Shown here: piece by piece, positions 1 to 64,000 of the stretch
Layout of the letters: every line of letters starts with the position of its first letter
How positions within the stretch are numbered: position 1 is the first letter of the stretch
NCBI RefSeq assembly: GCF_003625485.1
Contig: NZ_RAIR01000002.1
Location: 372,001 to 436,000 of the forward strand
Source of the DNA: Butyrivibrio sp. CB08
Lineage (GTDB): Bacteria > Bacillota > Clostridia > Lachnospirales > Lachnospiraceae
Direction of reading: 5' to 3'
Length of the DNA: 64,000 nt
The notes under the pieces: model-generated
What the model saw: only the letters and a program-made list of their open reading frames with translations
Database searches by the model: none
What the model was told of the DNA's origin: nothing
Made by a program: the position numbers and the translations under genes

Positions 1-82
1 CTATCATTCTGTCTGCAAGGGTTGATTTGCCGTGATCAATATGGGCAACGATGCAAAAATTTCTAATCTTACTCTGATCCAC
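1..82 (-). CDS. lepA: Elongation factor 4 (LepA), N-terminal fragment
   Basis: Only the first 27 codons are present; the gene runs off the left edge. The translation from a GTG start at 82 begins [18 protein letters not shown] and continues KSTLADRMI, which is the LepA N-terminus with the P-loop AHIDHGKS of translational GTPases. A GAGGAA ribosome binding site lies about 8 bases upstream of the GTG. LepA acts on stalled ribosomes in the cytoplasm. The gene is divergent from rpsT, a common arrangement in Firmicutes. Identification is by motif and N-terminal sequence and is secure. Confidence 0.93.
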
Positions 83-122
83 TTTATATTCCTCGTAAAT
101 TTCGTTCTATTGTACTCGGTGT

Positions 123-131
123 ATTATATCA
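123..131 (-). promoter_or_regulatory. Extended -10 promoter for lepA
   Basis: On the minus strand the sequence TGATATAAT is an extended -10 element about 40 bases upstream of the GTG start. No good -35 is visible, as expected for the extended type. It overlaps the -35 region of the divergent rpsT promoter, so the two promoters may compete. Confidence 0.5.
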
Positions 132-138
132 AAATCTA

Positions 139-167
139 TTGACAGTTTCTAGATTTTAATCTAAAAT
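139..167 (+). promoter_or_regulatory. Sigma-A promoter for rpsT
   Basis: TTGACA at 139-144 and TAAAAT at 162-167 are separated by 17 bases, close to the sigma-A consensus. It implies an untranslated leader of about 90 bases before rpsT. Confidence 0.75.
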
Positions 168-264
168 ATCTAGCGTATGTGGCATTAACTGTCCGTGTCC
201 GGCTTAATGCGCACACGAACATTCTTTATAAACATTTATTTTATTGATTTTTTCGGAGGTAATT

Positions 265-528
265 ATGGCAAATATTAAATCCGCCAAGAAGAGAATTTTA
301 GTTAACCAGAAGAAGGCAGCTCAGAATCAGATGATCAAGTCAGCTGTTAAGACAGAGGTTAAGAAGGTACGCACAGCTATCGAGGCTGGTAACAAGGAAG
401 AGGCTGCTAAGGCACTTCTTGCTGCTACATCAGCAATCGACAAGGCTGAGTCAAAGGGCGTTATCAAGAAGAACACTGCTTCAAGAAAGATTTCTCGTCT
501 TGCTCTTGCAGTTAACAAGATGGCGTAA
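265..528 (+). CDS. rpsT: 30S ribosomal protein S20
   Basis: The 87-residue basic protein starts MANIKSAKKRILVNQKKAAQ and matches S20, a primary 16S rRNA-binding protein of the small subunit. The ATG at 265 is chosen over an upstream TTG at 244 because it follows GGAGGT by the right distance and gives the conserved MANIKSA N-terminus. The family length is 85-90 residues. Lysine codons are almost all AAG and the codon use is that of a highly expressed gene. It has its own promoter and terminator. Confidence 0.97.
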   Translation: MANIKSAKKRILVNQKKAAQNQMIKSAVKTEVKKVRTAIEAGNKEEAAKALLAATSAIDKAESKGVIKKNTASRKISRLALAVNKMA

Positions 529-552
529 GCTTTATATTTGAGAAAAATATTA

Positions 553-586
553 AAGACTGTGGATCATTTCCACAGTCTTTTTTTTG
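553..586. terminator. Bidirectional terminator rpsT / CmpB-type permease
   Basis: A 12-bp stem (AAAGACTGTGGA / TCCACAGTCTTT) with a 4-base loop is followed by eight T on the plus strand and by AATATTTTT on the minus strand. The TGA stop of the convergent gene lies inside the hairpin. Confidence 0.85.
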
Positions 587-1529
587 CCTTTTCTTTAAGT
601 TCTTCCATGCTTCCTCTAAAACTTACTGAAGACATGGTTGGGTTTCCTGCGATAGTTCTTTCTCTGTACCACTCAAAAAAGTTCCGTACAGGCGCTGGTG
701 TTATCTTAGACATTACTACCCTGTACTTGGCATAGAGTTCTGTAACTTCTTCTCTTACATTTCCAACATAGGATGCGGGGTCAAGAGCAATCTTTTCTTT
801 TATTACCTTAAATGAGTTCTCAAGAGAATCACTTAGTGAATCTACTCTGTCATAAATGCCTGAACCAATGGATCCCACTGCATTTCCAAGAGCATCTACC
901 TTATCAGCGATTCCCTCTTTTACATCCTCGCCCTTAAAAGCAATAATTACATCAAGGCGCTTCTGCATCCTGCGCATCTCAGTCTTGGCCTTGTCCATGT
1001 AGATAAGAACATCTCGAAGATCAAGGGCTGTCTTAAAGGCCAGCATGAAATCGCAGCTCACAAGGAAAGTCAGGATCGCGGTACATACTGTAAGGAAATT
1101 GTAAGGGATCGACAGGATCATCTTCTCGATCGGAATCTGAAGAAAATGGGTGAAAACCACTGTGCATATGCCCCAGACTATTGAGGACTCAAGACTTATA
1201 TGTCCCTGGAAGTTAAACTTCTTGTGGGAATAATCCCAGTACCTCACTTTGAAAAGAGCTTCCATTGTAACTCCAACTACGTACTCAAGGGCAGTTGCTC
1301 CGATACAGCCTGCTATGAATACCAGGATCAGGTTGTCATAGAAGGGCTTGGAAACCACCAGCATCATGATTCCGCCAGATCCATACAACGGCAAAAAGGG
1401 TCCACGCATGAACCCTCGATTTACCGGATGTTTTTCCATAACTGAAACATAGGTTGACTCAAAACACCAACCAAAGAAACTATAAAAGAAAAATAGAAAT
1501 AGCCACTGACTAGGCTGATAATTAAACAT
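564..1529 (-). CDS. CmpB-type putative ABC transporter permease (COG4905)
   Basis: A 321-residue membrane protein of the ABC_trans_CmpB family (PF06541). It opens with an aromatic TM helix (FLFFFYSFFGWCFESTY), then the family-typical stretch NRGFMRGPFLPLYGSGG and further TM helices to about residue 175. The last 140 residues are cytoplasmic, charged and helical (probable coiled coil). The biochemical role of this family is not established; no ATPase partner is adjacent. It is the last gene of a three-gene operon, 2 bases after the CobW-like gene, so a link with metal homeostasis is plausible but inferred. Confidence 0.8.
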   Translation of the reverse strand: MFNYQPSQWLFLFFFYSFFGWCFESTYVSVMEKHPVNRGFMRGPFLPLYGSGGIMMLVVSKPFYDNLILVFIAGCIGATALEYVVGVTMEALFKVRYWDYSHKKFNFQGHISLESSIVWGICTVVFTHFLQIPIEKMILSIPYNFLTVCTAILTFLVSCDFMLAFKTALDLRDVLIYMDKAKTEMRRMQKRLDVIIAFKGEDVKEGIADKVDALGNAVGSIGSGIYDRVDSLSDSLENSFKVIKEKIALDPASYVGNVREEVTELYAKYRVVMSKITPAPVRNFFEWYRERTIAGNPTMSSVSFRGSMEELKEKAKKRLWK

Positions 1530-1531
1530 GC

Positions 1532-2494
1532 TTACTGCTCCGGATTAGAAAAATCTATTACTGGATTAGCAGGCTCTGTGGTCTTCTCAACAGATGTAGC
1601 CATGAGAACAGGACCTTCACCCTGGTACTCAGGCACGTACTGTTTAACAACTTTAGCGGTAACCTCAACCCACTCTTTCTCCTTGAGTTCATTAACCTTG
1701 TCATACTCGCAGGCAAAGCCAAGGAACTGCATATCCTGGGCACAGCATGTCATTGCCATTCTGCCAGGAACAAATCTGTTATCAGGGAACTCTGGTGGGA
1801 TAAGTACCATTCCCTTAAATCTAACGTTCTTGCCTTCATATCTCTCAACGTGGTCAAGAGCATCAAGGTAGAACATTCCATAGCCATAGTTGTTAAGCTC
1901 GATAGGATCATCATTAAGGTCAAATGGAAGATCCTCATCTAGAGTAACATCAACCTCTCCATTCTGATCCTCGAAGATAATATCCGCCTTCTGGTTGATA
2001 GCCTTAACATTTCTCTTGTAGGCTGGAAGGTTCTCAGTAAGACCATCGCATCTGTTAAACAGGATAAGGTCTGAATTTCTGATCTGCTCAGCTAGAAGTG
2101 ATTTCATATTGCTGAAGTACAGCTCAAAGCTTGAACAGTCGATAACAGTGATCTGCTGCTCTAAATTCCACATAACAGGAAGCTTCATATTCTTGAAGTT
2201 CCACATTCCGTTGTACTCTACAAGAATACGCTCTGGGTTGTGCTTGGCATCAAGGGCAACAAGGGCATCCGGATTGAAGTCCTCTTCGTCCTCGATGATC
2301 TCGACTACAGTATTTGTGTTCTTAAGGAGTTTCTCCTCATATTCATTCTCACCCTCTTCGCACACGATAAGAAGGGTCTTACCCTTGGTACGGAAGTATG
2401 GCTGAGCGATGGTATATCTGAAAAAGTCAGTCTTACCTGCATCTAAAAAACCATTGATAATATAAACTGGTTTCAATTTTTCTCTCCTTATCAT
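1532..2494 (-). CDS. CobW-like GTPase fused to a YcgQ (DUF1980)-like domain
   Basis: Residues 1-190 form a COG0523-type G domain: P-loop GFLDAGKTD at 15-23 and a guanine-specificity element FNRCD. The metal-binding CxCC motif of CobW proteins is absent. Residues 200-310 resemble the C-terminal domain of YcgQ/TIGR03943 proteins: the stretches GKNVRFKGMVL, RMAMTCCAQD and EKEWVEVTAKV fit the GRFVMTCC..WV.V.G pattern. In Bacillus YcgQ-YcgR are linked to zinc-limitation genes, so a role in metal allocation is likely. The start ATG overlaps the preceding gene's stop by 4 bases, showing translational coupling. The fusion is inferred from motifs only. Confidence 0.75.
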   Translation of the reverse strand: MIRREKLKPVYIINGFLDAGKTDFFRYTIAQPYFRTKGKTLLIVCEEGENEYEEKLLKNTNTVVEIIEDEEDFNPDALVALDAKHNPERILVEYNGMWNFKNMKLPVMWNLEQQITVIDCSSFELYFSNMKSLLAEQIRNSDLILFNRCDGLTENLPAYKRNVKAINQKADIIFEDQNGEVDVTLDEDLPFDLNDDPIELNNYGYGMFYLDALDHVERYEGKNVRFKGMVLIPPEFPDNRFVPGRMAMTCCAQDMQFLGFACEYDKVNELKEKEWVEVTAKVVKQYVPEYQGEGPVLMATSVEKTTEPANPVIDFSNPEQ

Positions 2495-3747
2495 AACCTT
2501 CTAAAGAGCTTCTCAAGGTTCTCTTCCTTGAGCTCAGCACCAATTACACAGAACTTACCAGTTACATCAGCTGATCCGCTTCTAACGTCAGCTTCTCCTG
2601 GAACATAGTCAAACTCGATCCATGAACCATCTGTACTTGGAACTACGCCCTTTGTACGAAGAACGATACCGTAGGTCTCCTCGTCCTCAAGCTTACCAAG
2701 CATCTGCTCGATTTCTTCCTTGGTGTACTTAAGTGGAGTCTCCATACCCCAGCTGATGAATACGTCAGCAGCATCGTGATGATCATGGTGATGATCGTGA
2801 TGATGCTCATGGTCGTGATCATCGTGGTCATGATGATGGTGCTCGTGCTCATGGTCATGGTCGTGATCATCGTGGTCGTGATGATGGTGCTCGTGCTCAT
2901 GGTCATGATCATGCTCATGCTCGTCGTGGTCATGGTCGTGATGATGACAGCACTCGTGATCATGATCGTGATCGTCGTGGTCGTGATCATGGTGACAGCA
3001 GCACTCGTGATCGTCGTCCTCGCCACCTGAAATATAAACTACAGAACCATCCTCTTTAACGATCTTCTTGCTGCCATGATCGTGATGATGATGGTGATGA
3101 TGCTCCTCTTCCTCCATGATCATCTTGAGCATCTCAGCCTCAAGCTTGTTGTTGCCCTCGAAGGTATCAAGGATCTCTTTTCCAGAGATCTGATCAAGAG
3201 GAGTTGTGATGATAGTTGCCTTCTTGTTGTGCTCTCTGATCAGCTCTACAGCTGTCTCGATCTTGGCCTGATCAGCCTTGTCGCATCTTGTAAGGATAAC
3301 AGTTCCTGCATTCTCGATCTGGTTGATGAAGAACTCACCAAAGTTCTTAATGTAAACCTTGGCCTTAGTAGCATCAACTACTGTAACAGCACTGTTAAGC
3401 TCCATATTCTCGTCTGCATCAGCGATGTTCTGGATAGCTCTCATAACATCTGAAAGCTTACCAACACCTGATGGCTCGATAAGGATTCTCTCTGGTGCGT
3501 ACTGCTCCATTACCTGCTTAAGTGATGTCTCAAAATCACCAACCAGTGAACAGCAGATGCATCCTGAGTTCATCTCTGTGATCTCAATACCAGCTTCCTT
3601 GAGGAATCCACCGTCGATTCCGATCTCACCAAACTCGTTCTCAATAAGAACAACTTTGGTTCCTGCAAGGGCTTCCTTTAAAAGTTTCTTTATAAGTGTA
3701 GTCTTACCGGCTCCAAGGAAACCGGATATAATATCAATCTTTGTCAT
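2491..3747 (-). CDS. CobW/COG0523 GTPase with a long His/Asp metal-binding insert
   Basis: The 418-residue protein has a P-loop GFLGAGKTT (9-17), the CxCC metal motif GCICCSL (62-68), EPSG, and TRCD for guanine specificity. Residues 215-325 are an insert dominated by HD, HE and HHH with ECC clusters. A CobW C-terminal domain follows to residue 418. Such proteins act as GTP-dependent metallochaperones (zinc, nickel or cobalt); the insert suggests metal storage or buffering. The start ATG at 3747 has GGAG 5 bases upstream; a longer frame to 3786 has no ribosome site. It is the first gene of the operon with the CobW-YcgQ fusion and the CmpB-type permease. The metal cannot be told from sequence. 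Confidence 0.9.
   Translation of the reverse strand: MTKIDIISGFLGAGKTTLIKKLLKEALAGTKVVLIENEFGEIGIDGGFLKEAGIEITEMNSGCICCSLVGDFETSLKQVMEQYAPERILIEPSGVGKLSDVMRAIQNIADADENMELNSAVTVVDATKAKVYIKNFGEFFINQIENAGTVILTRCDKADQAKIETAVELIREHNKKATIITTPLDQISGKEILDTFEGNNKLEAEMLKMIMEEEEHHHHHHHDHGSKKIVKEDGSVVYISGGEDDDHECCCHHDHDHDDHDHDHECCHHHDHDHDEHEHDHDHEHEHHHHDHDDHDHDHEHEHHHHDHDDHDHEHHHDHHHDHHDAADVFISWGMETPLKYTKEEIEQMLGKLEDEETYGIVLRTKGVVPSTDGSWIEFDYVPGEADVRSGSADVTGKFCVIGAELKEENLEKLFRRL
2775..3012. repeat. Degenerate tandem repeat coding the His/Asp-rich insert
   Basis: About 240 bases consist of imperfect repeats of the type TCGTGATCATGGTCGTGATG. They encode (HD/HE)n within the CobW GTPase and probably vary in length between strains through slippage. 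Confidence 0.85.
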
Positions 3748-3761
3748 ATATACTCCAATCT

Positions 3762-3777
3762 GCACAGTAATCTGTGC
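3762..3777. promoter_or_regulatory. Palindrome, candidate operator in the CobW operon leader
   Basis: GCACAG-TAAT-CTGTGC is a perfect 6-4-6 palindrome, 15 bases upstream of the CobW start codon and about 15-30 bases after the predicted transcription start. It could bind a repressor or form a small leader hairpin. It does not resemble the GTTAGC boxes of the iron genes in this window. Confidence 0.35.
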
Positions 3778-3798
3778 TATAACCACTACAACACATCT

Positions 3799-3827
3799 AT
3801 TCTATGCAGAGCCATTAGGAATGTCAA
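3799..3827 (-). promoter_or_regulatory. Promoter of the CobW/YcgQ/CmpB operon
   Basis: On the minus strand TTGACA (3827-3822) and TAGAAT (3804-3799) are separated by exactly 17 bases. The -35 overlaps the stop codon of the upstream gene, so the operon can be transcribed independently. Confidence 0.65.
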
Positions 3828-5704
3828 GGAAGGTTAGAAGCGTCGTCAGAAGCTGTCACATCACCATCATTTTGTTGGCCAGAAGGCTGAGTATCACCAC
3901 TGTCACTGTCAGAGCTGTTCTCATCATCCCCATTGTCATCTGTGTTGCTGCCAGTTTCATTGTTTTCATCTATGTTTTCTCCCTTTTCATCATTATTATT
4001 TGTATTTTTCTCTTTATCATCTCCGTCTCCGGAGTCATCTGTATCTCCTGATTCCGAAGGCAATGCTCCTTCAGGCTTGTCAGACTTCTCTTTTTCCAGA
4101 GAATTATTATCATCTTCCGGAAGCAGATTCCAGATGGAGTCGTCATCCCACAGAATAGACTGAGATAACCCGACAGTTTGAGGTACCATCATTAGAGATG
4201 TTGTGACATTTGTCGCAGGAGCTATGATTCCTGTAGAAGTGTTGTATTTTTCGTAGTCATCAGCAAACACTATCCTGGCTGCAACAATCTGTCCATGAAG
4301 GAGGTTGCAGGAAGTCTGATAGCCAAGAAGGGTTCCCTCTGGCTTGTCACACTTTAGGACCCTGGTCTCGCTGACCTGTGGAGTCCTCCTTGCCCTGCTA
4401 TCTGCAACACTCTTGTCCGTTGTTGTCTCAGTATGCCTTGGATTGTCTTCCACAAAACTAAGGCCACAATATTCACAGCGATAATAGTAATTATTGGCGC
4501 CATTCGTATAATGGCTAAAGCCTCTGTTTACGACATCTTTCGTAGTTGTGTAAACATAGAGGGTAGTGATGTCATAGCAGGCATCTGTATGAGTATGAAC
4601 ATAAGGCTCTGTATAGCAACCGCCCTGTCTGTCTATTGGAACATACTCAATATCGCAAACATTGTCCTTCCCGTCCTTATGATAATGATATTCATAGACC
4701 ACTTCCCCGGGAACGTCATCCTTATCAAGAACGATCTTAACAGGAATGTTCTCTATTGCCTTTGCGATCTCATCAAATGTGGCATCCTCTCTGATCTGGA
4801 CGTTTTTGGTGAGCAGGGTGGATGCCAGCAGCCTTTTGCCCCTACTCACACGCTGAAAAACCTGATCGATCTTTCCATTTACATTTGAAAGCTCACCTGC
4901 AAGATAGCCCTTTAGACTGGTCAGATCACCTTCAAAGGTGAGGTTTACATTACTAAAATAGTTCTCAAGATTTGCATTTAATTCCTTAAAGTTTTTAATG
5001 CTCTCATTATCCTGATTTACAAGTTTCTCATTGGATTCATTAAGCTGCTTTAAAAGCTCTGTGTAGTTGTCCAAAAGCTCTTTTGACAGCTTGTCATCTC
5101 CGCTCTTTAATGCATTTTGTATCTCTTCAATGAGATTCCTGGTATTCTCCTGGGTCTGGTTGTAGGTGTTCTCTATCTCCTCAAGATTGTGATAGATATT
5201 GGTAAAAGAGTCCGCGATGGCCTTACCTGAATCCTCCCCTCCCTTATTTATGAGCTCACGGAGCTTCTCGATATCTTCTCCGGTTTTTGAAATAGAGTTA
5301 TGAAGGTTAGTCATGTCATTGCCAAGACCTGAAACCTTCTCGGTTACTGTGTTTGTCATCTTCTCTGTGTTCTTTTCGCTAAGGAGTTTGTCTGCTCCAT
5401 CCTTCTCGTAGAAGCTGCTAAGGCTCTCCTTACTCTCTGTAAGCGACTTATCAAGGCCATCAAGATACTCTGACAGTTCGTCCAGCTTCTCAATAGTCTG
5501 TTCGGTGTCCCTGCCCTGAATCTGCTCAAGGTCCTCCTTTGCGCTGGCAGCCACAACCGGGGTGCTAAGGTAGATAAGTCCTCCGCACAGGATCACCGCG
5601 ATAACTACCGCTATGGCAACCACCACTGTGTCATGCCTTTTTAGTTTTCTCAGCAAAAGCTTTACTGAGTTGTTCTGTTTTGTCCACTTTTCCTTTAGGT
5701 TCAT
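3824..5704 (-). CDS. Membrane-anchored coiled-coil protein with a Cys/His module and acidic tail (unrecognised)
   Basis: 626 residues. A basic cytoplasmic N-terminus precedes one TM helix (about 27-48), then roughly 250 residues of heptad-like, Glu/Lys/Asn-rich helix. A short segment (LLTKNVQIREDATFDEIAKA) resembles modules seen in phage tail or surface proteins. A Cys/His/Tyr-rich region with CDIEY, HTHTDACYD, CEYCGL and LKCDKPEG follows and could bind metal or form disulphides. The final 90 residues are Asp/Asn/Ser/Gly/Glu repeats typical of flexible extracellular tails. Start 5704 follows GAAAGGA; 56 further upstream codons lack a ribosome site. It is probably surface-exposed. I do not recognise the family. 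Confidence 0.6.
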   Translation of the reverse strand: MNLKEKWTKQNNSVKLLLRKLKRHDTVVVAIAVVIAVILCGGLIYLSTPVVAASAKEDLEQIQGRDTEQTIEKLDELSEYLDGLDKSLTESKESLSSFYEKDGADKLLSEKNTEKMTNTVTEKVSGLGNDMTNLHNSISKTGEDIEKLRELINKGGEDSGKAIADSFTNIYHNLEEIENTYNQTQENTRNLIEEIQNALKSGDDKLSKELLDNYTELLKQLNESNEKLVNQDNESIKNFKELNANLENYFSNVNLTFEGDLTSLKGYLAGELSNVNGKIDQVFQRVSRGKRLLASTLLTKNVQIREDATFDEIAKAIENIPVKIVLDKDDVPGEVVYEYHYHKDGKDNVCDIEYVPIDRQGGCYTEPYVHTHTDACYDITTLYVYTTTKDVVNRGFSHYTNGANNYYYRCEYCGLSFVEDNPRHTETTTDKSVADSRARRTPQVSETRVLKCDKPEGTLLGYQTSCNLLHGQIVAARIVFADDYEKYNTSTGIIAPATNVTTSLMMVPQTVGLSQSILWDDDSIWNLLPEDDNNSLEKEKSDKPEGALPSESGDTDDSGDGDDKEKNTNNNDEKGENIDENNETGSNTDDNGDDENSSDSDSGDTQPSGQQNDGDVTASDDASNLP

Positions 5705-5900
5705 ATAGTTTCCTTTCTTGAAATACCCGCGGCAAAAAAGACACAGCAAAACAGACCATGCGCCCTTACGCCGCACACATAATAAAAAAATAATTGGAAA
5801 ATCATCGGGAGAAATCCCGTGATAGTAGTCGGAAGAATACCGACAAGAATTCATTATACATATAAGTCCCAAAAAAGCAAGACGGATTTTAAGACCCGTA

Positions 5901-5931
5901 TAAAAAGAGCGCCACCATGCAGGTAGCGCTC
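5901..5931 (-). terminator. Terminator after the PH-domain gene
   Basis: On the minus strand AGAGCGC and GCGCTCT arms with an ACC/GGT extension are followed by a TTTTTA tract. Confidence 0.8.
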
Positions 5932-5956
5932 TGTATTATTCATATATTCTGCTGTA

Positions 5957-6418
5957 TCAGTTGTCGATGTGTCCGTCAAGATCGTCCATTCCATCCACAT
6001 CGTGGATATCCCCGGCACCGAATCCGATGTTCTGCATACTCACTGTGCGGCGACGGATCCTTGCGGATTCTGAAGCCTGTAAGATGAAGTCCTTGATCTC
6101 TTTTCCGTGCTTGATGTTCTTCATGACAATGGTTCTGTCTGTAACATCAGATGTGTACAGAACGATCGTAGAAAGGCCAGCCATACGCTGCATCAGGCTG
6201 CGAGTGATCTCAACATCGCTGATCTTGTACATGTAGCAGTCATTTTCTCTGACTGTGAAAAATCCCTTTACGATAGTGAAATCATTGTCTCTGATCTCAT
6301 ACTTGGTAAAAGTCCATGGAAGTCCGAACAGGAGCCATCTGCTGCGCTCTCTGTATCTCATTTCTCCCTTGGCTTCTTCTGAATGTGCGAACTGCTCTGG
6401 ATTAGCTACTTTTGACAT
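5957..6418 (-). CDS. PH domain-containing protein (bPH2/YdbS-like)
   Basis: 153 residues. The core (about 25-120) has the bacterial PH pattern: RWLLFGLPWTFTKYEIRDND, then FTVRENDCYMYKISDVEITRS, and a Val/Ile-rich sheet (STIVLYTSD, RTIVMKNI). No TM helix is visible, so it is likely cytosolic, unlike YdbS. The last 25 residues are Asp/Gly-rich. It follows the TrpB-like gene by 9 bases and shares its transcript. The function of bacterial PH domains of this size is not established. Confidence 0.75.
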   Translation of the reverse strand: MSKVANPEQFAHSEEAKGEMRYRERSRWLLFGLPWTFTKYEIRDNDFTIVKGFFTVRENDCYMYKISDVEITRSLMQRMAGLSTIVLYTSDVTDRTIVMKNIKHGKEIKDFILQASESARIRRRTVSMQNIGFGAGDIHDVDGMDDLDGHIDN

Positions 6419-6427
6419 ATCTTCTCC

Positions 6428-7798
6428 TTACTTCTCAACCTTTGGAAGAGAATCAAATGATTTCTGAAGTTCTGCATCTGTTGGAACATAGTCGTTCATC
6501 TCATGGTCGTTGTACTTCTGATATGCAACCATATCGAAGTAACCTGTACCTGTAAGACCAAATACGATGTTCTTTTCCTCGCCTGTCTCCTTGCACTTAA
6601 GAGCCTCGTCGATGGCAACTCTGATAGCGTGACTACTCTCTGGAGCAGGAAGAATACCCTCAACTCTAGCAAACATCTCAGCAGCCTCAAATACGCTGGT
6701 CTGCTCAACTGATCTTGCTGTGAGGATTCCCTGATCGTAAAGCTCTGAAACAACGCTGCTCATGCCGTGATAGCGAAGTCCGCCTGCGTGGTTGGCTGAA
6801 GGAATAAAGCCGCTTCCAAGGGTGTACATCTTGGCAAGAGGGCAAACCTTACCAGTGTCGCAGAAGTCATATGCATACTTACCTCTTGTAAGAGATGGGC
6901 ATGAAGCTGGCTCAACAGCGATGATCTCGTACTGGTTCTCACCGCGAAGGATCTCTCCAGCAAATGGTGAGATAAGTCCTCCAAGGTTTGATCCGCCGCC
7001 TGCGCAGCCGATGATCATGTCTGCCTTGATTCCGTATTTATCAAGAGCGGCCTTGGTCTCAAGACCTATTACTGACTGATGAAGAAGTACCTGAGAAAGA
7101 ACTGATCCAAGAACGTAGCGGTATCCTTCCTGAGAAGTTGCTGCCTCTACAGCCTCAGAAATAGCGCATCCAAGGCTTCCTGTTGTTCCCGGGAACTCTG
7201 CATTTATTCTGCGTCCTACCTCTGTATCCATTGATGGAGAAGGAGTAACCTTAGCTCCGTAGGTACGCATAACTTCACGTCTGAATGGCTTCTGCTCGTA
7301 TGAAACCTTAACCATGTATACCTGGCAGTCCAGATCAAAGTATGAACATGCCATGGAAAGAGCTGTTCCCCACTGACCTGCACCGGTCTCTGTGGTTACG
7401 CCCTTAAGTCCCTGCTTCTTGGCATAATATGCCTGAGCGATAGCTGAATTAAGTTTGTGGCTTCCTGATGTGTTGTTACCCTCGAACTTGTAATAGATGT
7501 GAGCTGGTGTCTGAAGCTTCTCTTCAAGGCAATAAGCTCTTACAAGTGGAGATGGACGATACATCCTGTAGAAATTTCTGATCTCCTCAGGAATATCAAT
7601 AAATCTTGAAGTATCATCAAGTTCCTGCTCTGCAAGCTCTCTGCAGAAGATTCCTGAAAGCTCATCCAAAGTCACTGGCTCAAGAGTTCCTGGATTCAGG
7701 ATAGGAGCTGGCTTCTTTTTCATGTCGCCCCTGACGTTGTACCACTGCTTTGGCATCTCTGATTCTTCAAGATAGATCTTATAAGGTATTGTTGTCAT
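6428..7798 (-). CDS. TrpB-like pyridoxal-phosphate enzyme (TrpB2 type)
   Basis: 456 residues, the length of TrpB2/TIGR01415 proteins rather than TrpB1 (about 400). The PLP lysine is K115 in GSHKLNSA. ETGAGQWG forms the substrate-carboxylate loop and GCAGGGSNLGG the phosphate-binding loop. The extra N-terminal region (MPKQWYNVRGDMKKKPAPIL) is typical of the TrpB2 group. It would condense indole with serine to tryptophan, or salvage indole, without a dedicated TrpA partner. No other trp gene is near. ATG at 7798 follows GGGGGA. Confidence 0.9.
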   Translation of the reverse strand: MTTIPYKIYLEESEMPKQWYNVRGDMKKKPAPILNPGTLEPVTLDELSGIFCRELAEQELDDTSRFIDIPEEIRNFYRMYRPSPLVRAYCLEEKLQTPAHIYYKFEGNNTSGSHKLNSAIAQAYYAKKQGLKGVTTETGAGQWGTALSMACSYFDLDCQVYMVKVSYEQKPFRREVMRTYGAKVTPSPSMDTEVGRRINAEFPGTTGSLGCAISEAVEAATSQEGYRYVLGSVLSQVLLHQSVIGLETKAALDKYGIKADMIIGCAGGGSNLGGLISPFAGEILRGENQYEIIAVEPASCPSLTRGKYAYDFCDTGKVCPLAKMYTLGSGFIPSANHAGGLRYHGMSSVVSELYDQGILTARSVEQTSVFEAAEMFARVEGILPAPESSHAIRVAIDEALKCKETGEEKNIVFGLTGTGYFDMVAYQKYNDHEMNDYVPTDAELQKSFDSLPKVEK

Positions 7799-7843
7799 TT
7801 TGTTTCCCCCGTTCTAAAAAACTACTAGATAATCATATCTCAT

Positions 7844-7872
7844 TTGACACTTTACTGCAATGAAACCATAAT
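7844..7872 (+). promoter_or_regulatory. Promoter for the acetyltransferase gene
   Basis: TTGACA (7844-7849) and CATAAT (7867-7872) are separated by 17 bases, with the start codon 36 bases downstream. Confidence 0.65.
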
Positions 7873-7907
7873 GTAAGAAATATTTCGAAATCGGGAGTGC
7901 ACATACC

Positions 7908-8441
7908 ATGCCAGATACTGAGTACAAAATAAGGACAGCCACCGAAGACGACGCAGCTGCCCTACTAAAGATATACGACTACTATGTTCGCAAAACCGCC
8001 ATTACTTTCGAGTACGACACCCCTTCCCTTGAGGAATTTACTGGCCGTATCCGCAACATCAAAGAGAAATTCCCTTATCTTGTTATAGAGCAGGGAAAAG
8101 AGATCCTGGGATACGCCTACGCAAGCTCCTTTCACCCAAGAGCTGCCTACCAGTGGTGTGTAGAGATGACTATCTACATTGATAAGGACGTCCGCAGAGG
8201 CGGTCTTGGCCGCATGCTCTACACTGAGCTCGAGCGCCAGTTAAAGGATATGGGGATCCTCAACCTCTACGCCTGCATTGGATATCCGGATGAAGAAGAT
8301 GAACACTTAACCTTCGACAGTGTCCACTTCCACGAAAAAATGGGATATAAGCTCAACGGAAAGTTCACAAAGTGCGGCTACAAGTTCAACCGCTGGTACA
8401 ACATGGTCTGGATGGAAAAACTGATCGGAGAGCATAATTAA
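7908..8441 (+). CDS. GNAT N-acetyltransferase (phosphinothricin acetyltransferase-like)
   Basis: 177 residues with the PAT/YncA arrangement: IRTATEDDAAALLKIY at the N-terminus, the TFEYDTPSLEEF segment, GYAYASSFHPRAAY, then motif A VRRGGLGRMLYTEL binding acetyl-CoA, and the late segment HEKMGYKLNGKF. It would acetylate a small amine or amino-acid analogue; the substrate is unknown. The gene stands alone with its own promoter and a long inverted repeat behind it. Confidence 0.85.
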   Translation: MPDTEYKIRTATEDDAAALLKIYDYYVRKTAITFEYDTPSLEEFTGRIRNIKEKFPYLVIEQGKEILGYAYASSFHPRAAYQWCVEMTIYIDKDVRRGGLGRMLYTELERQLKDMGILNLYACIGYPDEEDEHLTFDSVHFHEKMGYKLNGKFTKCGYKFNRWYNMVWMEKLIGEHN

Positions 8442-8446
8442 TATAA

Positions 8447-8532
8447 AGGTGGGCCCCAGCTCTAGAATACTTTACTCCTCAATGCTAATCGCTTAACCTC
8501 GTCGTAAAGAATTCTAGAGCTGGAGCCCACCT
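8447..8532. repeat. 29-bp inverted repeat between convergent genes
   Basis: Arms at 8447-8475 and 8504-8532 match in 27 of 29 positions and enclose a 28-base loop. The stem begins AGGTGGGC and contains CCAGCTCTAGAAT. It separates the acetyltransferase from the convergent GGDEF-EAL gene. It probably terminates transcription in both directions, although the flanking T tracts are weak and the stem is longer than usual. Confidence 0.7.
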
Positions 8533-8542
8533 GTATTTTAAC

Positions 8543-10282
8543 TTATGCTTCCTGTTTTTCCCAAACCAGGCCTTTTTCGGATGTGAAGGCTCTGGTCTCT
8601 TCCATTGGCATAGGCTTTCCGAAATAGTAACCCTGCGCCCTTTCGCAGCCGATCTGCTTAAGGAAATCAAAGTGCGTTTCGGTCTCAACGCCTTCGCAGA
8701 GTGGTGATACGCCCATGGCCTTGGCGCCCTTAATTATGTACTTCATGATCTGACCTGTCTTAGGACTCTTATCGAAACTTCTAAGGAATACCATATCAAG
8801 CTTAAGTACATCGAAGTTGTAGTTGGCGATAGTATTAAGTGATGAGTAGCCACTTCCAAAGTCATCGATCCAAACGTGATATCCCATCTCTCTCATCTTG
8901 TCACATTCAGACCTTATATAGCTCTCGTTCTCGTTAAGGGAGCTCTCAGTGATCTCAAGATCCAGCATACTTCTTGGAATATCATATTCCTCCCTGGTGC
9001 TTTCAATGTACCCAAAGATATCACACAGTTCAAAGTCCAGTCTTGAGATATTTACTGATACAGCGACGATCTCTTTTCCCTCTTCCCTCATCCTTGCGTA
9101 GTCCTCGCAGACCTTTTTGACCACGTACTTATCAACCAGATGAATAAGGTGGAAGTCCTCAAGTGTAGTGATGAAGTCGCCAGGAGACAGCATTCCCATC
9201 TTGGGATCTATCCATCGAACCAGTGCCTCATATCCACAGATTTCTCCAGTCTTAACCCTTACAACAGGCTGATAGAACACCTTAATGTACTCATTTTCAA
9301 TGGCTTCGTCGATATGATCGATAACAAACTGCTGCTTGCGGAGATTCTCACGGAGCATCTCGTCATAAACGCAGTAGTTCACGTCGTGCCTGTGCTTAAT
9401 TGAGTTGCAGGCAAGTCTTGCATGATCGCAGGCAAGTCCGATCTCTGCCCTTCTGTCGTCCAGATAATAGATTCCGGCTTTGATCCTGACCTTCTTGTTG
9501 ACATCCTCAGCAAGGAGCATAGTCTTATAGACCTTCTCAACCTTCTGGATAACGCTTTCCCTGTCGCCTGTGGTGCACACAACAAAGTGGTCATCGGAAA
9601 ATCTCGCAACGATTCCGCCGGTGATAAAGGTCTCCCTGATAGCCTTGGCAAGGTCGCACAGAAGCTCATCGCCAAGCTTAAAACCGTTTCTCTCATTAAA
9701 TAATTTGAAGTTTGGAATATCAAAGTGGATAAAAGAAATGTCCTCTCTCCAGCTCTCGTAGGACCCAAGGAACATCTGGGCCTTCTGGTAGAAGAAGGAC
9801 ATATTAAGAAGACCAGTCAGGTCATCAGTTTCCTGATTAGCAGACAGGATCTCAGCCTCTGCAAATGAATTGCGGTTCTTGTTAAAGAACTCATTCTGAT
9901 CCACATCAACGATGTAGACATAGTAAAAACTCTTTCCATCTCCCCTGTGAAGAAGATGTCCAAAGTCCTCTACATATCTTGTAGTACCGTCCTTTGTGAG
10001 GATACGGTAGCGGACATAATCGTGTTTCTTTTCCCCAAAGATAGTCTGGGCCTGGATCTGATTCTCGATCTTCTTGTAATCATCGGGATGAACCATGCCC
10101 TTGAAAGTGCCGCCTGTGTGCATAATGAACTCGCCCATGTTCTCGCACCCGTAGAGAGCAAGCACATTGGGTCCTGCATAGTAAATACTCTCTGATGGTC
10201 CTGCATCATAGATGAAAAATCCACCAGGCAACCCCAACGGAATCATGCCACTAGTTCCAGCGTCGAAACTCTTTTTCTCCAT
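8543..10282 (-). CDS. PAS-GGDEF-EAL protein, probable c-di-GMP phosphodiesterase
   Basis: 579 residues: a PAS fold-3 domain (about 15-135, ending RYRILTKDGTTRYVEDFG), a GGDEF domain and an EAL domain. In the GGDEF domain the catalytic motif is replaced by FSDDHF, so cyclase activity is probably lost. The EAL domain keeps GYEALVRW, the metal-binding ITES, and DDFGSGYSSL, so it is probably an active c-di-GMP phosphodiesterase. Start 10282 has GGAGAGGA upstream; a longer frame to 10348 overlaps the upstream gene without a ribosome site. It is the last gene of the ABC/SpoIIE operon. Confidence 0.88.
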   Translation of the reverse strand: MEKKSFDAGTSGMIPLGLPGGFFIYDAGPSESIYYAGPNVLALYGCENMGEFIMHTGGTFKGMVHPDDYKKIENQIQAQTIFGEKKHDYVRYRILTKDGTTRYVEDFGHLLHRGDGKSFYYVYIVDVDQNEFFNKNRNSFAEAEILSANQETDDLTGLLNMSFFYQKAQMFLGSYESWREDISFIHFDIPNFKLFNERNGFKLGDELLCDLAKAIRETFITGGIVARFSDDHFVVCTTGDRESVIQKVEKVYKTMLLAEDVNKKVRIKAGIYYLDDRRAEIGLACDHARLACNSIKHRHDVNYCVYDEMLRENLRKQQFVIDHIDEAIENEYIKVFYQPVVRVKTGEICGYEALVRWIDPKMGMLSPGDFITTLEDFHLIHLVDKYVVKKVCEDYARMREEGKEIVAVSVNISRLDFELCDIFGYIESTREEYDIPRSMLDLEITESSLNENESYIRSECDKMREMGYHVWIDDFGSGYSSLNTIANYNFDVLKLDMVFLRSFDKSPKTGQIMKYIIKGAKAMGVSPLCEGVETETHFDFLKQIGCERAQGYYFGKPMPMEETRAFTSEKGLVWEKQEA

Positions 10283-10334
10283 ACACTTCCTCTCCTTTCC
10301 CGGGTCAGAAGGCGCACGCTGCGCCATCTTCAGG

Positions 10335-12452
10335 TCACTTATACTCAAGACACATCATTGTAAGATCGTCAAACTGCTCTGCATCTCTTATGAAATCTGT
10401 TATGTCGTAGCAAATGTTGTCAAGGAGTTCTTTGGGTGATACATTTGGATCTTTGTTAAGTGCTATCAGCATCCTGTCAGTGCCGTACATAACCACATCT
10501 GCATTGGTTGCCTCCGGCACTCCGTCTGTGTATAAAAAGATCTTATCGCCATGTTCAAGCTGTATCGTGTATTCTTTGTATCTGGTACCTTCCATTCCGC
10601 CGATAACAAAGCCGTGCTTATCCTTATAAAGCTCAAAGTAGCCGTTAGCTCTTTTCACTGCTGGATACTCATGTCCGGCGTTGGCGCAGGTAAGCTTGCC
10701 GGAAGATATCTCAAGGATTCCAAACCATGCGGTAACAAACATTCCTGTCTGGTTGTTGGTGGTAAGAGCCTCATTGGTCTTATCAAGGGTCTCCGCTGCA
10801 GACTTACCAAGCATTGCACAGCTTTGCAGGATGGTCTTGGCGATCATCATGAAAAGAGCTGCAGGAATACCTTTACCAGAAACGTCCGCCATGACCATTC
10901 CAAGATGATCATCATCTATGAGGAAGAAGTCGTAGAAGTCGCCTCCAACCTCCCTTGCGGGTTCCATCATGGCATAGATCTCAAACTCATCCCTGTCAGG
11001 GAAAGGCGGGAACTCATGAGGCATAATGCCTGCCTGAATCCTGGTGGCCAGAGAAAGTTCGGTGCCGATCCTCTCTTTTTCCGCTGTAACTGTCTTGATG
11101 TCTGAGATGTATGTCTTAAGCCTTTCAGTCATGGAGCCAAAGGATTTAGCCAGTGTCTCAACTTCATCGTCAGTGTTCTCGTACCAGGCGAAGTCCAGCT
11201 TGTCTCCATCCATGTTCTGAACTTTATCTGTCAAAAGAGCTATAGGCATAACCAGGCGTCTGCTGAGCCTGTTTGAGATGATAACTGAAAGGGCTGCCAT
11301 TGCAAGAATAAGCAGTAGTATTGTTGCAAGAGCTGATTTGGTAACCTTTGCAACCTCATCTTCTTCGCTCTGGTGACTCTGCTTGATAAATGTAAGCAGG
11401 TTCTCCTTAGGAGCAAGGACTGTCTTTTCAGGAATGATATTGATAAGGGACCAGCCTACGCACTCGATCGGATAGTATGCAACATAGCTGCTCTCTCCAT
11501 CGATGTTTAAAAGCTCCAGACCATTCTCTCCATTAGTTGCTCTTTCAGTGAGGTTTACAAGGCCTTTATCGCTGTTTTCTTTTCCACCAAGCTTGGTGCC
11601 TGACTTAAGCTCACCATCATCGCTGGATGAGAAAATGATGGATCCATTGCCATCGATGATACATGTATTTCCTTCATCTGTGAGCTTGGCATTCATCATC
11701 ATGCTCTCGATTCCCTCGAGGTAAAGACCAGCTGATGCAACTCCCACAAACTCTGTATCCCTGTAGATAGGAGCGCCGCACATGATGGCCAGCCTTCCTG
11801 TGTCATAGTCAGGGGTTATCTCTGTGAAATAGAGCTTGCCTGAATGCTTGGCTCCTGTGTACCAGGGGCGCTTTCTTGGATCAAGGTATCCGTAATTGCC
11901 CTTTGCATCCCATCTCTCTTCAAGAACTGGACCAGCAAGAAGAAGGATTCCGCTCTCAGTTCCTATACTGGATGCTCCAAGCTCAGGATACTGATTGTAC
12001 ATGGCAAGAAGATTGCCCTTTAGATTTCCTATCATGTAAAGCTCATCCTGAATTGCAGGATCATCTGGATCCACATCCTCAGCGTAGACGAACTGCTCCA
12101 TGTCCTTGCCTATATCTGATGGCTCAAGTTGCTTAATATATGTTCTTCCGTAAATGTCCGGATGACTGTAAATATCAGTAGCTGAATCAGCTATCATCTG
12201 TATGGTGGCTGCAAACTCTCTTAGCATCTCGTTAAGAGTGTAAGCACATCCCAGGGTTGTAGCGTTCAGATTCCCCGTTATCTGATCACGCATTGCAATA
12301 TCAGAATACTCCTCTACCTCAGTACTGGTCTGTACCGAGCTCTCCGTAAGAATATTCCTGACTCTCCCCAGCATATGCAATGCAATAACTCCAAACAGGA
12401 TCAGCAACAATGAAGAGACTAGAAGCATCATCCTCATTATCTTTTTCTTCAT
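10335..12452 (-). CDS. SpoIIE/RsbU-type serine phosphatase with sensor and HAMP domains
   Basis: 705 residues. TM1 is at about 8-28 and is followed by an extracellular double-Cache-like sensor (KRPWYTGAKHSGKLYFTEIT is a typical Cache segment), TM2 near 375-395, HAMP, and a PP2C-type SpoIIE domain. The metal-binding residues are in GGDFYDFF and MADVSGKGIPAALFM; the domain ends QFDDLTMMCL. It would dephosphorylate an anti-sigma-factor antagonist or similar partner in response to an external ligand. The partner gene is not in the window. It lies in an operon after an ABC exporter and before the EAL protein. Confidence 0.9.
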   Translation of the reverse strand: MKKKIMRMMLLVSSLLLILFGVIALHMLGRVRNILTESSVQTSTEVEEYSDIAMRDQITGNLNATTLGCAYTLNEMLREFAATIQMIADSATDIYSHPDIYGRTYIKQLEPSDIGKDMEQFVYAEDVDPDDPAIQDELYMIGNLKGNLLAMYNQYPELGASSIGTESGILLLAGPVLEERWDAKGNYGYLDPRKRPWYTGAKHSGKLYFTEITPDYDTGRLAIMCGAPIYRDTEFVGVASAGLYLEGIESMMMNAKLTDEGNTCIIDGNGSIIFSSSDDGELKSGTKLGGKENSDKGLVNLTERATNGENGLELLNIDGESSYVAYYPIECVGWSLINIIPEKTVLAPKENLLTFIKQSHQSEEDEVAKVTKSALATILLLILAMAALSVIISNRLSRRLVMPIALLTDKVQNMDGDKLDFAWYENTDDEVETLAKSFGSMTERLKTYISDIKTVTAEKERIGTELSLATRIQAGIMPHEFPPFPDRDEFEIYAMMEPAREVGGDFYDFFLIDDDHLGMVMADVSGKGIPAALFMMIAKTILQSCAMLGKSAAETLDKTNEALTTNNQTGMFVTAWFGILEISSGKLTCANAGHEYPAVKRANGYFELYKDKHGFVIGGMEGTRYKEYTIQLEHGDKIFLYTDGVPEATNADVVMYGTDRMLIALNKDPNVSPKELLDNICYDITDFIRDAEQFDDLTMMCLEYK

Positions 12453-12468
12453 ACCAAATTTTCCCCTC

Positions 12469-13413
12469 TTATCTCTTATCTTTATCTATAAATTCAAGCA
12501 GAATGATTGCTGCTATAACATATACCGCTGTCCATATTATAAGCCATGCCCAGCATTTTAGTACAATCTTTGCATCATAATTAAACTCAGGATTCTGATT
12601 CTGGGCTGCAGAGGCCATCAGAAAGTCATCTCGCATATCGTTCTGCTCAATATACTGAAACGCGGTTAAAAGAGGTTTATCCCCTTCAACTTCTACATCC
12701 TTCATCTTAAGTGCGTTGTTCCATACGCTCACCATAGGAAGAGAGTTGTAATCTCCCTGGGAACACATGGCTGTCAGTCCCCATTTCGTAGCCGTAAGGT
12801 TTGTAAATGGCATTGCCTCATCAGGAAGAGTAAAGAATGATCCTGAAAACAACAGCTCTACTATCAAAAGAAATGGCATTATGGTCATGGCTGCTGTAGT
12901 AGTTTTGGAAAATGCTGAAACCAGAAGTGCCAGCATATCCGCACAATATGTCACAAGGAAAAGAGTTATTCCAAGATCAACAGCTGGCCATGGAGTGAAA
13001 AGACATTTCTCCGGCATCTTTATCTTCATAAACTGACATACAAAGAGAGTGATACATACCTGAAGGATACACAAAATAGCCTGATAGATCATGTGCGCTG
13101 CCACATAGGATGTTATATGAAGGCCGGCTCTGTGCTCTCTTTTTACGATAGCTCTTTCTCTGCATATCATCTGGATCGAGTTAAAAAAGCCATTCCAGAC
13201 GCATACACAGGACAGGGCAAAGGTGCCCATAAGAGTGCCTTCCATGGTATCAAACAGGTTAGCTCCAACAGCAAATGCAACCAGTGCTGCAATAATTGCT
13301 GACATCGGGAGAACCTTCCAGTCGTTCTGGAACAGGAACATCCTAAAGAGCTTTCCCAGATATATAAAGGTCTGTGCCCCTCGGCCTCTGTGCGTGTACT
13401 CATAGGTTTCCAT
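12469..13413 (-). CDS. ABC-2 type permease (ABCG-like)
   Basis: 314 residues with six predicted TM helices and the ABC2_membrane pattern: CVCVWNGFFNSIQMICRERAIVKREHRAGL and the late VELLFSGSFFTLP segment. It starts 5 bases after the ATP-binding gene and probably forms the membrane part of one exporter with it. The substrate is unknown. Confidence 0.85.
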   Translation of the reverse strand: METYEYTHRGRGAQTFIYLGKLFRMFLFQNDWKVLPMSAIIAALVAFAVGANLFDTMEGTLMGTFALSCVCVWNGFFNSIQMICRERAIVKREHRAGLHITSYVAAHMIYQAILCILQVCITLFVCQFMKIKMPEKCLFTPWPAVDLGITLFLVTYCADMLALLVSAFSKTTTAAMTIMPFLLIVELLFSGSFFTLPDEAMPFTNLTATKWGLTAMCSQGDYNSLPMVSVWNNALKMKDVEVEGDKPLLTAFQYIEQNDMRDDFLMASAAQNQNPEFNYDAKIVLKCWAWLIIWTAVYVIAAIILLEFIDKDKR

Positions 13414-13418
13414 AGTAG

Positions 13419-14753
13419 TTACCCCACCTTCTCTTTCATGAGGTCAGCGTATTTCTCCACGAACTCATCTGCTCTGCCTTCGCCGCCTTCATCCTTCTGG
13501 TTGATGGAAAGAAGAATATCCTCCATGGACTCTTTTCCAAAGAATTCATAAGCCTTATCAACAGGGCCATAATATGCCAGTCTTCCGGTTCTTCTGGCAT
13601 CCTTGGCAAGGACGATAACATCATCAAAAAGATCTATTACACGGTCAGGGGTGTGGGTGATAACTATTACGATCTTGCCCTCATCAGCAATTTCCCTTAG
13701 CTTCTCAAAGAGCTTCCTGGCCACAACTCCGTCAAGGCCCGAATCCGGCTCATCAAGGATAAAGAGCTCCGGGTCAGTTATAAACTCGAGGGCGATGGAC
13801 AGTCTCTTTCTCTGACCACCAGAGAGTTTATCAACAAGGCTGTTTTTCACAGCCGTAAGTCCAAACAGATCAAGGACATAGGCCATGCGGTTTTCTCTTT
13901 CCATGACAGACATCTCAACCGGAAGGCGCATCAGCGCAGCATCCAAAAGAGTCATCTCCACAGTATCTGTGCCTCTCATAAGGTCAGCCTGTGGCACAAA
14001 GCCGATGTCATATTTCATCTTCTCGTAGTCTTCGTAAACATCCTGCTGCCCAAGCATTATCCTGGCGTCAGCCTTCTCATACCCTGTCACTGCATTAAGG
14101 TATGTTGTCTTTCCAGCGCCTGATCCTCCAAGAAGAAGCACCAGATGTCCCTTTGGAATGGACATGTGGATGTCCTTAAGAAGGACTTTCTTTTTGAAGA
14201 AATCTATGGCAGTTCGCTTGCTTATGTTTACAGTAAGGGCATTGTCAGAAGCTTTGATGTCTTCTCCAAGCTCTTTTGCCCCAGATACCCCTTTGAGACT
14301 GACAACCTTCTTGCTGGGCTGGAACTTCCTGGAAAGTCCCCAGATAAACAATGTCAGTGTCTTGAAGAAAATGAATGCCCATATCCATTTTCTCTTTCTC
14401 TCAAATATCTGTATAAGCCCCTGGTATATCTTGATCCCATAGATAAAAAGAGCCACATACAGTCCTAACAGAGGGATGGCAAGGAACATCGTTACCCTGA
14501 TGTCGCCTTGAAAGATGAATCCAGCGATGACATCAACATAGTACAGGCAGGTCAGGACAGTATATGTCCGGCCTTCCTTTTCTTTGTCCGCACAAAGGGC
14601 TATGTTGTACTCTCTGACTGCAGGAATAAAAGCAAAAAGCTTATTTACCCCGCACTTATGAAATATCCCAAGATAAGAAAGGGATATCAGTAGATATGAT
14701 AAAACCTGTGGTCCAATACGGTTAATATCAGTATAGTCAATGTTTCCAGCCAT
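13419..14753 (-). CDS. ABC transporter ATP-binding protein with N-terminal membrane domain (ABCG-like)
   Basis: 444 residues. The first 135 contain about four TM helices (LSYLLISLSYLGIF, VLTCLYYVDVIAGFIF and others). The ATPase domain has Walker A GGSGAGKTT, signature LSGGQRKRLS, and Walker B LFILDEPDSGLD; the GQRKRLSIALE run is typical of the ABCG subfamily. It heads the operon with the permease, the SpoIIE phosphatase and the EAL protein. AAGGAG precedes the ATG. Confidence 0.87.
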   Translation of the reverse strand: MAGNIDYTDINRIGPQVLSYLLISLSYLGIFHKCGVNKLFAFIPAVREYNIALCADKEKEGRTYTVLTCLYYVDVIAGFIFQGDIRVTMFLAIPLLGLYVALFIYGIKIYQGLIQIFERKRKWIWAFIFFKTLTLFIWGLSRKFQPSKKVVSLKGVSGAKELGEDIKASDNALTVNISKRTAIDFFKKKVLLKDIHMSIPKGHLVLLLGGSGAGKTTYLNAVTGYEKADARIMLGQQDVYEDYEKMKYDIGFVPQADLMRGTDTVEMTLLDAALMRLPVEMSVMERENRMAYVLDLFGLTAVKNSLVDKLSGGQRKRLSIALEFITDPELFILDEPDSGLDGVVARKLFEKLREIADEGKIVIVITHTPDRVIDLFDDVIVLAKDARRTGRLAYYGPVDKAYEFFGKESMEDILLSINQKDEGGEGRADEFVEKYADLMKEKVG

Positions 14754-14868
14754 GCTTGTCTCCTTTTCCCCTCATAAACACATAGCCACACCTATAATTT
14801 TAGCCGAAATTGCGCTTTTTTTCATTAGTTTTTTGCTGTTTTAGCTAAAAATAACGGACTTAAAGCCA

Positions 14869-14901
14869 CAAAAAAACCGGAGAGCTGTCCGCTCTCCGGT
14901 T
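14869..14901 (-). terminator. Terminator of glycogen phosphorylase
   Basis: An 11-bp perfect stem AACCGGAGAGC / GCTCTCCGGTT with a 5-base loop is followed by a T run on the minus strand. Confidence 0.9.
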
Positions 14902-14910
14902 AACAGGTCA

Positions 14911-17220
14911 TCAGTTAAGATGCCAGATATCTCTGTTGTACTCTGCAATTGTTCTGTCTGATGAGAAGTAGCCTGCCTTGGCGATGTTTGTGAGCATCAT
15001 CCTCTTCCACTTATCTCTCTTCTCATAGTCAGCGAAGATCTCATCCTTCTTGGCAATGTAGCTCTCAAGATCGATAAGAGTCATGAACCAGTCCTTGTTA
15101 AGGAGCTCTTTGTGGAGTCTCTCAAGATTCTCCTTGTGACCAACCTTAAGGCACTCTTTGCTTACGATGAAGTCCACAGCCTCTTTGATAACAGGACTCT
15201 TCTTGTAGTAATCCTTAGAAACGTAGTCTGCCTTCTTGTAGTGCCCTATAACTTCGTCAGCGCTTACACCAAAGATGTAGATATTGTCATCACCTACAAG
15301 CTCGTGGATCTCAACGTTTGCGCCGTCGTCTGTTCCAAGAGTTACAGCGCCGTTAAGCATAAACTTCATGTTACTTGTTCCTGAAGCCTCCTTGGAAGCA
15401 AGTGAGATCTGCTCAGAAACATCACATGCAGGAATGAGCTTCTCTGCGTAGCTTACATTGTAGTTCTCAACCATGATCACCTTCATGTACTTGTTTACAT
15501 CAGGATCGTTGTTGACGATCTCCTGAAGAACAAGAAGAAGGTGGATAATGTCTTTTGCGATAACATAAGCAGGTGCAGCCTTGGCGCCAAAGATAAAGGT
15601 GATTGGCCTTGTTGGCTTCTTGCCGCCCTTGATCTCAAGGTACTTGTGAATGATGTAAAGGGCGTTCATCTGCTGTCTCTTGTACTCGTGAAGTCTCTTT
15701 ACCTGGATGTCAAAGATAGAGTCGGGATCAACCTCCACGTTCTCAGCCTTCTTGAGGTAAGCAGCAAGCTCTTTTTTCTTGCCCATCTTGATGGCCTCAA
15801 GCTGTGAAAGTACTTCCTCATCGTCCCTAAACTCAAGGAGCTTCTCAAGCTTGTTTGCATCCTTCTTGTAGCCGTCGCCAATGGTCTGTGAAAGGAAGTC
15901 AGCCAGAGGATGGTTGCAGGAAAGAAGCCATCTTCTGAAGGTAATTCCGTTAGTCTTGTTGTTGAACTTCTCAGGATAGAGCTTGTAGAAATCATTGAGC
16001 TCGCTGTCCTTAAGAATATCTGTATGAATTGCAGCAACACCATTGATTGAGAATCCGTAGTGGATGTCAATGAATGCCATGTGCACTCTCTTGTCCTTGT
16101 CGATGATCTGAACCTTAGGGTTCTTGACCTTAGCTCTGATCCTCTTATCAAGCTCCTTGATGTAAGGAACAAGCTGAGGAACTACCTTCTCAAGGTATTC
16201 AAGAGGCCATGTCTCAAGAGCCTCTGCAAGGATAGTGTGGTTGGTGTATGCACATGTCTTGCTTACAACATCGATAGCATCATCAATTGCAAATGCCTTA
16301 TCCTCAACAAGGATCCTGATGAGCTCAGGGATGATCATTGTTGGGTGTGTATCGTTGATCTGAATAACTGCGTGCTTATAAAGCTCGTGAAGGTCGTACT
16401 GACGCTCCTTCTGCTCTCTTAAGATGAGCTGTGCTGCGTTTGAAACAAGGAAGTACTCCTGGTAGATACGAAGGAGGTTTCCTGCCTCGTCTGAATCATC
16501 CGGATACAGGAAAAGAGTCAGGTTCTTGTCAGTCTTGGTCTTATCGAAATCGATGCCCTTCTTAACAAGGCTCTCATCGATAGACTCGATATCAAAGAGG
16601 CGAAGTTTGTTAACGCCTGTATCGTAGCCTACAACGTTCATGTTGTAGAGGCGGCTTACTACCTTCTTTTTGCCAAAAGAAACTTCGAAGGTTGTATCTG
16701 TCTTCTCAAGCCATGACTGATCCTCGATCCAGTCGTTCTTTTCTGCGCACTGCAGGTGATCTTTGAATACCTGCTTAAAAAGTCCGAAGTGATAGTTAAG
16801 TCCGATTCCCTCTCCTGCCATTCCAAGAGTTGCGATTGAATCAAGAAAGCATGCTGCAAGTCTTCCAAGTCCGCCGTTACCAAGTGATGGTTCTGGCTCG
16901 CACTCCTCGATCTCTGGAAGGCTCTTGCCGTTGGCTTCAAGGATTGCCTTAACTCTGTCATATACTCTCAAATTTATAAGGTTGTTGGAAAGAAGCTTAC
17001 CAATAAGGAACTCCATTGAAATGTAGTAAACCTTTTTCTCCCCGTTATATACTTCCGCTACATCCATCAGCCTAGTTGTCATCTCAAGAAGTACATAGTA
17101 GGTTTCCTGATTGCTTAAGTCCTTAAGGCTCTTGCCGAACTTCTCATCGGCGATTCCCTGAAGCTGTTCTTCAAGGTTAAGGACAAGTACGTCGCGCTGC
17201 ATGTTTGTGTGCTTTGACAT
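14911..17220 (-). CDS. glgP: Glycogen/maltodextrin phosphorylase
   Basis: 769 residues, within the range for bacterial alpha-glucan phosphorylases. Substrate and phosphate motifs are complete: [35 protein letters not shown], and the PLP lysine in [13 protein letters not shown] followed by [10 protein letters not shown]. It releases glucose-1-phosphate from glycogen in the cytoplasm. The promoter carries two operators matching the adjacent LacI-type regulator. AAGGAG precedes the ATG. Substrate preference (glycogen or maltodextrin) cannot be fixed. Confidence 0.95.
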
Positions 17221-17273
17221 TTTTCATTCTCCTTTTTGTTGCTTGTTTTTATTTCCCTTTGTTTTATTTTTCT

Positions 17274-17331
17274 GGAAAACGTTTTCTTCAATTGATGAAT
17301 TAAATGTATCACAGGAAAACGTTTTCCGCAA
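17274..17331 (-). promoter_or_regulatory. glgP promoter with two LacI-type operators
   Basis: Two palindromes, GGAAAACGTTTTCC (17314-17327, perfect) and GGAAAACGTTTTCT (17274-17287), have centres 40 bases apart, about four helical turns. On the minus strand TTGCGG (17331-17326) and TACATT (17308-17303), 17 bases apart, form a promoter whose spacer is filled by the perfect operator. Binding there would block RNA polymerase. The same motif precedes the adjacent regulator gene. Confidence 0.8.
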
Positions 17332-17373
17332 GTACAAATTTTAAATTTTTTGTGATATCCGTATTGCTGCGCC

Positions 17374-18363
17374 TTAGCAGATGATGTCTTCGTATTTCAT
17401 CCTGACCATAGTGTGAGGAACTGTAACCTTCCTGCCCTTTTCTCCCTGCATGAGTCTCCACAGTTCATCCAGTGCAATCTCTGATATCTGCACGAAGTCC
17501 TGCTTGACTGTATTCATCTGCTTGCCCACATATCCCATGAGGATAATTCCATCAAACCCACATACCGGGCGGAATATATCCATATCTATAAGGGCCTTCA
17601 TCGCTCCGATAGCCATAAGATCTGATGCACATACAACGCAGTCGTTGTTCTTTGCATATCTCATGGTGAGCTGTCTTGCCCGAAGCTCAGAAAACTGCCC
17701 GTTTCGCACGCTGAGCTTAAGTTTCTTTTCATCGCAGAGCTTCTTAATACCCTCGAGCCTTTCTGAAGTCACATAGCCATCCTCTTCTCCTGCAATGTAG
17801 AGGATCCTCTTGCATTTATTCTCAGTGATGGTCTTTTTAGCTATGTCATACTGAGCCTTTTTATTGTTGATGCTGACACAGGTTGTGGTGTCGTTGACCA
17901 TTGGGGCGTCGATGACAACCATTTTAAAGATCCCGCTGTCGATAAGCTTTTTAATGAGCTTATCCTTCTTGGTCATGCCATATACGATGATGCCCTTTAT
18001 ACCTTGGGATTCAAAATAGCTGATAACCTCTGTAGCAGTCATGTCTTCTATCATGGTCTTAAAGACAGTGATCACATCAAGCTGCAGCTCTTTTGCCCTG
18101 TGAACTGCCCCTGAAATGTACTGCATGTTGATCTCGTCGCTGGCCTGCGTGCCAAGACTTATGTTGATAAGAAGAGCCACCCTTCCAGTCCTCTTGGATG
18201 AGAGACTTGCTGCCACAGCGTTTGGCACAAAGCCAAGTCTGTCCACCACATCCATGACCTTCTTCCTGGTGTCCTCACTTACATTTGGATAGTTGTTTAA
18301 AACCTTGGAGACTGTTGATATTGCAACCCCTGCCTCCTTGGCTACATCCTTAATCGAAACCAT
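17374..18363 (-). CDS. LacI-family transcriptional regulator
   Basis: 329 residues. The N-terminal LacI helix-turn-helix and hinge read SIKDVAKEAGVAISTVSKVL and AASLSSKRTGRVALLI. The remainder is a periplasmic-binding-protein-like effector domain (ESQGIKGIIVYG, ILYIAGEEDGYVTSERLEGI, GFDGI). It sits directly upstream of glgP on the same strand and shares its operator motif, so it probably regulates glgP and itself in response to a sugar. The hinge leucine region reads AASL, fitting minor-groove insertion at the central CG. Confidence 0.9.
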   Translation of the reverse strand: MVSIKDVAKEAGVAISTVSKVLNNYPNVSEDTRKKVMDVVDRLGFVPNAVAASLSSKRTGRVALLINISLGTQASDEINMQYISGAVHRAKELQLDVITVFKTMIEDMTATEVISYFESQGIKGIIVYGMTKKDKLIKKLIDSGIFKMVVIDAPMVNDTTTCVSINNKKAQYDIAKKTITENKCKRILYIAGEEDGYVTSERLEGIKKLCDEKKLKLSVRNGQFSELRARQLTMRYAKNNDCVVCASDLMAIGAMKALIDMDIFRPVCGFDGIILMGYVGKQMNTVKQDFVQISEIALDELWRLMQGEKGRKVTVPHTMVRMKYEDIIC

Positions 18364-18387
18364 TGTTTTCCCCTTATACCCTCATTT

Positions 18388-18403
18388 CGGAAATCGTTTT
18401 CCG
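18388..18403. promoter_or_regulatory. LacI-type operator upstream of the regulator gene
   Basis: CGGAAATCGTTTTCCG differs by one base from the perfect glgP operator and lies 25 bases upstream of the regulator start codon. It supports autoregulation. Confidence 0.75.
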
Positions 18404-18452
18404 TACATACAATACTATATCGAAAGCGCCAGGAAATGTCCAATAAATTATA

Positions 18453-18489
18453 TATAAAAAAAGGATGGCACCTGCTATGTGCCATCCTT
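18453..18489 (-). terminator. Terminator of the DUF3793 gene
   Basis: An 11-bp stem AAGGATGGCAC / GTGCCATCCTT with a 7-base loop is followed by seven or more T on the minus strand. Confidence 0.9.
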
Positions 18490-18501
18490 GTATGAATAAT
18501 C

Positions 18502-19053
18502 TCAGCTTGCAACCGTAAGCTGCTCCAGGCTCTTTCCGTTCTTGTGGGCCCTGTTATATATTTCAGTGCATTTCCTGTACTGAGCAAATGTCTTAAGGGC
18601 AGAGGCCGTATCTCCATATACCTTCCAAAAGCCTGTGTACTTAACCCCTTCTTCAGGACTCTTCATAAATCCCAGCACATCTGTAACAGGGTATCCCAGG
18701 AAAAGACCTATCTCGTGGGGGAACTTTGGATCCTGACAAAGATGCCTTGTAAGCTCCGCCACGCACCTGTCTGCATTGGTGTAGGTATATCCCTTCTCCT
18801 TGAGGATCCTGCAGACCTCCTCGTTTCCAAAATCTCTTTTTAAAAAGGCTGGTCTGTAAAGATAAACAAGCATCCTGCCCCTTGAGAATCTTACCGGTAT
18901 CATACGGATTCCCTTGGGTGCCAATCTCTTGTTGAATCCTCTGACTTCCCTGTTGAATTCTTCCTTATCATCGCATTCCACAGTAAAAAGATTTCCTGTT
19001 TTGAGCCCCGCCAGAGTTGGCGAGCATAGACTGATCAGTAATTGATCCCCCAT
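18502..19053 (-). CDS. DUF3793 family protein
   Basis: 183 residues matching the DUF3793 pattern: SPTLAGLKTGNLF, a Cys in TVECDDKEEF, VYLYRP, then HEIGLFLGYPVTDVLGFM. The family is common in Clostridia next to flavodoxin and iron-uptake genes; its activity is unknown. Here it is divergent from a flavodoxin, and the shared promoter region carries two GTTAGC-type boxes, so it is very likely iron-regulated. Confidence 0.8.
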   Translation of the reverse strand: MGDQLLISLCSPTLAGLKTGNLFTVECDDKEEFNREVRGFNKRLAPKGIRMIPVRFSRGRMLVYLYRPAFLKRDFGNEEVCRILKEKGYTYTNADRCVAELTRHLCQDPKFPHEIGLFLGYPVTDVLGFMKSPEEGVKYTGFWKVYGDTASALKTFAQYRKCTEIYNRAHKNGKSLEQLTVAS

Positions 19054-19075
19054 TTTTGAAGTTTTCCTCCATGTG

Positions 19076-19144
19076 GTTAGTGTGCGCTAACTCGATAATT
19101 CTTATCATCTGTTAGTCTTGATTACTATGTTAGCATGTGCTAAC
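19076..19144. promoter_or_regulatory. Two DtxR-type boxes between DUF3793 and flavodoxin
   Basis: GTTAGTGTGCGCTAAC (19076-19091) and GTTAGCATGTGCTAAC (19129-19144) are 16-bp palindromes of the same kind as those at feoA, the Fur-like gene and the DtxR gene. A half-site GTTAG lies between them at 19111. Confidence 0.75.
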
Positions 19145-19210
19145 TTCTTTTTCAAGAGTATATCTACAAATTTCACATGACTTTCAATGCTCAGAAAGGA
19201 TGAGATAAGT

Positions 19211-19642
19211 ATGAATAAAGTAAAGGTTGTATTCTGGAGCGGAACAGGAAACACAGAGGCTATGGCAAACGCTGTAGCATCCGGAATTAAGAGCGCAGGC
19301 GGCGAAGCTGAGCTTATCCCCTTCGAGACAGTCAGTGTATCCGATGTTTCAGGAGATTCAGTAATTGCATTTGGATGTCCTGCCATGGGAGCAGAAGTTT
19401 TAGAGGAAGGTTCCGTAGAGCCATTCATGATGGACTACGAGAACAAGTGCAGTGGCAAGAAGATCGCCCTGTTTGGTTCCTACGGCTGGGGAGACGGCCA
19501 GTGGATGAGAGACTGGCAGGACAGACTCACCGCCGGTGGCGCAACTATCCTTGGCGGCGAAGGCGTTATCGCCAACAACGCACCAGATGACGATGTCATC
19601 TCAAAGTGCGAAGATCTGGGAAGAGCCCTTGCCCAGGCATAA
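19211..19642 (+). CDS. Flavodoxin
   Basis: 143 residues. The FMN phosphate loop is WSGTGNTEAMA near the N-terminus; FGCPAMGAE and FGSYGWGDGQWM are the two loops flanking the isoalloxazine ring. It is a short-chain flavodoxin that can replace ferredoxin as an electron carrier when iron is scarce, consistent with the DtxR-type boxes upstream. Start 19211 follows an AAAGGATGAG stretch; an in-frame ATG at 19187 has no ribosome site. Confidence 0.93.
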   Translation: MNKVKVVFWSGTGNTEAMANAVASGIKSAGGEAELIPFETVSVSDVSGDSVIAFGCPAMGAEVLEEGSVEPFMMDYENKCSGKKIALFGSYGWGDGQWMRDWQDRLTAGGATILGGEGVIANNAPDDDVISKCEDLGRALAQA

Positions 19643-19682
19643 ATAACAGTCAAGTCATTTTATTGACCACTACTTGAATTTT

Positions 19683-19824
19683 AACGACCCTCGGAAATCG
19701 ATCCAGTGGCTTTCACGGCATATCCTCACAGGTGCTCTGTATAGATAGACCTATATATGACGGCCTATCGCACCTGTTGCGGTATTCCATGATCCACTTG
19801 ACCGATTTTCAAGGGTCGTTTTTT
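19683..19824 (+). terminator. Large branched hairpin ending in a T tract after flavodoxin
   Basis: The closing stem AACGACCCT (19683-19691) / AGGGTCGTT (19812-19820) is followed by TTTTT. Inside, GAAATCG..AGTGG pairs imperfectly with CCACTTGACCGATTT, and ACAGGTGC (19728-19735) with GCACCTGT (19770-19777). It can act as the flavodoxin terminator but is far larger than needed, so it may be a structured 3' UTR or small RNA. Confidence 0.5.
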
Positions 19825-20105
19825 GGTAATCAAGCGGGCAATAAATATCATTGGTGCCCATATAGTACTTGTGTTTGTATTGCCGTCCTGGACTTTGGGC
19901 CAAAACAGCCTATTTTCAAAAAGAAGTACCATTGAATTTACTTTATCTAGTCAATTGCCGCACGAAAAGCTGATTTCGTAGGCATTTTTTACAAGTTCCT
20001 CATGAATTCATTGCAAATGATGCAGTTCTCAATGGTACCCCTTTTTCAATAACACCCTTTTTGGCCCAAAATCAAATTATTCATAGCCCGCTTGATTACC
20101 AAAAA
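19820..20105. repeat. 286-bp nested inverted repeat (MITE-like or structured RNA)
   Basis: A perfect 20-bp terminal inverted repeat, TTTTTGGTAATCAAGCGGGC (19820-19839) and its complement (20086-20105), encloses further arms: TTTGGGCCAAAA (19894-19905) with TTTTGGCCCAAA (20059-20070), and GTACCATTGA (19926-19935) with TCAATGGTAC (20029-20038). A small hairpin with a T6 tail (about 19957-19990) is at the centre. No open reading frame is credible. With the preceding hairpin it fills the 540-base gene-free stretch between flavodoxin and the HMA-domain gene. No second copy was seen in this window. Confidence 0.6.
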
Positions 20106-20143
20106 TGCCCCCAAGCCTGCAGTCAAGCAGACCTGGGGGCATT
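20099..20143 (-). terminator. Terminator after the HMA-domain gene
   Basis: The 10-bp stem AATGCCCCCA / TGGGGGCATT is followed on the minus strand by TTTTTGG. The loop contains a second short stem (CCTGC/GCAGA region). Confidence 0.75.
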
Positions 20144-20179
20144 ATAATCTCAAGCGCGGACTATGAATATTACTGATAC

Positions 20180-20545
20180 TTATTTCTCTATAACAGACAC
20201 AACTTTATAATCCAGCGCTTCTATAGCCTTAATGATCTCATCGTCATCAACATCCCTGTCGTACTCTACCACAGCTTGTTTCTTACGAAGATTAAGCCTG
20301 GCTGAAACGCCGTCTATTCTATTGATAGCTCTTTTAACGCGGTTTGTGCAGTTCTCGCAGTGCATTCCGTCAATTTTAAACACCTTGGTCTTAACCGCTG
20401 GTCCGGAGAGCTTCTTGTCAGGTTCCTTAACAGTAGAGGATCCACCTCCGCAACAGCTTCCCTGTCCCATAAGGTGCTTTACAGCTCCCTTTGTCGCCGC
20501 GGCGAATATCACAGCCAGAATTACAACTATGATCGCATTTGCCAT
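20180..20545 (-). CDS. Membrane-anchored HMA (heavy-metal-associated) domain protein
   Basis: 121 residues. An N-terminal TM helix (ANAIIVVILAVIFAAATKG) is followed by a Gly/Cys patch GQGSCCGGGSS resembling FeoB-associated Cys-rich proteins. An HMA fold with the metal-binding motif GMHCENC and the late segment AIEALDYKV completes the protein. It would bind a soft metal or Cu(I) at the inner membrane face. Its position after the Fur-like gene and feoB suggests a role in the same metal-uptake unit, perhaps as a chaperone for the transporter. Confidence 0.82.
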   Translation of the reverse strand: MANAIIVVILAVIFAAATKGAVKHLMGQGSCCGGGSSTVKEPDKKLSGPAVKTKVFKIDGMHCENCTNRVKRAINRIDGVSARLNLRKKQAVVEYDRDVDDDEIIKAIEALDYKVVSVIEK

Positions 20546-20595
20546 ATCCTTAAATTCCTCACTAATTTTCTATATTTTAGGGCAGCATAAACTGT

Positions 20596-20829
20596 TCACC
20601 TAAGCTTAATTATGTCGATCCTGTCTACCACTCCAATGTCCTCCAGGACCTTGATCATTCGGTAGACTGTGGCTGTGCCTATTGAATCATCTTTCTTTTT
20701 TACATTGCAGCAGATATCCTTGCAGGATGATCCATCGTTCTCTGCAATAACGTCTGCTACCAGCCTTCTCTGTTTTGTTATGCGCATTCCGCTGTCTTTT
20801 AATGCTGTGATGATCTGTTCGTTGCTCAT
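20596..20829 (-). CDS. Truncated Fur-family protein (DNA-binding domain only)
   Basis: 77 residues matching only the N-terminal winged helix of Fur: SGMRITKQRRLVADVI, then SIGTATVYRMIKVLEDIGVV. It stops directly after the wing; the dimerisation and metal-binding C-terminal domain (about 60-70 residues) is missing. The SCKDICC segment adds three Cys. A clean stop and a GTTAGC-type box at 20842-20857 in front of it suggest a real short protein rather than random decay. It could act as a mini-regulator or interfere with a full Fur. Confidence 0.75.
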   Translation of the reverse strand: MSNEQIITALKDSGMRITKQRRLVADVIAENDGSSCKDICCNVKKKDDSIGTATVYRMIKVLEDIGVVDRIDIIKLR

Positions 20830-20841
20830 AATCTTTTCTCC

Positions 20842-20857
20842 GTTAGTCTACGCTAAC
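20842..20857. promoter_or_regulatory. DtxR-type box in front of the Fur-like gene
   Basis: GTTAGTCTACGCTAAC keeps both GTTAG/CTAAC half-sites, 13 bases upstream of the start codon. Confidence 0.65.
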
Positions 20858-20868
20858 CACATGCTAAT

Positions 20869-20899
20869 AATAAAGCCCGCTGTTTGGACGGGCTTTATT
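20869..20899. terminator. Terminator after the feo operon
   Basis: An 11-bp stem AATAAAGCCCG / CGGGCTTTATT with a 9-base loop lies just behind the small FeoB-associated gene; on the minus strand TTATTATT follows. Confidence 0.7.
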
Positions 20900-20902
20900 A
20901 CA

Positions 20903-21055
20903 TCATTTCTTTTTACATGAACAGGTTGCCTTATGGCAGGCACCTGCTGATGGACATCCGATGCAGTGTACACCCTTTTTCTTCTGGGTGTATATGTATC
21001 TGATCGCAAGTCCAAGGATTATTCCGATAATTACAATTGCAATAAAATCTGCCAT
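20903..21055 (-). CDS. FeoB-associated Cys-rich membrane peptide
   Basis: A 50-residue gene: one TM helix (ADFIAIVIIGIILGLAIRYIY), a Lys patch, then five Cys in HCIGCPSAGACHKATCSC. This is the pattern of the FeoB-associated Cys-rich membrane protein family (PF12669), which in other organisms follows feoB and is thought to assist ferrous iron transport. It starts 27 bases after the feoB stop codon. Confidence 0.85.
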   Translation of the reverse strand: MADFIAIVIIGIILGLAIRYIYTQKKKGVHCIGCPSAGACHKATCSCKKK

Positions 21056-21082
21056 ATACTAACACTTTCTAATAACTACAGA

Positions 21083-23074
21083 TCAGTCGAGCTTGTACTC
21101 CAAAGCCATCTCTTTCTGGTTTCTCTGGATCAAGTATACAATAACTACTGCAAAAACAACAATTGCGATAAGTCCGCCTACAAAACCTGCTCCAAGAGAG
21201 CCTGTTGTAATAAGAGTTCCGATCTGATAAACAAGGAATCCAACGGTAAAGCCTGTTGCAAGCTGAAGTCCGATGGCACCCCACAGCCACTTAGCTGACT
21301 TCATCTCGGAGTTCATAGCTCCAAGAGCTGCAAAGCAAGGTGGTGTGTAGAGGTTGAACATAAGATATGCAAGGGCTGCAACCTTGGTGATTCCCATAAC
21401 TGCTGCTACTGCATTTCCTTCACCAATGAGTTCAAGCTCCTCTGTATCGATGAGGTTAGAGATAGCAAATACTGTTGCGATGGTTCCAACAACGTTCTCT
21501 TTTGCGATAAATCCTGTGATAGCTGCTGCAGCAAGCTGCCAGCTGATAACGCCAACTACTGGGATCAGGAGATATGCAAATGGTCCTGCAACGCCCGCTA
21601 GGATTGATGTACTCTCCATGCCCTCTTCAACTGGCTGGAAGCCAAAGTCGAAGGTCTGCATGATCTGAACTACAGTGTTACATACAAGAATAACTGTTCC
21701 TGCCTTAACGATGTATGCCTTACCTCTTTCAAGCATTGACTTGAGAGCAAATGAAAGGCTTGGAACCTTGTACTCAGGAAGCTCAATGATGAAGAAGCTC
21801 TTTCTGTACTTCATACCTGTGATAGCCTTGATAAGAAGTGCTCCAAGGAGAATCAGAAGAATACCACCCATGTAGCAGATGAAGCTTACCCATCTTGACT
21901 CTGGGAAGAATGCACCAGCGAAAAGAGCTATTACAGGAAGCTTGGCTCCACATGGCATGAAGGTTGCAAGCATGGCTGTTGCACGTCTCTCCCTCTCATT
22001 CCTGATAGTTCTGCAGGCCATGATAGCTGGGATTCCGCAACCTGTACCGATGATCATTGGGATAACTGACTTACCTGAAAGACCAACTCTCTTAAAGATA
22101 GGGTCAAGGACTACTGTTGCTCTTGCCATGTATCCACAATCCTCCAAAAGAGCGATGAGGAAGTACATAACCATAACCAGTGGAAGGAAACCAACAACGG
22201 CACCAACACCGCCGATTATTCCATCAACGAGAAGCGCATAGAGAAGAGGGTTGGCATCTGCCATTGCATCTCCAACCATTCCCTGGAAGGACTCGATCCA
22301 GCCTGCAAGAATATCAGCAAGCCATGTTCCTACTGTTGTCTGTGAGATATAGAATACAAGCCACATGATGGCTGCAAAGATAACAATACCAAGAACTGGA
22401 TGTGTAACTATGTTATCGATCGTATCGCCGAAATTCTTGTCCTTAGTAAATACCTTACGGTTCTCAACTTCGCTTACGATCTTATTTACAAACTCGAATC
22501 GCTTTCTATCAGCTGCCTCAACCTCAGCTTTGCTGGTAAGATCAATGTTGCCCTGAACATAAGGCTCTTTCTGACCCTTGCCCTCAAGCTCAGCAGCTGC
22601 CTTAACAACTTCCTTAAGGCCAGACTCTGATGTGGCTACAGTCTTGATAACAGGACAGCCAAGCTTCTCTGAAAGGAGCTTCTCATCAATGGAGTTACCC
22701 TTCTTGTCATTGGCATCGTTCTTGTTAAGAGCAACAACTACAGGCACCCCAAGTTCAAGGAGCTGTGTTGTGAAAAAGAGACTTCTGCTAAGATTAGTTG
22801 CATCGACAATATTGATGATTGCATCAGGATGCTCATTCTTAACATATCCGCTTGTGATGCTCTCCTCTGATGTGAATGGAGACATTGAATACGCTCCGGG
22901 AAGATCAACTGCGATCAGCTCCTTATCACCATCATAGTAGCTCTTTTTGATAGCACTCTCTTTCTTGTCAACTGTAACACCGGCCCAGTTACCGATCTTT
23001 TCAGAACGACCAGTTAAGGCATTGTACATGGTTGTTTTGCCGCTGTTGGGATTACCCGCCATAGCGATTCTCAT
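21083..23074 (-). CDS. feoB: Ferrous iron transporter B
   Basis: 663 residues. The N-terminal G domain has GNPNSGKTTMYNAL, a Thr-containing switch I, DLPGAYSMSP (G3) and NKND (G4). The membrane part carries the two Gate modules with conserved Cys: GTGCGIPAIMACRTI with FMPCGAKLPVIALF, and YTPPCFAALGAM. It imports Fe2+ across the cytoplasmic membrane. It is preceded by feoA and followed by the Cys-rich peptide. It is at the short end of the family, without an extended C-terminal helix. Confidence 0.95.
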   Translation of the reverse strand: MRIAMAGNPNSGKTTMYNALTGRSEKIGNWAGVTVDKKESAIKKSYYDGDKELIAVDLPGAYSMSPFTSEESITSGYVKNEHPDAIINIVDATNLSRSLFFTTQLLELGVPVVVALNKNDANDKKGNSIDEKLLSEKLGCPVIKTVATSESGLKEVVKAAAELEGKGQKEPYVQGNIDLTSKAEVEAADRKRFEFVNKIVSEVENRKVFTKDKNFGDTIDNIVTHPVLGIVIFAAIMWLVFYISQTTVGTWLADILAGWIESFQGMVGDAMADANPLLYALLVDGIIGGVGAVVGFLPLVMVMYFLIALLEDCGYMARATVVLDPIFKRVGLSGKSVIPMIIGTGCGIPAIMACRTIRNERERRATAMLATFMPCGAKLPVIALFAGAFFPESRWVSFICYMGGILLILLGALLIKAITGMKYRKSFFIIELPEYKVPSLSFALKSMLERGKAYIVKAGTVILVCNTVVQIMQTFDFGFQPVEEGMESTSILAGVAGPFAYLLIPVVGVISWQLAAAAITGFIAKENVVGTIATVFAISNLIDTEELELIGEGNAVAAVMGITKVAALAYLMFNLYTPPCFAALGAMNSEMKSAKWLWGAIGLQLATGFTVGFLVYQIGTLITTGSLGAGFVGGLIAIVVFAVVIVYLIQRNQKEMALEYKLD

Positions 23075-23134
23075 TTTCTTTTTCCTCCTAAATTGCTATA
23101 TCATTCAAAACACATTTAAATGTATCTTTGAAAC

Positions 23135-23356
23135 TTACTGAACCCTGATAGCACTGGCTAACTCAGGATCAATATTATATCTTGCGTCCTTGATAGCGAC
23201 TACCAGGTTTTTCTTCTTGTCTACAACTGTGATCTTCTCTCCACTATAGCAACCAAGGGAAAAAAGAAAGCTCTCCATCTCCTCATCGCCTCCAGTTGAG
23301 ACATTGTCGATTGTATATTCTGTACCAAGATTAGCTTCATTAAGTGACATAGACAT
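23135..23356 (-). CDS. feoA: Ferrous iron transport protein A
   Basis: 73-residue SH3-like FeoA domain: MSLNEANLGTEYTIDNVSTG, then FLFSLGCYSGEKITVV and a conserved late segment VVAIKDARYNIDPELASAI. It is a cytosolic partner of FeoB. AGGAGG lies 6 bases before the ATG at 23356. It heads the feo operon behind a promoter with tandem DtxR-type boxes. Confidence 0.93.
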   Translation of the reverse strand: MSMSLNEANLGTEYTIDNVSTGGDEEMESFLFSLGCYSGEKITVVDKKKNLVVAIKDARYNIDPELASAIRVQ

Positions 23357-23382
23357 TTTTTCCTCCTATTTGTTCAAATGAC

Positions 23383-23457
23383 GTTAGCACTGTGTAACAT
23401 GTGTTATCATGTGCTAACTTCAATTCATAGAATAGTCTTGTCAAGAATAATTGTCAA
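23383..23457 (-). promoter_or_regulatory. feoAB promoter with tandem DtxR-type boxes
   Basis: On the minus strand TTGACA (23457-23452) and TATTCT (23434-23429) are 17 bases apart. Downstream of the -10 are two boxes, GTTATCATGTGCTAAC (23403-23418) and GTTAGCACTGTGTAAC (23383-23398), spaced 20 bases or two helical turns. A repressor bound there would block transcription start or elongation. Confidence 0.75.
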
Positions 23458-23528
23458 TAAGTAATTTTAAAAAACCTTAGACTATTTCTGGTTTTATGCA
23501 ATTGATTAATCAGATCTTTCTGCAATGG

Positions 23529-23557
23529 AAATGCCGCATTGGCAAGATGCGGCATTT
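23529..23557. terminator. Orphan hairpin between feoA and the DtxR gene
   Basis: An 11-bp stem AAATGCCGCAT / ATGCGGCATTT with a 7-base loop lies between two divergent genes, where no terminator is expected. A ribosome-site-like TAGGAG and a six-codon frame (ATG at 23575) follow. It may be the remains of a lost gene. The rest of this 370-base gap holds the boxes described separately. Confidence 0.4.
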
Positions 23558-23594
23558 TAGGTAGGAGATTTCTTATGACTTGGCTTGTCATTTG

Positions 23595-23635
23595 ATTAGC
23601 TTTCGCTAACAAAATGAATGTTAGCATATGCTAAC
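23595..23635. promoter_or_regulatory. Two DtxR-type boxes upstream of the regulator gene
   Basis: ATTAGCTTTCGCTAAC (23595-23610) and the perfect palindrome GTTAGCATATGCTAAC (23620-23635) are 25 bases apart and about 90 bases upstream of the regulator start. They indicate autoregulation. A weak TTGTTT/TATGCT pair follows nearer the gene. Confidence 0.72.
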
Positions 23636-23727
23636 TTCTTTGTCAACACTTTTAATTACATTTGTTTTTCATCAATGGTTATAGTATGCTTAATTATAGA
23701 AAAAAGCTTATGAAAGGCGGCTAAGTT

Positions 23728-24105
23728 ATGGCACTTCAAGAATCTGGAGAGATGTATCTGGAAACAATTTATGTTCTTTCACAGGACCATACCAACGTTC
23801 GTGCAGTGGATATAGGCGAGGAGCTTGGATATTCAAGGCCTTCTGTTAGTCGTGCCATGCATGTGCTTAAGGATGAGGGACTGGTTAAGACCGACGAATA
23901 TGGTTTTGTAGTGCTAACTGAAGCAGGCAGAGTTCTTGCCAAGCGCATCTACGAGCGTCATACAGTTCTGACTGAGGCTTTTCGTTATATTGGAGTTGAT
24001 GAGAAGATCGCTTCTGAGGATGCATGCCGCGTGGAGCACTACATCAGCGATGAGACCTTTGATGCCATTAAGGCTTTCATGGCAACCAAGAAGAAAAAGA
24101 AATAA
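23728..24105 (+). CDS. DtxR/MntR-family metal-dependent regulator
   Basis: 125 residues: winged helix-turn-helix (GEMYLETIYVLSQ, then VRAVDIGEELGYSRPSVSRAM) and the metal-binding dimerisation domain with H in ERHTVL and ACRVEHYIS, the C/E/H ligand set of iron-type DtxR proteins. It lacks the C-terminal SH3 domain, as MntR-type short members do. The Cys ligand (rather than Met) leans toward iron over manganese, by analogy. The repeated GTTAGC boxes at the surrounding iron genes are its likely targets. It ends in a poly-Lys tail. Confidence 0.88.
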   Translation: MALQESGEMYLETIYVLSQDHTNVRAVDIGEELGYSRPSVSRAMHVLKDEGLVKTDEYGFVVLTEAGRVLAKRIYERHTVLTEAFRYIGVDEKIASEDACRVEHYISDETFDAIKAFMATKKKKK

Positions 24106-24123
24106 TAAGATTGCGCAGATAAC

Positions 24124-24166
24124 AATAGAGATGCCAGGGGCAAATTGCCCAGGCATCTCTATTTTT
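24124..24166 (+). terminator. Terminator of the DtxR-family gene
   Basis: The stem AATAGAGATGCC / GGCATCTCTATT, with an inner GGGCA/TGCCC stem, is followed by TTTTTG. Confidence 0.9.
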
Positions 24167-24229
24167 GTGTCTTTATAAAATTCAGCGAGAAAACCCCTTC
24201 CGATGAAGTTGGTTGTGGGATGAATCGCC

Positions 24230-24258
24230 TTTACGCGAACAACTGTTCGTGATAGAAT
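24230..24258 (+). promoter_or_regulatory. Promoter with a LexA-like box inside the mini-element
   Basis: TTTACG (24230-24235) and an extended -10 TG-A-TAGAAT (24250-24258) are 17 bases apart. The spacer holds CGAAC-AACT-GTTCG (24236-24249), which fits the Gram-positive LexA/DinR box CGAAC-N4-GTTCG. This suggests SOS-controlled or at least repressible transcription of the RNA downstream. Confidence 0.5.
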
Positions 24259-24261
24259 AAA

Positions 24262-24493
24262 CATATCGGAACCTTGAAAACTGTATATATAGGGTTGTAC
24301 CACGAATCTAACAAACCAAGAACCTGTGGTGCATAAAATATACAAGGTGTTAGTTCCCACGCGCCATAAGCGCATCAAACAACATTTTCAAGTATGCCGA
24401 AGGGCTTTGCCTGACGGAGTAGTGGCACAGTGAACGTGCCTTACTATACCACAAGGTATTGTTGAAACCATTTCCGATGTCATCGGTCATGGT
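24262..24493 (+). ncRNA. Structured noncoding RNA candidate
   Basis: No reading frame fits, but long-range pairing is clear. ACCTTG and GTATAT near 24270-24290 pair with ATATAC and CAAGGT near 24340. ACCAC pairs with GTGGT (24299-24330). GGCAC-N7-GTGCC lies at 24424-24440, ATACC-ACAA-GGTAT at 24446-24459, and the final hairpin at 24467-24493. The position behind an element-internal promoter resembles omega/HEARO-type RNAs of IS605-related elements. Family membership could not be checked. Confidence 0.4.
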
Positions 24494-24496
24494 AGT

Positions 24497-24760
24497 TCAT
24501 TTATCCATCTTTTCAAGAGCTTTTTTAAGAACTTCATTTCCCTGCTCATAGAAGCGCACAGCCTCCATTGTCAGATCATAAGCTTCAGTGTTTCCACTCT
24601 CTTTTACATGCTCTGCAAGATGCTCAAGCTCATGAGTATGGTCTGCGTTGTGCGTAACCATGTAGTTCATAAGAGCGTGCAGCTTCTCAGCAGGTGTTCC
24701 ACCCTCGTGATCGTGGTGGTGATGCTCGTGTTCATGATGATGCTCGTGATCGTGTCCCAT
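24497..24760 (-). CDS. Small His-rich protein, putative metal binder
   Basis: 87 residues. The first 19 are almost only His, Glu and Asp (MGHDHEHHHEHEHHHHDHEG). The remainder is an alpha-helical segment with spaced His: LHALMNYMVTHNADHTHELEHLAEHVKESG. No membrane helix or signal peptide is present, so it is likely cytosolic. The His-rich head resembles metal-storage or metallochaperone tails (compare the CobW insert at 2.8-3.0 kb). It is next to the iron island, but no DtxR-type box precedes it. I do not recognise a named family. Confidence 0.7.
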   Translation of the reverse strand: MGHDHEHHHEHEHHHHDHEGGTPAEKLHALMNYMVTHNADHTHELEHLAEHVKESGNTEAYDLTMEAVRFYEQGNEVLKKALEKMDK

Positions 24761-24778
24761 AATTAATCCCCCAATTGA

Positions 24779-24805
24779 TTAAAATTATCATAACATCATG
24801 ATAAT
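24779..24805 (-). terminator. Terminator after the PAP2-fusion gene
   Basis: An 8-bp stem ATTATCAT / ATGATAAT with a 6-base loop is followed by TTTTAATC on the minus strand. It is AT-rich and weaker than the others. Confidence 0.5.
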
Positions 24806-24821
24806 CCTAATCTATGGGTCA

Positions 24822-26330
24822 TTACAAGATATCTTCAGAAAAAGGTCTCTCCATAAGCTCAGGATTTTCTACAAGCTTTTTCATGAGCTTAAGTGAGCGT
24901 CCATAATAGAATCCGTCTGATATTCTCTCATCGATTGTAAAGGCAAGGTCCAGTTCTCTCTTCATGGTGACATTGCCATCCTGATCAAAATGTGGCTTGT
25001 ACTGCTTGGTTCCCATAATGATGAAGATGGAATTAGTTCCCCAGTTCATCAGATGGTGATATCCGATATTCATTCCAAGAGATCCAAGATTAGTAAGTAC
25101 GACAGAGCACTGATAAGGGTCAGTTGCGATAACTGACTGTGGCATCCAGCCATGTCTGTCAAGGAATCTTGCAATGAGGCCAATAAGGTGCTTGCCAGGA
25201 AGCTTCTTGATAAAGTTCATGGCCTCTGTGGACTCATCATCCTGAGTCTTACAGAGAGCTATCTGTTCCCTTACCTTGCGGCTGATGCTGGAAAGCGTGT
25301 CGTCATCTTCAGCAACTATCCTTGCAAGAGTCTCATCTCCGTCGTCCTTAAACTCTTTTTTAACAGTGAAAGCTGCTGTCACACAGTTTCTCTGATACAT
25401 TGTCTGGTTAGCGATAAATCGATTCATCTGAGGCCTGAGCTTAACAAGCTTAAGAGCCGCTGCGATAACAACATCCCAAATGGCTATCCTGTTGTCAGGA
25501 TGCTCTGCATTGAATTTTTTGATGTACTCCTCTGTTCCGGATATATCCACAGAGAGTTTCATATAAGCTTCATTGTCGCATCTGTTTGGATACATGAGTG
25601 GCATGATATAGTGCATGGCATCTAAATCACGTATCAATTCACCATCGCGTCTGTCGCCCAGTCTCCTTTTTCCCAACTTAATGTCCCTCCCAAATAATAA
25701 CAGTTCCAAGAACAGATATAACACTACAGCAGCCCATACATCAGTAAATGAATGCTGCTTAACAAACAGTACAGAAACGCAAATCATCAGCCCCCAGGCT
25801 GTGATAATAAGTTTCTTCCATGCCTTTAGCTCTTTTATCAAAAGCCATGCTGAAAGCACAGCCAAAGTATAACCTACATGAAGTGAAGGGCAAACGCCTG
25901 TTGGTGTATCGCCCCAATAGAGGATGCCAAGCATCCAGGTGCAGAAGTTCTCGCGTTCAAAATGATCAGGGCGAAGGAGCTGCACTGAAGGCCACACAAT
26001 ATAGGTGATGACCGCGATTATCTGCATACCAATTATGATCTTCTCAGCACGGACAAAGCTCTTTATATCGTAGAGCATAAAGTGCAATAACGACCATACC
26101 ATAAAAATGTACCACGATACGTAAAAAAGTACAAAGTACTCATTAAACGGTATGATATCGTCCACTCTGCTGTGAACTACGTGGCACTTGCTGACTGGAA
26201 TCAGGTTCTCTGTGACAAAGTACATGATAAAGTAGATAAGCCACCCTGTCAGCATCAGTAAATGTCTGTATTCTTTGCTGGTAATATTGGAAAATCTAAG
26301 CTTTCTATAATCAACTACAGGTTTCTTCAT
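24822..26330 (-). CDS. PAP2-type membrane domain fused to a 2-oxoacid dehydrogenase acyltransferase-like domain
   Basis: 502 residues. Residues 1-225 have about six TM helices and the PAP2/inositolphosphotransferase motifs CPSLHVGYT and KQHSFTDVWAA. Residues 240-500 fit the trimeric E2/CAT catalytic domain: MKLSVDISG, VVIAAALKLVKLRPQMNRF, VVLTNLGSLGMNIGYHHLMNWG, and the end LDLAFTIDERISDGFYYG. In E2 and CAT enzymes that last motif is HxxxDG; here the catalytic His is Glu. The second domain may thus be structural or use other chemistry. It overlaps functionally with the PlsC gene 2 bases upstream, so lipid modification at the membrane is likely. The substrate is unknown. Confidence 0.75.
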   Translation of the reverse strand: MKKPVVDYRKLRFSNITSKEYRHLLMLTGWLIYFIMYFVTENLIPVSKCHVVHSRVDDIIPFNEYFVLFYVSWYIFMVWSLLHFMLYDIKSFVRAEKIIIGMQIIAVITYIVWPSVQLLRPDHFERENFCTWMLGILYWGDTPTGVCPSLHVGYTLAVLSAWLLIKELKAWKKLIITAWGLMICVSVLFVKQHSFTDVWAAVVLYLFLELLLFGRDIKLGKRRLGDRRDGELIRDLDAMHYIMPLMYPNRCDNEAYMKLSVDISGTEEYIKKFNAEHPDNRIAIWDVVIAAALKLVKLRPQMNRFIANQTMYQRNCVTAAFTVKKEFKDDGDETLARIVAEDDDTLSSISRKVREQIALCKTQDDESTEAMNFIKKLPGKHLIGLIARFLDRHGWMPQSVIATDPYQCSVVLTNLGSLGMNIGYHHLMNWGTNSIFIIMGTKQYKPHFDQDGNVTMKRELDLAFTIDERISDGFYYGRSLKLMKKLVENPELMERPFSEDIL

Positions 26331-26332
26331 AA

Positions 26333-27064
26333 CTATCTTTCATTATATGGGTAATTTCTTTTGGATACATTTGGGTATGGCACAACCCTGTGCCTTGGCA
26401 TGTCGTACGCAAGCTCCGAAATGCTGTCCTGAAGTTCTGTGCAGATGCGTTCTGCCTCATCTCCTATCCTGGCATCAGGGTCAAACATTATGGGTTTGCC
26501 GATAACAAGCTTTCTAAAAGCAGGGCATACATACATTGGCACAAAGGGCAAAGCTTCTCCCGTCTGCCTGTAATAGTACTTGGCCACATGGACAAAGCCT
26601 CTCTGGAACTGATGAACTATATTGTTGTACTCAGTGTATTCTTCCGGAAAAATAACAACTGCCGCATTTTCTTTTAACTTATCTACAGAAATCTGGAAGG
26701 TCTTAAGAACACGCTTATCGCGGTAAACAGGTATGGTCTTTGCGTTGGTAAAAACGATCTCGCAGGCCCTTGGAAGTATGTGGGCAACGAGCCAGAAAAA
26801 CGGTCTTACAATGGCTGGCTTCTTGGACCAGAAATCCTGATAAGCGTAATCCGCCACCCTGTCTTTCTCCATCATATCTGAAATGCACCAGGTGTAATTG
26901 TGGCCTGGAAAATACAATTCAGAAGTGACAGGGCCATAAGCCTGGGAGTGATTACCTACAACCACGCATGGACCTTTGGGGAGGTTCTCTGCACCTTCTA
27001 TTTGAAATTCAGGGATCAGGATCGATACTATGGTCCTGAACATAAGATACACTGGATGTTTCAC
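26333..27064 (-). CDS. PlsC-like 1-acyl-glycerol-3-phosphate acyltransferase family protein
   Basis: 243 residues. The acyltransferase block I is VVVGNHSQAYGP, a variant of NHxxxxD in which the Asp is Gly. Block III reads VVIFPEEYTEYN, equivalent to FPEGTR. The N-terminal region is hydrophobic and likely membrane-associated. The changed block I makes the activity uncertain. It is the first gene of a two-gene unit with the PAP2 fusion, pointing to modification of a membrane lipid or glycan. Confidence 0.72.
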   Translation of the reverse strand: MKHPVYLMFRTIVSILIPEFQIEGAENLPKGPCVVVGNHSQAYGPVTSELYFPGHNYTWCISDMMEKDRVADYAYQDFWSKKPAIVRPFFWLVAHILPRACEIVFTNAKTIPVYRDKRVLKTFQISVDKLKENAAVVIFPEEYTEYNNIVHQFQRGFVHVAKYYYRQTGEALPFVPMYVCPAFRKLVIGKPIMFDPDARIGDEAERICTELQDSISELAYDMPRHRVVPYPNVSKRNYPYNER

Positions 27065-27162
27065 TTTACTGCTCCAAATCCGATCACTTTTTATGTCTAC
27101 CCAAAGGACAAGTATACCTCATTTGGATAAATTTAGCCACGAAAACAATAGAAAACAACGCA

Positions 27163-27199
27163 AAATAAACAGAGGCCTGCCCTTAAGACAGACCCCTGC
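27163..27199 (-). terminator. Terminator of the Ala/Pro/Glu repeat gene
   Basis: On the minus strand AGGGGTCTGTC and GGGCAGGCCTCT pair with G-U wobbles around a TTAA loop, followed by GTTTATTTT. Confidence 0.6.
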
Positions 27200-27238
27200 T
27201 CATATGGTGGTTCCCTACGCTATGGGGAATAATTTATC

Positions 27239-29116
27239 TTATTTTGCTACAACTACGGATCCTTTGTGACGAAGCATCTTAAATCCGCCGCCGTTCTTGA
27301 TAGTCTCCTTTACGAAAGCGTTCATGATCTCAGTATATCCACACTTGCCATCCTTAGAGTAAGCTGGCTCGATGGAATCAAACTCATTGCCCTCGTATGT
27401 GATAGACATAGCGTTGCCATCTGATGTCTTCATGACAATAAGAGTGGTTTCGCCATTCTTGATCACTGTATACTCATAGTTCTCTGAGCTTAAGAACTCT
27501 TCGATATCTTCAACTGCGCCTTCCATTGCATCAGATGCTGCATCCATGTCCATTGGAGCAGGTGTCTGCTCTGGCTCACTCTCCTCGATGATAGGCTCAG
27601 TAACCTCTACAGGCTCTGCAGGAATTTCTACTGCTGGCTCTTCTACCGGAGTCTCTGCAGCCTCAGCTGCTGCTTCCTGTTCAGCTGCCATCATTGCCGC
27701 TGCAACAGGATCGATATCTGCAGGCGCTGCATCTGCTGGAGTTTCAGCTGCAAGAGCTGCCATCATGACATCCATCTCAACAGGAGTTTCTTCTGCTGCT
27801 GGAACTGGTTCTTCTACTGGGATTTCAGGTGCCGGCTCTTCTGCTGGCATCTCGCCTGTAAGGGCATCTACTTCTGCATTCAGGATAGCATCAAGGTTCT
27901 CAGCCGGGCTCTCCTCAGCTGGCATTTCTACTGGAATCTCCGGAGCTGGTTCCTCTGCTGGTATATCCATAGGAATCTCTGGTGCTGGTTCCTCTGCCGG
28001 AGCTGCCTCTGGCATTGGCATGTCGCCTGCTGCCATCATTGCTGCCATAACAGGATCTATATCTGCAGGAGCTTCCTCTACCGGCATTTCTGGTGCTGGC
28101 TCTACAAGTGCTTCCATCTCTGGTGCAGGAGTTTCCTCAACAGGCACTGCCTCAGGAACTGGCTCCTCTGCTGGTGCTTCTCCTGCAGCCATTGCTGCCA
28201 TTAAAGCGTCCATATCAACTGGTGCTTCTTCTGCCGGAGCTTCTTCTGTAGGCGCCTCAACTGGTGGCTCCTCTGACGCCATCATAGCCGCCATCATTGC
28301 GTCCATATCTACAGGGGCTTCCTCTGCAGGTGCAGCCTCTACTGGAGCCTCAGGAGCTGGTTCTTCAGCTGGAACATCTCCCGCTGCCATTGCTGCCATA
28401 AGGGCATCCATATCCGCAGGAGTCTCTTCTGCTGGTGCTGCCTCCTCTGCTGGTGCCTCTCCTGAAGCCATAGCCGCCATCATTGCGTCAACATCTGTTG
28501 CTGTTTCTGCAGCAGCCATTGCTGCCATCATTGCATCCACGTCAACCGCAGGTGCTTCCTCGGCTGGAGCCTCCTCTGCTGGTGCCTCTCCAGCTGCCAT
28601 TGCCGCCATAAGGGCGTCCATATCTGCAGGAGTTTCCTCTGCTGCAGGTACTTCTCCTGGAATATCCGGAATTGGTTCCATTATTGCATCAAGACTTGCT
28701 GTAATATCATCTGCTGGCGCTTCCGCTGGAGCTTCTGCAGGCATATCAGCCGTCATAGCTGCCATCATTGCGTCAAGATCTACAGGCATGTCAGCCGGTG
28801 CTTCCTCGGCTGGTGCCTCTGCTGGTGCCTCTGCTGCCATAGCTGCCATTGCTGCTGCCATAGCATCTGCCTCTGCTGTCTCTGCGGGACTTGGTGCCCC
28901 ATCATCAGCAGCTGCGGCCATTATATCCTCTAAATTCGGAATATCCTGAATAGGTTCTGGGGCTGCCTTCTTACGTCCTCTCTTAGGCTTTGGTGCCTCT
29001 GCAGGCTCCTCTGCTGGTGCTGCCTCCCCTGCTGACATTGCTGCCAAAAGATCATCTACATTAGCTGTAGAAAGGTCCTGTCCATTAAGAATATCCTGAG
29101 TGCTCATGCCGTCCAT
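27239..29116 (-). CDS. Ala/Pro/Glu-rich repeat protein (unrecognised)
   Basis: 625 residues. Residues 1-60 contain TQDILNGQDLSTANVDDLLAAM and a basic patch KPKRGRKKAAP. About 450 residues follow with some eleven copies of a unit like DMDALMAAMAAGE joined by AEEAPAEE-type linkers. Each unit is a short amphipathic Met/Ala helix. The last 90 residues form a compact domain (EDIEEFLSSENYEYTVIKNG to KMLRHKGSVVVAK). There is no signal peptide, so it is probably cytoplasmic. ATG 29116 follows AAGGAG. The repeats could act as multivalent docking helices. No family is recognised. Confidence 0.65.
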   Translation of the reverse strand: MDGMSTQDILNGQDLSTANVDDLLAAMSAGEAAPAEEPAEAPKPKRGRKKAAPEPIQDIPNLEDIMAAAADDGAPSPAETAEADAMAAAMAAMAAEAPAEAPAEEAPADMPVDLDAMMAAMTADMPAEAPAEAPADDITASLDAIMEPIPDIPGEVPAAEETPADMDALMAAMAAGEAPAEEAPAEEAPAVDVDAMMAAMAAAETATDVDAMMAAMASGEAPAEEAAPAEETPADMDALMAAMAAGDVPAEEPAPEAPVEAAPAEEAPVDMDAMMAAMMASEEPPVEAPTEEAPAEEAPVDMDALMAAMAAGEAPAEEPVPEAVPVEETPAPEMEALVEPAPEMPVEEAPADIDPVMAAMMAAGDMPMPEAAPAEEPAPEIPMDIPAEEPAPEIPVEMPAEESPAENLDAILNAEVDALTGEMPAEEPAPEIPVEEPVPAAEETPVEMDVMMAALAAETPADAAPADIDPVAAAMMAAEQEAAAEAAETPVEEPAVEIPAEPVEVTEPIIEESEPEQTPAPMDMDAASDAMEGAVEDIEEFLSSENYEYTVIKNGETTLIVMKTSDGNAMSITYEGNEFDSIEPAYSKDGKCGYTEIMNAFVKETIKNGGGFKMLRHKGSVVVAK

Positions 29117-29232
29117 GCTGTATCTCCTTTCAAGAGTAGTACATTCACGATACCAAAAAGGCGTCTATATACATTATCGTTTATTTTTATTAGAATTTAC
29201 AGTAAATTTTTTATAAATTCTGACATTTCTTT

Positions 29233-29263
29233 TTGCCACAACCAATTCTCATTCGTATATAAT
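29233..29263 (+). promoter_or_regulatory. Promoter of the double-glycine peptide gene
   Basis: TTGCCA (29233-29238) and a TATATAAT stretch (29256-29263) give a spacing of 17-19 bases. The start codon is about 75 bases downstream. Confidence 0.6.
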
Positions 29264-29338
29264 AGTGTCAAAGAGTTGTAGCCCTTATAATCAGCATGTT
29301 TATGCTCGATATATATTGCAGAAAGAGGGAGGTGTATC

Positions 29339-29551
29339 ATGGACGATAAAAAGAAAACAGAAAACCTTGCATCACTTTCAGAGAATGATTTAACCACCGT
29401 TTCTGGCGGAATTTCTAATGCCAAGGTAGATATGTATAATTCTGTTATTGATGGCATTACAGAGAGCGTAGACTCCAATAAAGCTGTAAAAACCATCACC
29501 AGTGCCGGCGCTGAGGGAATAAAGAGCGTACTCAACTCCCTTCGCGACTAA
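29339..29551 (+). CDS. Double-glycine leader peptide precursor (bacteriocin- or signal-like)
   Basis: 70 residues. The leader ends LASLSENDLTTVSGG (residues 10-24), fitting the LSxxELxxxxGG pattern cut by C39 peptidase exporters. The predicted mature peptide has 46 residues (ISNAKVDMYNSVIDG onward), is Ser/Val/Ala-rich, near neutral, lacks Cys, and looks amphipathic-helical. GGGAGG precedes the ATG. The gene has its own promoter and terminator and no neighbouring immunity or export gene. The C39/NHLM exporter at 61.8-64 kb is the only matching peptidase in the window. Function as toxin or signal is open. Confidence 0.75.
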   Translation: MDDKKKTENLASLSENDLTTVSGGISNAKVDMYNSVIDGITESVDSNKAVKTITSAGAEGIKSVLNSLRD

Positions 29552-29560
29552 CTTATACTA

Positions 29561-29612
29561 AAAGAGCGCCTCTTACCCGTTTATTAAGCGGGCAAGAGGC
29601 GCTTTGCATTTA
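29561..29612. terminator. Bidirectional terminator, peptide gene / cyclophilin
   Basis: The long stem GCGCCTCTTaCCCG / CGGGcAAGAGGCGC with a short AT-rich loop lies between convergent genes; TTT and CTTTTAG follow on either side. Confidence 0.85.
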
Positions 29613-29616
29613 CGTA

Positions 29617-30138
29617 TTACATCTTCTCAGGTTCTGGATAGTCAACACCAAAAGTCTCAACTGTCACAGTCTTCATAACCTGTGGATTAACTGGTCTGTC
29701 GTTCCAGTCAGTATCTGTCTCTGCGATCTTATTTACTACATCCATTCCCTCAGTAACTTTACCAAATGCAGCGTAGTCACCATCGAGATGAGGTGCATTC
29801 TTGTGCATGATAAAGAACTGTGAACCAGCGGAATCTGGCATCATAGATCTTGCCATTGAGAGGACACCCTCTGTGTGCTTAAGATCATTCTTGAAACCGT
29901 TTGATGAGAACTCGCCCTTGATGTCATATCCAGGGCCACCCATTCCTGTTCCTTCCGGATCGCCACCCTGAAGCATGAATCCACGGATAACTCTGTGGAA
30001 AATAAGTCCGTCGTAGAAATTTCTTTTGATCAAAGAAATGAAGTTGTTGACGGTGTTAGGTGCAATCTCCGGATAAAGCTCTGCCTTGATGACATCGCCA
30101 TTCTCCATTGTAAATGTAACTACTGGGTTCTGTGCCAT
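29617..30138 (-). CDS. Cyclophilin-type peptidyl-prolyl cis-trans isomerase
   Basis: 173 residues covering one cyclophilin domain: IAPNTVNNFISLI, FYDGLIFHRVIRGFMLQGGD, the catalytic Arg in FHRV, GSQFFIMHKNAPHLDG and FGKVTEGMDVV. No signal peptide, so cytosolic. It speeds proline isomerisation during folding. AAGGAG lies 12 bases before the ATG, a long spacing. Confidence 0.95.
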   Translation of the reverse strand: MAQNPVVTFTMENGDVIKAELYPEIAPNTVNNFISLIKRNFYDGLIFHRVIRGFMLQGGDPEGTGMGGPGYDIKGEFSSNGFKNDLKHTEGVLSMARSMMPDSAGSQFFIMHKNAPHLDGDYAAFGKVTEGMDVVNKIAETDTDWNDRPVNPQVMKTVTVETFGVDYPEPEKM

Positions 30139-30163
30139 TTCTAAAAAACTCTCCTTAAAACTA

Positions 30164-31198
30164 TTACTGTGCGATTATCTGAACTGCGTGAAGGTATTCA
30201 TCTGAACCATGTTCGCAAACAACCTGTACTTTCTTGTCATAAAGAAGAACAGGGCATCTTGAGAAGTTGGTTGATGCATCAAGTCTGATCTGCATTGTGC
30301 CACCATCTGTATCAAGGAAAAGAGTGCTCTCCTTAGTATCACCTGTAACCCTACCAGTTACTGTAACCTTGTTGCCATCAAGTGAAGCCTCTGAAGAAGC
30401 CTTACCCGTATTGTTTACCATCTTGGATGAATGGTTCCAGGCATCACTTCCTCTGTAGAAGTAAACTGTTACTGAAGCACCTGGGATAAGAGTTCTGCAC
30501 TCGCTGGCATCTGTTGCAAGGTCAAGTACGAACTGCATTGTTCCACCGGATGTCTCAAGGAAGAGGATTGAAGAAGTTGTACCCTTCTCAACTGTTCCTG
30601 TAACTGAGTTGCCTGAAGCTGTTCCTACAGAAGATCCTGTATATGATGATGATCCTCCAACATCAGAGATTGAAAGAGCGTGCATGTAAGCATCTGATCC
30701 TCTAGCGCAGGAAACTGAAACGGTCTTACCTACGATAAGGAATCTGCAGCCACTAAGGTCTGTGTCGCCATCAAGCTTGATCTGCATTGTTCCGTTATCA
30801 ATTACAAGATAAAGAAGATCTTCACTTGTTCCCTTGGCAACTCGTCCCTGAACTGTAGCCTTGGTTGACTGGTCAACTGAAACCTTGCCAGCTGATGAAC
30901 TGCCGCTGAGCTTGGTTGCATGCCAGTAGGAATCTGTTCCTACATAGCAGTTCGCTGTTATTGAGTTACCAGGCAAAAGAAATTTCGCATTAGAAAACTC
31001 TGTACTGCTATCGATCTTGATCTGAACCGTTCCGCCACTTGTTGAGAGATAAAGAACGTCAGCTGTTGTCTTTTCAGAAACTGTTCCTGTATAGGTCATC
31101 TCAGCAGCTTCTACATTTGTTGGGATCGCAAAGGCCCCAAGACATGCTAAAAGCACCACTACGAATGCTAATGCGCTAGCACATATTCTTTTTTTCAT
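30164..31198 (-). CDS. Secreted protein of four tandem beta-rich repeats (unrecognised)
   Basis: 344 residues. Residues 1-31 are a signal peptide (KKR, a hydrophobic core, cut near VEAAE). Four repeats of about 65-75 residues follow. Each has the pattern G.V...T...LYL.T.GGT.QIKLD..T.....R.L.PG..V.V.C..GSD.Y.HA, so each is probably a small beta barrel. Low-complexity Ser/Gly linkers separate them. Extracellular or wall-associated; the GSDxYxHA end may bind a ligand. GGGAG precedes the ATG and a good promoter precedes the gene. No named family is recognised. Confidence 0.65.
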   Translation of the reverse strand: MKKRICASALAFVVVLLACLGAFAIPTNVEAAEMTYTGTVSEKTTADVLYLSTSGGTVQIKIDSSTEFSNAKFLLPGNSITANCYVGTDSYWHATKLSGSSSAGKVSVDQSTKATVQGRVAKGTSEDLLYLVIDNGTMQIKLDGDTDLSGCRFLIVGKTVSVSCARGSDAYMHALSISDVGGSSSYTGSSVGTASGNSVTGTVEKGTTSSILFLETSGGTMQFVLDLATDASECRTLIPGASVTVYFYRGSDAWNHSSKMVNNTGKASSEASLDGNKVTVTGRVTGDTKESTLFLDTDGGTMQIRLDASTNFSRCPVLLYDKKVQVVCEHGSDEYLHAVQIIAQ

Positions 31199-31246
31199 AA
31201 ATTTTTACTCCCTTCACAACACTAAATATTCCTCATAGTTAAGTTA

Positions 31247-31276
31247 ATTATACATCATGTTGTGGTGCATTGTAAA
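31247..31276 (-). promoter_or_regulatory. Promoter of the four-repeat secreted protein
   Basis: On the minus strand TTTACA (31276-31271) and TATAAT (31252-31247) are 18 bases apart. Confidence 0.6.
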
Positions 31277-31283
31277 CAATTGG

Positions 31284-33125
31284 TTAGCCAGCCTTTTCAA
31301 TCGGGGAGTAAATTGTTGTCTGTATTTTCAGATTTCTTAACGCTGCATAGTCTTTAATGAACTGACCTATCTCAGGATCATGGTTATAGGAGTCCCTAAA
31401 ACCATAGCACTGACAGATTACGCCCTGCTTTTCCTCCATGGTGATGAGGGGTTCCTCCAGGTGATTGTTGTCCCTTACAAACAGGATAGTACAGCCATTA
31501 CCAGCCATAGACTCGATGTATCCCGCCCTTCCGACACAGTGTTCAAGTTTTCTGCCTTCAGTGATGATATCAAGGGCGTCCCTTGGCATTATGACAGAGT
31601 ACCTCTCTGCCCTGTACTCTCTGTCCTTGGCCTCCTTCTCTTTTCTGCGTCTTATAGCTTCGGTGTATTTATTTATCTGATCCGAGCACTGGATAATATC
31701 TATGATCTTGCCAAGCTTATCGTGTCTGTCCTTGATAATTGAAGGCTTTATGCTGATGGGTGCTTCTCCAAATTTGGTTATCTCCTCAAAGAGAGGGTCA
31801 CTATCCTGCATCTGGCTTACATGCTGCAAATAAGTTCTGCGCATTTTGATATAGTCCAGATACTCTCCAATGAGCTTGTCTTTTTTCTCATGGTCAGCTA
31901 TCTTCTCCAGAGAGTTAAAGGTTTTTGCCGCCTCAAAGAGTTCCTGCCTTGTGAGGCTCCAGGTTACGAAGTATGAGTCTGCGCCTTTCAAAAAGATACT
32001 TGTTGCAAACATTCTCTTCTTAACATCGGGATAATACTGGTTAAACTCAGGATCCCTCATGCAGTTTGCAAACTCATTGAGGTTGAAGGGGATGTTGATG
32101 TCATCCATGAACTTTACCTGGCTTCCTGTAATGCCAAGAAGCTCAGGCAGTGCAAGCTTTCCATCCGTAATTCTGCCTGCGAATATGTTAGCTATAACAC
32201 CAAAATACAGTCTTTTACTGACCTTAAATGCCTGCTCCGCAGACAGAAACACTGCCTGTGCCATGAGATGTCCATAGTTTACTTTTTTATTCCCCTTGAA
32301 CTTGTGCTCGATGGCCCCAGGAACAAACCTCTCCATGCAGGTATTCTCAAACAGATCCCTGTCTATATATCTTTCGCGCATGTCTTTGTCATATCTGAAG
32401 TATTCTGTATCTCCCGAAACAAGCCAGGATTTAGTCAAAGGGCTTTTTCTGAAAAAGAATGCCCTACTGCCGTCAAAGTAAGCCCTGGTCTGTTCTGTCA
32501 GATTAAGAAGCGGTAATTTACTCTCCCCGGTTACTACCACCAGGTCTTTTGCGATTCTCACCGCTATCCCACCTGGCATGCTCCTTCCGCAGAGTTCCTT
32601 TACTATGCGGTCCGGAATGCCCTGAAGTTCTCTTGACTCCCTGTCTGCAATTCTGTAAATCTCCTGGAAAGAACTGAGCATAAACCGTTCATTCTCCCTG
32701 ACAAGCTTCATAGCCATCAGGATATATCTTTTATTTGCGATAACAGCTTTATCTGTAAATTCCCGCAAGAGTGCTTCCCAGGCAAAATAGCTCATTGCCT
32801 TATAGCAATCGTAGTATTCGTTTTCAGCCTGCAGCGCATCTACTGTTATAAACTTCCAGCTGCCGTCTGCATCTTCCCTTATGATATTTGCGCCGTAGAA
32901 TACAAATCTGGACAGCTCTTTTGCATTATCCTGTCTCTTGGTCACTCCTTCTGGAAACTGAAATTTCCTAAAGACAAGTCTGTCTCCGATCATCATCGGG
33001 AAGATGATGGGACTATTTGAGTTTTCCCGCCATTTCCTTTCAGGGGCTGGGATCATGCCTTTTCCCTCATTAAAGGGAAGCATCTTCCACGAGGGCTTTA
33101 TATCTGAAAAAAGAATGATGCTCAT
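31284..33125 (-). CDS. PcfJ domain-containing protein
   Basis: 613 residues. The C-terminal part carries the PcfJ signature: YSVIMPRDALDIITEGRKLEHCVG, a Gly/Met-rich turn, ILFVRDNNHLEEPLITME, and a Cys-containing QCYGFRD end. PcfJ proteins were named from conjugative plasmids but are also chromosomal and often multi-copy in Lachnospiraceae; the activity is unknown. The first 400 residues are helical and lack a recognised domain. The start overlaps the stop of the upstream gene by 4 bases, so the two are translationally coupled partners. Confidence 0.8.
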   Translation of the reverse strand: MSIILFSDIKPSWKMLPFNEGKGMIPAPERKWRENSNSPIIFPMMIGDRLVFRKFQFPEGVTKRQDNAKELSRFVFYGANIIREDADGSWKFITVDALQAENEYYDCYKAMSYFAWEALLREFTDKAVIANKRYILMAMKLVRENERFMLSSFQEIYRIADRESRELQGIPDRIVKELCGRSMPGGIAVRIAKDLVVVTGESKLPLLNLTEQTRAYFDGSRAFFFRKSPLTKSWLVSGDTEYFRYDKDMRERYIDRDLFENTCMERFVPGAIEHKFKGNKKVNYGHLMAQAVFLSAEQAFKVSKRLYFGVIANIFAGRITDGKLALPELLGITGSQVKFMDDINIPFNLNEFANCMRDPEFNQYYPDVKKRMFATSIFLKGADSYFVTWSLTRQELFEAAKTFNSLEKIADHEKKDKLIGEYLDYIKMRRTYLQHVSQMQDSDPLFEEITKFGEAPISIKPSIIKDRHDKLGKIIDIIQCSDQINKYTEAIRRRKEKEAKDREYRAERYSVIMPRDALDIITEGRKLEHCVGRAGYIESMAGNGCTILFVRDNNHLEEPLITMEEKQGVICQCYGFRDSYNHDPEIGQFIKDYAALRNLKIQTTIYSPIEKAG

Positions 33126-34093
33126 GATATATCCTCCTTCAAGAAGAATTCATCAACTTCTTCCTCTTCACAATCAAAGAACTCCCACATATCATAGTCT
33201 TCTTCACAATCGTCGTTAAGTTTATCTGAGACCCTGAAGTTTATGATATTTTTTCTGGTTTCTCTTATCTCTTTGCTCATCTCAGTCAGGTCAATATTTA
33301 TATGTCCGGACTGTTCTTCAAGATCATTCAGCCTCTTTTTGGCATATTCCTTTATCTCCATCAATGGTATCCTCTTCCCCACCTCGTACTTATGGGTAGA
33401 GAGCAGCATTATCGCCTCGGCGAAGGCGAGAAGCCTTAATTCGTAATACTTATGTCTGCGATTAACCAGATAGAGGCTCTCAGCATCTTCCATCAGATGC
33501 CTTATCACATTTGCCTCAATCCGCCTTGCCAGTAGATGTTCAAAGTTGACCTTAATAAATCTTTCTACGTTTTCTTCATCCATGGCAAATTCTATAAAGC
33601 TAAGTTTCAAAGTATTTTCAAAGCTTTGCATGCCCATGTTTTTCTCATAGCGCTCACGCTCCTTCGTAAACGGATCAAAAGATATGCAGTCATCATACTG
33701 ATATCTTGAGTAGTAGCAATAATTCAGATTCATGCTCTTTGTGGGAAACCGCCCACCCGGGCATAAAATACTGTAGCTTGCCACGAAGTCATTTGTAGTC
33801 TCTATGTCAGTTTTTACATCAGATCCTGTAAGGATCATGTCGTAGGGTGCAAACACCAGATCATAGCTTCTTTCAAGTCTTATACTGTCATCAATCTTTT
33901 TTATATGGTAAAAGAACTCGTTCCCCATCAGGTTCTGTTCCTGAATAAATCTCCTGTACCTTGAGTTGGAAAAAGCCTTAAACAGTTCTCCGAAGGTCGC
34001 ATGTCTGTCCGTAAGCTCCTCATTCTTTTCAAGGAGCCAGTTATAATAGTCTCTGCTAAGGTAGATTCCATTCTTTTCGTAATTTGTTTCCAT
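33122..34093 (-). CDS. PcfJ-coupled protein, unrecognised
   Basis: 323 residues, soluble, mixed charge. Notable parts are the N-terminal NGIYLSRDYYNWLLEKNEEL, SYDLVFAPYDMILTGSDVKT in the middle, a helical region with RRHKYYELRLLAF, and an acidic tail DDCEEDYDMWEFFDCEEEEV. It does not look like the small PcfK of plasmids. Its ATGA overlap with pcfJ marks a fixed two-gene unit. AGGAGG precedes the ATG. No function can be given. Confidence 0.6.
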   Translation of the reverse strand: METNYEKNGIYLSRDYYNWLLEKNEELTDRHATFGELFKAFSNSRYRRFIQEQNLMGNEFFYHIKKIDDSIRLERSYDLVFAPYDMILTGSDVKTDIETTNDFVASYSILCPGGRFPTKSMNLNYCYYSRYQYDDCISFDPFTKERERYEKNMGMQSFENTLKLSFIEFAMDEENVERFIKVNFEHLLARRIEANVIRHLMEDAESLYLVNRRHKYYELRLLAFAEAIMLLSTHKYEVGKRIPLMEIKEYAKKRLNDLEEQSGHINIDLTEMSKEIRETRKNIINFRVSDKLNDDCEEDYDMWEFFDCEEEEVDEFFLKEDIS

Positions 34094-34289
34094 GGTCAGA
34101 CCCTCCTTGTTTATCCATGTAAATCATCGCACTGCGGACAAAAGCTCTGATCATCCAGAAAACTCAGTATTCAATTGTCAAGGTGCAGTTTGTGCTTAGT
34201 AGCACTTATGTCTATAGCTTAATCCAAATTGAAAAATCCCGTAATAAATCTGTGATTTAGTATCAGGATAATGGCGGTAATCTGTTTTT
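34094..34289 (-). other. Leader region of the PcfJ unit
   Basis: About 200 bases without a reading frame. On the minus strand it contains a small hairpin AGTGCT-ACTA-AGCAC and the sequence ACCTTGACAATTGAATA. The latter matches 14 of 17 bases of ACCTTGAAAACTGTATA in the mini-element RNA at 24.27 kb. It may be a structured 5' UTR; no clear promoter was found. Confidence 0.35.
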
Positions 34290-34341
34290 CCAAAAAAATA
34301 GACATTATAGAGCGTTATCTCTGCTCTATAATGTCTTTTTA
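34290..34341. terminator. Terminator after the GGDEF gene
   Basis: A perfect 14-bp stem AGACATTATAGAGC / GCTCTATAATGTCT has T tracts on both sides; the gene it serves lies on the minus strand. Confidence 0.88.
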
Positions 34342-34354
34342 CTTTCCGTAGAAC

Positions 34355-35335
34355 TCACCTCTTATGAGGGTCTGTTTCTTCTTTCATCTTGTACATTTTC
34401 TCATCAGCTACTTCTATATATTCATCAAGACTCTCCATTCCTTCTTTTGGCGGAAGGAACACGAATCCGTAGCTGGCGGCCACCTGGAAAGGATTGTCGT
34501 GAGTTTTGTTGTAGGTGGTAAGTTCTTCCTCCAATATTTTCCCAAAAGAATCCGGCTGAGTACTGTCTTTATCAAGCGGGCAGAAAACAAGGAACTCATC
34601 TCCACCAGTTCTTATTATACTTGACCCATTGGGAGCTGCTTTTTTAAGTGCTCCTGATACCGTAGCGATAGCTGTATCACCAGCTCCGTGTCCGTAGGTA
34701 TCATTCAGATATTTAAGACCGTTAAGATCAAGAACACATACAAATATGTTTTTGTTATTCTCGACAGAATCCTTAAGTGCTATTGCTTCAAAATACTTAA
34801 GTCCCTTCCTGTTATAACAACCAGTCTGTGCATCTGTCATATTCTCAATAAAGAGCTTGTTGTATTCTTCCTTGAGGGAAGCGATGGTTCCCGCCATCTC
34901 GTTGTACTCTGCTAAAAGAGCGTCCTTCTGAGTGTGGATGTCTTCTATGAGGATCAGATACTCATGTCCAATGGGGCTATCTTCAATGCTTGAATTGCAT
35001 ATGGTTATCCTGGACCAGTAATACTTTAGATCAGTATGCCTGATGCGGCATTCGCAGGAGATATAGACCTGCTTCATCAGAGCATCGTGAAGGGCATCGA
35101 TATTGCTAAGAAGCGCCAGACTATCTCTATCTTCAAAGTAGGTTGCTTTCTGAAGAGTCTTGTACAGACTGTAATAATCATTAACGCTGGAAATCTTTAG
35201 ATTATCCAGTTCCTTATTGCAATCTGCAACGTGACAGATATAAGTCTCATCCTCAACTAACACTATCAGCTGGTACAGACTCTTTATTGCATTACCTATC
35301 GAAGCTTTTCTCTGTTCCGTAAGATAACGATCCAT
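34355..35335 (-). CDS. Diguanylate cyclase (GGDEF)
   Basis: 326 residues. The first 165 are a helical/PAS-like sensor without TM helices. The GGDEF domain (about 165-320) is intact: LTDAQTGCYNRKGL-like entry, DLNGLKYLNDTYGHGAGD, and the active-site RTGGDEFLVF. No RxxD inhibitory site is visible just before GGDEF. It makes c-di-GMP. It is the third gene of a unit with a receiver protein and an unknown protein, suggesting a phosphorelay input. GGAGG precedes the ATG. Confidence 0.9.
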   Translation of the reverse strand: MDRYLTEQRKASIGNAIKSLYQLIVLVEDETYICHVADCNKELDNLKISSVNDYYSLYKTLQKATYFEDRDSLALLSNIDALHDALMKQVYISCECRIRHTDLKYYWSRITICNSSIEDSPIGHEYLILIEDIHTQKDALLAEYNEMAGTIASLKEEYNKLFIENMTDAQTGCYNRKGLKYFEAIALKDSVENNKNIFVCVLDLNGLKYLNDTYGHGAGDTAIATVSGALKKAAPNGSSIIRTGGDEFLVFCPLDKDSTQPDSFGKILEEELTTYNKTHDNPFQVAASYGFVFLPPKEGMESLDEYIEVADEKMYKMKEETDPHKR

Positions 35336-35373
35336 AACGCCTCCAAAATAATACTTTGATGTACTTTATTTTA

Positions 35374-35760
35374 TCATTTTTTCTTCTTTATTTCCTCAAC
35401 GTATTTCCTAAGCTGTCCCTCCCAGTCAACATTCTCCGAGAAGTACAGTGTTCCCAGGATGTTTTGGTAATTGTAGTGCTGATTGGAGCAGACCAGTATT
35501 GGTACATCCCAGTGCTCTTTGTCAGCCAACTTGACCAATATGTCGCCGCATTCAGCTTCCTTCATCCCTTTCTCAGGCGGGTACCACATATCCGTGATAA
35601 GAAGGTCATAGGGATTTCCTGCTGCCAGAGCTTCTTTGTATCTGGCTACCCCATCATCCAGATACATCTCGTGATCGATATCTGTCACTCTGCAACTCTC
35701 AAGGACATCTCTGATAGCCCTGTGTTTGGTTGGTGTATCTTCGATATTGAGTACTCGCAT
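35374..35760 (-). CDS. Single-domain response-regulator receiver
   Basis: 128 residues forming one receiver-like domain: VLNIEDTPTKHRAI with the acidic pair, the phospho-Asp region DLLITDMWYPPEKG, and the late VPILVCSNQ. The loop after the Asp is longer than usual and the conserved Lys near the end is not obvious, so it may be an atypical receiver. It is flanked by a GGDEF gene 38 bases downstream. AGGAGG precedes the ATG. Confidence 0.75.
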   Translation of the reverse strand: MRVLNIEDTPTKHRAIRDVLESCRVTDIDHEMYLDDGVARYKEALAAGNPYDLLITDMWYPPEKGMKEAECGDILVKLADKEHWDVPILVCSNQHYNYQNILGTLYFSENVDWEGQLRKYVEEIKKKK

Positions 35761-35781
35761 ATGAAATACCTCCTTTTGTAA

Positions 35782-36294
35782 TTATATAACAACTATTTTC
35801 TTGGGTTTACTGGCCTTTTTCTTTTCCCCAAAGTCAAGGCTTACACTAAAGCCATACACCCCATCTGTGAAAAGAAAGGCATGGGTGCCATCTTTCCCTG
35901 GGAGGACTCTTATCTGTGCCCTGCACTGGTGCATCATTGGGAACGTGACTTTTCCTTCCACATCCCTTGCAACTAGTACCTTCATCTCTTCCATGACGCT
36001 GTCACGGGTTCTCCTGGTACAGGGAGTATTCTCCTCAACGTTCTGGCCCATTGCTTCCTTCTGCGCTTTAACCTGTGCCTGAACTTCCTTTCTTATGGGA
36101 AGCTCATTAAAATAGAGCCTTAACCTGTCCGGAAGAAGTGATGAGGTCTCGGTTTCCTTAAAGAGATCCGAAACCGCAGTAAGCAGTGCATGTTCATACT
36201 GATAGGTTTTGGTCTTGGGATCGACGTAGTACTTATCAAGACCTTTGCCGTTGTCGAGCTTTATTTCTGTGTAGGTTTTTACTATCTTCTTCAT
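35782..36294 (-). CDS. Unrecognised protein upstream of the receiver gene
   Basis: 170 residues, soluble. It begins KKIVKTYTEIKLDNGKGLDK, has a basic helical middle (KEVQAQVKAQKEAM) and ends in a beta-rich part (AQIRVLPGKDGTHAFLFTDG to SVSLDFGEKK). ATG 36294 is preceded by GGAGGT; 30 more upstream codons lack a ribosome site. It is the first gene of a three-gene unit with the receiver and GGDEF genes, so it may provide input or output for that signalling unit. Confidence 0.55.
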   Translation of the reverse strand: MKKIVKTYTEIKLDNGKGLDKYYVDPKTKTYQYEHALLTAVSDLFKETETSSLLPDRLRLYFNELPIRKEVQAQVKAQKEAMGQNVEENTPCTRRTRDSVMEEMKVLVARDVEGKVTFPMMHQCRAQIRVLPGKDGTHAFLFTDGVYGFSVSLDFGEKKKASKPKKIVVI

Positions 36295-36444
36295 GTATCT
36301 ACCTCCTGGCAATATGTATTTTTCAAGGAACCATGGTTCATAAGACAGAAAAAAGGTTGGACATAGTAATAGCAATAAGTGCACTCACTTTGTTCAACCT
36401 GTTATTAGTTTCAAATAATTCTTTTGTTTTTGTCTTATGACCTA

Positions 36445-36472
36445 AGTATACATTTTCCAGAAGATATGAAAA
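36445..36472 (-). promoter_or_regulatory. Promoter of the receiver/GGDEF unit
   Basis: On the minus strand TTTTCA (36472-36467) and TATACT (36450-36445) are 16 bases apart, leaving a leader of about 140 bases with a GGTTG/CAACC pairing. Confidence 0.4.
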
Positions 36473-36497
36473 TAAACCAATAGTTTAGTATCCCCCA

Positions 36498-37304
36498 TCA
36501 CCATGGGTTTACCTGTTTGCCGGATCCGCCGCCTTCGCCGTCTCCGTCGCCGCCGTCAAGGTCTCCACCCGGACCGCCTTCCTGGTCTCCTCCGATGAAG
36601 TCGGAGTACTTCTCAAGGCTTCCCTGCTGGTCTTTACGGTCTTCCATGGCGTCTTTCTTTTTGCCCTCAAGCTCGCCCTGGATCTTCTTTTCCCTGTCTG
36701 ATGGTCCTGAGCTTCCGCTGCTGCCACCGTCGCTGTCCTGGGACTGATCGTTGTTGTTTTGCTGGTTGCCGGAGCTGTTCTGGTCAGGATTCTTGAGCTT
36801 CTCGATCATCTTATCGATGTCTTCCTTGAGCTGCTGAGCCTCCGGGTCATGGCCCTGCTCGCCCTCTGCCTCAGCCGCACAACCATTTTCTATCAGCACA
36901 TCCCTTGCCTTGTACAGGATGAAAAGAGCTGTATCTATCTTGTCCTGTGAATCCAGATGATAGAAGTCTATTGTATCGCAAAGTGACAGCGCCAGGTTCA
37001 CCCTGATGTCGCAGTCCTTACTCTCAGATGGATGCATCTCCAAAGCCTTGGTATAGTAAGAGATTGCAGAGTTGTAGTCAGCAAGCTTATAAGCTGCGTT
37101 TCCAAGGTTGTAGTATGGCACATAGCTCTCCGGGAAATTCATGGTCAAAAGAGATTTCTCTGCCTCTACCTGATAATCCCCTTTATCAAAGGCGCTGACA
37201 AAGCTGTGGTTCACAATAAGGCGACGCGCCATAAACACTGTTACCACCAAAAGCGCCAGTGCGATTATTGAAACAAATATAACTCTGAGAGGAATCTTTT
37301 TCAT
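36498..37304 (-). CDS. Tetratricopeptide membrane protein (BatC/BatE-like)
   Basis: 268 residues. One N-terminal TM helix is followed by TPR-like helices (YYNLGNAAYKLADYNSAISYYTKALEMHP) and a Gln/Asn/Gly/Asp-rich C-terminus ending in GGDGDGEGGG. This is the layout of the TPR component of aerotolerance (Bat) operons. It is the last gene, 2 bases after the second vWA gene. Confidence 0.8.
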   Translation of the reverse strand: MKKIPLRVIFVSIIALALLVVTVFMARRLIVNHSFVSAFDKGDYQVEAEKSLLTMNFPESYVPYYNLGNAAYKLADYNSAISYYTKALEMHPSESKDCDIRVNLALSLCDTIDFYHLDSQDKIDTALFILYKARDVLIENGCAAEAEGEQGHDPEAQQLKEDIDKMIEKLKNPDQNSSGNQQNNNDQSQDSDGGSSGSSGPSDREKKIQGELEGKKKDAMEDRKDQQGSLEKYSDFIGGDQEGGPGGDLDGGDGDGEGGGSGKQVNPW

Positions 37305-37306
37305 AA

Positions 37307-38272
37307 TTACAGCCTCCCTCTTCTTACAAATATCACGATCTCAGAGATCACCATAAGGATCAGCGGATACGCAAAGAAGTAGTAGATATCTCTTTCTACC
37401 TCTGCTCCGGAACCTGACTCAATGATGGTCTTGCTGCTCTCCTTGATAAGCTCAACTGCGCCATCAAGAGCAGAATTGCCGCTGTTCATGTTAAGGTATG
37501 AGATCCCAAGGTCCTCGGCGATCTTGTTGAGGTTGTCCTCATCTATCTTTGATACAGCATCCTTGTGGGTTGAATAATCATAGATATAGCCGTAGCCAAA
37601 GCCCTCTTTCATCTTGCCGCCCTCCGGGCTTCCATAGCCCAGCACAGCACCAGCGTCGATATACTGGGCAAGCTCTGAGTAGTCCACCAGCTCTTTTCCA
37701 TTGGTGATCTCACCGTCACTGATAAAGAACACGATAGTCTTGCGGTTCTCCTTCCTTGCTGAGGAGCGAAGAAGGGCATCAATGTCCTGATAAGCTATGG
37801 AAAGGTCACTTCCCTTGGCATAGTAGCTGTCCGGGGACTCAAAGGTATCAAACAGATCCTTGATGTACTGCATGTCCTGAGTAAAGGGTGACAGCACATG
37901 GGCTGTATCATCGAAGGTCACAAGGCCAAAGTTACTGCCAGCAAGCTCATTGATGATAAGGTTTACGTCTGCTTTGACGCCGCTCATCCTCTCCCTGTGG
38001 CCATTGTAGTCCTGGGCCCACATACTGATGGTGTTGTCCACGATAAATAGAACGTCCAGGTTCTTGGTGGCAAACTCGTACTGGGTCTCCAGCATAACAG
38101 GGCGAAGTCCGATGACAAGCATAAGAACATAGATCACTGTCATCCTGGTCAGGGCTGCGATCTTTTCTGCGGTATTAAATTTATTCCTGATAATGAAGTA
38201 CGCTGTGATGCCAAAAAGGCAGGCGATCACCAGGAGCAGCACTCCAATTGGAAGTATAGGTTTAAGGCTCAT
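37307..38272 (-). CDS. vWA-domain membrane protein (BatB-like)
   Basis: 321 residues. Two N-terminal TM helices, a vWA domain with MIDAS motif VDNTISMWA (DxTxS type) and SDGEITNGKE, and a C-terminal TM helix. The ATG at 38272 overlaps the upstream stop as ATGA; a TTG nine codons earlier is less likely. It probably works with the other vWA protein at the membrane, with MoxR as the ATPase. Confidence 0.85.
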   Translation of the reverse strand: MSLKPILPIGVLLLVIACLFGITAYFIIRNKFNTAEKIAALTRMTVIYVLMLVIGLRPVMLETQYEFATKNLDVLFIVDNTISMWAQDYNGHRERMSGVKADVNLIINELAGSNFGLVTFDDTAHVLSPFTQDMQYIKDLFDTFESPDSYYAKGSDLSIAYQDIDALLRSSARKENRKTIVFFISDGEITNGKELVDYSELAQYIDAGAVLGYGSPEGGKMKEGFGYGYIYDYSTHKDAVSKIDEDNLNKIAEDLGISYLNMNSGNSALDGAVELIKESSKTIIESGSGAEVERDIYYFFAYPLILMVISEIVIFVRRGRL

Positions 38273-39378
38273 TTCTGTAGTACCAATCCTGCCAGACAAG
38301 CAACTGCGAGGCTTGCCAGCATAATGATATATGGAATCTCCGGAAGGTCGATGGTCTGCCTGGTCATAACAACCTTGACCAGCATGGCCTCCTGCTTCTG
38401 AATATCTTTGACGATCTCTTCAACGGTCTGGGACCTGGTTCTTATATAGAACTTGCCCCCGGTGGACTCAACTGCCTCCCTGAAACCGGACAGGCATGAG
38501 GAATAGTCATATTCCTCTGGAAGATAGAACTTTTCCTCTGATGGGAAGATACCAAATACTGTTACTTTGTTCTTCTTGCAGTAACTTGCTGCTTCTTTAA
38601 GGTTCAGCACTTCTCTTACAAAGGCATTATTCTCATTGTCGGTGCTCATTATGATAACTCTCGTCCTCTCGGAATTTCCAAGATAGGGAAAAGAGTAAAG
38701 GGCCGTTCCAAGCCCTTCTCCTATAAGGGAAGATCCCCTGTACCAGTTCTCATACAGGGTTCCGGCTTCAAAGTAGTCCAGTTTATCCTGAAGCTCCTGA
38801 TATCTTGCATACTTATCATCTGGCATCATGCGCAGGTCATCGTAGGCAGTGTAGTAATCCTCGAAGTACTCCTTCTGCATGGCAAAGTAGCCGTTAAGCT
38901 CATCAAGCCTCTCGATGATGTAGTCGTAGTCATCAGTAAGTGGCACGTAGGTTACGGAAGAGGTGTTGAAGATATTGATTCCGAACCTGTCTCCATCAAG
39001 ACCTGCCACAACTCCCTTGTAGTAATCAACGATCTCGGCGTTGAGGTCGTAGAGGGAATAGGAAACATCCAGGCACAGGATGATATCTCTTTTCTTGACG
39101 CCACTTACAACATCATCTGTTCTGTAGGGCCTTGCAGCCAGGAAAAGAGAAGCCACAATACCACATACCATACCAACAAGCATGATAACTGACAGCACTC
39201 TGTATCTTATGTTCAGAGACCTGTACAGCTTGGAATTCCTGATCCTTGAAGTGTTGGCCGCCTTGATACCACCCCCGTAGCTGGCGGTCCTCTTTCTATG
39301 GATCAGATAGATTATCAAAAGGGCTGCTGCAAGAACTGAGATTCCCGCTATCACAACCTGTTTATACATCAGCTCCAT
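38269..39378 (-). CDS. vWA-domain membrane protein (BatA-like)
   Basis: 369 residues. TM helices near 5-25 and 60-85, then a vWA domain with MIDAS LCLDVSYSLYD and a segment RVIIMSTDNENN, then a C-terminal TM helix. The MIDAS reads DVSYS, matching DxSxS. It overlaps both neighbours, so the operon is tightly coupled. Confidence 0.83.
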   Translation of the reverse strand: MELMYKQVVIAGISVLAAALLIIYLIHRKRTASYGGGIKAANTSRIRNSKLYRSLNIRYRVLSVIMLVGMVCGIVASLFLAARPYRTDDVVSGVKKRDIILCLDVSYSLYDLNAEIVDYYKGVVAGLDGDRFGINIFNTSSVTYVPLTDDYDYIIERLDELNGYFAMQKEYFEDYYTAYDDLRMMPDDKYARYQELQDKLDYFEAGTLYENWYRGSSLIGEGLGTALYSFPYLGNSERTRVIIMSTDNENNAFVREVLNLKEAASYCKKNKVTVFGIFPSEEKFYLPEEYDYSSCLSGFREAVESTGGKFYIRTRSQTVEEIVKDIQKQEAMLVKVVMTRQTIDLPEIPYIIMLASLAVACLAGLVLQK

Positions 39379-39866
39379 GACTTTATCACTCCCATAGCCA
39401 CTCTGCAGGAAGCGGCAAAATCTTTGTTTTCAGCCTTCTCGTCCTCAGCAAACTCAGGAACATAGTACTCTTCCATGAGGATATCAAGCTTTCTGATGCC
39501 TATGGCTTTAACCTCTTTTACAGTGAAGGTCTCAACATTGATGCCTGTAACCTCGTGGACAAAGCTCCTTATGATGGCACTAAGCTTTTGGTAGCCATCT
39601 CTCTTTTCAAGCTTGCCTGCGTTGTAATCGTTGAGTAGGACCCCTACCCTGTAGATGTAGTCCTGCTTCATCTTCTGAAGGTTCTCAGGTGTAAGCTTGA
39701 TCTTGCGAAATCTTGGCTTTTCAGCCACAGGTTTCTGTCTGAGGTCAAGTATCTTTTTTACCACATAGATAATAAGCCCAATGGTCAAAAGCCCAATGAG
39801 AAGGGTAACAAGTGCAACAATCCAGCTGTATTCAAATGGCGCCTGAAGTTTAACCGTAGTAACCAT
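39369..39866 (-). CDS. Small membrane protein of the MoxR/vWA operon
   Basis: 165 residues. One TM helix (ALVTLLIGLLTIGLIIYVVKKI), then a cytoplasmic helical domain (PENLQKMKQDYIYRVGVLLN to VKAIGIRKLDILME). In position and layout it matches the DUF4381-like component of MoxR/vWA operons. The ATG at 39866, with AAAGG 8 bases upstream, is chosen over a TTG at 39881; it overlaps the DUF58 gene by 17 bases. Confidence 0.7.
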   Translation of the reverse strand: MVTTVKLQAPFEYSWIVALVTLLIGLLTIGLIIYVVKKILDLRQKPVAEKPRFRKIKLTPENLQKMKQDYIYRVGVLLNDYNAGKLEKRDGYQKLSAIIRSFVHEVTGINVETFTVKEVKAIGIRKLDILMEEYYVPEFAEDEKAENKDFAASCRVAMGVIKSWS

Positions 39867-40734
39867 TTCTATACCTTTCAAGGAGCGCTATAACGCTCTC
39901 TATTATTTCTTCCTGTTTGGAGATCGTTGTCATGCAGGCCCTAAGCTGCTTGCAGGTCAAAGACGTGGACTCAAGGATTTCTTTCCTAAGTCTTACTTCC
40001 TCGTCGTGAAGGGCCTTTGAGTGAGATAAGAAGAACCTTTCATAGCTCTTTTTCTCATTGTCATAGACCTGATCTCCCGTAAGATAGGCATCCTCTATGT
40101 TAAGGATAAGTAAATCGTTGTTGTCAGTTATGCTCCTTACCAGGCCAGGATCCAGCTGGCTAAGTCCCTCGATATCAGTCAAAAGAAATATGATCATCCT
40201 CTTGTGTACCGTGTTAAGGACTTCTTTTATTGTGTCCGTAAGCGATACTTCAGTGTCGCTGTCGAGGCTCTTTTCAAAGTCATAAAGAAGTCTCTCCAGG
40301 TGGTCAGTTCCTGACTTGAACATACTGATAGTAGCGTGGTTTGCTCCTGAGTAGGACAGAGCAAAGTCAGCGCCGTTTCTGCCAACTATATATGCAAGAG
40401 TTCCGAAGGTCATCATCATGAGCTCAGCCTTGGCTTCTCCAGCAGCAGTATCTCCCTGCATCTTAAGACCTCTGTCGCAGATAAACATCACGTTGTGTCT
40501 TCTGTCTGTCATATATCTGCGCACAAGAATAGAACCCATGCGCGATGAACTCTTCCAGTCGATATCGTGAACATCATCACCATAGGTGTATTCTTTGAGA
40601 TCATCAAACTCCATGCTGCGGCCTCTGTGAACAGAGTGGAAATCGCCGTCAAGGATGTTTGATGTCTTTCTCTTTGTATAAAGAGCTACTGCTCTTCTTA
40701 TTTTTGAAAGATACTCATAATCAATCTTCATCAT
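39850..40734 (-). CDS. DUF58 domain-containing protein
   Basis: 294 residues with the DUF58 signature: FHSVHRGRSMEFDDLKEYTYGDDVHDIDWKSS and VRRYMTDRRHNVMFICDRG, a vWA-like fold. DUF58 proteins accompany MoxR ATPases and are thought to be their clients or adaptors. The ATG overlaps the MoxR stop by 4 bases. Confidence 0.88.
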   Translation of the reverse strand: MMKIDYEYLSKIRRAVALYTKRKTSNILDGDFHSVHRGRSMEFDDLKEYTYGDDVHDIDWKSSSRMGSILVRRYMTDRRHNVMFICDRGLKMQGDTAAGEAKAELMMMTFGTLAYIVGRNGADFALSYSGANHATISMFKSGTDHLERLLYDFEKSLDSDTEVSLTDTIKEVLNTVHKRMIIFLLTDIEGLSQLDPGLVRSITDNNDLLILNIEDAYLTGDQVYDNEKKSYERFFLSHSKALHDEEVRLRKEILESTSLTCKQLRACMTTISKQEEIIESVIALLERYRNGYYG

Positions 40735-41735
40735 GGTGCCTTCACTGAATTAACAAGAGCATCTATTACTGACTCAACAGGCACATTGTCTGCAACTGCC
40801 AGGTAGTTAAGGCCGATCCTGTGGCGAAGAACCTGATGACTTACCTGCTTGACATCCTCTGGTGTTACGTAGGTTCTGCCCTGCATAAGAGCTGCTGCCT
40901 TGGCCATCTTAAGGAAGGCGATGGAAGCTCTTGGGCTTGCTCCTATTCTTATGTACTTGGCAAGTTCAAGGCCCTGTATCTGATTGGCTCTTCTTGATGC
41001 CACAACTATGCTTGAGATGTACCACTTGATGGCGTCATCTACGTATACTCTCTCAGCGATATCCTGAAGCTTGTCCACATCCTTGATAGTAAGGACAGGG
41101 GGATCAACTCTAGAGATTGCTCCCGTCTCTATCCTTGAAAGAATCTCAACCTCCTCACCTGCTGTAGGATAGGTGATTACTTCCTTTATAAGGAATCTGT
41201 CAGTCTGAGCCTCGGAAAGAGGATATGTACCCTCCTGCTCGATAGGGTTCTGGGTTGCGATAACAATAAAGATATCCTCTGGCATGTGATAGCTCTTACC
41301 GCCAATTGTTACCTGCTTTTCCTGCATGGCTTCCAGCATAGCTGACTGAGTCTTGGCACTTGATCTGTTGACCTCGTCAAGAAGAACGAAGTTGGCAAAT
41401 ACTGGTCCAAGGATGTTCTCAAACTTGCCAGTTGCCTGGTTGTAGATCTGAGTTCCGATGATATCTCCAGGAAGAAGGTCTGGTGTGCACTGGATCCTTG
41501 CAAACTTGCCATCCACTGCATCGGAAATAGCCTTTGCTGCTGTAGTCTTGGCAAGTCCAGGTACAGACTCAATAAGGATGTGACCATCGGCCACTATGGC
41601 TCCAACCAGGGAGAACTTAAGCTGCGCCTGGCCAACCACCTTGTTCTCAAAATAGTCTGAAAGCTTTTTTAATACCTCCTGGGAGTAGGCAAACTCCTCT
41701 TCGGTGATGTTATTATTTGCACTTGTTACTTCCAT
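40731..41735 (-). CDS. MoxR-family AAA+ ATPase
   Basis: 334 residues. Walker A is ESVPGLAKTT (the MoxR variant GxAKT), Walker B FVLLDEVNRS, sensor 1 ATQNP, and the arginine-finger region ERVYVDD onward. MoxR ATPases act as chaperones for vWA proteins. It heads the six-gene operon. GGAGA precedes the ATG. Confidence 0.92.
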   Translation of the reverse strand: MEVTSANNNITEEEFAYSQEVLKKLSDYFENKVVGQAQLKFSLVGAIVADGHILIESVPGLAKTTAAKAISDAVDGKFARIQCTPDLLPGDIIGTQIYNQATGKFENILGPVFANFVLLDEVNRSSAKTQSAMLEAMQEKQVTIGGKSYHMPEDIFIVIATQNPIEQEGTYPLSEAQTDRFLIKEVITYPTAGEEVEILSRIETGAISRVDPPVLTIKDVDKLQDIAERVYVDDAIKWYISSIVVASRRANQIQGLELAKYIRIGASPRASIAFLKMAKAAALMQGRTYVTPEDVKQVSHQVLRHRIGLNYLAVADNVPVESVIDALVNSVKAP

Positions 41736-41766
41736 AATATTTCTCCATTTTTTTAGAGTCTTTTAA

Positions 41767-41796
41767 TTGTATATTATAACAGTCTATTCCTATAAT
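41767..41796 (+). promoter_or_regulatory. Promoter of the IdeS-like protease gene
   Basis: TTGTAT (41767-41772) and TATAAT (41791-41796) are 18 bases apart. The start codon is 74 bases downstream. Confidence 0.55.
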
Positions 41797-41869
41797 TGGT
41801 TAACAATTTAGTTACTTGGTCGAAATATTAATAGAATTAGTAATTTACCTTCACTGCATGGAGGATTAT

Positions 41870-43378
41870 ATGAATAGAAAAAGATTGCTAAGCAGCATAT
41901 TGGCTACTGCCTTAAGCGTAAATATGATAATCGCCTCAGGATTCACAGCTTACGCATGTGAAACCGAAGAGGTTACATCCACTGAAAGTAGTAGCGAAAC
42001 TGTTGAAACCACAGAAAGTAGTAGTGAAACTGCCACCGAGACTTCTGAATCCACAGATAGTAGTGCCGAAACTGCTGTAGCTGCAGAAAATAATACTGAA
42101 ACTGTTACCGCTGCAGAAAGCACAGTCGAAACTGCAGCATCCGAAGCTCCGACTCAGGTAAATCCTGAGTACCTTGGCGGCGACGTCATGTGGGTAGTCA
42201 ACGAAGGCTATACTGATGCTGAAAAATACGGCACAGAAGATTATGACTCGCAGCTTTGCTGGGCAGCCACAGCTGCAAATATGATCTGGGATGGTAACTA
42301 TGGCTCAGGTACTATCAATCCTATGACCGGTGAGTATTTCACCAGCGTTGATGAAGTATTTGATTACTTCAGATATTGTTTTACTGATGAGCCGGGAGTA
42401 CCCGATGGAGCTTTAGCCTATTTCCTTGACGGAACCTACCAGTACCAGGGTTATGTCGGTGTCTCACAGCTAAAGGATGATGCGCCAGATGGCGGAATGA
42501 TAAGAGGTACCTTCGAAAACGTATCACAAATTATAGAACATACCAATGATGTGAATGTCCTTGACCTGGTAGCAGATCTTAGCAACAAGACAGCTGGAGC
42601 ACTTTTAAAATGGTGGGGTATCAACGAACAGGAAACACTCACAAATCTTGGCGCCCACTGGCTCACAATAGCACAAGTTGTAACTGACGATAACGGCGAA
42701 TATCAGGGAATCTGGCTTGCTGATTCTGATAACGATGTAGCCTGTTATTATCCTGAATACCAGAATGTGGCCGATGATGAAAGAGCTATGGCTGCAGCAC
42801 AGATGCCAAACTCCTATACCTATTACGATTTATCCTACGAGCAGCTGGGTGAGGCTTATTACTGGGTAGTAAATGACTTTATTGACCGTTCAGATCTAAA
42901 GACGTACATACACGTTATCAATTATCTGTTAAACAACAACGAAGCTGGTGGAGGCGATCCTGATGACATCTACTATGGCCCTGAAGATACTCCAGCAGTT
43001 GAAGATACAGATGAGATCGACATAACACCATACGTCGCAGAGGAAATGAGACAGGCACTGCTTGTGGATATCAAATCAATGATGATCGAAAAAGATCTTG
43101 TTGTTTACTCACCAACAGATAATGTTTACAACAAGAGCACAGATAACGGATATTCACTTATACTCCGCAAGCTTGCAACAAATCTGACCAATGTCTACAT
43201 AAATGGTATAAGACTTGAAGCTGGCGGCCTTGACTACACCATCAAACAGGAAAAGAACGGTCTGTTCACCATCGTCATAAGCAAGGAATACCTGAACACT
43301 TTAGAAGCTGGCACCTACACAATGACAATGGAATTTGCCGGTTCAGAACCTGTGACAGTAACAATTATTGTCAAATAA
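41870..43378 (+). CDS. Secreted IdeS/Mac-like cysteine protease (C66-type) with a C-terminal X2 domain
   Basis: 502 residues. Residues 1-29 are a signal peptide (cut near AYA-C). A Ser/Thr/Glu linker with ESSSET repeats runs to about 95. The catalytic domain resembles IdeS, the streptococcal IgG-cleaving protease: DVMWVVNEG (IdeS: TSVWTKG), LCWAATAANMIWDG with Cys130, NLGAHWLTIAQV with His263, and GIWLADSDND with Asp285/287. Residues 405-502 fit the X2/CBM_X2 Ig-like domain (VYINGIRLEAGGLDYTI, LEAGTYTMTMEFAG). ATG 41870 follows GGAGG. Whether it cuts immunoglobulin or another protein is unknown. Confidence 0.78.
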   Translation: MNRKRLLSSILATALSVNMIIASGFTAYACETEEVTSTESSSETVETTESSSETATETSESTDSSAETAVAAENNTETVTAAESTVETAASEAPTQVNPEYLGGDVMWVVNEGYTDAEKYGTEDYDSQLCWAATAANMIWDGNYGSGTINPMTGEYFTSVDEVFDYFRYCFTDEPGVPDGALAYFLDGTYQYQGYVGVSQLKDDAPDGGMIRGTFENVSQIIEHTNDVNVLDLVADLSNKTAGALLKWWGINEQETLTNLGAHWLTIAQVVTDDNGEYQGIWLADSDNDVACYYPEYQNVADDERAMAAAQMPNSYTYYDLSYEQLGEAYYWVVNDFIDRSDLKTYIHVINYLLNNNEAGGGDPDDIYYGPEDTPAVEDTDEIDITPYVAEEMRQALLVDIKSMMIEKDLVVYSPTDNVYNKSTDNGYSLILRKLATNLTNVYINGIRLEAGGLDYTIKQEKNGLFTIVISKEYLNTLEAGTYTMTMEFAGSEPVTVTIIVK

Positions 43379-43394
43379 GAAATGTGCATAATAA

Positions 43395-43434
43395 AAGGCT
43401 GAAGTCGAACAAAACGACTTCAGCCTTGTTTTAT
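43395..43434. terminator. Bidirectional terminator, protease / metF
   Basis: A perfect 13-bp stem AAGGCTGAAGTCG / CGACTTCAGCCTT with a 7-base loop has GTTTTATT on the plus strand and TTTTATTAT on the minus strand. Confidence 0.9.
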
Positions 43435-44297
43435 TATCGTATTATAGTTGCAAGATTTCTCATGATACCTGCAGCGATGTCAGGCTTGTTCATTGAGTAA
43501 ACGTGGATGTGACTCACTCCATTACTGATAAGATCGATGATCTGGTCGCTGGCGTAGATGATACCGGCTTCCTTCATCTTGTCAGGGTCATCAGCGAAGC
43601 GGTCCACCATGATCTTCATCTTCTGAGGAATTGTAGATCCTGAAAGAGCCACGCTCCTTGAAACCTGCTTGGCGTTTGTTATTGGCATGATTCCTGGAAG
43701 AACAGGAACTTCAATGCCCTTCTCTCTTATCCTGTACAGGAACTGATAGAGAGTAGAGTTATCAAAAAACATCTGGGTTGTCAGGAAATCACATCCTGCA
43801 TCAACCTTCTCTTTTAAATGCTCGATGTCCTCTGACTGTCTTGCACACTCGATGTGTCCCTCGGGGTAGCATGCACCGCCGATGCAAAAGCTCTCATCAA
43901 TAGACTTGATATCGTAGATGAGCTGGGTTGCATGATCGTAGTCGTAGCAAATCCTGCCTTCCTTGGGAATATCTCCGCGAAGAGCCATAATGTTCTCAAT
44001 GCCCCTGCTCTTATACTCTTCTATCATGGACTTAACAGTCTCTTTGGTAGATGATACGCAGGTAAGGTGAGAAAGAACTGTTACTCCGTACTTATCCTGA
44101 AGGTCTGAGGAGATGGCCGCTGTATTCTTGCTGGTTCCGCCGCCTGCTCCGTAGGTTACGCTCATAAAGTCAGGTTTAAGGGCTGCGATCTCGGCTGCTG
44201 CCTTCTCTACTGCTTCATAGCCAGCATCTGTCTTTGGTGGGAACACCTCAAAGGAGAGGGTTACCTCTTTTTCCTTGAATATATCTGTTATCTTCAT
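43434..44297 (-). CDS. metF: Methylenetetrahydrofolate reductase
   Basis: 287 residues: LSFEVFPPKTDAGYE at the N-terminus, FMSVTYGAGGGTSKNT, ENIMALRGDIP, FLTTQMFFDNSTLYQF and VPVLPGIMPITN. This is the FAD-dependent MetF family making 5-methyl-THF for methionine synthesis (or for acetogenic C1 flow). Start 44297 has GAGGT upstream; earlier in-frame codons would overlap purB. It follows purB by 7 bases, an unusual pairing but consistent with shared one-carbon demand. Confidence 0.93.
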   Translation of the reverse strand: MKITDIFKEKEVTLSFEVFPPKTDAGYEAVEKAAAEIAALKPDFMSVTYGAGGGTSKNTAAISSDLQDKYGVTVLSHLTCVSSTKETVKSMIEEYKSRGIENIMALRGDIPKEGRICYDYDHATQLIYDIKSIDESFCIGGACYPEGHIECARQSEDIEHLKEKVDAGCDFLTTQMFFDNSTLYQFLYRIREKGIEVPVLPGIMPITNAKQVSRSVALSGSTIPQKMKIMVDRFADDPDKMKEAGIIYASDQIIDLISNGVSHIHVYSMNKPDIAAGIMRNLATIIR

Positions 44298-44304
44298 AAT
44301 TACC

Positions 44305-45738
44305 TCATACGTTAATCTCAGCTGTAAGGCCAAGGTCTTCCTTGTTAGCATCAAGGATAGGCTTAACCACTTCATTTAAGAACTTCTCAACCTGGTGAGC
44401 GCTGCATCCTACATACTTCTTAGGATCCATTGATGCCTTAAGCTCTTCAAGTGTGAGTGGGAATGCAGGGTCTTCTGCGATAAGCTCAAGGAGGTTGTTG
44501 TCCTTACCCTCAACCTTGACAGTCTTACCTGCTTCCATGGAGAGCTCTCTGATCTTCTCATGAAGCTCCTGTCTGTCACCACCTGCCTTAACTGCATCCA
44601 TCATGATATTCTCTGTTGCCATAAATGGAAGCTCAGCGAGCATGTGCTTTTCAATAACCTTAGGATAAACAACAAGTCCGTCTACAACATTGAGACAAAG
44701 GTCCAGAACACCGTCTGTTGCAAGGAAGCCCTCAGGAATTGAAAGGCGCTTGTTGGCTGAATCATCGAGAGTTCTCTCAAACCACTGTGAAACCTCTGTA
44801 ATAGCCGGGTTAAGTGTATCGATGATCACATATCTTGAAAGGGAGCAGATTCTCTCACTCCTCATAGGATTTCTCTTGTAAGCCATAGCTGATGAACCGA
44901 TCTGGCTCTTCTCAAATGGCTCCTCAACTTCCTTAAGGTGCTGAAGAAGTCTGATATCCTGAGCCATCTTGGTAGCTGATGAACAGATGCCTGCAAGAAC
45001 ATTTACAACCTTCATGTCGATCTTACGGCTGTAGGTCTGTCCTGAAACTGCCATGCATCCCTTAAATCCAAGCTTGTCAGCAAGCATTGGATCAAGCTTG
45101 TCAACCTTGGTAAGGTCTCCGTCAAAGAGCTCAAGGAATGAAGCCTGAGTACCAGTTGTTCCCTTTGAGCCAAGAAGCTTCATGTTATCTAAAACGTAGT
45201 CCAGATCCTCAAGATCAATGGTAAAATCCTGAAGCCACAGGCACGCTCTTTTACCTACTGTTGTCGGCTGTGCAGGCTGGAAATGAGTAAATCCAAGGGT
45301 TGGCTGATCCTTGTACTCATCAGCAAATTTAGAAAGAGCAGCGATGACATTAACGAGCTTCTTGCGAACAAGCTTCAAAGCCTCTGTCATAACGATGATA
45401 TCTGTGTTGTCACCAACGTAGCAGCTTGTAGCGCCAAGGTGGATGATTCCCTTAGCCTTGGGGCACTGAACACCGTAAGCGTAAACGTGGCTCATAACAT
45501 CGTGACGAACTTCTTTTTCCCTTGCCTTGGCAACATCATAGTTGATGTCATCCTTGTGGGCCTTAAGCTCTTCAATCTGCTCATCTGTGATAGGAAGACC
45601 AAGGTCCTGCTCAATCTCAGCAAGAGCGATCCAGAGTCTTCTCCAGGTCCTGAACTTCATATCAGGGGAAAAGATATACTGCATCTCTTTACTTGCATAG
45701 CGCTCTGATAGTGGGCTTAGATAGCGGTCTGTACTCAT
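44305..45738 (-). CDS. purB: Adenylosuccinate lyase
   Basis: 477 residues. The fumarase-superfamily signature is [17 protein letters not shown], and the N-terminus [14 protein letters not shown] is that of the eukaryote-like PurB group. It cleaves SAICAR and adenylosuccinate in purine synthesis. It is on the same strand as, and about 12 kb downstream of, a divergent PurA-like gene, but in another operon. GAGGAG precedes the ATG. Confidence 0.95.
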
Positions 45739-45767
45739 TTTTTCATACTCCTCTTTTTTTGAATAAT

Positions 45768-45773
45768 ATTATA
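45768..45773 (-). promoter_or_regulatory. Probable -10 of purB
   Basis: TATAAT on the minus strand lies about 30 bases before the start codon. No clear -35 was found; a GGATTGC/GCAATCC hairpin occupies the region just upstream. Confidence 0.4.
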
Positions 45774-45870
45774 AATGAATGATATACGGATTGCTACGCT
45801 AAAAAGCAGCTTTCGCAATCCTACAACCATTCGGAATCCGGCCTATCGGCCTACTTCCTCATGTTTGTTA

Positions 45871-45929
45871 GTGTCATAAAGTCAGAAGGCTTAGCATGCA
45901 AGCATGCACGCATTCTGACCTTCTGACAC
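45871..45929. repeat. 59-bp interrupted palindrome, probable terminator
   Basis: GTGTCA, GTCAGAA and GCATGC (45871-45899) pair with GCATGC, TTCTGAC and TGACAC (45902-45929), interrupted by small internal loops. GTCAGAAGG can alternatively pair with CCTTCTGAC. It follows the coiled-coil gene at 45.9 kb and could end that operon, but lacks a T tract. The rest of the 195-base gap holds the purB promoter. Confidence 0.45.
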
Positions 45930-45933
45930 CATA

Positions 45934-47121
45934 TCATTCATACTTGTCCTCATATTTTGAAACCATATCGAGAATTTCCTGAGTGTACTTGGGGTACTGC
46001 CTTGCCATATCTTCGATCTCCAGCTTGGCATTTCCAGCAACCACGTCCCTGTTGTACTCCATGCGTTTTCTAAGGGACTGTCTCTGGACGTTCAGACTGT
46101 GCCTTATCTCTACCTCTTCATTGTGATTAAGAAGGGCTTCCACCTGGTGGATCCAGATATCAGGATCCTTGACCCTGTAGTGGCGGAGCATGTAGATAAG
46201 GTCTTTTTCATTGGAATCAAGGAGCTTTCTGGCATCCTCGAATCTTGCTCTCTCTTTCTTTTCCTGCTCATATCTCTCGTACAGATCTGTCAGCTCTGAT
46301 GAGGTGTTGACGCCGTACTTGATGCAGAGGTAATCGATCAGGTTCGTGTTGTTGACGTATCTGATCTTAACCTGGTTTTGAAGCATTATAAGCCTTGAGA
46401 TAGACTTTGTCACTGTTTTAAGCTCAACTGCTGCATTGGAATTCTGCACATACAAAACGGTGATGGCGATAGCTGCGAGAAGTACTGTCACCATGATGCC
46501 ATATATTACGTTAAGCTTAAGGCCGATCTGCAGTATCAAAAGAAATACCAGGATCACCACCAGTGCTACGCCTATGGCAATTATCAGCTTCTTGGTATTC
46601 TCTATAGTTGCAAGAAGTTCCTCTTCCTGGTACTCGTAAGCCTGGTGCTCACTGTCAAGGCGCTTAAGGTCGTTTCTGATCTTCTTTTGATAGACCTCTG
46701 CCTCAGCAAGCTTACTTGCTCCTGACTTGGCGTCGTGCTGGAGCCTCTCCATGTGCTCGAACTCAGCATCAGTCATCTTGCTTTTTCTTTTACCAAACTT
46801 CTCCTGAGTAACCTGGGAATCAAGGATCTTCTGGGCACAATCGTTGATCTCAGCCCTCTGCTCTGGTGGCAGCGCATCGATTTCCTCCATGTCACGAAGG
46901 TGACTTGTGACATCATTGTACTCATACTCAAGGGCGTCAAGTTCCCTGGCAGCCTCCTGCATCTGAAGAAGGCAGCTGCCTATATACTCTCTTCTCTGGA
47001 CCGGATCGTCCATATCCACGTCTTTTCTGGTATAGACAATGTCGTTCCAGTCCTGGAGCCTTGTCTGCTCCGCCCAGTCCTCGTCTCTACTATTGTTTGA
47101 AAAGATGTCTAAAAAGCCCAT
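45934..47121 (-). CDS. Two-TM coiled-coil protein (unrecognised)
   Basis: 395 residues. Charged helical N-terminal half (heptad-like, 30-180), two adjacent TM helices (about 183-205 and 210-228: IIAIGVALVVILVFLLILQI and a VIYGIMVTVLLAAI stretch), then another long coiled coil. It starts right after the stop of the upstream gene. It is the last gene of the DUF5717/DUF5716 unit and may anchor it to the membrane. No family is recognised. Confidence 0.6.
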   Translation of the reverse strand: MGFLDIFSNNSRDEDWAEQTRLQDWNDIVYTRKDVDMDDPVQRREYIGSCLLQMQEAARELDALEYEYNDVTSHLRDMEEIDALPPEQRAEINDCAQKILDSQVTQEKFGKRKSKMTDAEFEHMERLQHDAKSGASKLAEAEVYQKKIRNDLKRLDSEHQAYEYQEEELLATIENTKKLIIAIGVALVVILVFLLILQIGLKLNVIYGIMVTVLLAAIAITVLYVQNSNAAVELKTVTKSISRLIMLQNQVKIRYVNNTNLIDYLCIKYGVNTSSELTDLYERYEQEKKERARFEDARKLLDSNEKDLIYMLRHYRVKDPDIWIHQVEALLNHNEEVEIRHSLNVQRQSLRKRMEYNRDVVAGNAKLEIEDMARQYPKYTQEILDMVSKYEDKYE

Positions 47122-47964
47122 TTATTTCACCCTGTCTTTAACCAGCTCTCTGTAAGTATACTTCATCTTATCAGTGAGCTCCCCAACCTGTTCGTAGTAC
47201 TCGTGCATCTTGCCCTCAGCCTTGTAGACTGAAAGAGTTCCAAGTGTGTGGTTATCATCACTGGCAGCGTAGAGCTCCTCTGCTTCCTTCATCCTGCCTT
47301 CTATGGTCATGGAAGCCTCATAGGCCTCGTCGCTGTCTGCTATAAATGAAACGTATTCCTTGTTTGAAAGGTTCATCCTCACGGCTGAAAGATACTGGTA
47401 ATAGGACTCCTTGTCACCGCTGTCCTCGTAGGCCTTAAGGAATCTCTCTGCGGCCTTCTCAAAGAGGAACAACCTTGCGTACATCACGCCCTCGTTGTGC
47501 TCGATCTTAGCCCTTAGCTTTTTGTCTATATCAGGAGTGTTGGCAAGAAGGAACTCATACTCTCTGAAGGCCATGGCGTATCTGCCGTTCTTAAGAAGGA
47601 AGTTAGCTCTTGCCAGCTTCTTTTGATAGACATCCATGCCTGCGTTACCACGAAGGATCTCTTCAGTCTTGTCCACTTCCTTCCTGGTGTTGTATCCAAC
47701 GTAATCAAGGATGGTTCCTGCAAGAGCGGCCATGGAACATCTCTTTGAATACATGCTCCTAAGCTCATCAGAGAGTCTGTGAAGGCTGCACTCCTCTTCG
47801 ATCCAGTCAAAGAGTGATGGTCCAAAGCTCTCCTCATCAAGAAGAAAAGCGTTCTTGACTATGCAGTAACACAGCTCCTCGATGCAGTAGACATTCCTGC
47901 CTATCTTCTCTATGTGGTATGGATTTTCAGCATAGCTTCCTATGCACAAAATCGGTTTACTCAT
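47122..47964 (-). CDS. TPR-like helical protein of the DUF5716/5717 unit (unrecognised)
   Basis: 280 residues. After a short beta-rich N-terminus (PILCIGSYAENPYHIEKIGRNVYCIEE) the protein is helical, with TPR-like repeats (RANFLLKNGRYAMAFREYEF, LFEKAAERFLKAYEDSG). Soluble. It starts 6 bases after the DUF5716 gene. Its function is unknown; it probably scaffolds neighbours. Confidence 0.6.
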   Translation of the reverse strand: MSKPILCIGSYAENPYHIEKIGRNVYCIEELCYCIVKNAFLLDEESFGPSLFDWIEEECSLHRLSDELRSMYSKRCSMAALAGTILDYVGYNTRKEVDKTEEILRGNAGMDVYQKKLARANFLLKNGRYAMAFREYEFLLANTPDIDKKLRAKIEHNEGVMYARLFLFEKAAERFLKAYEDSGDKESYYQYLSAVRMNLSNKEYVSFIADSDEAYEASMTIEGRMKEAEELYAASDDNHTLGTLSVYKAEGKMHEYYEQVGELTDKMKYTYRELVKDRVK

Positions 47965-47970
47965 AAGATC

Positions 47971-49269
47971 TTATACCTCTATAGTCTGCTCCCAGACTTT
48001 GCCAGTTGCAGGGAACAGTTCTCCAAATCCCCTGTCTGTGACTTTTACGCTCACTTCACTTACGCTGTTCATGGCAATTGCCAGATGAAGTCTGGTGGTG
48101 CCAGCAGGTCTTTTTACAAGACCGTCCAGATAGAGCTGAACAACCTTGGGCCTTCCGCCGGTAAGTGGTGTGACTTCTATGTTCAAAATGCCGCTCTGGT
48201 CCATGATGATGTCAAGGCTGGTCTCAGCCTCGTACCAGTTAACTCCGGCATCAAGAAGGGCGTGATAAACCTCTGTTCCGCACTTAAGGAGCTTCATTCC
48301 AAGATTGGCCTTAAGCTTGTCCTCACCAAGGAATACAAACTTGCCTGCATTGCCTGTGGGACTCACCCTCTCTCTTGCGGCGATGCTGGCGCCCTTGCTA
48401 AAGAGGTTGTTGCCCTGGAATACACGCCTTGTCCTGCAAAGGAACTCTAATGACCTCTTGGTCCACTTCTCATGGAAGCCGTCACCAAGAAGGAATACCG
48501 TTGATATGATCTTCTCCTGGCAGACCTTCTGCATGATGGTCAGAAACTCATCATCTAGTCTCTCACAGGTCTTATGGAAAAGAGCTGCATCCTTTGGGAA
48601 TCCGGTTGGAAGCATCAGCTCGTCAAAGTGCTCTACATCTATGGTTGCAACCACGGGCTTGGTGTTGGTGTTTAAGGTCATCTTAAACACAGACAGCTCC
48701 TCAAGGTCGTAGTCACAGGCAAGGATCGTGTGATGTGTCAGGTCATCAGGCTGATAGAGCATGTAGTTGTAAAAGCTCTCCTCATGGCTCTGATAGAAAA
48801 TGTTGGAAGTCTTAAGCTCAAGGGCAGCTGTCACAGCATTTAAAACCTGCACCATCCTGTGATCGAGGCTTCTTGTGGTAAACATGATGGCATCCACGTT
48901 GTCCATGGAAACCTCAAGGGAGAGAAGTGATAAGCTTCTTTTAACAAACAGAGTCAAAAGAGCTATCGGATCGTACTCAGCTTCTCCAACCATCACAGGC
49001 TTGCCGTCCTTGGCAGCTGCAATAAGCCCCTCTACAGCAGTTCCATCTCCGTCTTCAATGTGCCTTACAGCCTCTTTACCGTAAAACCACTGATTGACGT
49101 CCTTTCTTTTGCACAGGACAGTAGGAATATTATAAAGTTCGCTTCCTGCCAGAACTGACAGGGTTTCAGGCATGTCTGCATCTGACGCCAGGTAGCTGAT
49201 CTGGGATACTTTTTCACCCAGATCATACCCCAGGACAAATCGCCTTGAGTCAGAGTTACCAAAAAGCAT
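47971..49269 (-). CDS. DUF5716 family protein
   Basis: 432 residues resembling DUF5716: FVLGYDLGEKVSQISYL near the N-terminus, DAIMFTTRSLDHR, TILACDYDLEELSVFK and FLLGDGFHEKW. The phosphate-loop-like segments suggest an actin/HSP70-type ATPase fold, which is an inference. It lies 6 bases after the DUF5717 gene, the usual partner in Clostridia. Role unknown. Confidence 0.7.
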   Translation of the reverse strand: MLFGNSDSRRFVLGYDLGEKVSQISYLASDADMPETLSVLAGSELYNIPTVLCKRKDVNQWFYGKEAVRHIEDGDGTAVEGLIAAAKDGKPVMVGEAEYDPIALLTLFVKRSLSLLSLEVSMDNVDAIMFTTRSLDHRMVQVLNAVTAALELKTSNIFYQSHEESFYNYMLYQPDDLTHHTILACDYDLEELSVFKMTLNTNTKPVVATIDVEHFDELMLPTGFPKDAALFHKTCERLDDEFLTIMQKVCQEKIISTVFLLGDGFHEKWTKRSLEFLCRTRRVFQGNNLFSKGASIAARERVSPTGNAGKFVFLGEDKLKANLGMKLLKCGTEVYHALLDAGVNWYEAETSLDIIMDQSGILNIEVTPLTGGRPKVVQLYLDGLVKRPAGTTRLHLAIAMNSVSEVSVKVTDRGFGELFPATGKVWEQTIEV

Positions 49270-49275
49270 TGTCTA

Positions 49276-52200
49276 TCATCCTTCCCTGCTGTCTTCTGTA
49301 TCCATAGGAGAAAACAGCTTGTCACAAATAAACTTCTTTCTAAAATACTCCCCGATAAGTGAGTCCACTGTATCGTAGTCCTGCAGGGTCTCACCGATCA
49401 TAATGTCATTTATAAGACTGAATCTTCCTGGAAGTGTACCACCTACGATGTCGCTCTTTTGGATGGTTCCGCTCTCAGTAAGGATCTCCTCTTCTCCGTT
49501 TTGCTCAGTGATGTAGTACTGCATCTGCTCTCCGAAGAACAGGATGAAATCTGCAACATATATGCCATCGTACATCTGACGCATCTCGACTACCTTGTAC
49601 TCATTGTCAGCGTCATTATCAAGTCTGTAGTGCACCTTGCAGTGGGCGTCAGGACCTGACCTGTACTCGAGCATGGTCTTGTCTATGAACTGCACCATAT
49701 CTGGCAGGACATCTGCGTACTCCATGTAGAAAGAGAAGTACACATCCTTGGAAAGAAGGCTCCTTAGGAACTTCGCTGCGATCTCCTCGTTGACCTCTTC
49801 CTCGGACTTCCTGTCGTTAGCATAGTAGCGAAGGTAAGCCAGTGCACAGACTTCAGAAAGCGGCATGTTCTCAAGTGCCAGCTTCTCAATTCTGTCAAAT
49901 ATGAACTTATCTGTCACAGTGCCCTTTACAAAGCTGTCGTAGGCACTCTGTGAAAGGAATGCCATCTCAACGTCAGCATTGGCACCGCTCTTAACGTACT
50001 TCTTGAAGATCTCGATCTTCTCACCGATGAAGGCTCCGCTGTAAAGAGCCTGCACAAGGATCCTCTCACTAAGAGAATAGGTATCAAGACCAAAGGACTC
50101 AGCAGCCCTCCAGATCTCTCTCATCTCCCTCAAGGTTCCGTTGTAGTGGGTGATCAGGAAGTTAAGTAGCTGCTCGTCGTACTTGCCTGATCTGAAAGCG
50201 TAGTGGGCAATCTCCAGCTCTTTTGCCTCGGGCTCTAATGCTCCTCTGTCGAGGAGACGGACGCAGAGCTTAAGGATCACCTTGGCGTCAATTCCGTGAC
50301 ATCCAAAGGTCTTTACCCACTCCATTGCCTTCTCGTAGAGGCCTGACATTACCATGAGCTCTAATATCTCGGCTCTTCCGGCACTTTCAAACTCCTCCGG
50401 GTCTATGTTCACAAGGTACTCAGTGAGCTGCCTTGTAAAATCGTTGTCGTAATAGAATCTGATGAGGTTACCTGAAATCTCGTTCCTATAGCTCTTTCTG
50501 ACAAGCTCGGAACCAGCCAGGTCTCTGTATCTGCCCACATTATCAAGGTCGATGGTGTAGGCATTTTTGCCAAGGTCGCACAGGAATAGATCCAGGTTCT
50601 CCTTGCCCTTCTGGATGTAAGGGATTGCATAGGCTGAGAGTTTGCCAGGGAGCATCAGCTTGGTATTGGTGTACGGGATGCTGGCTGCATACCTGTTGCC
50701 CTCGTGATCAGCTAAAAGAACTGTGTAGTCACTTCCATATAACGGAACGTAGCAGACTCCGTCTACCACGGGGAAGCGCATTGCGCCCTCGCACTTGTCA
50801 TACACAACGCAGACACCTACGATCCTGCTGTCGCTGACTCTGATCTCTGAGGTGTAAAGAGCTGACAGCACCTTGGATGCATTGGCTGCGTCAACCATCT
50901 GCCTTGTGAGCATGTTTTTGTACAGATAGCCAAGGTCTCTTGTGACTCTGCCCTTATCAAGCTGGGCCATAAGGAACTTCTCTATCTGTGGAACATATGA
51001 ATCGTAGAGCTCAGGATACTCTTCCTTGTGCTCGTGAACATATCTGTAGAGGATAGCGTTCTTGTCGTATTCAAGGTCGCTCTGATATGAGAAGTACATA
51101 AGGACCATCTTGCTGATGTCGCAGGGAAGAAGCCCATTCTCATCGGTGTAGATGGACATCATGTAGTACTCATACAGTCTTGTGATACGAAGCTCGCTGT
51201 CGACGCCTCTCTTGTACCACTCGAAGGCAAAGGCATCTGTCTTGCCGCCCTTGATAAGAAGAGAAACAATGGCTTCAAGCACATCTCCGCTCTCTCTTAT
51301 CTCGTAGCAGGCCTTTAAGATCCTAAAGAGTCTCATGTCAAAGTTTCTGACTCTCATGGACAGATAAACTATCTGATCAATGAGGTTTAAGGATATTATC
51401 TGTTTCTTGGCGCCGTACTCAAGAACGTACAACTCGTAGTTATCAAGCCTTGTTAAGATCGAAGGTGAATCATTTAAAAGATTCATGGCCTCCAGATACA
51501 GGATCGGACTCCTGCAACCAAAGGTGAACTGCTCTTCAAGCATCATCCACTTTCTGGGGCTGCTTGTGGTGTACTCCTCAGCTATATAGAGAAGGAGCCA
51601 TGCAATTCTCCAGTTATCAGGGTTTCTCCTGAATATTCCCTCAAGCCTTTCTGACACGTCGTTGATGTAGGCGTCCTCTCTGCTGCAGAGAGTAGAAAGG
51701 TAGAGATAGTAGCTATAAAGAGTATCTCCATCGGCGTCCAGTGCCTCTTTTTCCGCCTTATCAAGGATCCACTTACCCTCGTTGATCCTGCCTGCGGTGA
51801 TGTAGTACTGGGCAGTGTATAGTCTTGTCTCAAGATTCTTGTCATCGATGGCATTCATCTTGGAGATGATCTTGCCAGTCTCAGAAAGCCAGGCTCTTGA
51901 GGTTATTTTTTTGCAGCTGAAATTCTCATAGACTCTTACAAGGTCCACAAGGAGTCTCTTCATCTCCTGGTAATCCCCTGTCAGATGCTTGTCAGAAAGA
52001 TGGACAATGGCTGTTACAGGGAAAATGACCTCTGTAAAATTGTTGTAGAAACGGATTCTTCCGTAATTGTTGCCCTCGTGGAGCTGGTCGGTACGAAGAC
52101 GCAGCTTGATCCTTGCTGTGGTGCCGGTAAAGTCGTCCTCTGAGATCTCATACTTATCTAGAGTTATGAAGTCTCCGTCCACATCTGCAAAGAGGTGGGT

Positions 52201-52878
52201 ATAACCCCATCCGTTCTTGGTTATGATAATGCCATGATCAGCGTTAAGTCCCGTGTAGTCGATCTGCAGCGACTCCTGGTCCATAACGTAGGCAACAGGC
52301 TGTTTCTTGTTGATGGAGATGAGAAACTCCTCAACATTCTGCTCGTTGTCAGGATCCTCAGACAGTCCCCTGTATAAGCTCTCGTACTGAGCATCATTGC
52401 CCTTGAAAACGGAAATAAAGTCAGACGAATAAAAGAGGGCCACTGCCTCATCCCAGTCTGTCTTGGCTAAATTTGCAAAATGAAATAGGTTCTTGATATC
52501 ACCAAGGCTAGAGGCCACAACCTGCGACCTTACGGTGACAACGAAGGGGAGAACATACTCTCCCTGATTAGATATGACGCGGAATTCCCCCTTAAGGACG
52601 TCCCCATGGGACATTCCAAGAGAATTGAATCTGTAAGATACTTCATAGGGGGATCCGGATACGTCTGGTGTAATAACTTCCATCCTAAGATCGGTGGAAG
52701 TAACTTTGCCTTCTAAAAATGCGTTTTCTGGGCCAAAGATGGTAAAAGAGCCTGTGGCCAACTCCCCAGGTCCAAGGTTGAGTTCTATACGTGCAGTCGA
52801 AAAATCAAGGTTTCTCTGCGTATAAACATATTTTCCCTGAAGAAGCTGATCAATAATCTCTCTCACGACACACCCCAA
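49276..52878 (-). CDS. DUF5717 family protein
   Basis: 1200 residues. The N-terminus is beta-rich and immunoglobulin-like (LNLGPGELATGSFTIFG, GEFRVISNQGEYVLPFVVTV), followed by a long helical TPR-like superhelix (WRIAWLLLYIAEEY and similar units) and a beta-rich C-terminus. No signal peptide is evident, so it is probably cytosolic. DUF5717 and DUF5716 co-occur in Clostridia, function undescribed. It sits 28 bases after the MacB-like permease gene, so it may be co-transcribed with the efflux trio. Confidence 0.72.
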   Translation of the reverse strand: MGCVVREIIDQLLQGKYVYTQRNLDFSTARIELNLGPGELATGSFTIFGPENAFLEGKVTSTDLRMEVITPDVSGSPYEVSYRFNSLGMSHGDVLKGEFRVISNQGEYVLPFVVTVRSQVVASSLGDIKNLFHFANLAKTDWDEAVALFYSSDFISVFKGNDAQYESLYRGLSEDPDNEQNVEEFLISINKKQPVAYVMDQESLQIDYTGLNADHGIIITKNGWGYTHLFADVDGDFITLDKYEISEDDFTGTTARIKLRLRTDQLHEGNNYGRIRFYNNFTEVIFPVTAIVHLSDKHLTGDYQEMKRLLVDLVRVYENFSCKKITSRAWLSETGKIISKMNAIDDKNLETRLYTAQYYITAGRINEGKWILDKAEKEALDADGDTLYSYYLYLSTLCSREDAYINDVSERLEGIFRRNPDNWRIAWLLLYIAEEYTTSSPRKWMMLEEQFTFGCRSPILYLEAMNLLNDSPSILTRLDNYELYVLEYGAKKQIISLNLIDQIVYLSMRVRNFDMRLFRILKACYEIRESGDVLEAIVSLLIKGGKTDAFAFEWYKRGVDSELRITRLYEYYMMSIYTDENGLLPCDISKMVLMYFSYQSDLEYDKNAILYRYVHEHKEEYPELYDSYVPQIEKFLMAQLDKGRVTRDLGYLYKNMLTRQMVDAANASKVLSALYTSEIRVSDSRIVGVCVVYDKCEGAMRFPVVDGVCYVPLYGSDYTVLLADHEGNRYAASIPYTNTKLMLPGKLSAYAIPYIQKGKENLDLFLCDLGKNAYTIDLDNVGRYRDLAGSELVRKSYRNEISGNLIRFYYDNDFTRQLTEYLVNIDPEEFESAGRAEILELMVMSGLYEKAMEWVKTFGCHGIDAKVILKLCVRLLDRGALEPEAKELEIAHYAFRSGKYDEQLLNFLITHYNGTLREMREIWRAAESFGLDTYSLSERILVQALYSGAFIGEKIEIFKKYVKSGANADVEMAFLSQSAYDSFVKGTVTDKFIFDRIEKLALENMPLSEVCALAYLRYYANDRKSEEEVNEEIAAKFLRSLLSKDVYFSFYMEYADVLPDMVQFIDKTMLEYRSGPDAHCKVHYRLDNDADNEYKVVEMRQMYDGIYVADFILFFGEQMQYYITEQNGEEEILTESGTIQKSDIVGGTLPGRFSLINDIMIGETLQDYDTVDSLIGEYFRKKFICDKLFSPMDTEDSREG

Positions 52879-52906
52879 AAAACAATTTATCTACAATAGT
52901 ATACCA

Positions 52907-54115
52907 TCATAATCTTAGTGCGTCGATTGGTTTCATTAAAGCGGCTTTTCTTGCCGGATATATGCCAAAAAACAATCCAATAAGTACGGAAAACAGCGCA
53001 GCTCCTGCAACTGAGGAAGGAGTGATGATAACATCAAAGCCAATAGCGGTGCAGATGATATATGCAAGTCCTATTCCAAGGACAATTCCCACTATTCCTC
53101 CAAGGAGAGTGAGGATTGCTGACTCAGCGAGGAACTGAGTAAGTATTGCTCCAGTGCTGGCTCCGATTGACTTACGGATACCGATCTCTCTGGTCCTCTC
53201 TGTAACTGATACCAGCATGATGTTCATAACACCGATACCACCTACAACAAGGGAGATAACTGATACAAGCAGAAGGAAACTGGATGCATATCCAAGAATC
53301 TGATCAAGCTCTTGTGCAAAATCCGCCATACTATAGGCCGAAAGAGCTGTGGTTCCGCGAAGACCGTGCTTGTTAGTCATGATCTCTTTTGCTGTATCAA
53401 CTGTCTGGGAAAGAGTTGACTGATCATCAAACACTACAAGCTGATAGAAGTTCTCTGAATCAAAGTCAAAGTCTGCACAAAGAGCAGTATAAGGAAGTTC
53501 GATCTCACAGTAGTATTCCTGCCCCTCCATAATGAAGGCATACATGTCATTCATGTGATCTCTGAGACCTATTATCGTATATGTGGCGGTCTTACCACCT
53601 ACAGTAATATCAATTTCTCTGCCTACAGCATCCTCTGTTCCAAAAAGCTTCTTGGCATCATCAAGGAGCATAATGCAAACCCTTGCTCCACTCTCAACCT
53701 GCTGCCTGTTAAAGTAGGAGCCCTTAACAATTTCGTTGCTCAGAGCATACTGCAAAGCCTCTGATCCGCCATTAAGGCTGCATTCAAAGGTTCCCTTTCT
53801 GGCAGTAACCTTACCATAAGCAGAGAGATTCGGTGATACACCCTTGATACCTGGAATTGAATCCTCGATAAGGAGCATGTCATCTCTGGTGAAACGCTCA
53901 GAGGTCTTGCTGGTGTTCATGGACATTACACCGTAGTTACCAGCAAGATCGTTAATTGAATTGGTAACATAGGCGCTCATACCGTTGCCAAGAGCCACAA
54001 CTGCTATAACAGCAGCGATACCGATAACTATTCCAAGCATGGTCATGGCAGTTCTGTAGCCATTTCCCAATATTTGTTTAATTGCGCTTTTTAAATACTC
54101 GCCAATTTTTCCCAT
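52907..54115 (-). CDS. MacB-type ABC transporter permease
   Basis: 402 residues with the MacB/FtsX layout: TM1 (MTMLGIVIGIAAVIAVVALG), a large extracellular domain (about 45-270), and three C-terminal TM helices with VGGIGVMNIMLVSVTERTRE and GIYPARKAALMKPIDALR. It works with the following ATPase and adaptor in export of peptides or macrolide-like compounds. Spacing to the adaptor gene is 1 base. Confidence 0.9.
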   Translation of the reverse strand: MGKIGEYLKSAIKQILGNGYRTAMTMLGIVIGIAAVIAVVALGNGMSAYVTNSINDLAGNYGVMSMNTSKTSERFTRDDMLLIEDSIPGIKGVSPNLSAYGKVTARKGTFECSLNGGSEALQYALSNEIVKGSYFNRQQVESGARVCIMLLDDAKKLFGTEDAVGREIDITVGGKTATYTIIGLRDHMNDMYAFIMEGQEYYCEIELPYTALCADFDFDSENFYQLVVFDDQSTLSQTVDTAKEIMTNKHGLRGTTALSAYSMADFAQELDQILGYASSFLLLVSVISLVVGGIGVMNIMLVSVTERTREIGIRKSIGASTGAILTQFLAESAILTLLGGIVGIVLGIGLAYIICTAIGFDVIITPSSVAGAALFSVLIGLFFGIYPARKAALMKPIDALRL

Positions 54116-54116
54116 A

Positions 54117-55685
54117 TTACTGAACAGGCATTACTGATACTGCCATACCCTCTGTAAGCATTGATACATCTGAAGAGATTACCTGATCGCCTACTGAAAG
54201 TCCTTCAACGATCTGGGCATCTGTACTTGTAGAGATACCAATAGTAACGTCTCTTCTTGCTACTACGCCGTTATCAAGAACATAGACGTAGTCTCCGGTT
54301 GAATCTGTCTGAATGATCTCATAAGGAAGAACGATGGTGTCGTCTGCCTTCTGAGCATGGATCTTGTTGTTAGCTTCTACACCAAGAATAATATCTGAAT
54401 CAGGATTGGTAACCTTGATCTTGGTGTCTACTACTGCAACACCATTAGAGTTCTTGGTCGCAGAACCGGAGATCTTGGTAACTTCTCCCTGATATGACTT
54501 GCCATTTATTGTGATGTCTACCTTCTCACCAACTGAAACCTTAGGAAGGTCACTCTTTGATACCTGGATGGAAATCTGTACATCATCAAGATTGGCAATA
54601 GTAAGAAGCTGTGCTCCGTTAGCAACTGTAGCTCCGTCAACTACTGTAGCTGGAATCGCTGTGATAACACCGTTAAATTCAGCCTTGATTCCCTCTCTTG
54701 CTGACTCGATCTTGGAAAGAGTATTACCCTGTGTCAGCTCTGTTGACTCAAGGGAAGCCTTCTGAGACTGAGCTGTTCCAGGATTGACCTGAGCTGCCTT
54801 GGCACTTGAAAGGTGAGACTGTTCTTCCTTAAGAGCTGTTATCTGATTGTTCCATGCCTCAATCTCAGGATCATGCTGGATAGCATAGGAAACATCTGAG
54901 ATAGAGTCCTGAATAGCAAGTGACATCTGCTTGTTGGACTCTGATGGCTCGTTGTAGTTGCCATCTGTCTTGGTATCATCCTGGTTACGATAGATGTATC
55001 CATCATTGCCATTGTCGAAGTACATCTCACTGCTGTCAGAAATACCATTCTGGTTGATATCCCTTGCAGTCTTCTGAAGATCAGTAAGGGTCTGGTTCAT
55101 ACGATCAGACTTTTCTGTGATCTTTCTGTTTATTGCATCGATCTCAGCTGTGATGGCATCAATTCTGTCGTTGATCTGCTGCGCTGTCATACCCTCAGCG
55201 TATTTTCTGTCTGCTGCACCAGTTGGGCTGTAAAGGGAGCTGTAGCTTCCCTTGGCCTGCTTGATGGCAAGCTCTGCGCTCTGCTGCTGAAGATCAAGGT
55301 TTTCTGCATCAAAGGTGCAAAGAACATCTCCTGCCTTAACCTTGTCACCGACCTTGACGTTGACCTTGTCAATTGGAGCTGCAAGCTCTGAGAAATAGTT
55401 TTTGGTCTCTCCACTCTCTACTGTTCCGGAGATTGAAAGAATGTTCTCAATACTGCCAAGAGCAACTTCCTGAGTCTCAACAAAGGTAACTGCGTTCTTG
55501 CTGGCATTTACCCTGAATACGATAAATCCGATAAGAGCAAGAGCTGCTACTCCGATAACTATGTATCTCTTTTTGAATTTTTTCTTCTTTTTTACTGAGT
55601 CTGATAAATCTACACTATCATCCTCATCGTAGATCTCTACTGCATCTACGGTGGTCTCTTTGATCTCGTTCTTGTTCTCTTCCAT
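54117..55685 (-). CDS. HlyD/MacA-type efflux adaptor
   Basis: 522 residues. One N-terminal TM helix (RYIVIGVAALALIGFIVFRV), lipoyl and hairpin segments (long Gln/Ala/Glu coiled coil 150-330) and a barrel domain (VGEKVDITINGKSYQGEVTKI). It is the extracellular adaptor of the MacB-type transporter. The hairpin is longer than usual and contains a Tyr/Asp/Asn-rich insert. Confidence 0.88.
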   Translation of the reverse strand: MEENKNEIKETTVDAVEIYDEDDSVDLSDSVKKKKKFKKRYIVIGVAALALIGFIVFRVNASKNAVTFVETQEVALGSIENILSISGTVESGETKNYFSELAAPIDKVNVKVGDKVKAGDVLCTFDAENLDLQQQSAELAIKQAKGSYSSLYSPTGAADRKYAEGMTAQQINDRIDAITAEIDAINRKITEKSDRMNQTLTDLQKTARDINQNGISDSSEMYFDNGNDGYIYRNQDDTKTDGNYNEPSESNKQMSLAIQDSISDVSYAIQHDPEIEAWNNQITALKEEQSHLSSAKAAQVNPGTAQSQKASLESTELTQGNTLSKIESAREGIKAEFNGVITAIPATVVDGATVANGAQLLTIANLDDVQISIQVSKSDLPKVSVGEKVDITINGKSYQGEVTKISGSATKNSNGVAVVDTKIKVTNPDSDIILGVEANNKIHAQKADDTIVLPYEIIQTDSTGDYVYVLDNGVVARRDVTIGISTSTDAQIVEGLSVGDQVISSDVSMLTEGMAVSVMPVQ

Positions 55686-55719
55686 TACACATCCTCCAAA
55701 ATACTAAACAAATGCTGCC

Positions 55720-56424
55720 TTAAATTTCATCCTTGTAATCAGGATTCATAATGTCGCTTGTGATCTTTCCATCGGAAATAGTTATGATCCTCTTGGCCTG
55801 AGCCGCAATACCAGGATCATGGGTGATTATAATAACGGTTCTACCTTCAAAGTAGAGCCTCTTTATTATCCTGATAATTTCTTTGGTAGAAGCAGTATCA
55901 AGGTTACCTGTTGGCTCATCCGCAAGAAGAATAGGTGGTGCCTGTGCTATAGCTCTTGCGATGGCAACTCTCTGCTGCTGTCCACCTGACATCTCGTTAG
56001 GCTTGTGGGTCTTACGCTTTTCAAGACCAACACTGTTAAGTGCGGCGTTAGCAAGCCTGTCCCTCTCCTTTTTTCCAACTCCTCTATATATAAGAGGAAG
56101 CTCAACATTCTCTAGAGCTGTCAGTGATGGTATTAAGTTAAATCCCTGGAAAATAAAGCCGATCTCTCTGTTTCTGACTTCAGACTGCTCGTCATCTGTC
56201 ATGTGGGATACGTCCTGTCCGTGGAGAAAATACTTGCCACTTGTGGGCGTATCAAGACATCCGAGCATATTCATAAGAGTTGACTTACCGGAACCAGACT
56301 GTCCGATAATAGCTACAAATTCCCCTTCTCCGATGGTCAAAGATACGTGGTTTAAGGCTCTGACCTCGTTTTCACCAGGATTGTAGATCTTACTTACATC
56401 CTTTATCTCAACTAGTTTTTTCAT
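55720..56424 (-). CDS. MacB-type ABC transporter ATP-binding protein
   Basis: 234 residues: Walker A GQSGSGKST, Q-loop FQGFNLIPSLTALENVELPL, signature MSGGQQQRVAIARA, Walker B ILLADEPTGNLD and an H-loop THDPG, the LolD/MacB subfamily pattern. ATG 56424 with GAGGA upstream is chosen over a TTG four codons earlier. It is the first gene of the efflux trio. Confidence 0.93.
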   Translation of the reverse strand: MKKLVEIKDVSKIYNPGENEVRALNHVSLTIGEGEFVAIIGQSGSGKSTLMNMLGCLDTPTSGKYFLHGQDVSHMTDDEQSEVRNREIGFIFQGFNLIPSLTALENVELPLIYRGVGKKERDRLANAALNSVGLEKRKTHKPNEMSGGQQQRVAIARAIAQAPPILLADEPTGNLDTASTKEIIRIIKRLYFEGRTVIIITHDPGIAAQAKRIITISDGKITSDIMNPDYKDEI

Positions 56425-56471
56425 AATATTCCTCAAAATACTTCCATACTAAAGCAGTTTAAAACATTACC

Positions 56472-56522
56472 ATCATAAACTAAAGATGTACCACTTTCAA
56501 ATCTTACACTGAAAGTGGTACA
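56472..56522 (-). promoter_or_regulatory. Promoter and operator of the MacB-type efflux operon
   Basis: A perfect 13-bp inverted repeat, TGTACCACTTTCA (56487-56499) / TGAAAGTGGTACA (56510-56522), overlaps a minus-strand promoter: TTGAAA (56500-56495), 17 bases, TATGAT (56477-56472). The -35 lies within one arm, so a bound repressor would block the promoter. It could also serve as a weak terminator for the upstream PurA-like gene. No regulator is adjacent. Confidence 0.65.
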
Positions 56523-56567
56523 TTTTACACTAATTTATCAATTCTTCATGGAAAAATCACAGTTTGT

Positions 56568-57788
56568 TCACGCGAGTTCCCAAAAGGAGTCAAATACCAT
56601 AGTGATCTCTTTCACCATCTGAAGCTCGTTCGTTGTCATATTGGCCGCTCTGTCTGGAAACACGATTCTGCCTTTAGTTTCCGAAAGGTGGGTCACTGCA
56701 CAGGTAACTCTTGGTCTGTAATCAAGGATCCTAAGATCCTGAATGACTGGATCCATGAACTCGTAGACCGATGGATGTGGCGCATAGCGTATGGCTCCCT
56801 GCCATGGATTGGTCACATTGGTGGTGTCTTTTCTTACATTTCCAAGGTGCCTTCTCCTGCACTCGTGGGGCAGATCTCCAGCTCCGTGCCTGGTGACATA
56901 GCTCCTTGTCACATAGACCACTTCATCGATTCTTAGCCCATATCTGTTAAGGAAGGCTGCAGGGTTCGTAAGACCCGTTCTTGAGCCTGTAACGTGGGGC
57001 GCAAACCTCTTGTTCTCTGAATCAAGAAGAAGTCCCTGTCCGCTCTCAAAGACCACATTGTCATAATTATTAAGAAAAGAGACAACGTCGTCCTCTACAA
57101 TCTCCACAAGTTCTGAGTTTCTCTTCATCTCCGTTGCTGCGTTCTCTATCACAGTATCGTTTAGCATATCCGTAAGATACTGGGAGGATGTCTTTTCCCC
57201 AAAAAGTTCTCTTAATCTTGGGATATAGTAGCTCTCCCGGATATCCAGAAGTCTCTTAAACAGCTCTCTCTCTTGAAGATTCTTAACATCCTTAACAGTT
57301 AATGTCACGCCGCTTTCCACTCTAAGGAACGTCTCATAGATTCCCATTCCGCAGCTTCCGTGACGCTCTTTTCCCCTTGACTCCTCAAGAGCCATGTTAA
57401 AGAGAACATCTAAAACCGTAGTCACGTTTGTGGTGGGCAGAGCGTAGATCCTGGGAGTAAGGCCAGATACTTTTGAAAAAGAGTCCACCTCTTCCCTAAG
57501 CTTAAAAAGATCCGGGAAAAAAGTGTCGATCCACAAAGTGTCAGCACCATTAAAGCTGCCAGATCCCACTTCGTGAAAGATGAATCTCTTTTCACTGTCA
57601 CAGGCATCTGGCAGTTCTAAAAAGGCTACCGACTCGGGGCCAGCTATAACGGTGTGACCAGACTGAGCGCCGCCGTTGTGACGGATCACAAGGCTCTTTC
57701 CCAGTCTGCCTGAGAGAAGGTGAGTAACTCTCCCCTTTCCCTCGTCACCAAAATTTTTTCCAATAACTACGTAGATTTTTGGAGCCAT
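56568..57788 (-). CDS. Divergent adenylosuccinate synthetase-like protein
   Basis: 406 residues related to PurA. NFGDEGKGR (13-20) holds the catalytic Asp and P-loop; NGGAQSGHTVI holds the catalytic His (GHT). SRTGLTNPAAF and RHGAGDLPHE are recognisable but differ from housekeeping PurA (for example TRVGAGPFPTE), and overall length is shorter than the usual 420-430. It is co-transcribed with vWA, kinase-like and NHLM export genes, not purine genes, so a specialised nucleotide or peptide modification is likely. Its substrates are not known. The start abuts the vWA stop at 57788. Confidence 0.8.
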   Translation of the reverse strand: MAPKIYVVIGKNFGDEGKGRVTHLLSGRLGKSLVIRHNGGAQSGHTVIAGPESVAFLELPDACDSEKRFIFHEVGSGSFNGADTLWIDTFFPDLFKLREEVDSFSKVSGLTPRIYALPTTNVTTVLDVLFNMALEESRGKERHGSCGMGIYETFLRVESGVTLTVKDVKNLQERELFKRLLDIRESYYIPRLRELFGEKTSSQYLTDMLNDTVIENAATEMKRNSELVEIVEDDVVSFLNNYDNVVFESGQGLLLDSENKRFAPHVTGSRTGLTNPAAFLNRYGLRIDEVVYVTRSYVTRHGAGDLPHECRRRHLGNVRKDTTNVTNPWQGAIRYAPHPSVYEFMDPVIQDLRILDYRPRVTCAVTHLSETKGRIVFPDRAANMTTNELQMVKEITMVFDSFWELA

Positions 57789-58681
57789 TAAAAGAAGAAT
57801 CCTTTTTTCTTTGTCTTAAACACAAGGTCCTCAACTGCTCGTCTTACTATAGGCTGTTTCATGCCACTCCACTGGTTAACAGCCTCCTCAAGACCCATTC
57901 CGTTCACCATCTGCATTACTGTGATGATAACTTCTGGAATTGATGAAACATTCTGCTTGCTAAGGGTAATGATCCTGCCTGGAATAGCTTCGCTAAAGTG
58001 TACAGGCTTGTTGTAGCTGTCTGAGAGGTTGATGTGGAAGATCTCGTACTTCTCTCCTGCAATCTCAGCAAGCTTCTTTGATGAAAATCTCTCCGGATCA
58101 TCTCCGAAGATTCCTGCTATATCTGTTCCTCTTACCTCTGGATGACAGTCTGCATCACCGATGGTAAACAGGAATCCTTTCTTGCCTCTCTTTTCAAAGG
58201 AATCGATCTTGGTATGCCTTGCAGCAAAGTACCATAAAAGCTCAAAGTCCTCAGGTGAATCTCCACCTCTTCCCTCAAGCCACAGCTCAAGGAGCTGCTC
58301 AGCGATCCTGATGTCTGACTCAAACTGTGTTACCTGAAGTGGCGCCCTGTCTGAAACGTCGCCAACTGCTGCAAAAAGAAGCTGTGGATCATCAACAGGC
58401 TTGGTTGAGTAGAGCTTCATCATGGTCTCGTGAAGGGAGTTCTTGGCAATCTCCTCTGACAGATATCCCATGGAGCCTGTGACGTCCAGTCCTATGATAA
58501 TTGGGGTTGAGTTTGGATGGTCCTCTGAATCCATTGCCTCACGGGCATTTACAAACAGAGGGTTGAACTTCTCCTCCATCTCCACTTTTCTGAAGATCTG
58601 GGAAGCTGTAGATTTCTCCGAAATTCCTGCAGAGTCACGCAGCCTGCTCCAGTCCGCACTTGTGTAACTTCCGTATCCCAT
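57788..58681 (-). CDS. vWA-domain protein of the NHLM-linked operon
   Basis: 297 residues. The N-terminus is GSYTSADWSRLRDSAGISE. The MIDAS motif is DVTGSMG (66-72), with GGDSPEDFELLWYFA and GFLFTIGDADCH further on. No TM helix, so cytosolic. Proteins of this type occur in diverse bacteria next to kinase-like or stress-type proteins. It probably binds a divalent metal and a partner protein in this operon. It is preceded by a kinase-like gene. Confidence 0.82.
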   Translation of the reverse strand: MGYGSYTSADWSRLRDSAGISEKSTASQIFRKVEMEEKFNPLFVNAREAMDSEDHPNSTPIIIGLDVTGSMGYLSEEIAKNSLHETMMKLYSTKPVDDPQLLFAAVGDVSDRAPLQVTQFESDIRIAEQLLELWLEGRGGDSPEDFELLWYFAARHTKIDSFEKRGKKGFLFTIGDADCHPEVRGTDIAGIFGDDPERFSSKKLAEIAGEKYEIFHINLSDSYNKPVHFSEAIPGRIITLSKQNVSSIPEVIITVMQMVNGMGLEEAVNQWSGMKQPIVRRAVEDLVFKTKKKGFFF

Positions 58682-58706
58682 TTGTTAATACTCCTCCTAA
58701 AAAAAC

Positions 58707-59651
58707 TTAATAATTCATTTTAGTAAAACGCCTTCCCCCGAAGGCATCTTCTATCACTTTATCCCAGTTCTCGAAATCCTTGTAGGCATCGCAGGTTGGC
58801 TTATCCTTAAGGAATTTCTCAAAGCTTCCAGACTGCTGCCCGGCTTCATATCCAAGGATCATCCTGGCAGTTTTTCTGATTGCCACAAGGTCTGTATTAG
58901 GCGATGGCAAAAGAGAAGTCTTTTTGTCTGTTACTGCCCACCAGGCCCCAAAGAGCATGGCTTCGTGAGTTCGTGGATTTATACAGATGGTATCAGGGCA
59001 GATATCCCCGTGACAAATACCGCTGTATTCAAGGACGCAGCAGATATTCTCAAGCCTGGAGATGATCCAGGCCACATGCTCTTTTTCCAAAGCTCCAAAG
59101 AGTTCCAGTGGATAGAACTCCTCTGGCTTATTGAACACCAGTAGCATTCCGCCATCTGAAAGAACAATGGTTCCAGAATACTGAGGGAAGCACTTCTCAA
59201 GGTGCTTTAGATCAGCCTGTGGGAAATTGAGCTTTCCCAGCCCCGCAATAGCCTTGGATGTAAGGTTTCCGTGAAGCTCTGCTGTATTATTTATATCAGT
59301 GTGATTTCTAAAATCAGCGGGGAAATGGTAGATCACATTGTACCTTGTAAAGTAGGATGAAACCTGTCCATTCTTTGTCTTATAAAGGTAGCTTACTACC
59401 ACTTCTTCGCCGTCTTTGGATTTAAGCTTAAGCTGTTCAGCTCTGTCCCACATCCTGTCTGTCTTGTCAGGATCAGGATCTGCATCAGAACAGGCCTTTA
59501 GGTACTCCAGCATATGGATTCTGAACTTTTTGTACTCAGCCAGTTCTGCGTCTGAGAAATTCTCTTTTGTTCCGCAATAGGGACATACCAGGTCCCCGGA
59601 TGAATGCACCACCATCTCGGCGCTGCAGTTTGGACATTTGTAACTTATCAT
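58707..59651 (-). CDS. Zn-ribbon protein with a kinase-like domain
   Basis: 314 residues. A four-Cys ribbon (C6, C9, C23, C26: CPNC and CPYC) is followed by a linker and a protein-kinase-like fold. The catalytic-loop motif is HGDICPDTICI (214-224; HxD changed to HGD), but the metal-binding DFG is LFG (233-235). The P-loop is not evident. It may be a pseudokinase or an atypical kinase. It ends 3 bases from the ABC2 gene and precedes the vWA gene, so it could regulate the exporters or the peptide. Confidence 0.72.
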   Translation of the reverse strand: MISYKCPNCSAEMVVHSSGDLVCPYCGTKENFSDAELAEYKKFRIHMLEYLKACSDADPDPDKTDRMWDRAEQLKLKSKDGEEVVVSYLYKTKNGQVSSYFTRYNVIYHFPADFRNHTDINNTAELHGNLTSKAIAGLGKLNFPQADLKHLEKCFPQYSGTIVLSDGGMLLVFNKPEEFYPLELFGALEKEHVAWIISRLENICCVLEYSGICHGDICPDTICINPRTHEAMLFGAWWAVTDKKTSLLPSPNTDLVAIRKTARMILGYEAGQQSGSFEKFLKDKPTCDAYKDFENWDKVIEDAFGGRRFTKMNY

Positions 59652-59654
59652 GTT

Positions 59655-61826
59655 TTACAGTTGCTGCCTTTCTACTAATTCGCTGAAATAGCCCTTCCTG
59701 GCAATAAGTTCGTCATATGTACCCTCTTCAACTATCTTGCCGCCATCCATAACAAGGATCCTGTCGCAGTTCTTGATTGTTGAAAGCCTGTGGGCGATTA
59801 CGATCCTGGTGCACTTAAGACCGTCAAGGGCTTCAGATATCTGTCTCTGGGTAATGTTATCAAGGGCGCTGGTAGCCTCATCAAATATCAGGATCTTGGG
59901 CTTGCTTGCCACAGCTCTGGCAATCAGGATCCTCTGCTTCTGGCCTCCGGAGATTCCTCCCTGACCCTCAGCAATGATGGTGTTCATGCCCATAGGCATT
60001 GCCCTGATATCATCGGCGATTCCCGCCATCTCAGCTGCCTCCCAGGCCTCATCCTTCGTGAGCTTCTCGGAAGCAATGGCTATGTTTCTGAATATATCTC
60101 CGTAGAAGAGCTTGCCATCCTGGATAACAGAACCTATTTTACGCCTAAGAGACTTAAGGTCAATCCTCTCAAGATCTTTTCCGTCATAGAAAACTGCACC
60201 TTTCTCAGGCTTTTCAAACCCAAGAAGAAGCCTTACCAAAGTGGATTTACCGCATCCGGTCTTACCTACGATGGCAACGTACTCTCCGGCCTTGATCTTG
60301 ACTGAGAAGTTTTCAAGGATGTAAGGTGCCTGCTCGTTGTACTTGAAGTAAACACCGTTCATCTCGATACCGCCGCTTATTCTTGTGACCATGTCTTTCC
60401 TTAAGGTCTTCTCTGGCTCAGTCTTAAGGATTGGCTCAGCCATCTCCAGAACAGGCTTGATCTTGGCCACTGAAAGAGAAGCTGATGAAAGCTGTGAAAA
60501 CGCTGCGAACATGGTTGTATAGGCGATATTAAAAGCAAAGTACTCAGGAGCTGACACGCCAGATTTAATGGCGATACCATAGAGTACTACTGTACCTATC
60601 AGCGAAATTCCGGTATTGATAACACCGCTTATCTTAAGGAAGAATGGCGGGTTGTACTGAAGAGCTGCGCCCTCTGCGTACTGATTAGCCCACTTTGCAA
60701 ATATTCTTTTCTCTGCGCCTGCAAGTTTGATCTTCTGAATGCCGTTGATGATAGCGAAGGTAAGGCCACTCTCCTTGGCAAGGAGCTCCATGTGCCTCTT
60801 GGAAATACCCATCTGCATCAGAACGGAAATTGTGGAAAAGAGCACCGTAAGGAACATGATCACAACGGATGGCACCACCAGCCTTGGTGCATAGTGAAAG
60901 ATCTGGAATAAGTACACCAGTGAAAATGCTGATGAAAATCCAAAAGCAAACACATCCTGAATGATGATTTCACAGATCTCGTTGATACTTGAGGATCTGC
61001 TTGATAATTCACCGGCGCTGTACTGCCTGAAGAACGTAGCAGGAAGTGTCAGGATCCTCTGCATAACCGCCTGCTCAACAGGGATTGTAACCTTCCACTT
61101 TACTCTTGCCAAAACTGCTGTCTCCAGCGCATCAAATAGAGTTGTAAAGAAGATGGTCACTATGATGGCAATAACAAGGGCCATATAAAGGCTGTAGTTT
61201 TTGGTATCAAGAACTGTTCCTGTCAGCAATTGGGATGCATAAGGAAGGATCATGGTAAACAGCACCAAAATCAGAGCTATAACTGCAACTGACAGATAAT
61301 CAAAGAGCGTAAGCCTTCTCTTCATGAAGCCTATAAGGTCAGGGATTCCCAGCTTTTTAAGAGGCAGAGGCTCATAGAAAGCCACTGCATCCTCTGAAAA
61401 CTGCTGTGCCTCTTTTTTGCCAACTCTCACCTTTTTGCCAGTGTCAGGGTCATAGTAGAAATACCTCGCAAACCCGATTGGGAAAAGAGCTATCGGCATA
61501 TTGTCTTCTTTGAAGAAGCAGATGATAGGCCCAAAGCAGTCACTAAACCACTTTCCCTCCAGCTTGATATTGGCCTTCATCATACCAACTGTGCCTACCG
61601 CATACTCTATCTGATCCAGCGGGTCAGTAATATTGTGGGGTACCTCTACTCTTGGATAGTTGTAGTAGTAGAAAACCTCATCAATGGCATTTTTGATGTT
61701 GGCCTTTAAATCTTTTCTTTTGACAGGCTCGCCAAGTACCCTATGAGCAATATTGTCATAGGAATCCCTGAAAAGCTCGTCATCCATTCTTTTTCTTTGT
61801 CTTATTTGTTCGTCAAACCAGCCCAA
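59655..61826 (-). CDS. NHLM-type exporter, ATP-binding/permease subunit (ABC2)
   Basis: 723 residues. An N-terminal domain of about 150 residues lacks peptidase motifs (FFPIGFARYFYYDPDTGKK-like). Six TM helices follow, then an ATPase with Walker A GKTGCGKST, signature ISGGQKQRILIARA and Walker B ILIFDEATSALD. This fits TIGR03797, the second ABC subunit of NHLM peptide secretion systems. It pairs with the C39-bearing ABC1 upstream. The substrate peptide gene is not adjacent in the window. Confidence 0.82.
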   Translation of the reverse strand: MGWFDEQIRQRKRMDDELFRDSYDNIAHRVLGEPVKRKDLKANIKNAIDEVFYYYNYPRVEVPHNITDPLDQIEYAVGTVGMMKANIKLEGKWFSDCFGPIICFFKEDNMPIALFPIGFARYFYYDPDTGKKVRVGKKEAQQFSEDAVAFYEPLPLKKLGIPDLIGFMKRRLTLFDYLSVAVIALILVLFTMILPYASQLLTGTVLDTKNYSLYMALVIAIIVTIFFTTLFDALETAVLARVKWKVTIPVEQAVMQRILTLPATFFRQYSAGELSSRSSSINEICEIIIQDVFAFGFSSAFSLVYLFQIFHYAPRLVVPSVVIMFLTVLFSTISVLMQMGISKRHMELLAKESGLTFAIINGIQKIKLAGAEKRIFAKWANQYAEGAALQYNPPFFLKISGVINTGISLIGTVVLYGIAIKSGVSAPEYFAFNIAYTTMFAAFSQLSSASLSVAKIKPVLEMAEPILKTEPEKTLRKDMVTRISGGIEMNGVYFKYNEQAPYILENFSVKIKAGEYVAIVGKTGCGKSTLVRLLLGFEKPEKGAVFYDGKDLERIDLKSLRRKIGSVIQDGKLFYGDIFRNIAIASEKLTKDEAWEAAEMAGIADDIRAMPMGMNTIIAEGQGGISGGQKQRILIARAVASKPKILIFDEATSALDNITQRQISEALDGLKCTRIVIAHRLSTIKNCDRILVMDGGKIVEEGTYDELIARKGYFSELVERQQL

Positions 61827-61847
61827 TTTTACGCTCCTAGTGTATAC

Positions 61848-64000
61848 TTAGTCGTTTGTTACCAGTTCGCTGTAGTAGCCGCCAAGTTTAATAAGTTCAT
61901 CGTGGGTTCCACGCTCTACGATCTCTCCCTTATCAAGAACTATGATCTCATCACTGTCTCTTATGGTTGAGAGTCTGTGGGCGATGATGATAAGTGTGAT
62001 TCCTCTGTCCTTAATGGCCTTAACTACCTCATACTCAGTCTTGGCATCAAGGGCACTTGTGGCTTCATCAAGAATGATAATGGATGGGTCCATGGCCAGG
62101 ACTCTGGCAATCTCAAGGCGCTGTCTCTGTCCGCCGGAGAGATCCTTTCCACCTTCAGAAAGCTTGTACTGATAGCCTGAAGGCTTGGCGATGATATCGT
62201 CGTGGATCTGGGCATCTCTTGCAGCCATGATAACTTCGAAGTCCTCGATCGACTCATCCCACATCTTGATGTTGTTCTCTATTGTGTCCTCAAAGAGGAT
62301 GATATCCTGATCAACAACGGCAACTGAACCTGTAAAGGCACTTCTGTCAATCTCAGAAATTGATTTGCCATCAAATAAGATCTCGCCGCTCCAGGGTTTA
62401 TACAGTCCTGATATCAGCTTACTCATAGTGGATTTTCCGCATCCACTTCCGCCTACGATGGCGACTCTTTTACCCGTTGTAAGATTCATGGAAAAGTCCT
62501 TGATAAATGGCTCATCAAGAATTGAATATCCAAAGGTAACATTCCTTATCTCAACGTTTCCGCTGAGCTTCTTAAACTCGTGGCTGTCGTCGTCCCCTCT
62601 GTCAGCGAATTCGTCAGTCTTGTACTCCATTACGTCCTCGACACGCTCCATCTCGGTACGCATCTCAAGAAGGGTCTGTCCAGCATTGGTAAGAGTAGTT
62701 GCAGGTTCCATGAAGGAAGCAAGAATTCCCTGGAAACCTGTGATCATACCGATGGTGAACTGACCGTGCATGGCAAGATATACGCCGGCAAAGGTGATAC
62801 CGTAGTTAGCAAGCTTGGAGATCATGTTTGGAAGAGCACCCATATAGGTGTCATTTCTCATGAACTGAACTTCCTTCTCATCAACCTTGGCCTTTAAGTT
62901 TGCCCAGGTTTCAAAGAATCCGTTCTCTGCTCCGCTGGCCTTGATGGTCTCGATCATGCTGATACCTGAAAGTGCGGTTGTTGCCAGCTTGCCGCTGTCT
63001 ATCAGCATTCCGCGGGTAACATTTATCCTGTGATCAGAAATGATCTTGGACAGGATAAGGTTTATGAGAACCGTAGTCACACCAAGGATTGTAAGTGGAA
63101 CCGAATATCTGATAAGAACTACCAGATAGAACACCATCATTGCTGTGTTCAGACACAGAGGAGCAAAGGTGTTAACGATGGCGCTGGCGATCTCTTCATT
63201 GGTAGTCTGTCTCATCATCAGGTCACCAGACATTCTCTGGGAAAAGAACTCCATAGGAAGTCTTAGTACCTTCCACATAAAGGAGGTACTACCGTTAATT
63301 GCAAGCTTTCCATCGATCTTCAGTGAATATACTGCAGATATCCAGGACACAATGATCTGGACAAAAGCAAGGAATCCTAAAAGGATCAGGAACGGGTCAG
63401 CGTTTTCAAATTCTGTGCCCGTAAGAAGTTTATCCATAAAGTACTCTGACATAAATGGATTAACTACGCTAAATACATATGAAAAGATTGTCATGGCAAC
63501 AGTAAAGATAACTGCTGTCCTGGCATCCTTAAGTCTCTTGCCGGCGAATTCCAGCACACTCTTTCTCTTACCGCCTGGCTGGAAGTTTTCAGTCACATCA
63601 AACATAAGGGCTATTCCGGTATAGCCCTTGGCAAAGTCCTCTATTGGCATTGCAATGCTGCCCCTTGAAGGGTCGTTGACATAGGCCTTGTTGCCTCTAA
63701 AGCCATTGAGCACAATAAAGTGATTGTAATCCCAATGCACTATGCAGGGGAACATGCCCTTTTCCCTAAGAGCATCCAGTTCAAGCCTGTATCCGTTGGC
63801 AGTAAGCCCATACTTCCTGGCAGCCTTGAGGATATTTTTGGCATTTGATCCGTCCCTTGAAACACCACAGTCAAGTCTCATCTGCTCAAGAGCGATCCAC
63901 CTGCCATAATATGCAAGGATCATAGACAGACATGCAGCGCCGCACTCAAGGGCCTCCATCTGCATAACTACTGGTACTTTTGCAACTCCATTAGAAACTA
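61848..64000 (-). CDS. NHLM-type exporter, C39 peptidase/ABC subunit (ABC1), 5' end missing
   Basis: The frame is open to the right edge, so the true start lies outside; the Met at 63965 is internal (VAKVPVVMQME precedes it). The C39 peptidase has Cys in ECGAACLS, His in DYNHFIVLNG and Asp in VNDPSRG, a complete catalytic triad. Six TM helices and an ATPase with GGSGCGKST, LSGGQRQRLEIARV and IIILDEATSALD follow. It matches TIGR03796: cleavage of the leader and export of the peptide. Next gene downstream is ABC2, 21 bases away. Confidence 0.85.
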   Translation of the reverse strand, partial: VSNGVAKVPVVMQMEALECGAACLSMILAYYGRWIALEQMRLDCGVSRDGSNAKNILKAARKYGLTANGYRLELDALREKGMFPCIVHWDYNHFIVLNGFRGNKAYVNDPSRGSIAMPIEDFAKGYTGIALMFDVTENFQPGGKRKSVLEFAGKRLKDARTAVIFTVAMTIFSYVFSVVNPFMSEYFMDKLLTGTEFENADPFLILLGFLAFVQIIVSWISAVYSLKIDGKLAINGSTSFMWKVLRLPMEFFSQRMSGDLMMRQTTNEEIASAIVNTFAPLCLNTAMMVFYLVVLIRYSVPLTILGVTTVLINLILSKIISDHRINVTRGMLIDSGKLATTALSGISMIETIKASGAENGFFETWANLKAKVDEKEVQFMRNDTYMGALPNMISKLANYGITFAGVYLAMHGQFTIGMITGFQGILASFMEPATTLTNAGQTLLEMRTEMERVEDVMEYKTDEFADRGDDDSHEFKKLSGNVEIRNVTFGYSILDEPFIKDFSMNLTTGKRVAIVGGSGCGKSTMSKLISGLYKPWSGEILFDGKSISEIDRSAFTGSVAVVDQDIILFEDTIENNIKMWDESIEDFEVIMAARDAQIHDDIIAKPSGYQYKLSEGGKDLSGGQRQRLEIARVLAMDPSIIILDEATSALDAKTEYEVVKAIKDRGITLIIIAHRLSTIRDSDEIIVLDKGEIVERGTHDELIKLGGYYSELVTND

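Follow-up and report, generated by a model that had tools for sequence, protein, structure and literature searches.

A divergent PurA-family gene, a vWA gene and a pseudokinase gene form a compact cassette, also present in large phages and on plasmids, behind an NHLM-type exporter pair in Butyrivibrio sp. CB08

The right end of a 64,000-nucleotide stretch of the genome of Butyrivibrio sp. CB08, a gut bacterium of rumen type (NZ_RAIR01000002.1, positions 372,001 to 436,000; hereafter the window) carries five tightly packed genes on the minus strand, as originally predicted (Table 1). All five open reading frames were confirmed, with gaps of -1, 25, 3 and 21 nt along the run, and AGGAG-type sites were found ahead of the vWA and ABC2 genes. 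Judging by this spacing, the five genes are probably co-transcribed. The start of the ABC1 gene falls some 10 nt outside the window (L002:11011, approximately window position 64010). Farther right, a divergent gene for a formate/nitrite transporter follows (L002:11212-11994); no precursor peptide gene, which the original prediction had proposed to look for there, was recognised. An ordinary PurB is also encoded within the window.

Table 1. Genes of the five-gene run, with positions in the window and the basis of each assignment
Feature	Position	Strand	Basis
PurA-like enzyme, 406 aa	56568-57788	-	PF00709 match, conserved residues, trees
vWA protein, 297 aa	57788-58681	-	predicted structure is a vWA domain; MIDAS-type DxTxS
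Zn-ribbon pseudokinase (Kin), 314 aa	58707-59651	-	CxxC...CxxC ribbon and kinase fold
NHLM-type ABC2 exporter subunit, 723 aa, TTG start	59655-61826	-	TIGR03797 score
NHLM-type ABC1 exporter subunit, C39 peptidase domain, 720 aa	61848..64000, runs past window edge	-	TIGR03796, PF03412

The run consists of two units, the exporter pair (ABC1 and ABC2) and a trio composed of Kin, the vWA gene and the PurA-like gene. The assignment of the pair to the NHLM type held up, since ABC1 scored 881.4 bits against TIGR03796 (curated cut-off 853.3) and 122.9 bits against PF03412, while ABC2 reached 703.9 bits against TIGR03797, narrowly below the cut-off of 709.4 and by far its best family. ABC2 therefore falls just outside the TIGR03797 model and presumably still works like an ABC2. 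As in the NHLM/NHLP bacteriocin systems, a C39-bearing ABC1 adjoins an ABC2; the locus differs from them in the ABC2 score and in a genome that lacks an NHLP or Nif11 leader above cut-off. Two leader models were searched across the whole genome, TIGR03793 (NHLP) giving zero matches and TIGR03798 (Nif11) a best score of 17.5 bits against a cut-off of 32.3. For seven further NHLM pairs retrieved from the genus, the neighbours differed from those of the pair in the window and included Nif11-like peptides, a radical SAM fragment, and sigma-factor-like and STAS-like proteins (named by eye).

When the neighbourhoods of orthologues were compared, the trio was found to be conserved without the exporter and the exporter without the trio. 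The exporter stood directly ahead of the trio in 4 of 93 cassette loci; among the 68 loci with at least 4.4 kb of sequence upstream of the cassette it was adjacent in 4 and absent in 64, and it was not present at the annotated phage and plasmid loci that were read. Conversely, of 79 genomes of the genus, 49 had ABC1 at E 1e-150 (47 above cut-off) and 16 had the vWA gene, which was exporter-adjacent in 4 of those 16. The sister genomes G616 and G625 carry an orthologous exporter pair next to the same flanking genes (ABC1 80% and 78% identical, ABC2 75% and 72%, respectively); the sequence fetched around the pair lacked the trio, and the vWA gene had no match genome-wide.

The original prediction had treated the three remaining genes as a regulation or modification module devoted to the exported peptide. 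Because exporter and trio are each conserved without the other, the outcome that the prediction itself had named as its refutation, the dedication falls; the grouping of the three genes as one module stands, as all three were present in 80 of 93 loci. A role of the trio in modifying or regulating a peptide that the NHLM pair exports is thus very unlikely: the exporter is missing from nearly all loci with room for it and from the phage and plasmid loci that were read, sister species have the exporter at this site but no trio, the other NHLM pairs of the genus have other neighbours, and the genome holds neither leader above cut-off. Speaking for such a role, ABC2 and Kin are 3-4 nt apart in each of the four genomes that have the exporter-trio junction, which makes joint transcription probable; given this tight spacing, some coupling in this lineage may exist. 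Exporter and trio would be joined by history, the exporter occupying a chromosomal site also held in sister species and the trio being a mobile cassette that, in one small lineage, lies immediately behind the exporter and is probably co-transcribed with it.

Within the cassette the gene order is Kin-vWA-PurA. Across the 93 bacterial loci, PurA was present in 93, vWA in 90 and Kin in 81, and of 90 loci, 44 showed a 4-nt and 14 a 1-nt overlap of the vWA and PurA genes. These counts were taken over all open reading frames with overlaps allowed; non-overlapping calls missed genes of GC-rich phages and were slightly low in bacteria (PurA 91, vWA 89 and Kin 78 of 93). In 50,697 phage records, the vWA gene was identified in 206 and the PurA-like gene in 220. 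Among 165 viral loci, located via either the vWA or the PurA gene, both occurred together in 157, on one strand in 156 of these. Once the viral loci were grouped into 121 units by identical protein tails, Kin was present in 40 units, a Met-rich protein unrelated to Kin (X3) in 45, both in none and neither in 36. The third partner therefore swaps in phages between Kin and X3, never both, and is not essential everywhere, given those 36 units and the absence of Kin from five bacterial loci with room for it (L027, L028, L029, L046 and L059).

In Clostridia the trio stands alone, and the same order was found on plasmids of two phyla and in large phages. The vWA gene is patchy across the genus and lies at varied sites. 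In phylum-wide draws, vWA and Kin each matched 1 of 398 genomes, namely the source genome itself; beyond certain families the cassette is therefore rare. No natural fusions of vWA, Kin and PurA were found when they were looked for, and no description of the trio appeared among the matches listed in the open PMC literature. One source names an adenylosuccinate synthase gene and a vWA gene in its list of genes from Vi01-like phages, not as neighbours in that list and with no membership of the present family implied (PMC10892097). The cassette thus appears to be a self-contained and undescribed unit that compactly combines a vWA protein and a pseudokinase with a divergent purine enzyme and that occurs in large phages, on plasmids and in gut Clostridia.

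The PurA-like protein is, by its sequence, a divergent member of the adenylosuccinate synthetase superfamily and resembles PurA, with which adenine synthesis begins; we know of no activity for any member of its own family. It scored 104.1 bits against PF00709 (cut-off 27) and 157.5 bits against phrog_1211. The P-loop GDEGKG is retained, and D15, K18, H45 and Q251 are conserved in 99-100% of rows (89 bacterial, 149 viral), with the catalytic Asp, D15, in 100% of the bacterial and 99% of the viral rows. PurA itself is marked by the aspartate loop TTGRxRR and a C-terminal guanine motif. The corresponding TTGRPRR and NGPAR of the genome's own, normal PurA were not seen in the window protein, whose C-terminal third aligns poorly. 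The family carries a loop D-x-T-N-x-x-N-x-[WFY]-Q-x-x-x-R, whose residues N324 and Q330 are kept in 99-100% of rows, bacterial as well as viral. This loop seems to differ from the aspartate-binding loop of PurA, which would amount to a rebuilt active site, in a region where the alignment is not confident.

It is improbable that the protein is simply a spare PurA, that is, a divergent adenylosuccinate synthetase isozyme. The PurA fold, the catalytic Asp, His and Gln, and an ordinary PurB in the same window would suit such an isozyme; however, the genome already has a normal PurA, the aspartate-loop and C-terminal motifs are not recognisable (with the weak alignment noted), and the five PurA equivalogs listed gave 47-85 bits against cut-offs of 368-700 (for example, TIGR00184, 64 bits against 395.55). 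Moreover, the vWA gene is almost always alongside, in 90 of 93 bacterial and 157 of 165 viral loci. A PurZ-type enzyme, making the 2-aminoadenine precursor for modified DNA, is extremely unlikely. The family does occur in phages, as do the PurA relatives PurZ and PurZ0 of Z-DNA phages, and its PHROG label reads '2-aminooxy adenylosuccinate synthetase', but the PurZ model gave 33 bits against a cut-off of 300. In PurZ, a Ser replaces the catalytic Asp (Asp13), as stated in PMC12884076, whereas the present family keeps the Asp; the PurZ identity was rejected on this residue. Model scores, residues and trees taken together thus place the protein in neither PurA nor PurZ.

None of the Pfam and NCBIfam models matched the vWA protein, but structure prediction gave a vWA fold, with a MIDAS-type DxTxS. 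The protein also has a conserved N-terminal segment, MGxGSY..DW, with Gly2 in 98-100% of rows, and the structure model is of low confidence at this N-terminus. Kin combines an N-terminal CxxC...CxxC Zn ribbon with a kinase fold that lacks the conserved catalytic residues. With positions assigned by eye, the HxD Asp was present in 32 of 76 aligned rows and the DFG Asp position in 0 of 76. In Foldseek, TM-scores were modest (0.27-0.47 by query) and a non-kinase TraF N-terminal domain appeared at rank 3, while VIA-align gave kinases in all 50 matches listed. The earlier description of the gene as kinase-like consequently holds for the fold and not for catalysis, as the HRD/DFG aspartates are not conserved.

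In 12 loci a NUDIX gene overlapped the cassette or lay no more than 200 nt from it, a count taken from the profile without L040 and L043. The convergent gene at L040-L045 was rejected as a NUDIX gene, L040 and L043 encoding RsmE-type RNA methyltransferases. NrtR is an ADP-ribose-responsive repressor of NAD genes; the NUDIX neighbour at L352 is clearly NrtR-type (NrtR_WHD above cut-off), the one at L353 falls under that cut-off and the one at L355 shows no such domain. In the window's own clade there is no NUDIX neighbour, the nearest being 1.9 kb off on the other strand (L066). Near some phage copies, genes for NAMPT, NMNAT-NUDIX and NADAR were identified, and in the first list of viral units NAD genes accompanied 14 of 41 X3-type cassettes versus 4 of 38 Kin-type cassettes. 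The NUDIX and phage NAD-salvage neighbours suggest that the nucleotide of the cassette belongs to NAD/ADP-ribose turnover.

The nucleotide-derived chemistry proposed earlier is plausible, with the catalytic Asp, His, Gln and P-loop retained in the PurA-like protein, which would be the sole likely enzyme of the cassette. Following the chemistry of its family, the protein would spend an NTP to place a phosphate on O6 of an inosine-type (6-oxopurine) nucleotide. An amine, bound at a site other than the aspartate site of PurA, would then take the place of that phosphate; nucleotide and acceptor are both read from residue conservation. The vWA protein and Kin, or X3 in many phages, would act as non-catalytic partners that bind, present or regulate. 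Most likely, the cassette serves to produce or eliminate a modified 6-oxopurine nucleotide, perhaps as part of NAD/ADP-ribose turnover. The composite reading, of two units joined by history, the mobile one combining PurA-family chemistry on a 6-oxopurine nucleotide, non-catalytic partners and a link to NAD/ADP-ribose, is in our estimate about equally likely to hold or to fail. A further reading, nucleotide conjugation, in which the enzyme would activate a purine nucleotide at C6 and join it to a protein amine, possibly the vWA N-terminus, with the pseudokinase or X3 docking, is a long shot; if true, it would add a third kind of enzyme to the PurA family after PurA and PurZ, one that gut bacteria share with phages and plasmids. 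What the enzyme does can be approached directly and cheaply through its regular vWA partner, the third partner that is interchangeable, and the NUDIX/NAD neighbours.

The cassette could also be an anti-defence or defence device, which during phage infection would change or eliminate a signal or nucleotide pool of purine or NAD origin and which bacteria would keep as a defence or stress tool. We regard this as possible, though rather unlikely. The cassette is common in large phages, its phage neighbour clusters (one representative scanned per cluster) include RNA ligase and TROVE in addition to the NAD-related genes named above, and it is patchy in the genus (16 of 79) at varied sites; against this, PADLOC gave no informative match for the three trio proteins (none for the PurA-like and vWA proteins and one of 11.3 bits, E 0.029, for Kin) and the Clostridial copies are flanked by ordinary genes. 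A defence island around the Clostridial copies was unsupported: among 96 of the 121 neighbour proteins, which were scanned, nine PADLOC families matched one protein each.

Returning to the cassette as a set of genes, its vWA gene adjoining a kinase-fold gene recalls the TerY-P triad of Ter stress systems, which is composed of a vWA protein, a kinase and a PP2C. It differs in having a PurA-like enzyme in the place of PP2C and a pseudokinase in that of the kinase, and no PP2C was named among the matches listed for 25 of 112 neighbour families. Another counterpart is found in the Bixzunavirus Sebata (gp260 kinase, gp261, gp263 PurA), where the order is likewise kinase-like, vWA, PurA-like; it differs in a small gp262 in between, and the genes are annotated singly in the record. 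The viral kinase-like proteins also differ from Kin of the window, the Zn ribbon missing from 58 of 60 viral rows. Phage genes that carry the label PurA or '2-aminooxy adenylosuccinate synthetase', in cluster C mycobacteriophages (Bixzunavirus) and elsewhere, may be mislabelled, since the family retains the catalytic Asp absent from PurZ and its acceptor loop seems to be unlike that of PurA.

The window corresponds to positions 372001-436000 of contig C19, part of a genome of 3.54 Mb (99.6% complete). Five of its minus-strand genes, beginning with ABC1 and ending with PurA-like, are separated by 21, 3, 25 and -1 nt, the tight packing that the original prediction had described. ABC1, whose start is situated just beyond the right edge, and ABC2 had been read as an NHLM peptide exporter pair; ABC1 scored above the TIGR03796 cut-off, and ABC2 fell slightly below that of TIGR03797. 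The remaining genes encode a Zn-ribbon pseudokinase (Kin), a MIDAS protein (vWA) and a divergent PurA-family enzyme (PurA-like), here called the cassette. Upstream of ABC1 is a divergent formate/nitrite transporter gene. The downstream genes, beginning 131 nt after PurA-like, code for an ABC ATPase, a membrane-fusion-like protein (these two identified by eye) and a MacB/FtsX permease.

The composition of the cassette was determined in 93 bacterial PurA-like loci, namely the best 80 of 111 from a species-genome scan, 12 from 200 family genomes drawn, and the window; L033, a further fetched stretch whose secondary, weak match from genome G178 resembles ordinary PurA, was left out, and at least two pairs (L082/L023 and L067/L031) represent one contig counted twice. 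All 93 loci carried PurA-like, 90 carried vWA, 81 Kin and 80 the whole trio. Kin comes first, then vWA, at times duplicated or triplicated, and PurA last; vWA and PurA overlap by 4 nt in 44/90 loci and by 1 nt in 14/90. Seven of the 12 loci without Kin had less than 610 nt of upstream DNA; Kin was absent despite upstream room in L027, L028, L029, L046 and perhaps L059 (1.3 kb). Beyond the trio, no fixed neighbour family was found in the 93 loci, the next commonest cluster being a mixed ABC group in 30 loci at scattered positions. The nearest cassette relatives of the window, among the best 80 of 111, were Butyrivibrio-titled records. Tandem vWA copies were observed in L071, L072, L075, L077, L084, L085, L087, L089, L090, L095 and others, whose record titles were often Ruminococcus or Oscillospiraceae.

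The proposal that the trio is a module dedicated to the exported peptide was contradicted by these comparisons. An exporter pair (>1,400 bits) preceded Kin only in the window, L034, L035 and L036, that is, in 4/93 loci, or 4/68 of those with at least 4.4 kb upstream; the remaining ABC matches reached at most 206 bits. Among 79 genomes of the genus, the vWA gene was detected in 16 and ABC1 in 49 (47 above the cut-off), and their coordinates were adjacent in four, the window's own genome (G000) and G624, G627 and G669, which appear to be the source genomes of L034-L036; in the other 12 vWA-bearing genomes, ABC1 was on another contig or not found. The sister species G616 and G625 carry exporters identical to that of the window by 80 and 78% (ABC1) and 75 and 72% (ABC2). 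On one side these exporters are bordered by the five genes that also flank the window's pair (76-89% identical), and a different gene takes the position of the formate/nitrite transporter. Their fetched stretches contained none of the three cassette genes, and vWA gave no match anywhere in either genome. Therefore, either the exporter predates the cassette at this site or the trio was lost in these species, and either way the two are not bound together; the cassette is very probably independent of the exporter. Seven further NHLM pairs fetched from the genus had other neighbours, including Nif11-like peptides, a radical SAM fragment, and sigma-factor-like and STAS-like genes (by eye).

Coordinates of the cassette, the exporter and other features
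Feature	Location	Strand	Remarks
PurA-like	window 56568-57788	-	
vWA	window 57788-58681	-	
Kin	window 58707-59651	-	
ABC2	window 59655-61826	-	
ABC1	window 61848 to past the edge	-	C39 peptidase
PurB (adenylosuccinate lyase)	window 44305-45738	-	TIGR00928, 407 bits (cut-off 326.2); 11 kb from PurA-like
DUF5716 and DUF5717	window 47971-52878	-	DUF5717 1200 aa; downstream of MacB/FtsX-type transporter genes
Second vWA system	window 36498-41735	-	MoxR-type AAA, DUF58-like, vWA, TPR run (by eye)
NHLM pair of a genus-mate	L178:1202-8777		with four Nif11-like double-glycine peptides, radical SAM fragment, sigma-factor-like gene (by eye)
PurA-like/flagellin-like ORF	L062:10004-12853		in-frame continuation
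X3 example	L181:5222-5932		no Pfam or PHROG match; cluster spans 47 viral loci
Split viral PurA-like ORF	L235:3403-5925		about 440 residues inserted near the GHTV motif

PurA-like matched phrog_1211 (157.5 bits) and vWA phrog_2971 (129.9 bits), and among 50,697 phage records vWA was found in 206 and PurA-like in 220, mostly from mycobacteriophages, followed by Rhizobium and Vibrio phages. In Mycobacterium phage Sebata (gp260 kinase, gp261 vWA, gp262, gp263 PurA), all three members were confirmed by profile. IMG/VR yielded 369 vWA and 405 PurA relatives; the 80 best of each kind were combined with five phage-record loci into a set of 165 viral loci, every one found via its vWA or PurA gene; 157 carried both, on the same strand in 156. 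After merging loci with identical proteins, both genes occurred together in 121/128 units, accompanied by Kin in 40, by X3, an unrelated protein (roughly 200-300 aa) whose tail is rich in Met, in 45, and by neither in 36, some of which had a different gene of about 125 aa in that position. Kin and X3, alternatives upstream of vWA-PurA, co-occurred in 0/121 units (one-sided Fisher p 3.6e-11, related phages not being independent). Among 72,556 plasmid records, 21 carried vWA; the eight loci fetched (seven via vWA, one via PurA) had vWA in 8/8, Kin in 7/8 and PurA in 7/8.

The careful PurA-like tree comprised 70 rows (bacterial and plasmid rows, 15 hand-picked viral and 18 random viral), rooted on two canonical PurA rows; one very long row, L065_6515, was left out. 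The window's Clostridial clade (23 rows plus one viral; support 100/98) was nested in a mixed viral/bacterial radiation; of six other Lachnospiraceae rows, placed elsewhere in the tree, five lay among the viral ones. Two Actinobacterial plasmid rows formed the deepest branch, and four viral rows had long branches. The same nesting was recovered by a faster tree inference on 141 rows, after thinning to about 60% identity. The cassette has been transferred between phages and cells, in one direction or both.

Among the matches listed, no description of the trio was found in the open literature; single members carry database names such as PurA-like, Ser/Thr kinase or hypothetical. PurA-like is rated here as an additional branch within a known enzyme family, inside an apparently undescribed cassette. 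Its GDEGKG P-loop, D15, H45 and Q251 align to GDEGKG, Asp13, His41 and Gln224 of PurA. Across 89 bacterial and 149 viral rows, D15, K18, H45 and Q251 were kept in 99-100% and E16 in 97-100%, and C146 was family-wide (99% bacterial, 87% viral). One study describes Asp13 of PurA as essential and a Ser replacing the catalytic Asp in PurZ (PMC12884076); the PurA-like family, in contrast, retains the Asp. The same study identified 481 viral relatives, with 147 phage rows assigned to the PurZ group. In the region of PurA's TTGRxRR aspartate loop, the family has D-x-T-N-x-x-N-x-[WFY]-Q-x-x-x-R, conserved in bacterial/viral rows at T323 (100/93%), N324 (99/100%), N327 (99/81%), Q330 (99/100%) and R334 (99/97%). 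Since Arg303 of E. coli PurA is linked to IMP and aspartate (PMC8342488), the apparently changed loop would suggest a different acceptor; the C-terminal third aligns poorly.

Clostridial cassette neighbours were ordinary genes (96 proteins scanned of 121 listed) and not defence-rich, with nine PADLOC families of one member each in those 96. In 12 loci, all outside the window's clade, a NUDIX gene was no more than 200 nt away from the cassette or, when stop-to-stop frames were compared, overlapped it; these loci came from Lachnospiraceae (L026, L028, L029, L030, L032) and Alphaproteobacterial (L352, L354, L356, L357) and Actinobacterial plasmids (L353, L355, L358); L352, L353 and L355 match the profile by construction because it was built from them. 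Kin is missing from L028 and L029, and PurA from L357; L359, the one remaining plasmid locus of the eight, had no adjacent NUDIX gene. The NrtR winged helix scored above the cut-off in L352 and below it in L353, L355 having NUDIX alone, and NrtR_WHD occurred in 3/96 Clostridial neighbour proteins. NrtR proteins are ADP-ribose-responsive repressors of NAD genes. NAMPT, NMNAT-NUDIX or NADAR clusters were located within about 6 kb in 14/41 X3-type versus 4/38 Kin-type phage units, as counted on the first viral unit list with one representative identified per cluster. As a hypothesis, the most economical reading is that PurA-like would be an NTP-driven enzyme acting on a 6-oxopurine nucleotide tied to NAD/ADP-ribose turnover, with the other two proteins as non-catalytic partners; nucleotide amination is a tentative assignment, and the link to NAD is rather unlikely.

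The PurB of the window is probably the ordinary purine gene, though it could act on a PurA-like product. The read-through in L062 may be due to loss of the stop codon or to the assembly, and the insert in L235 is probably an intein.
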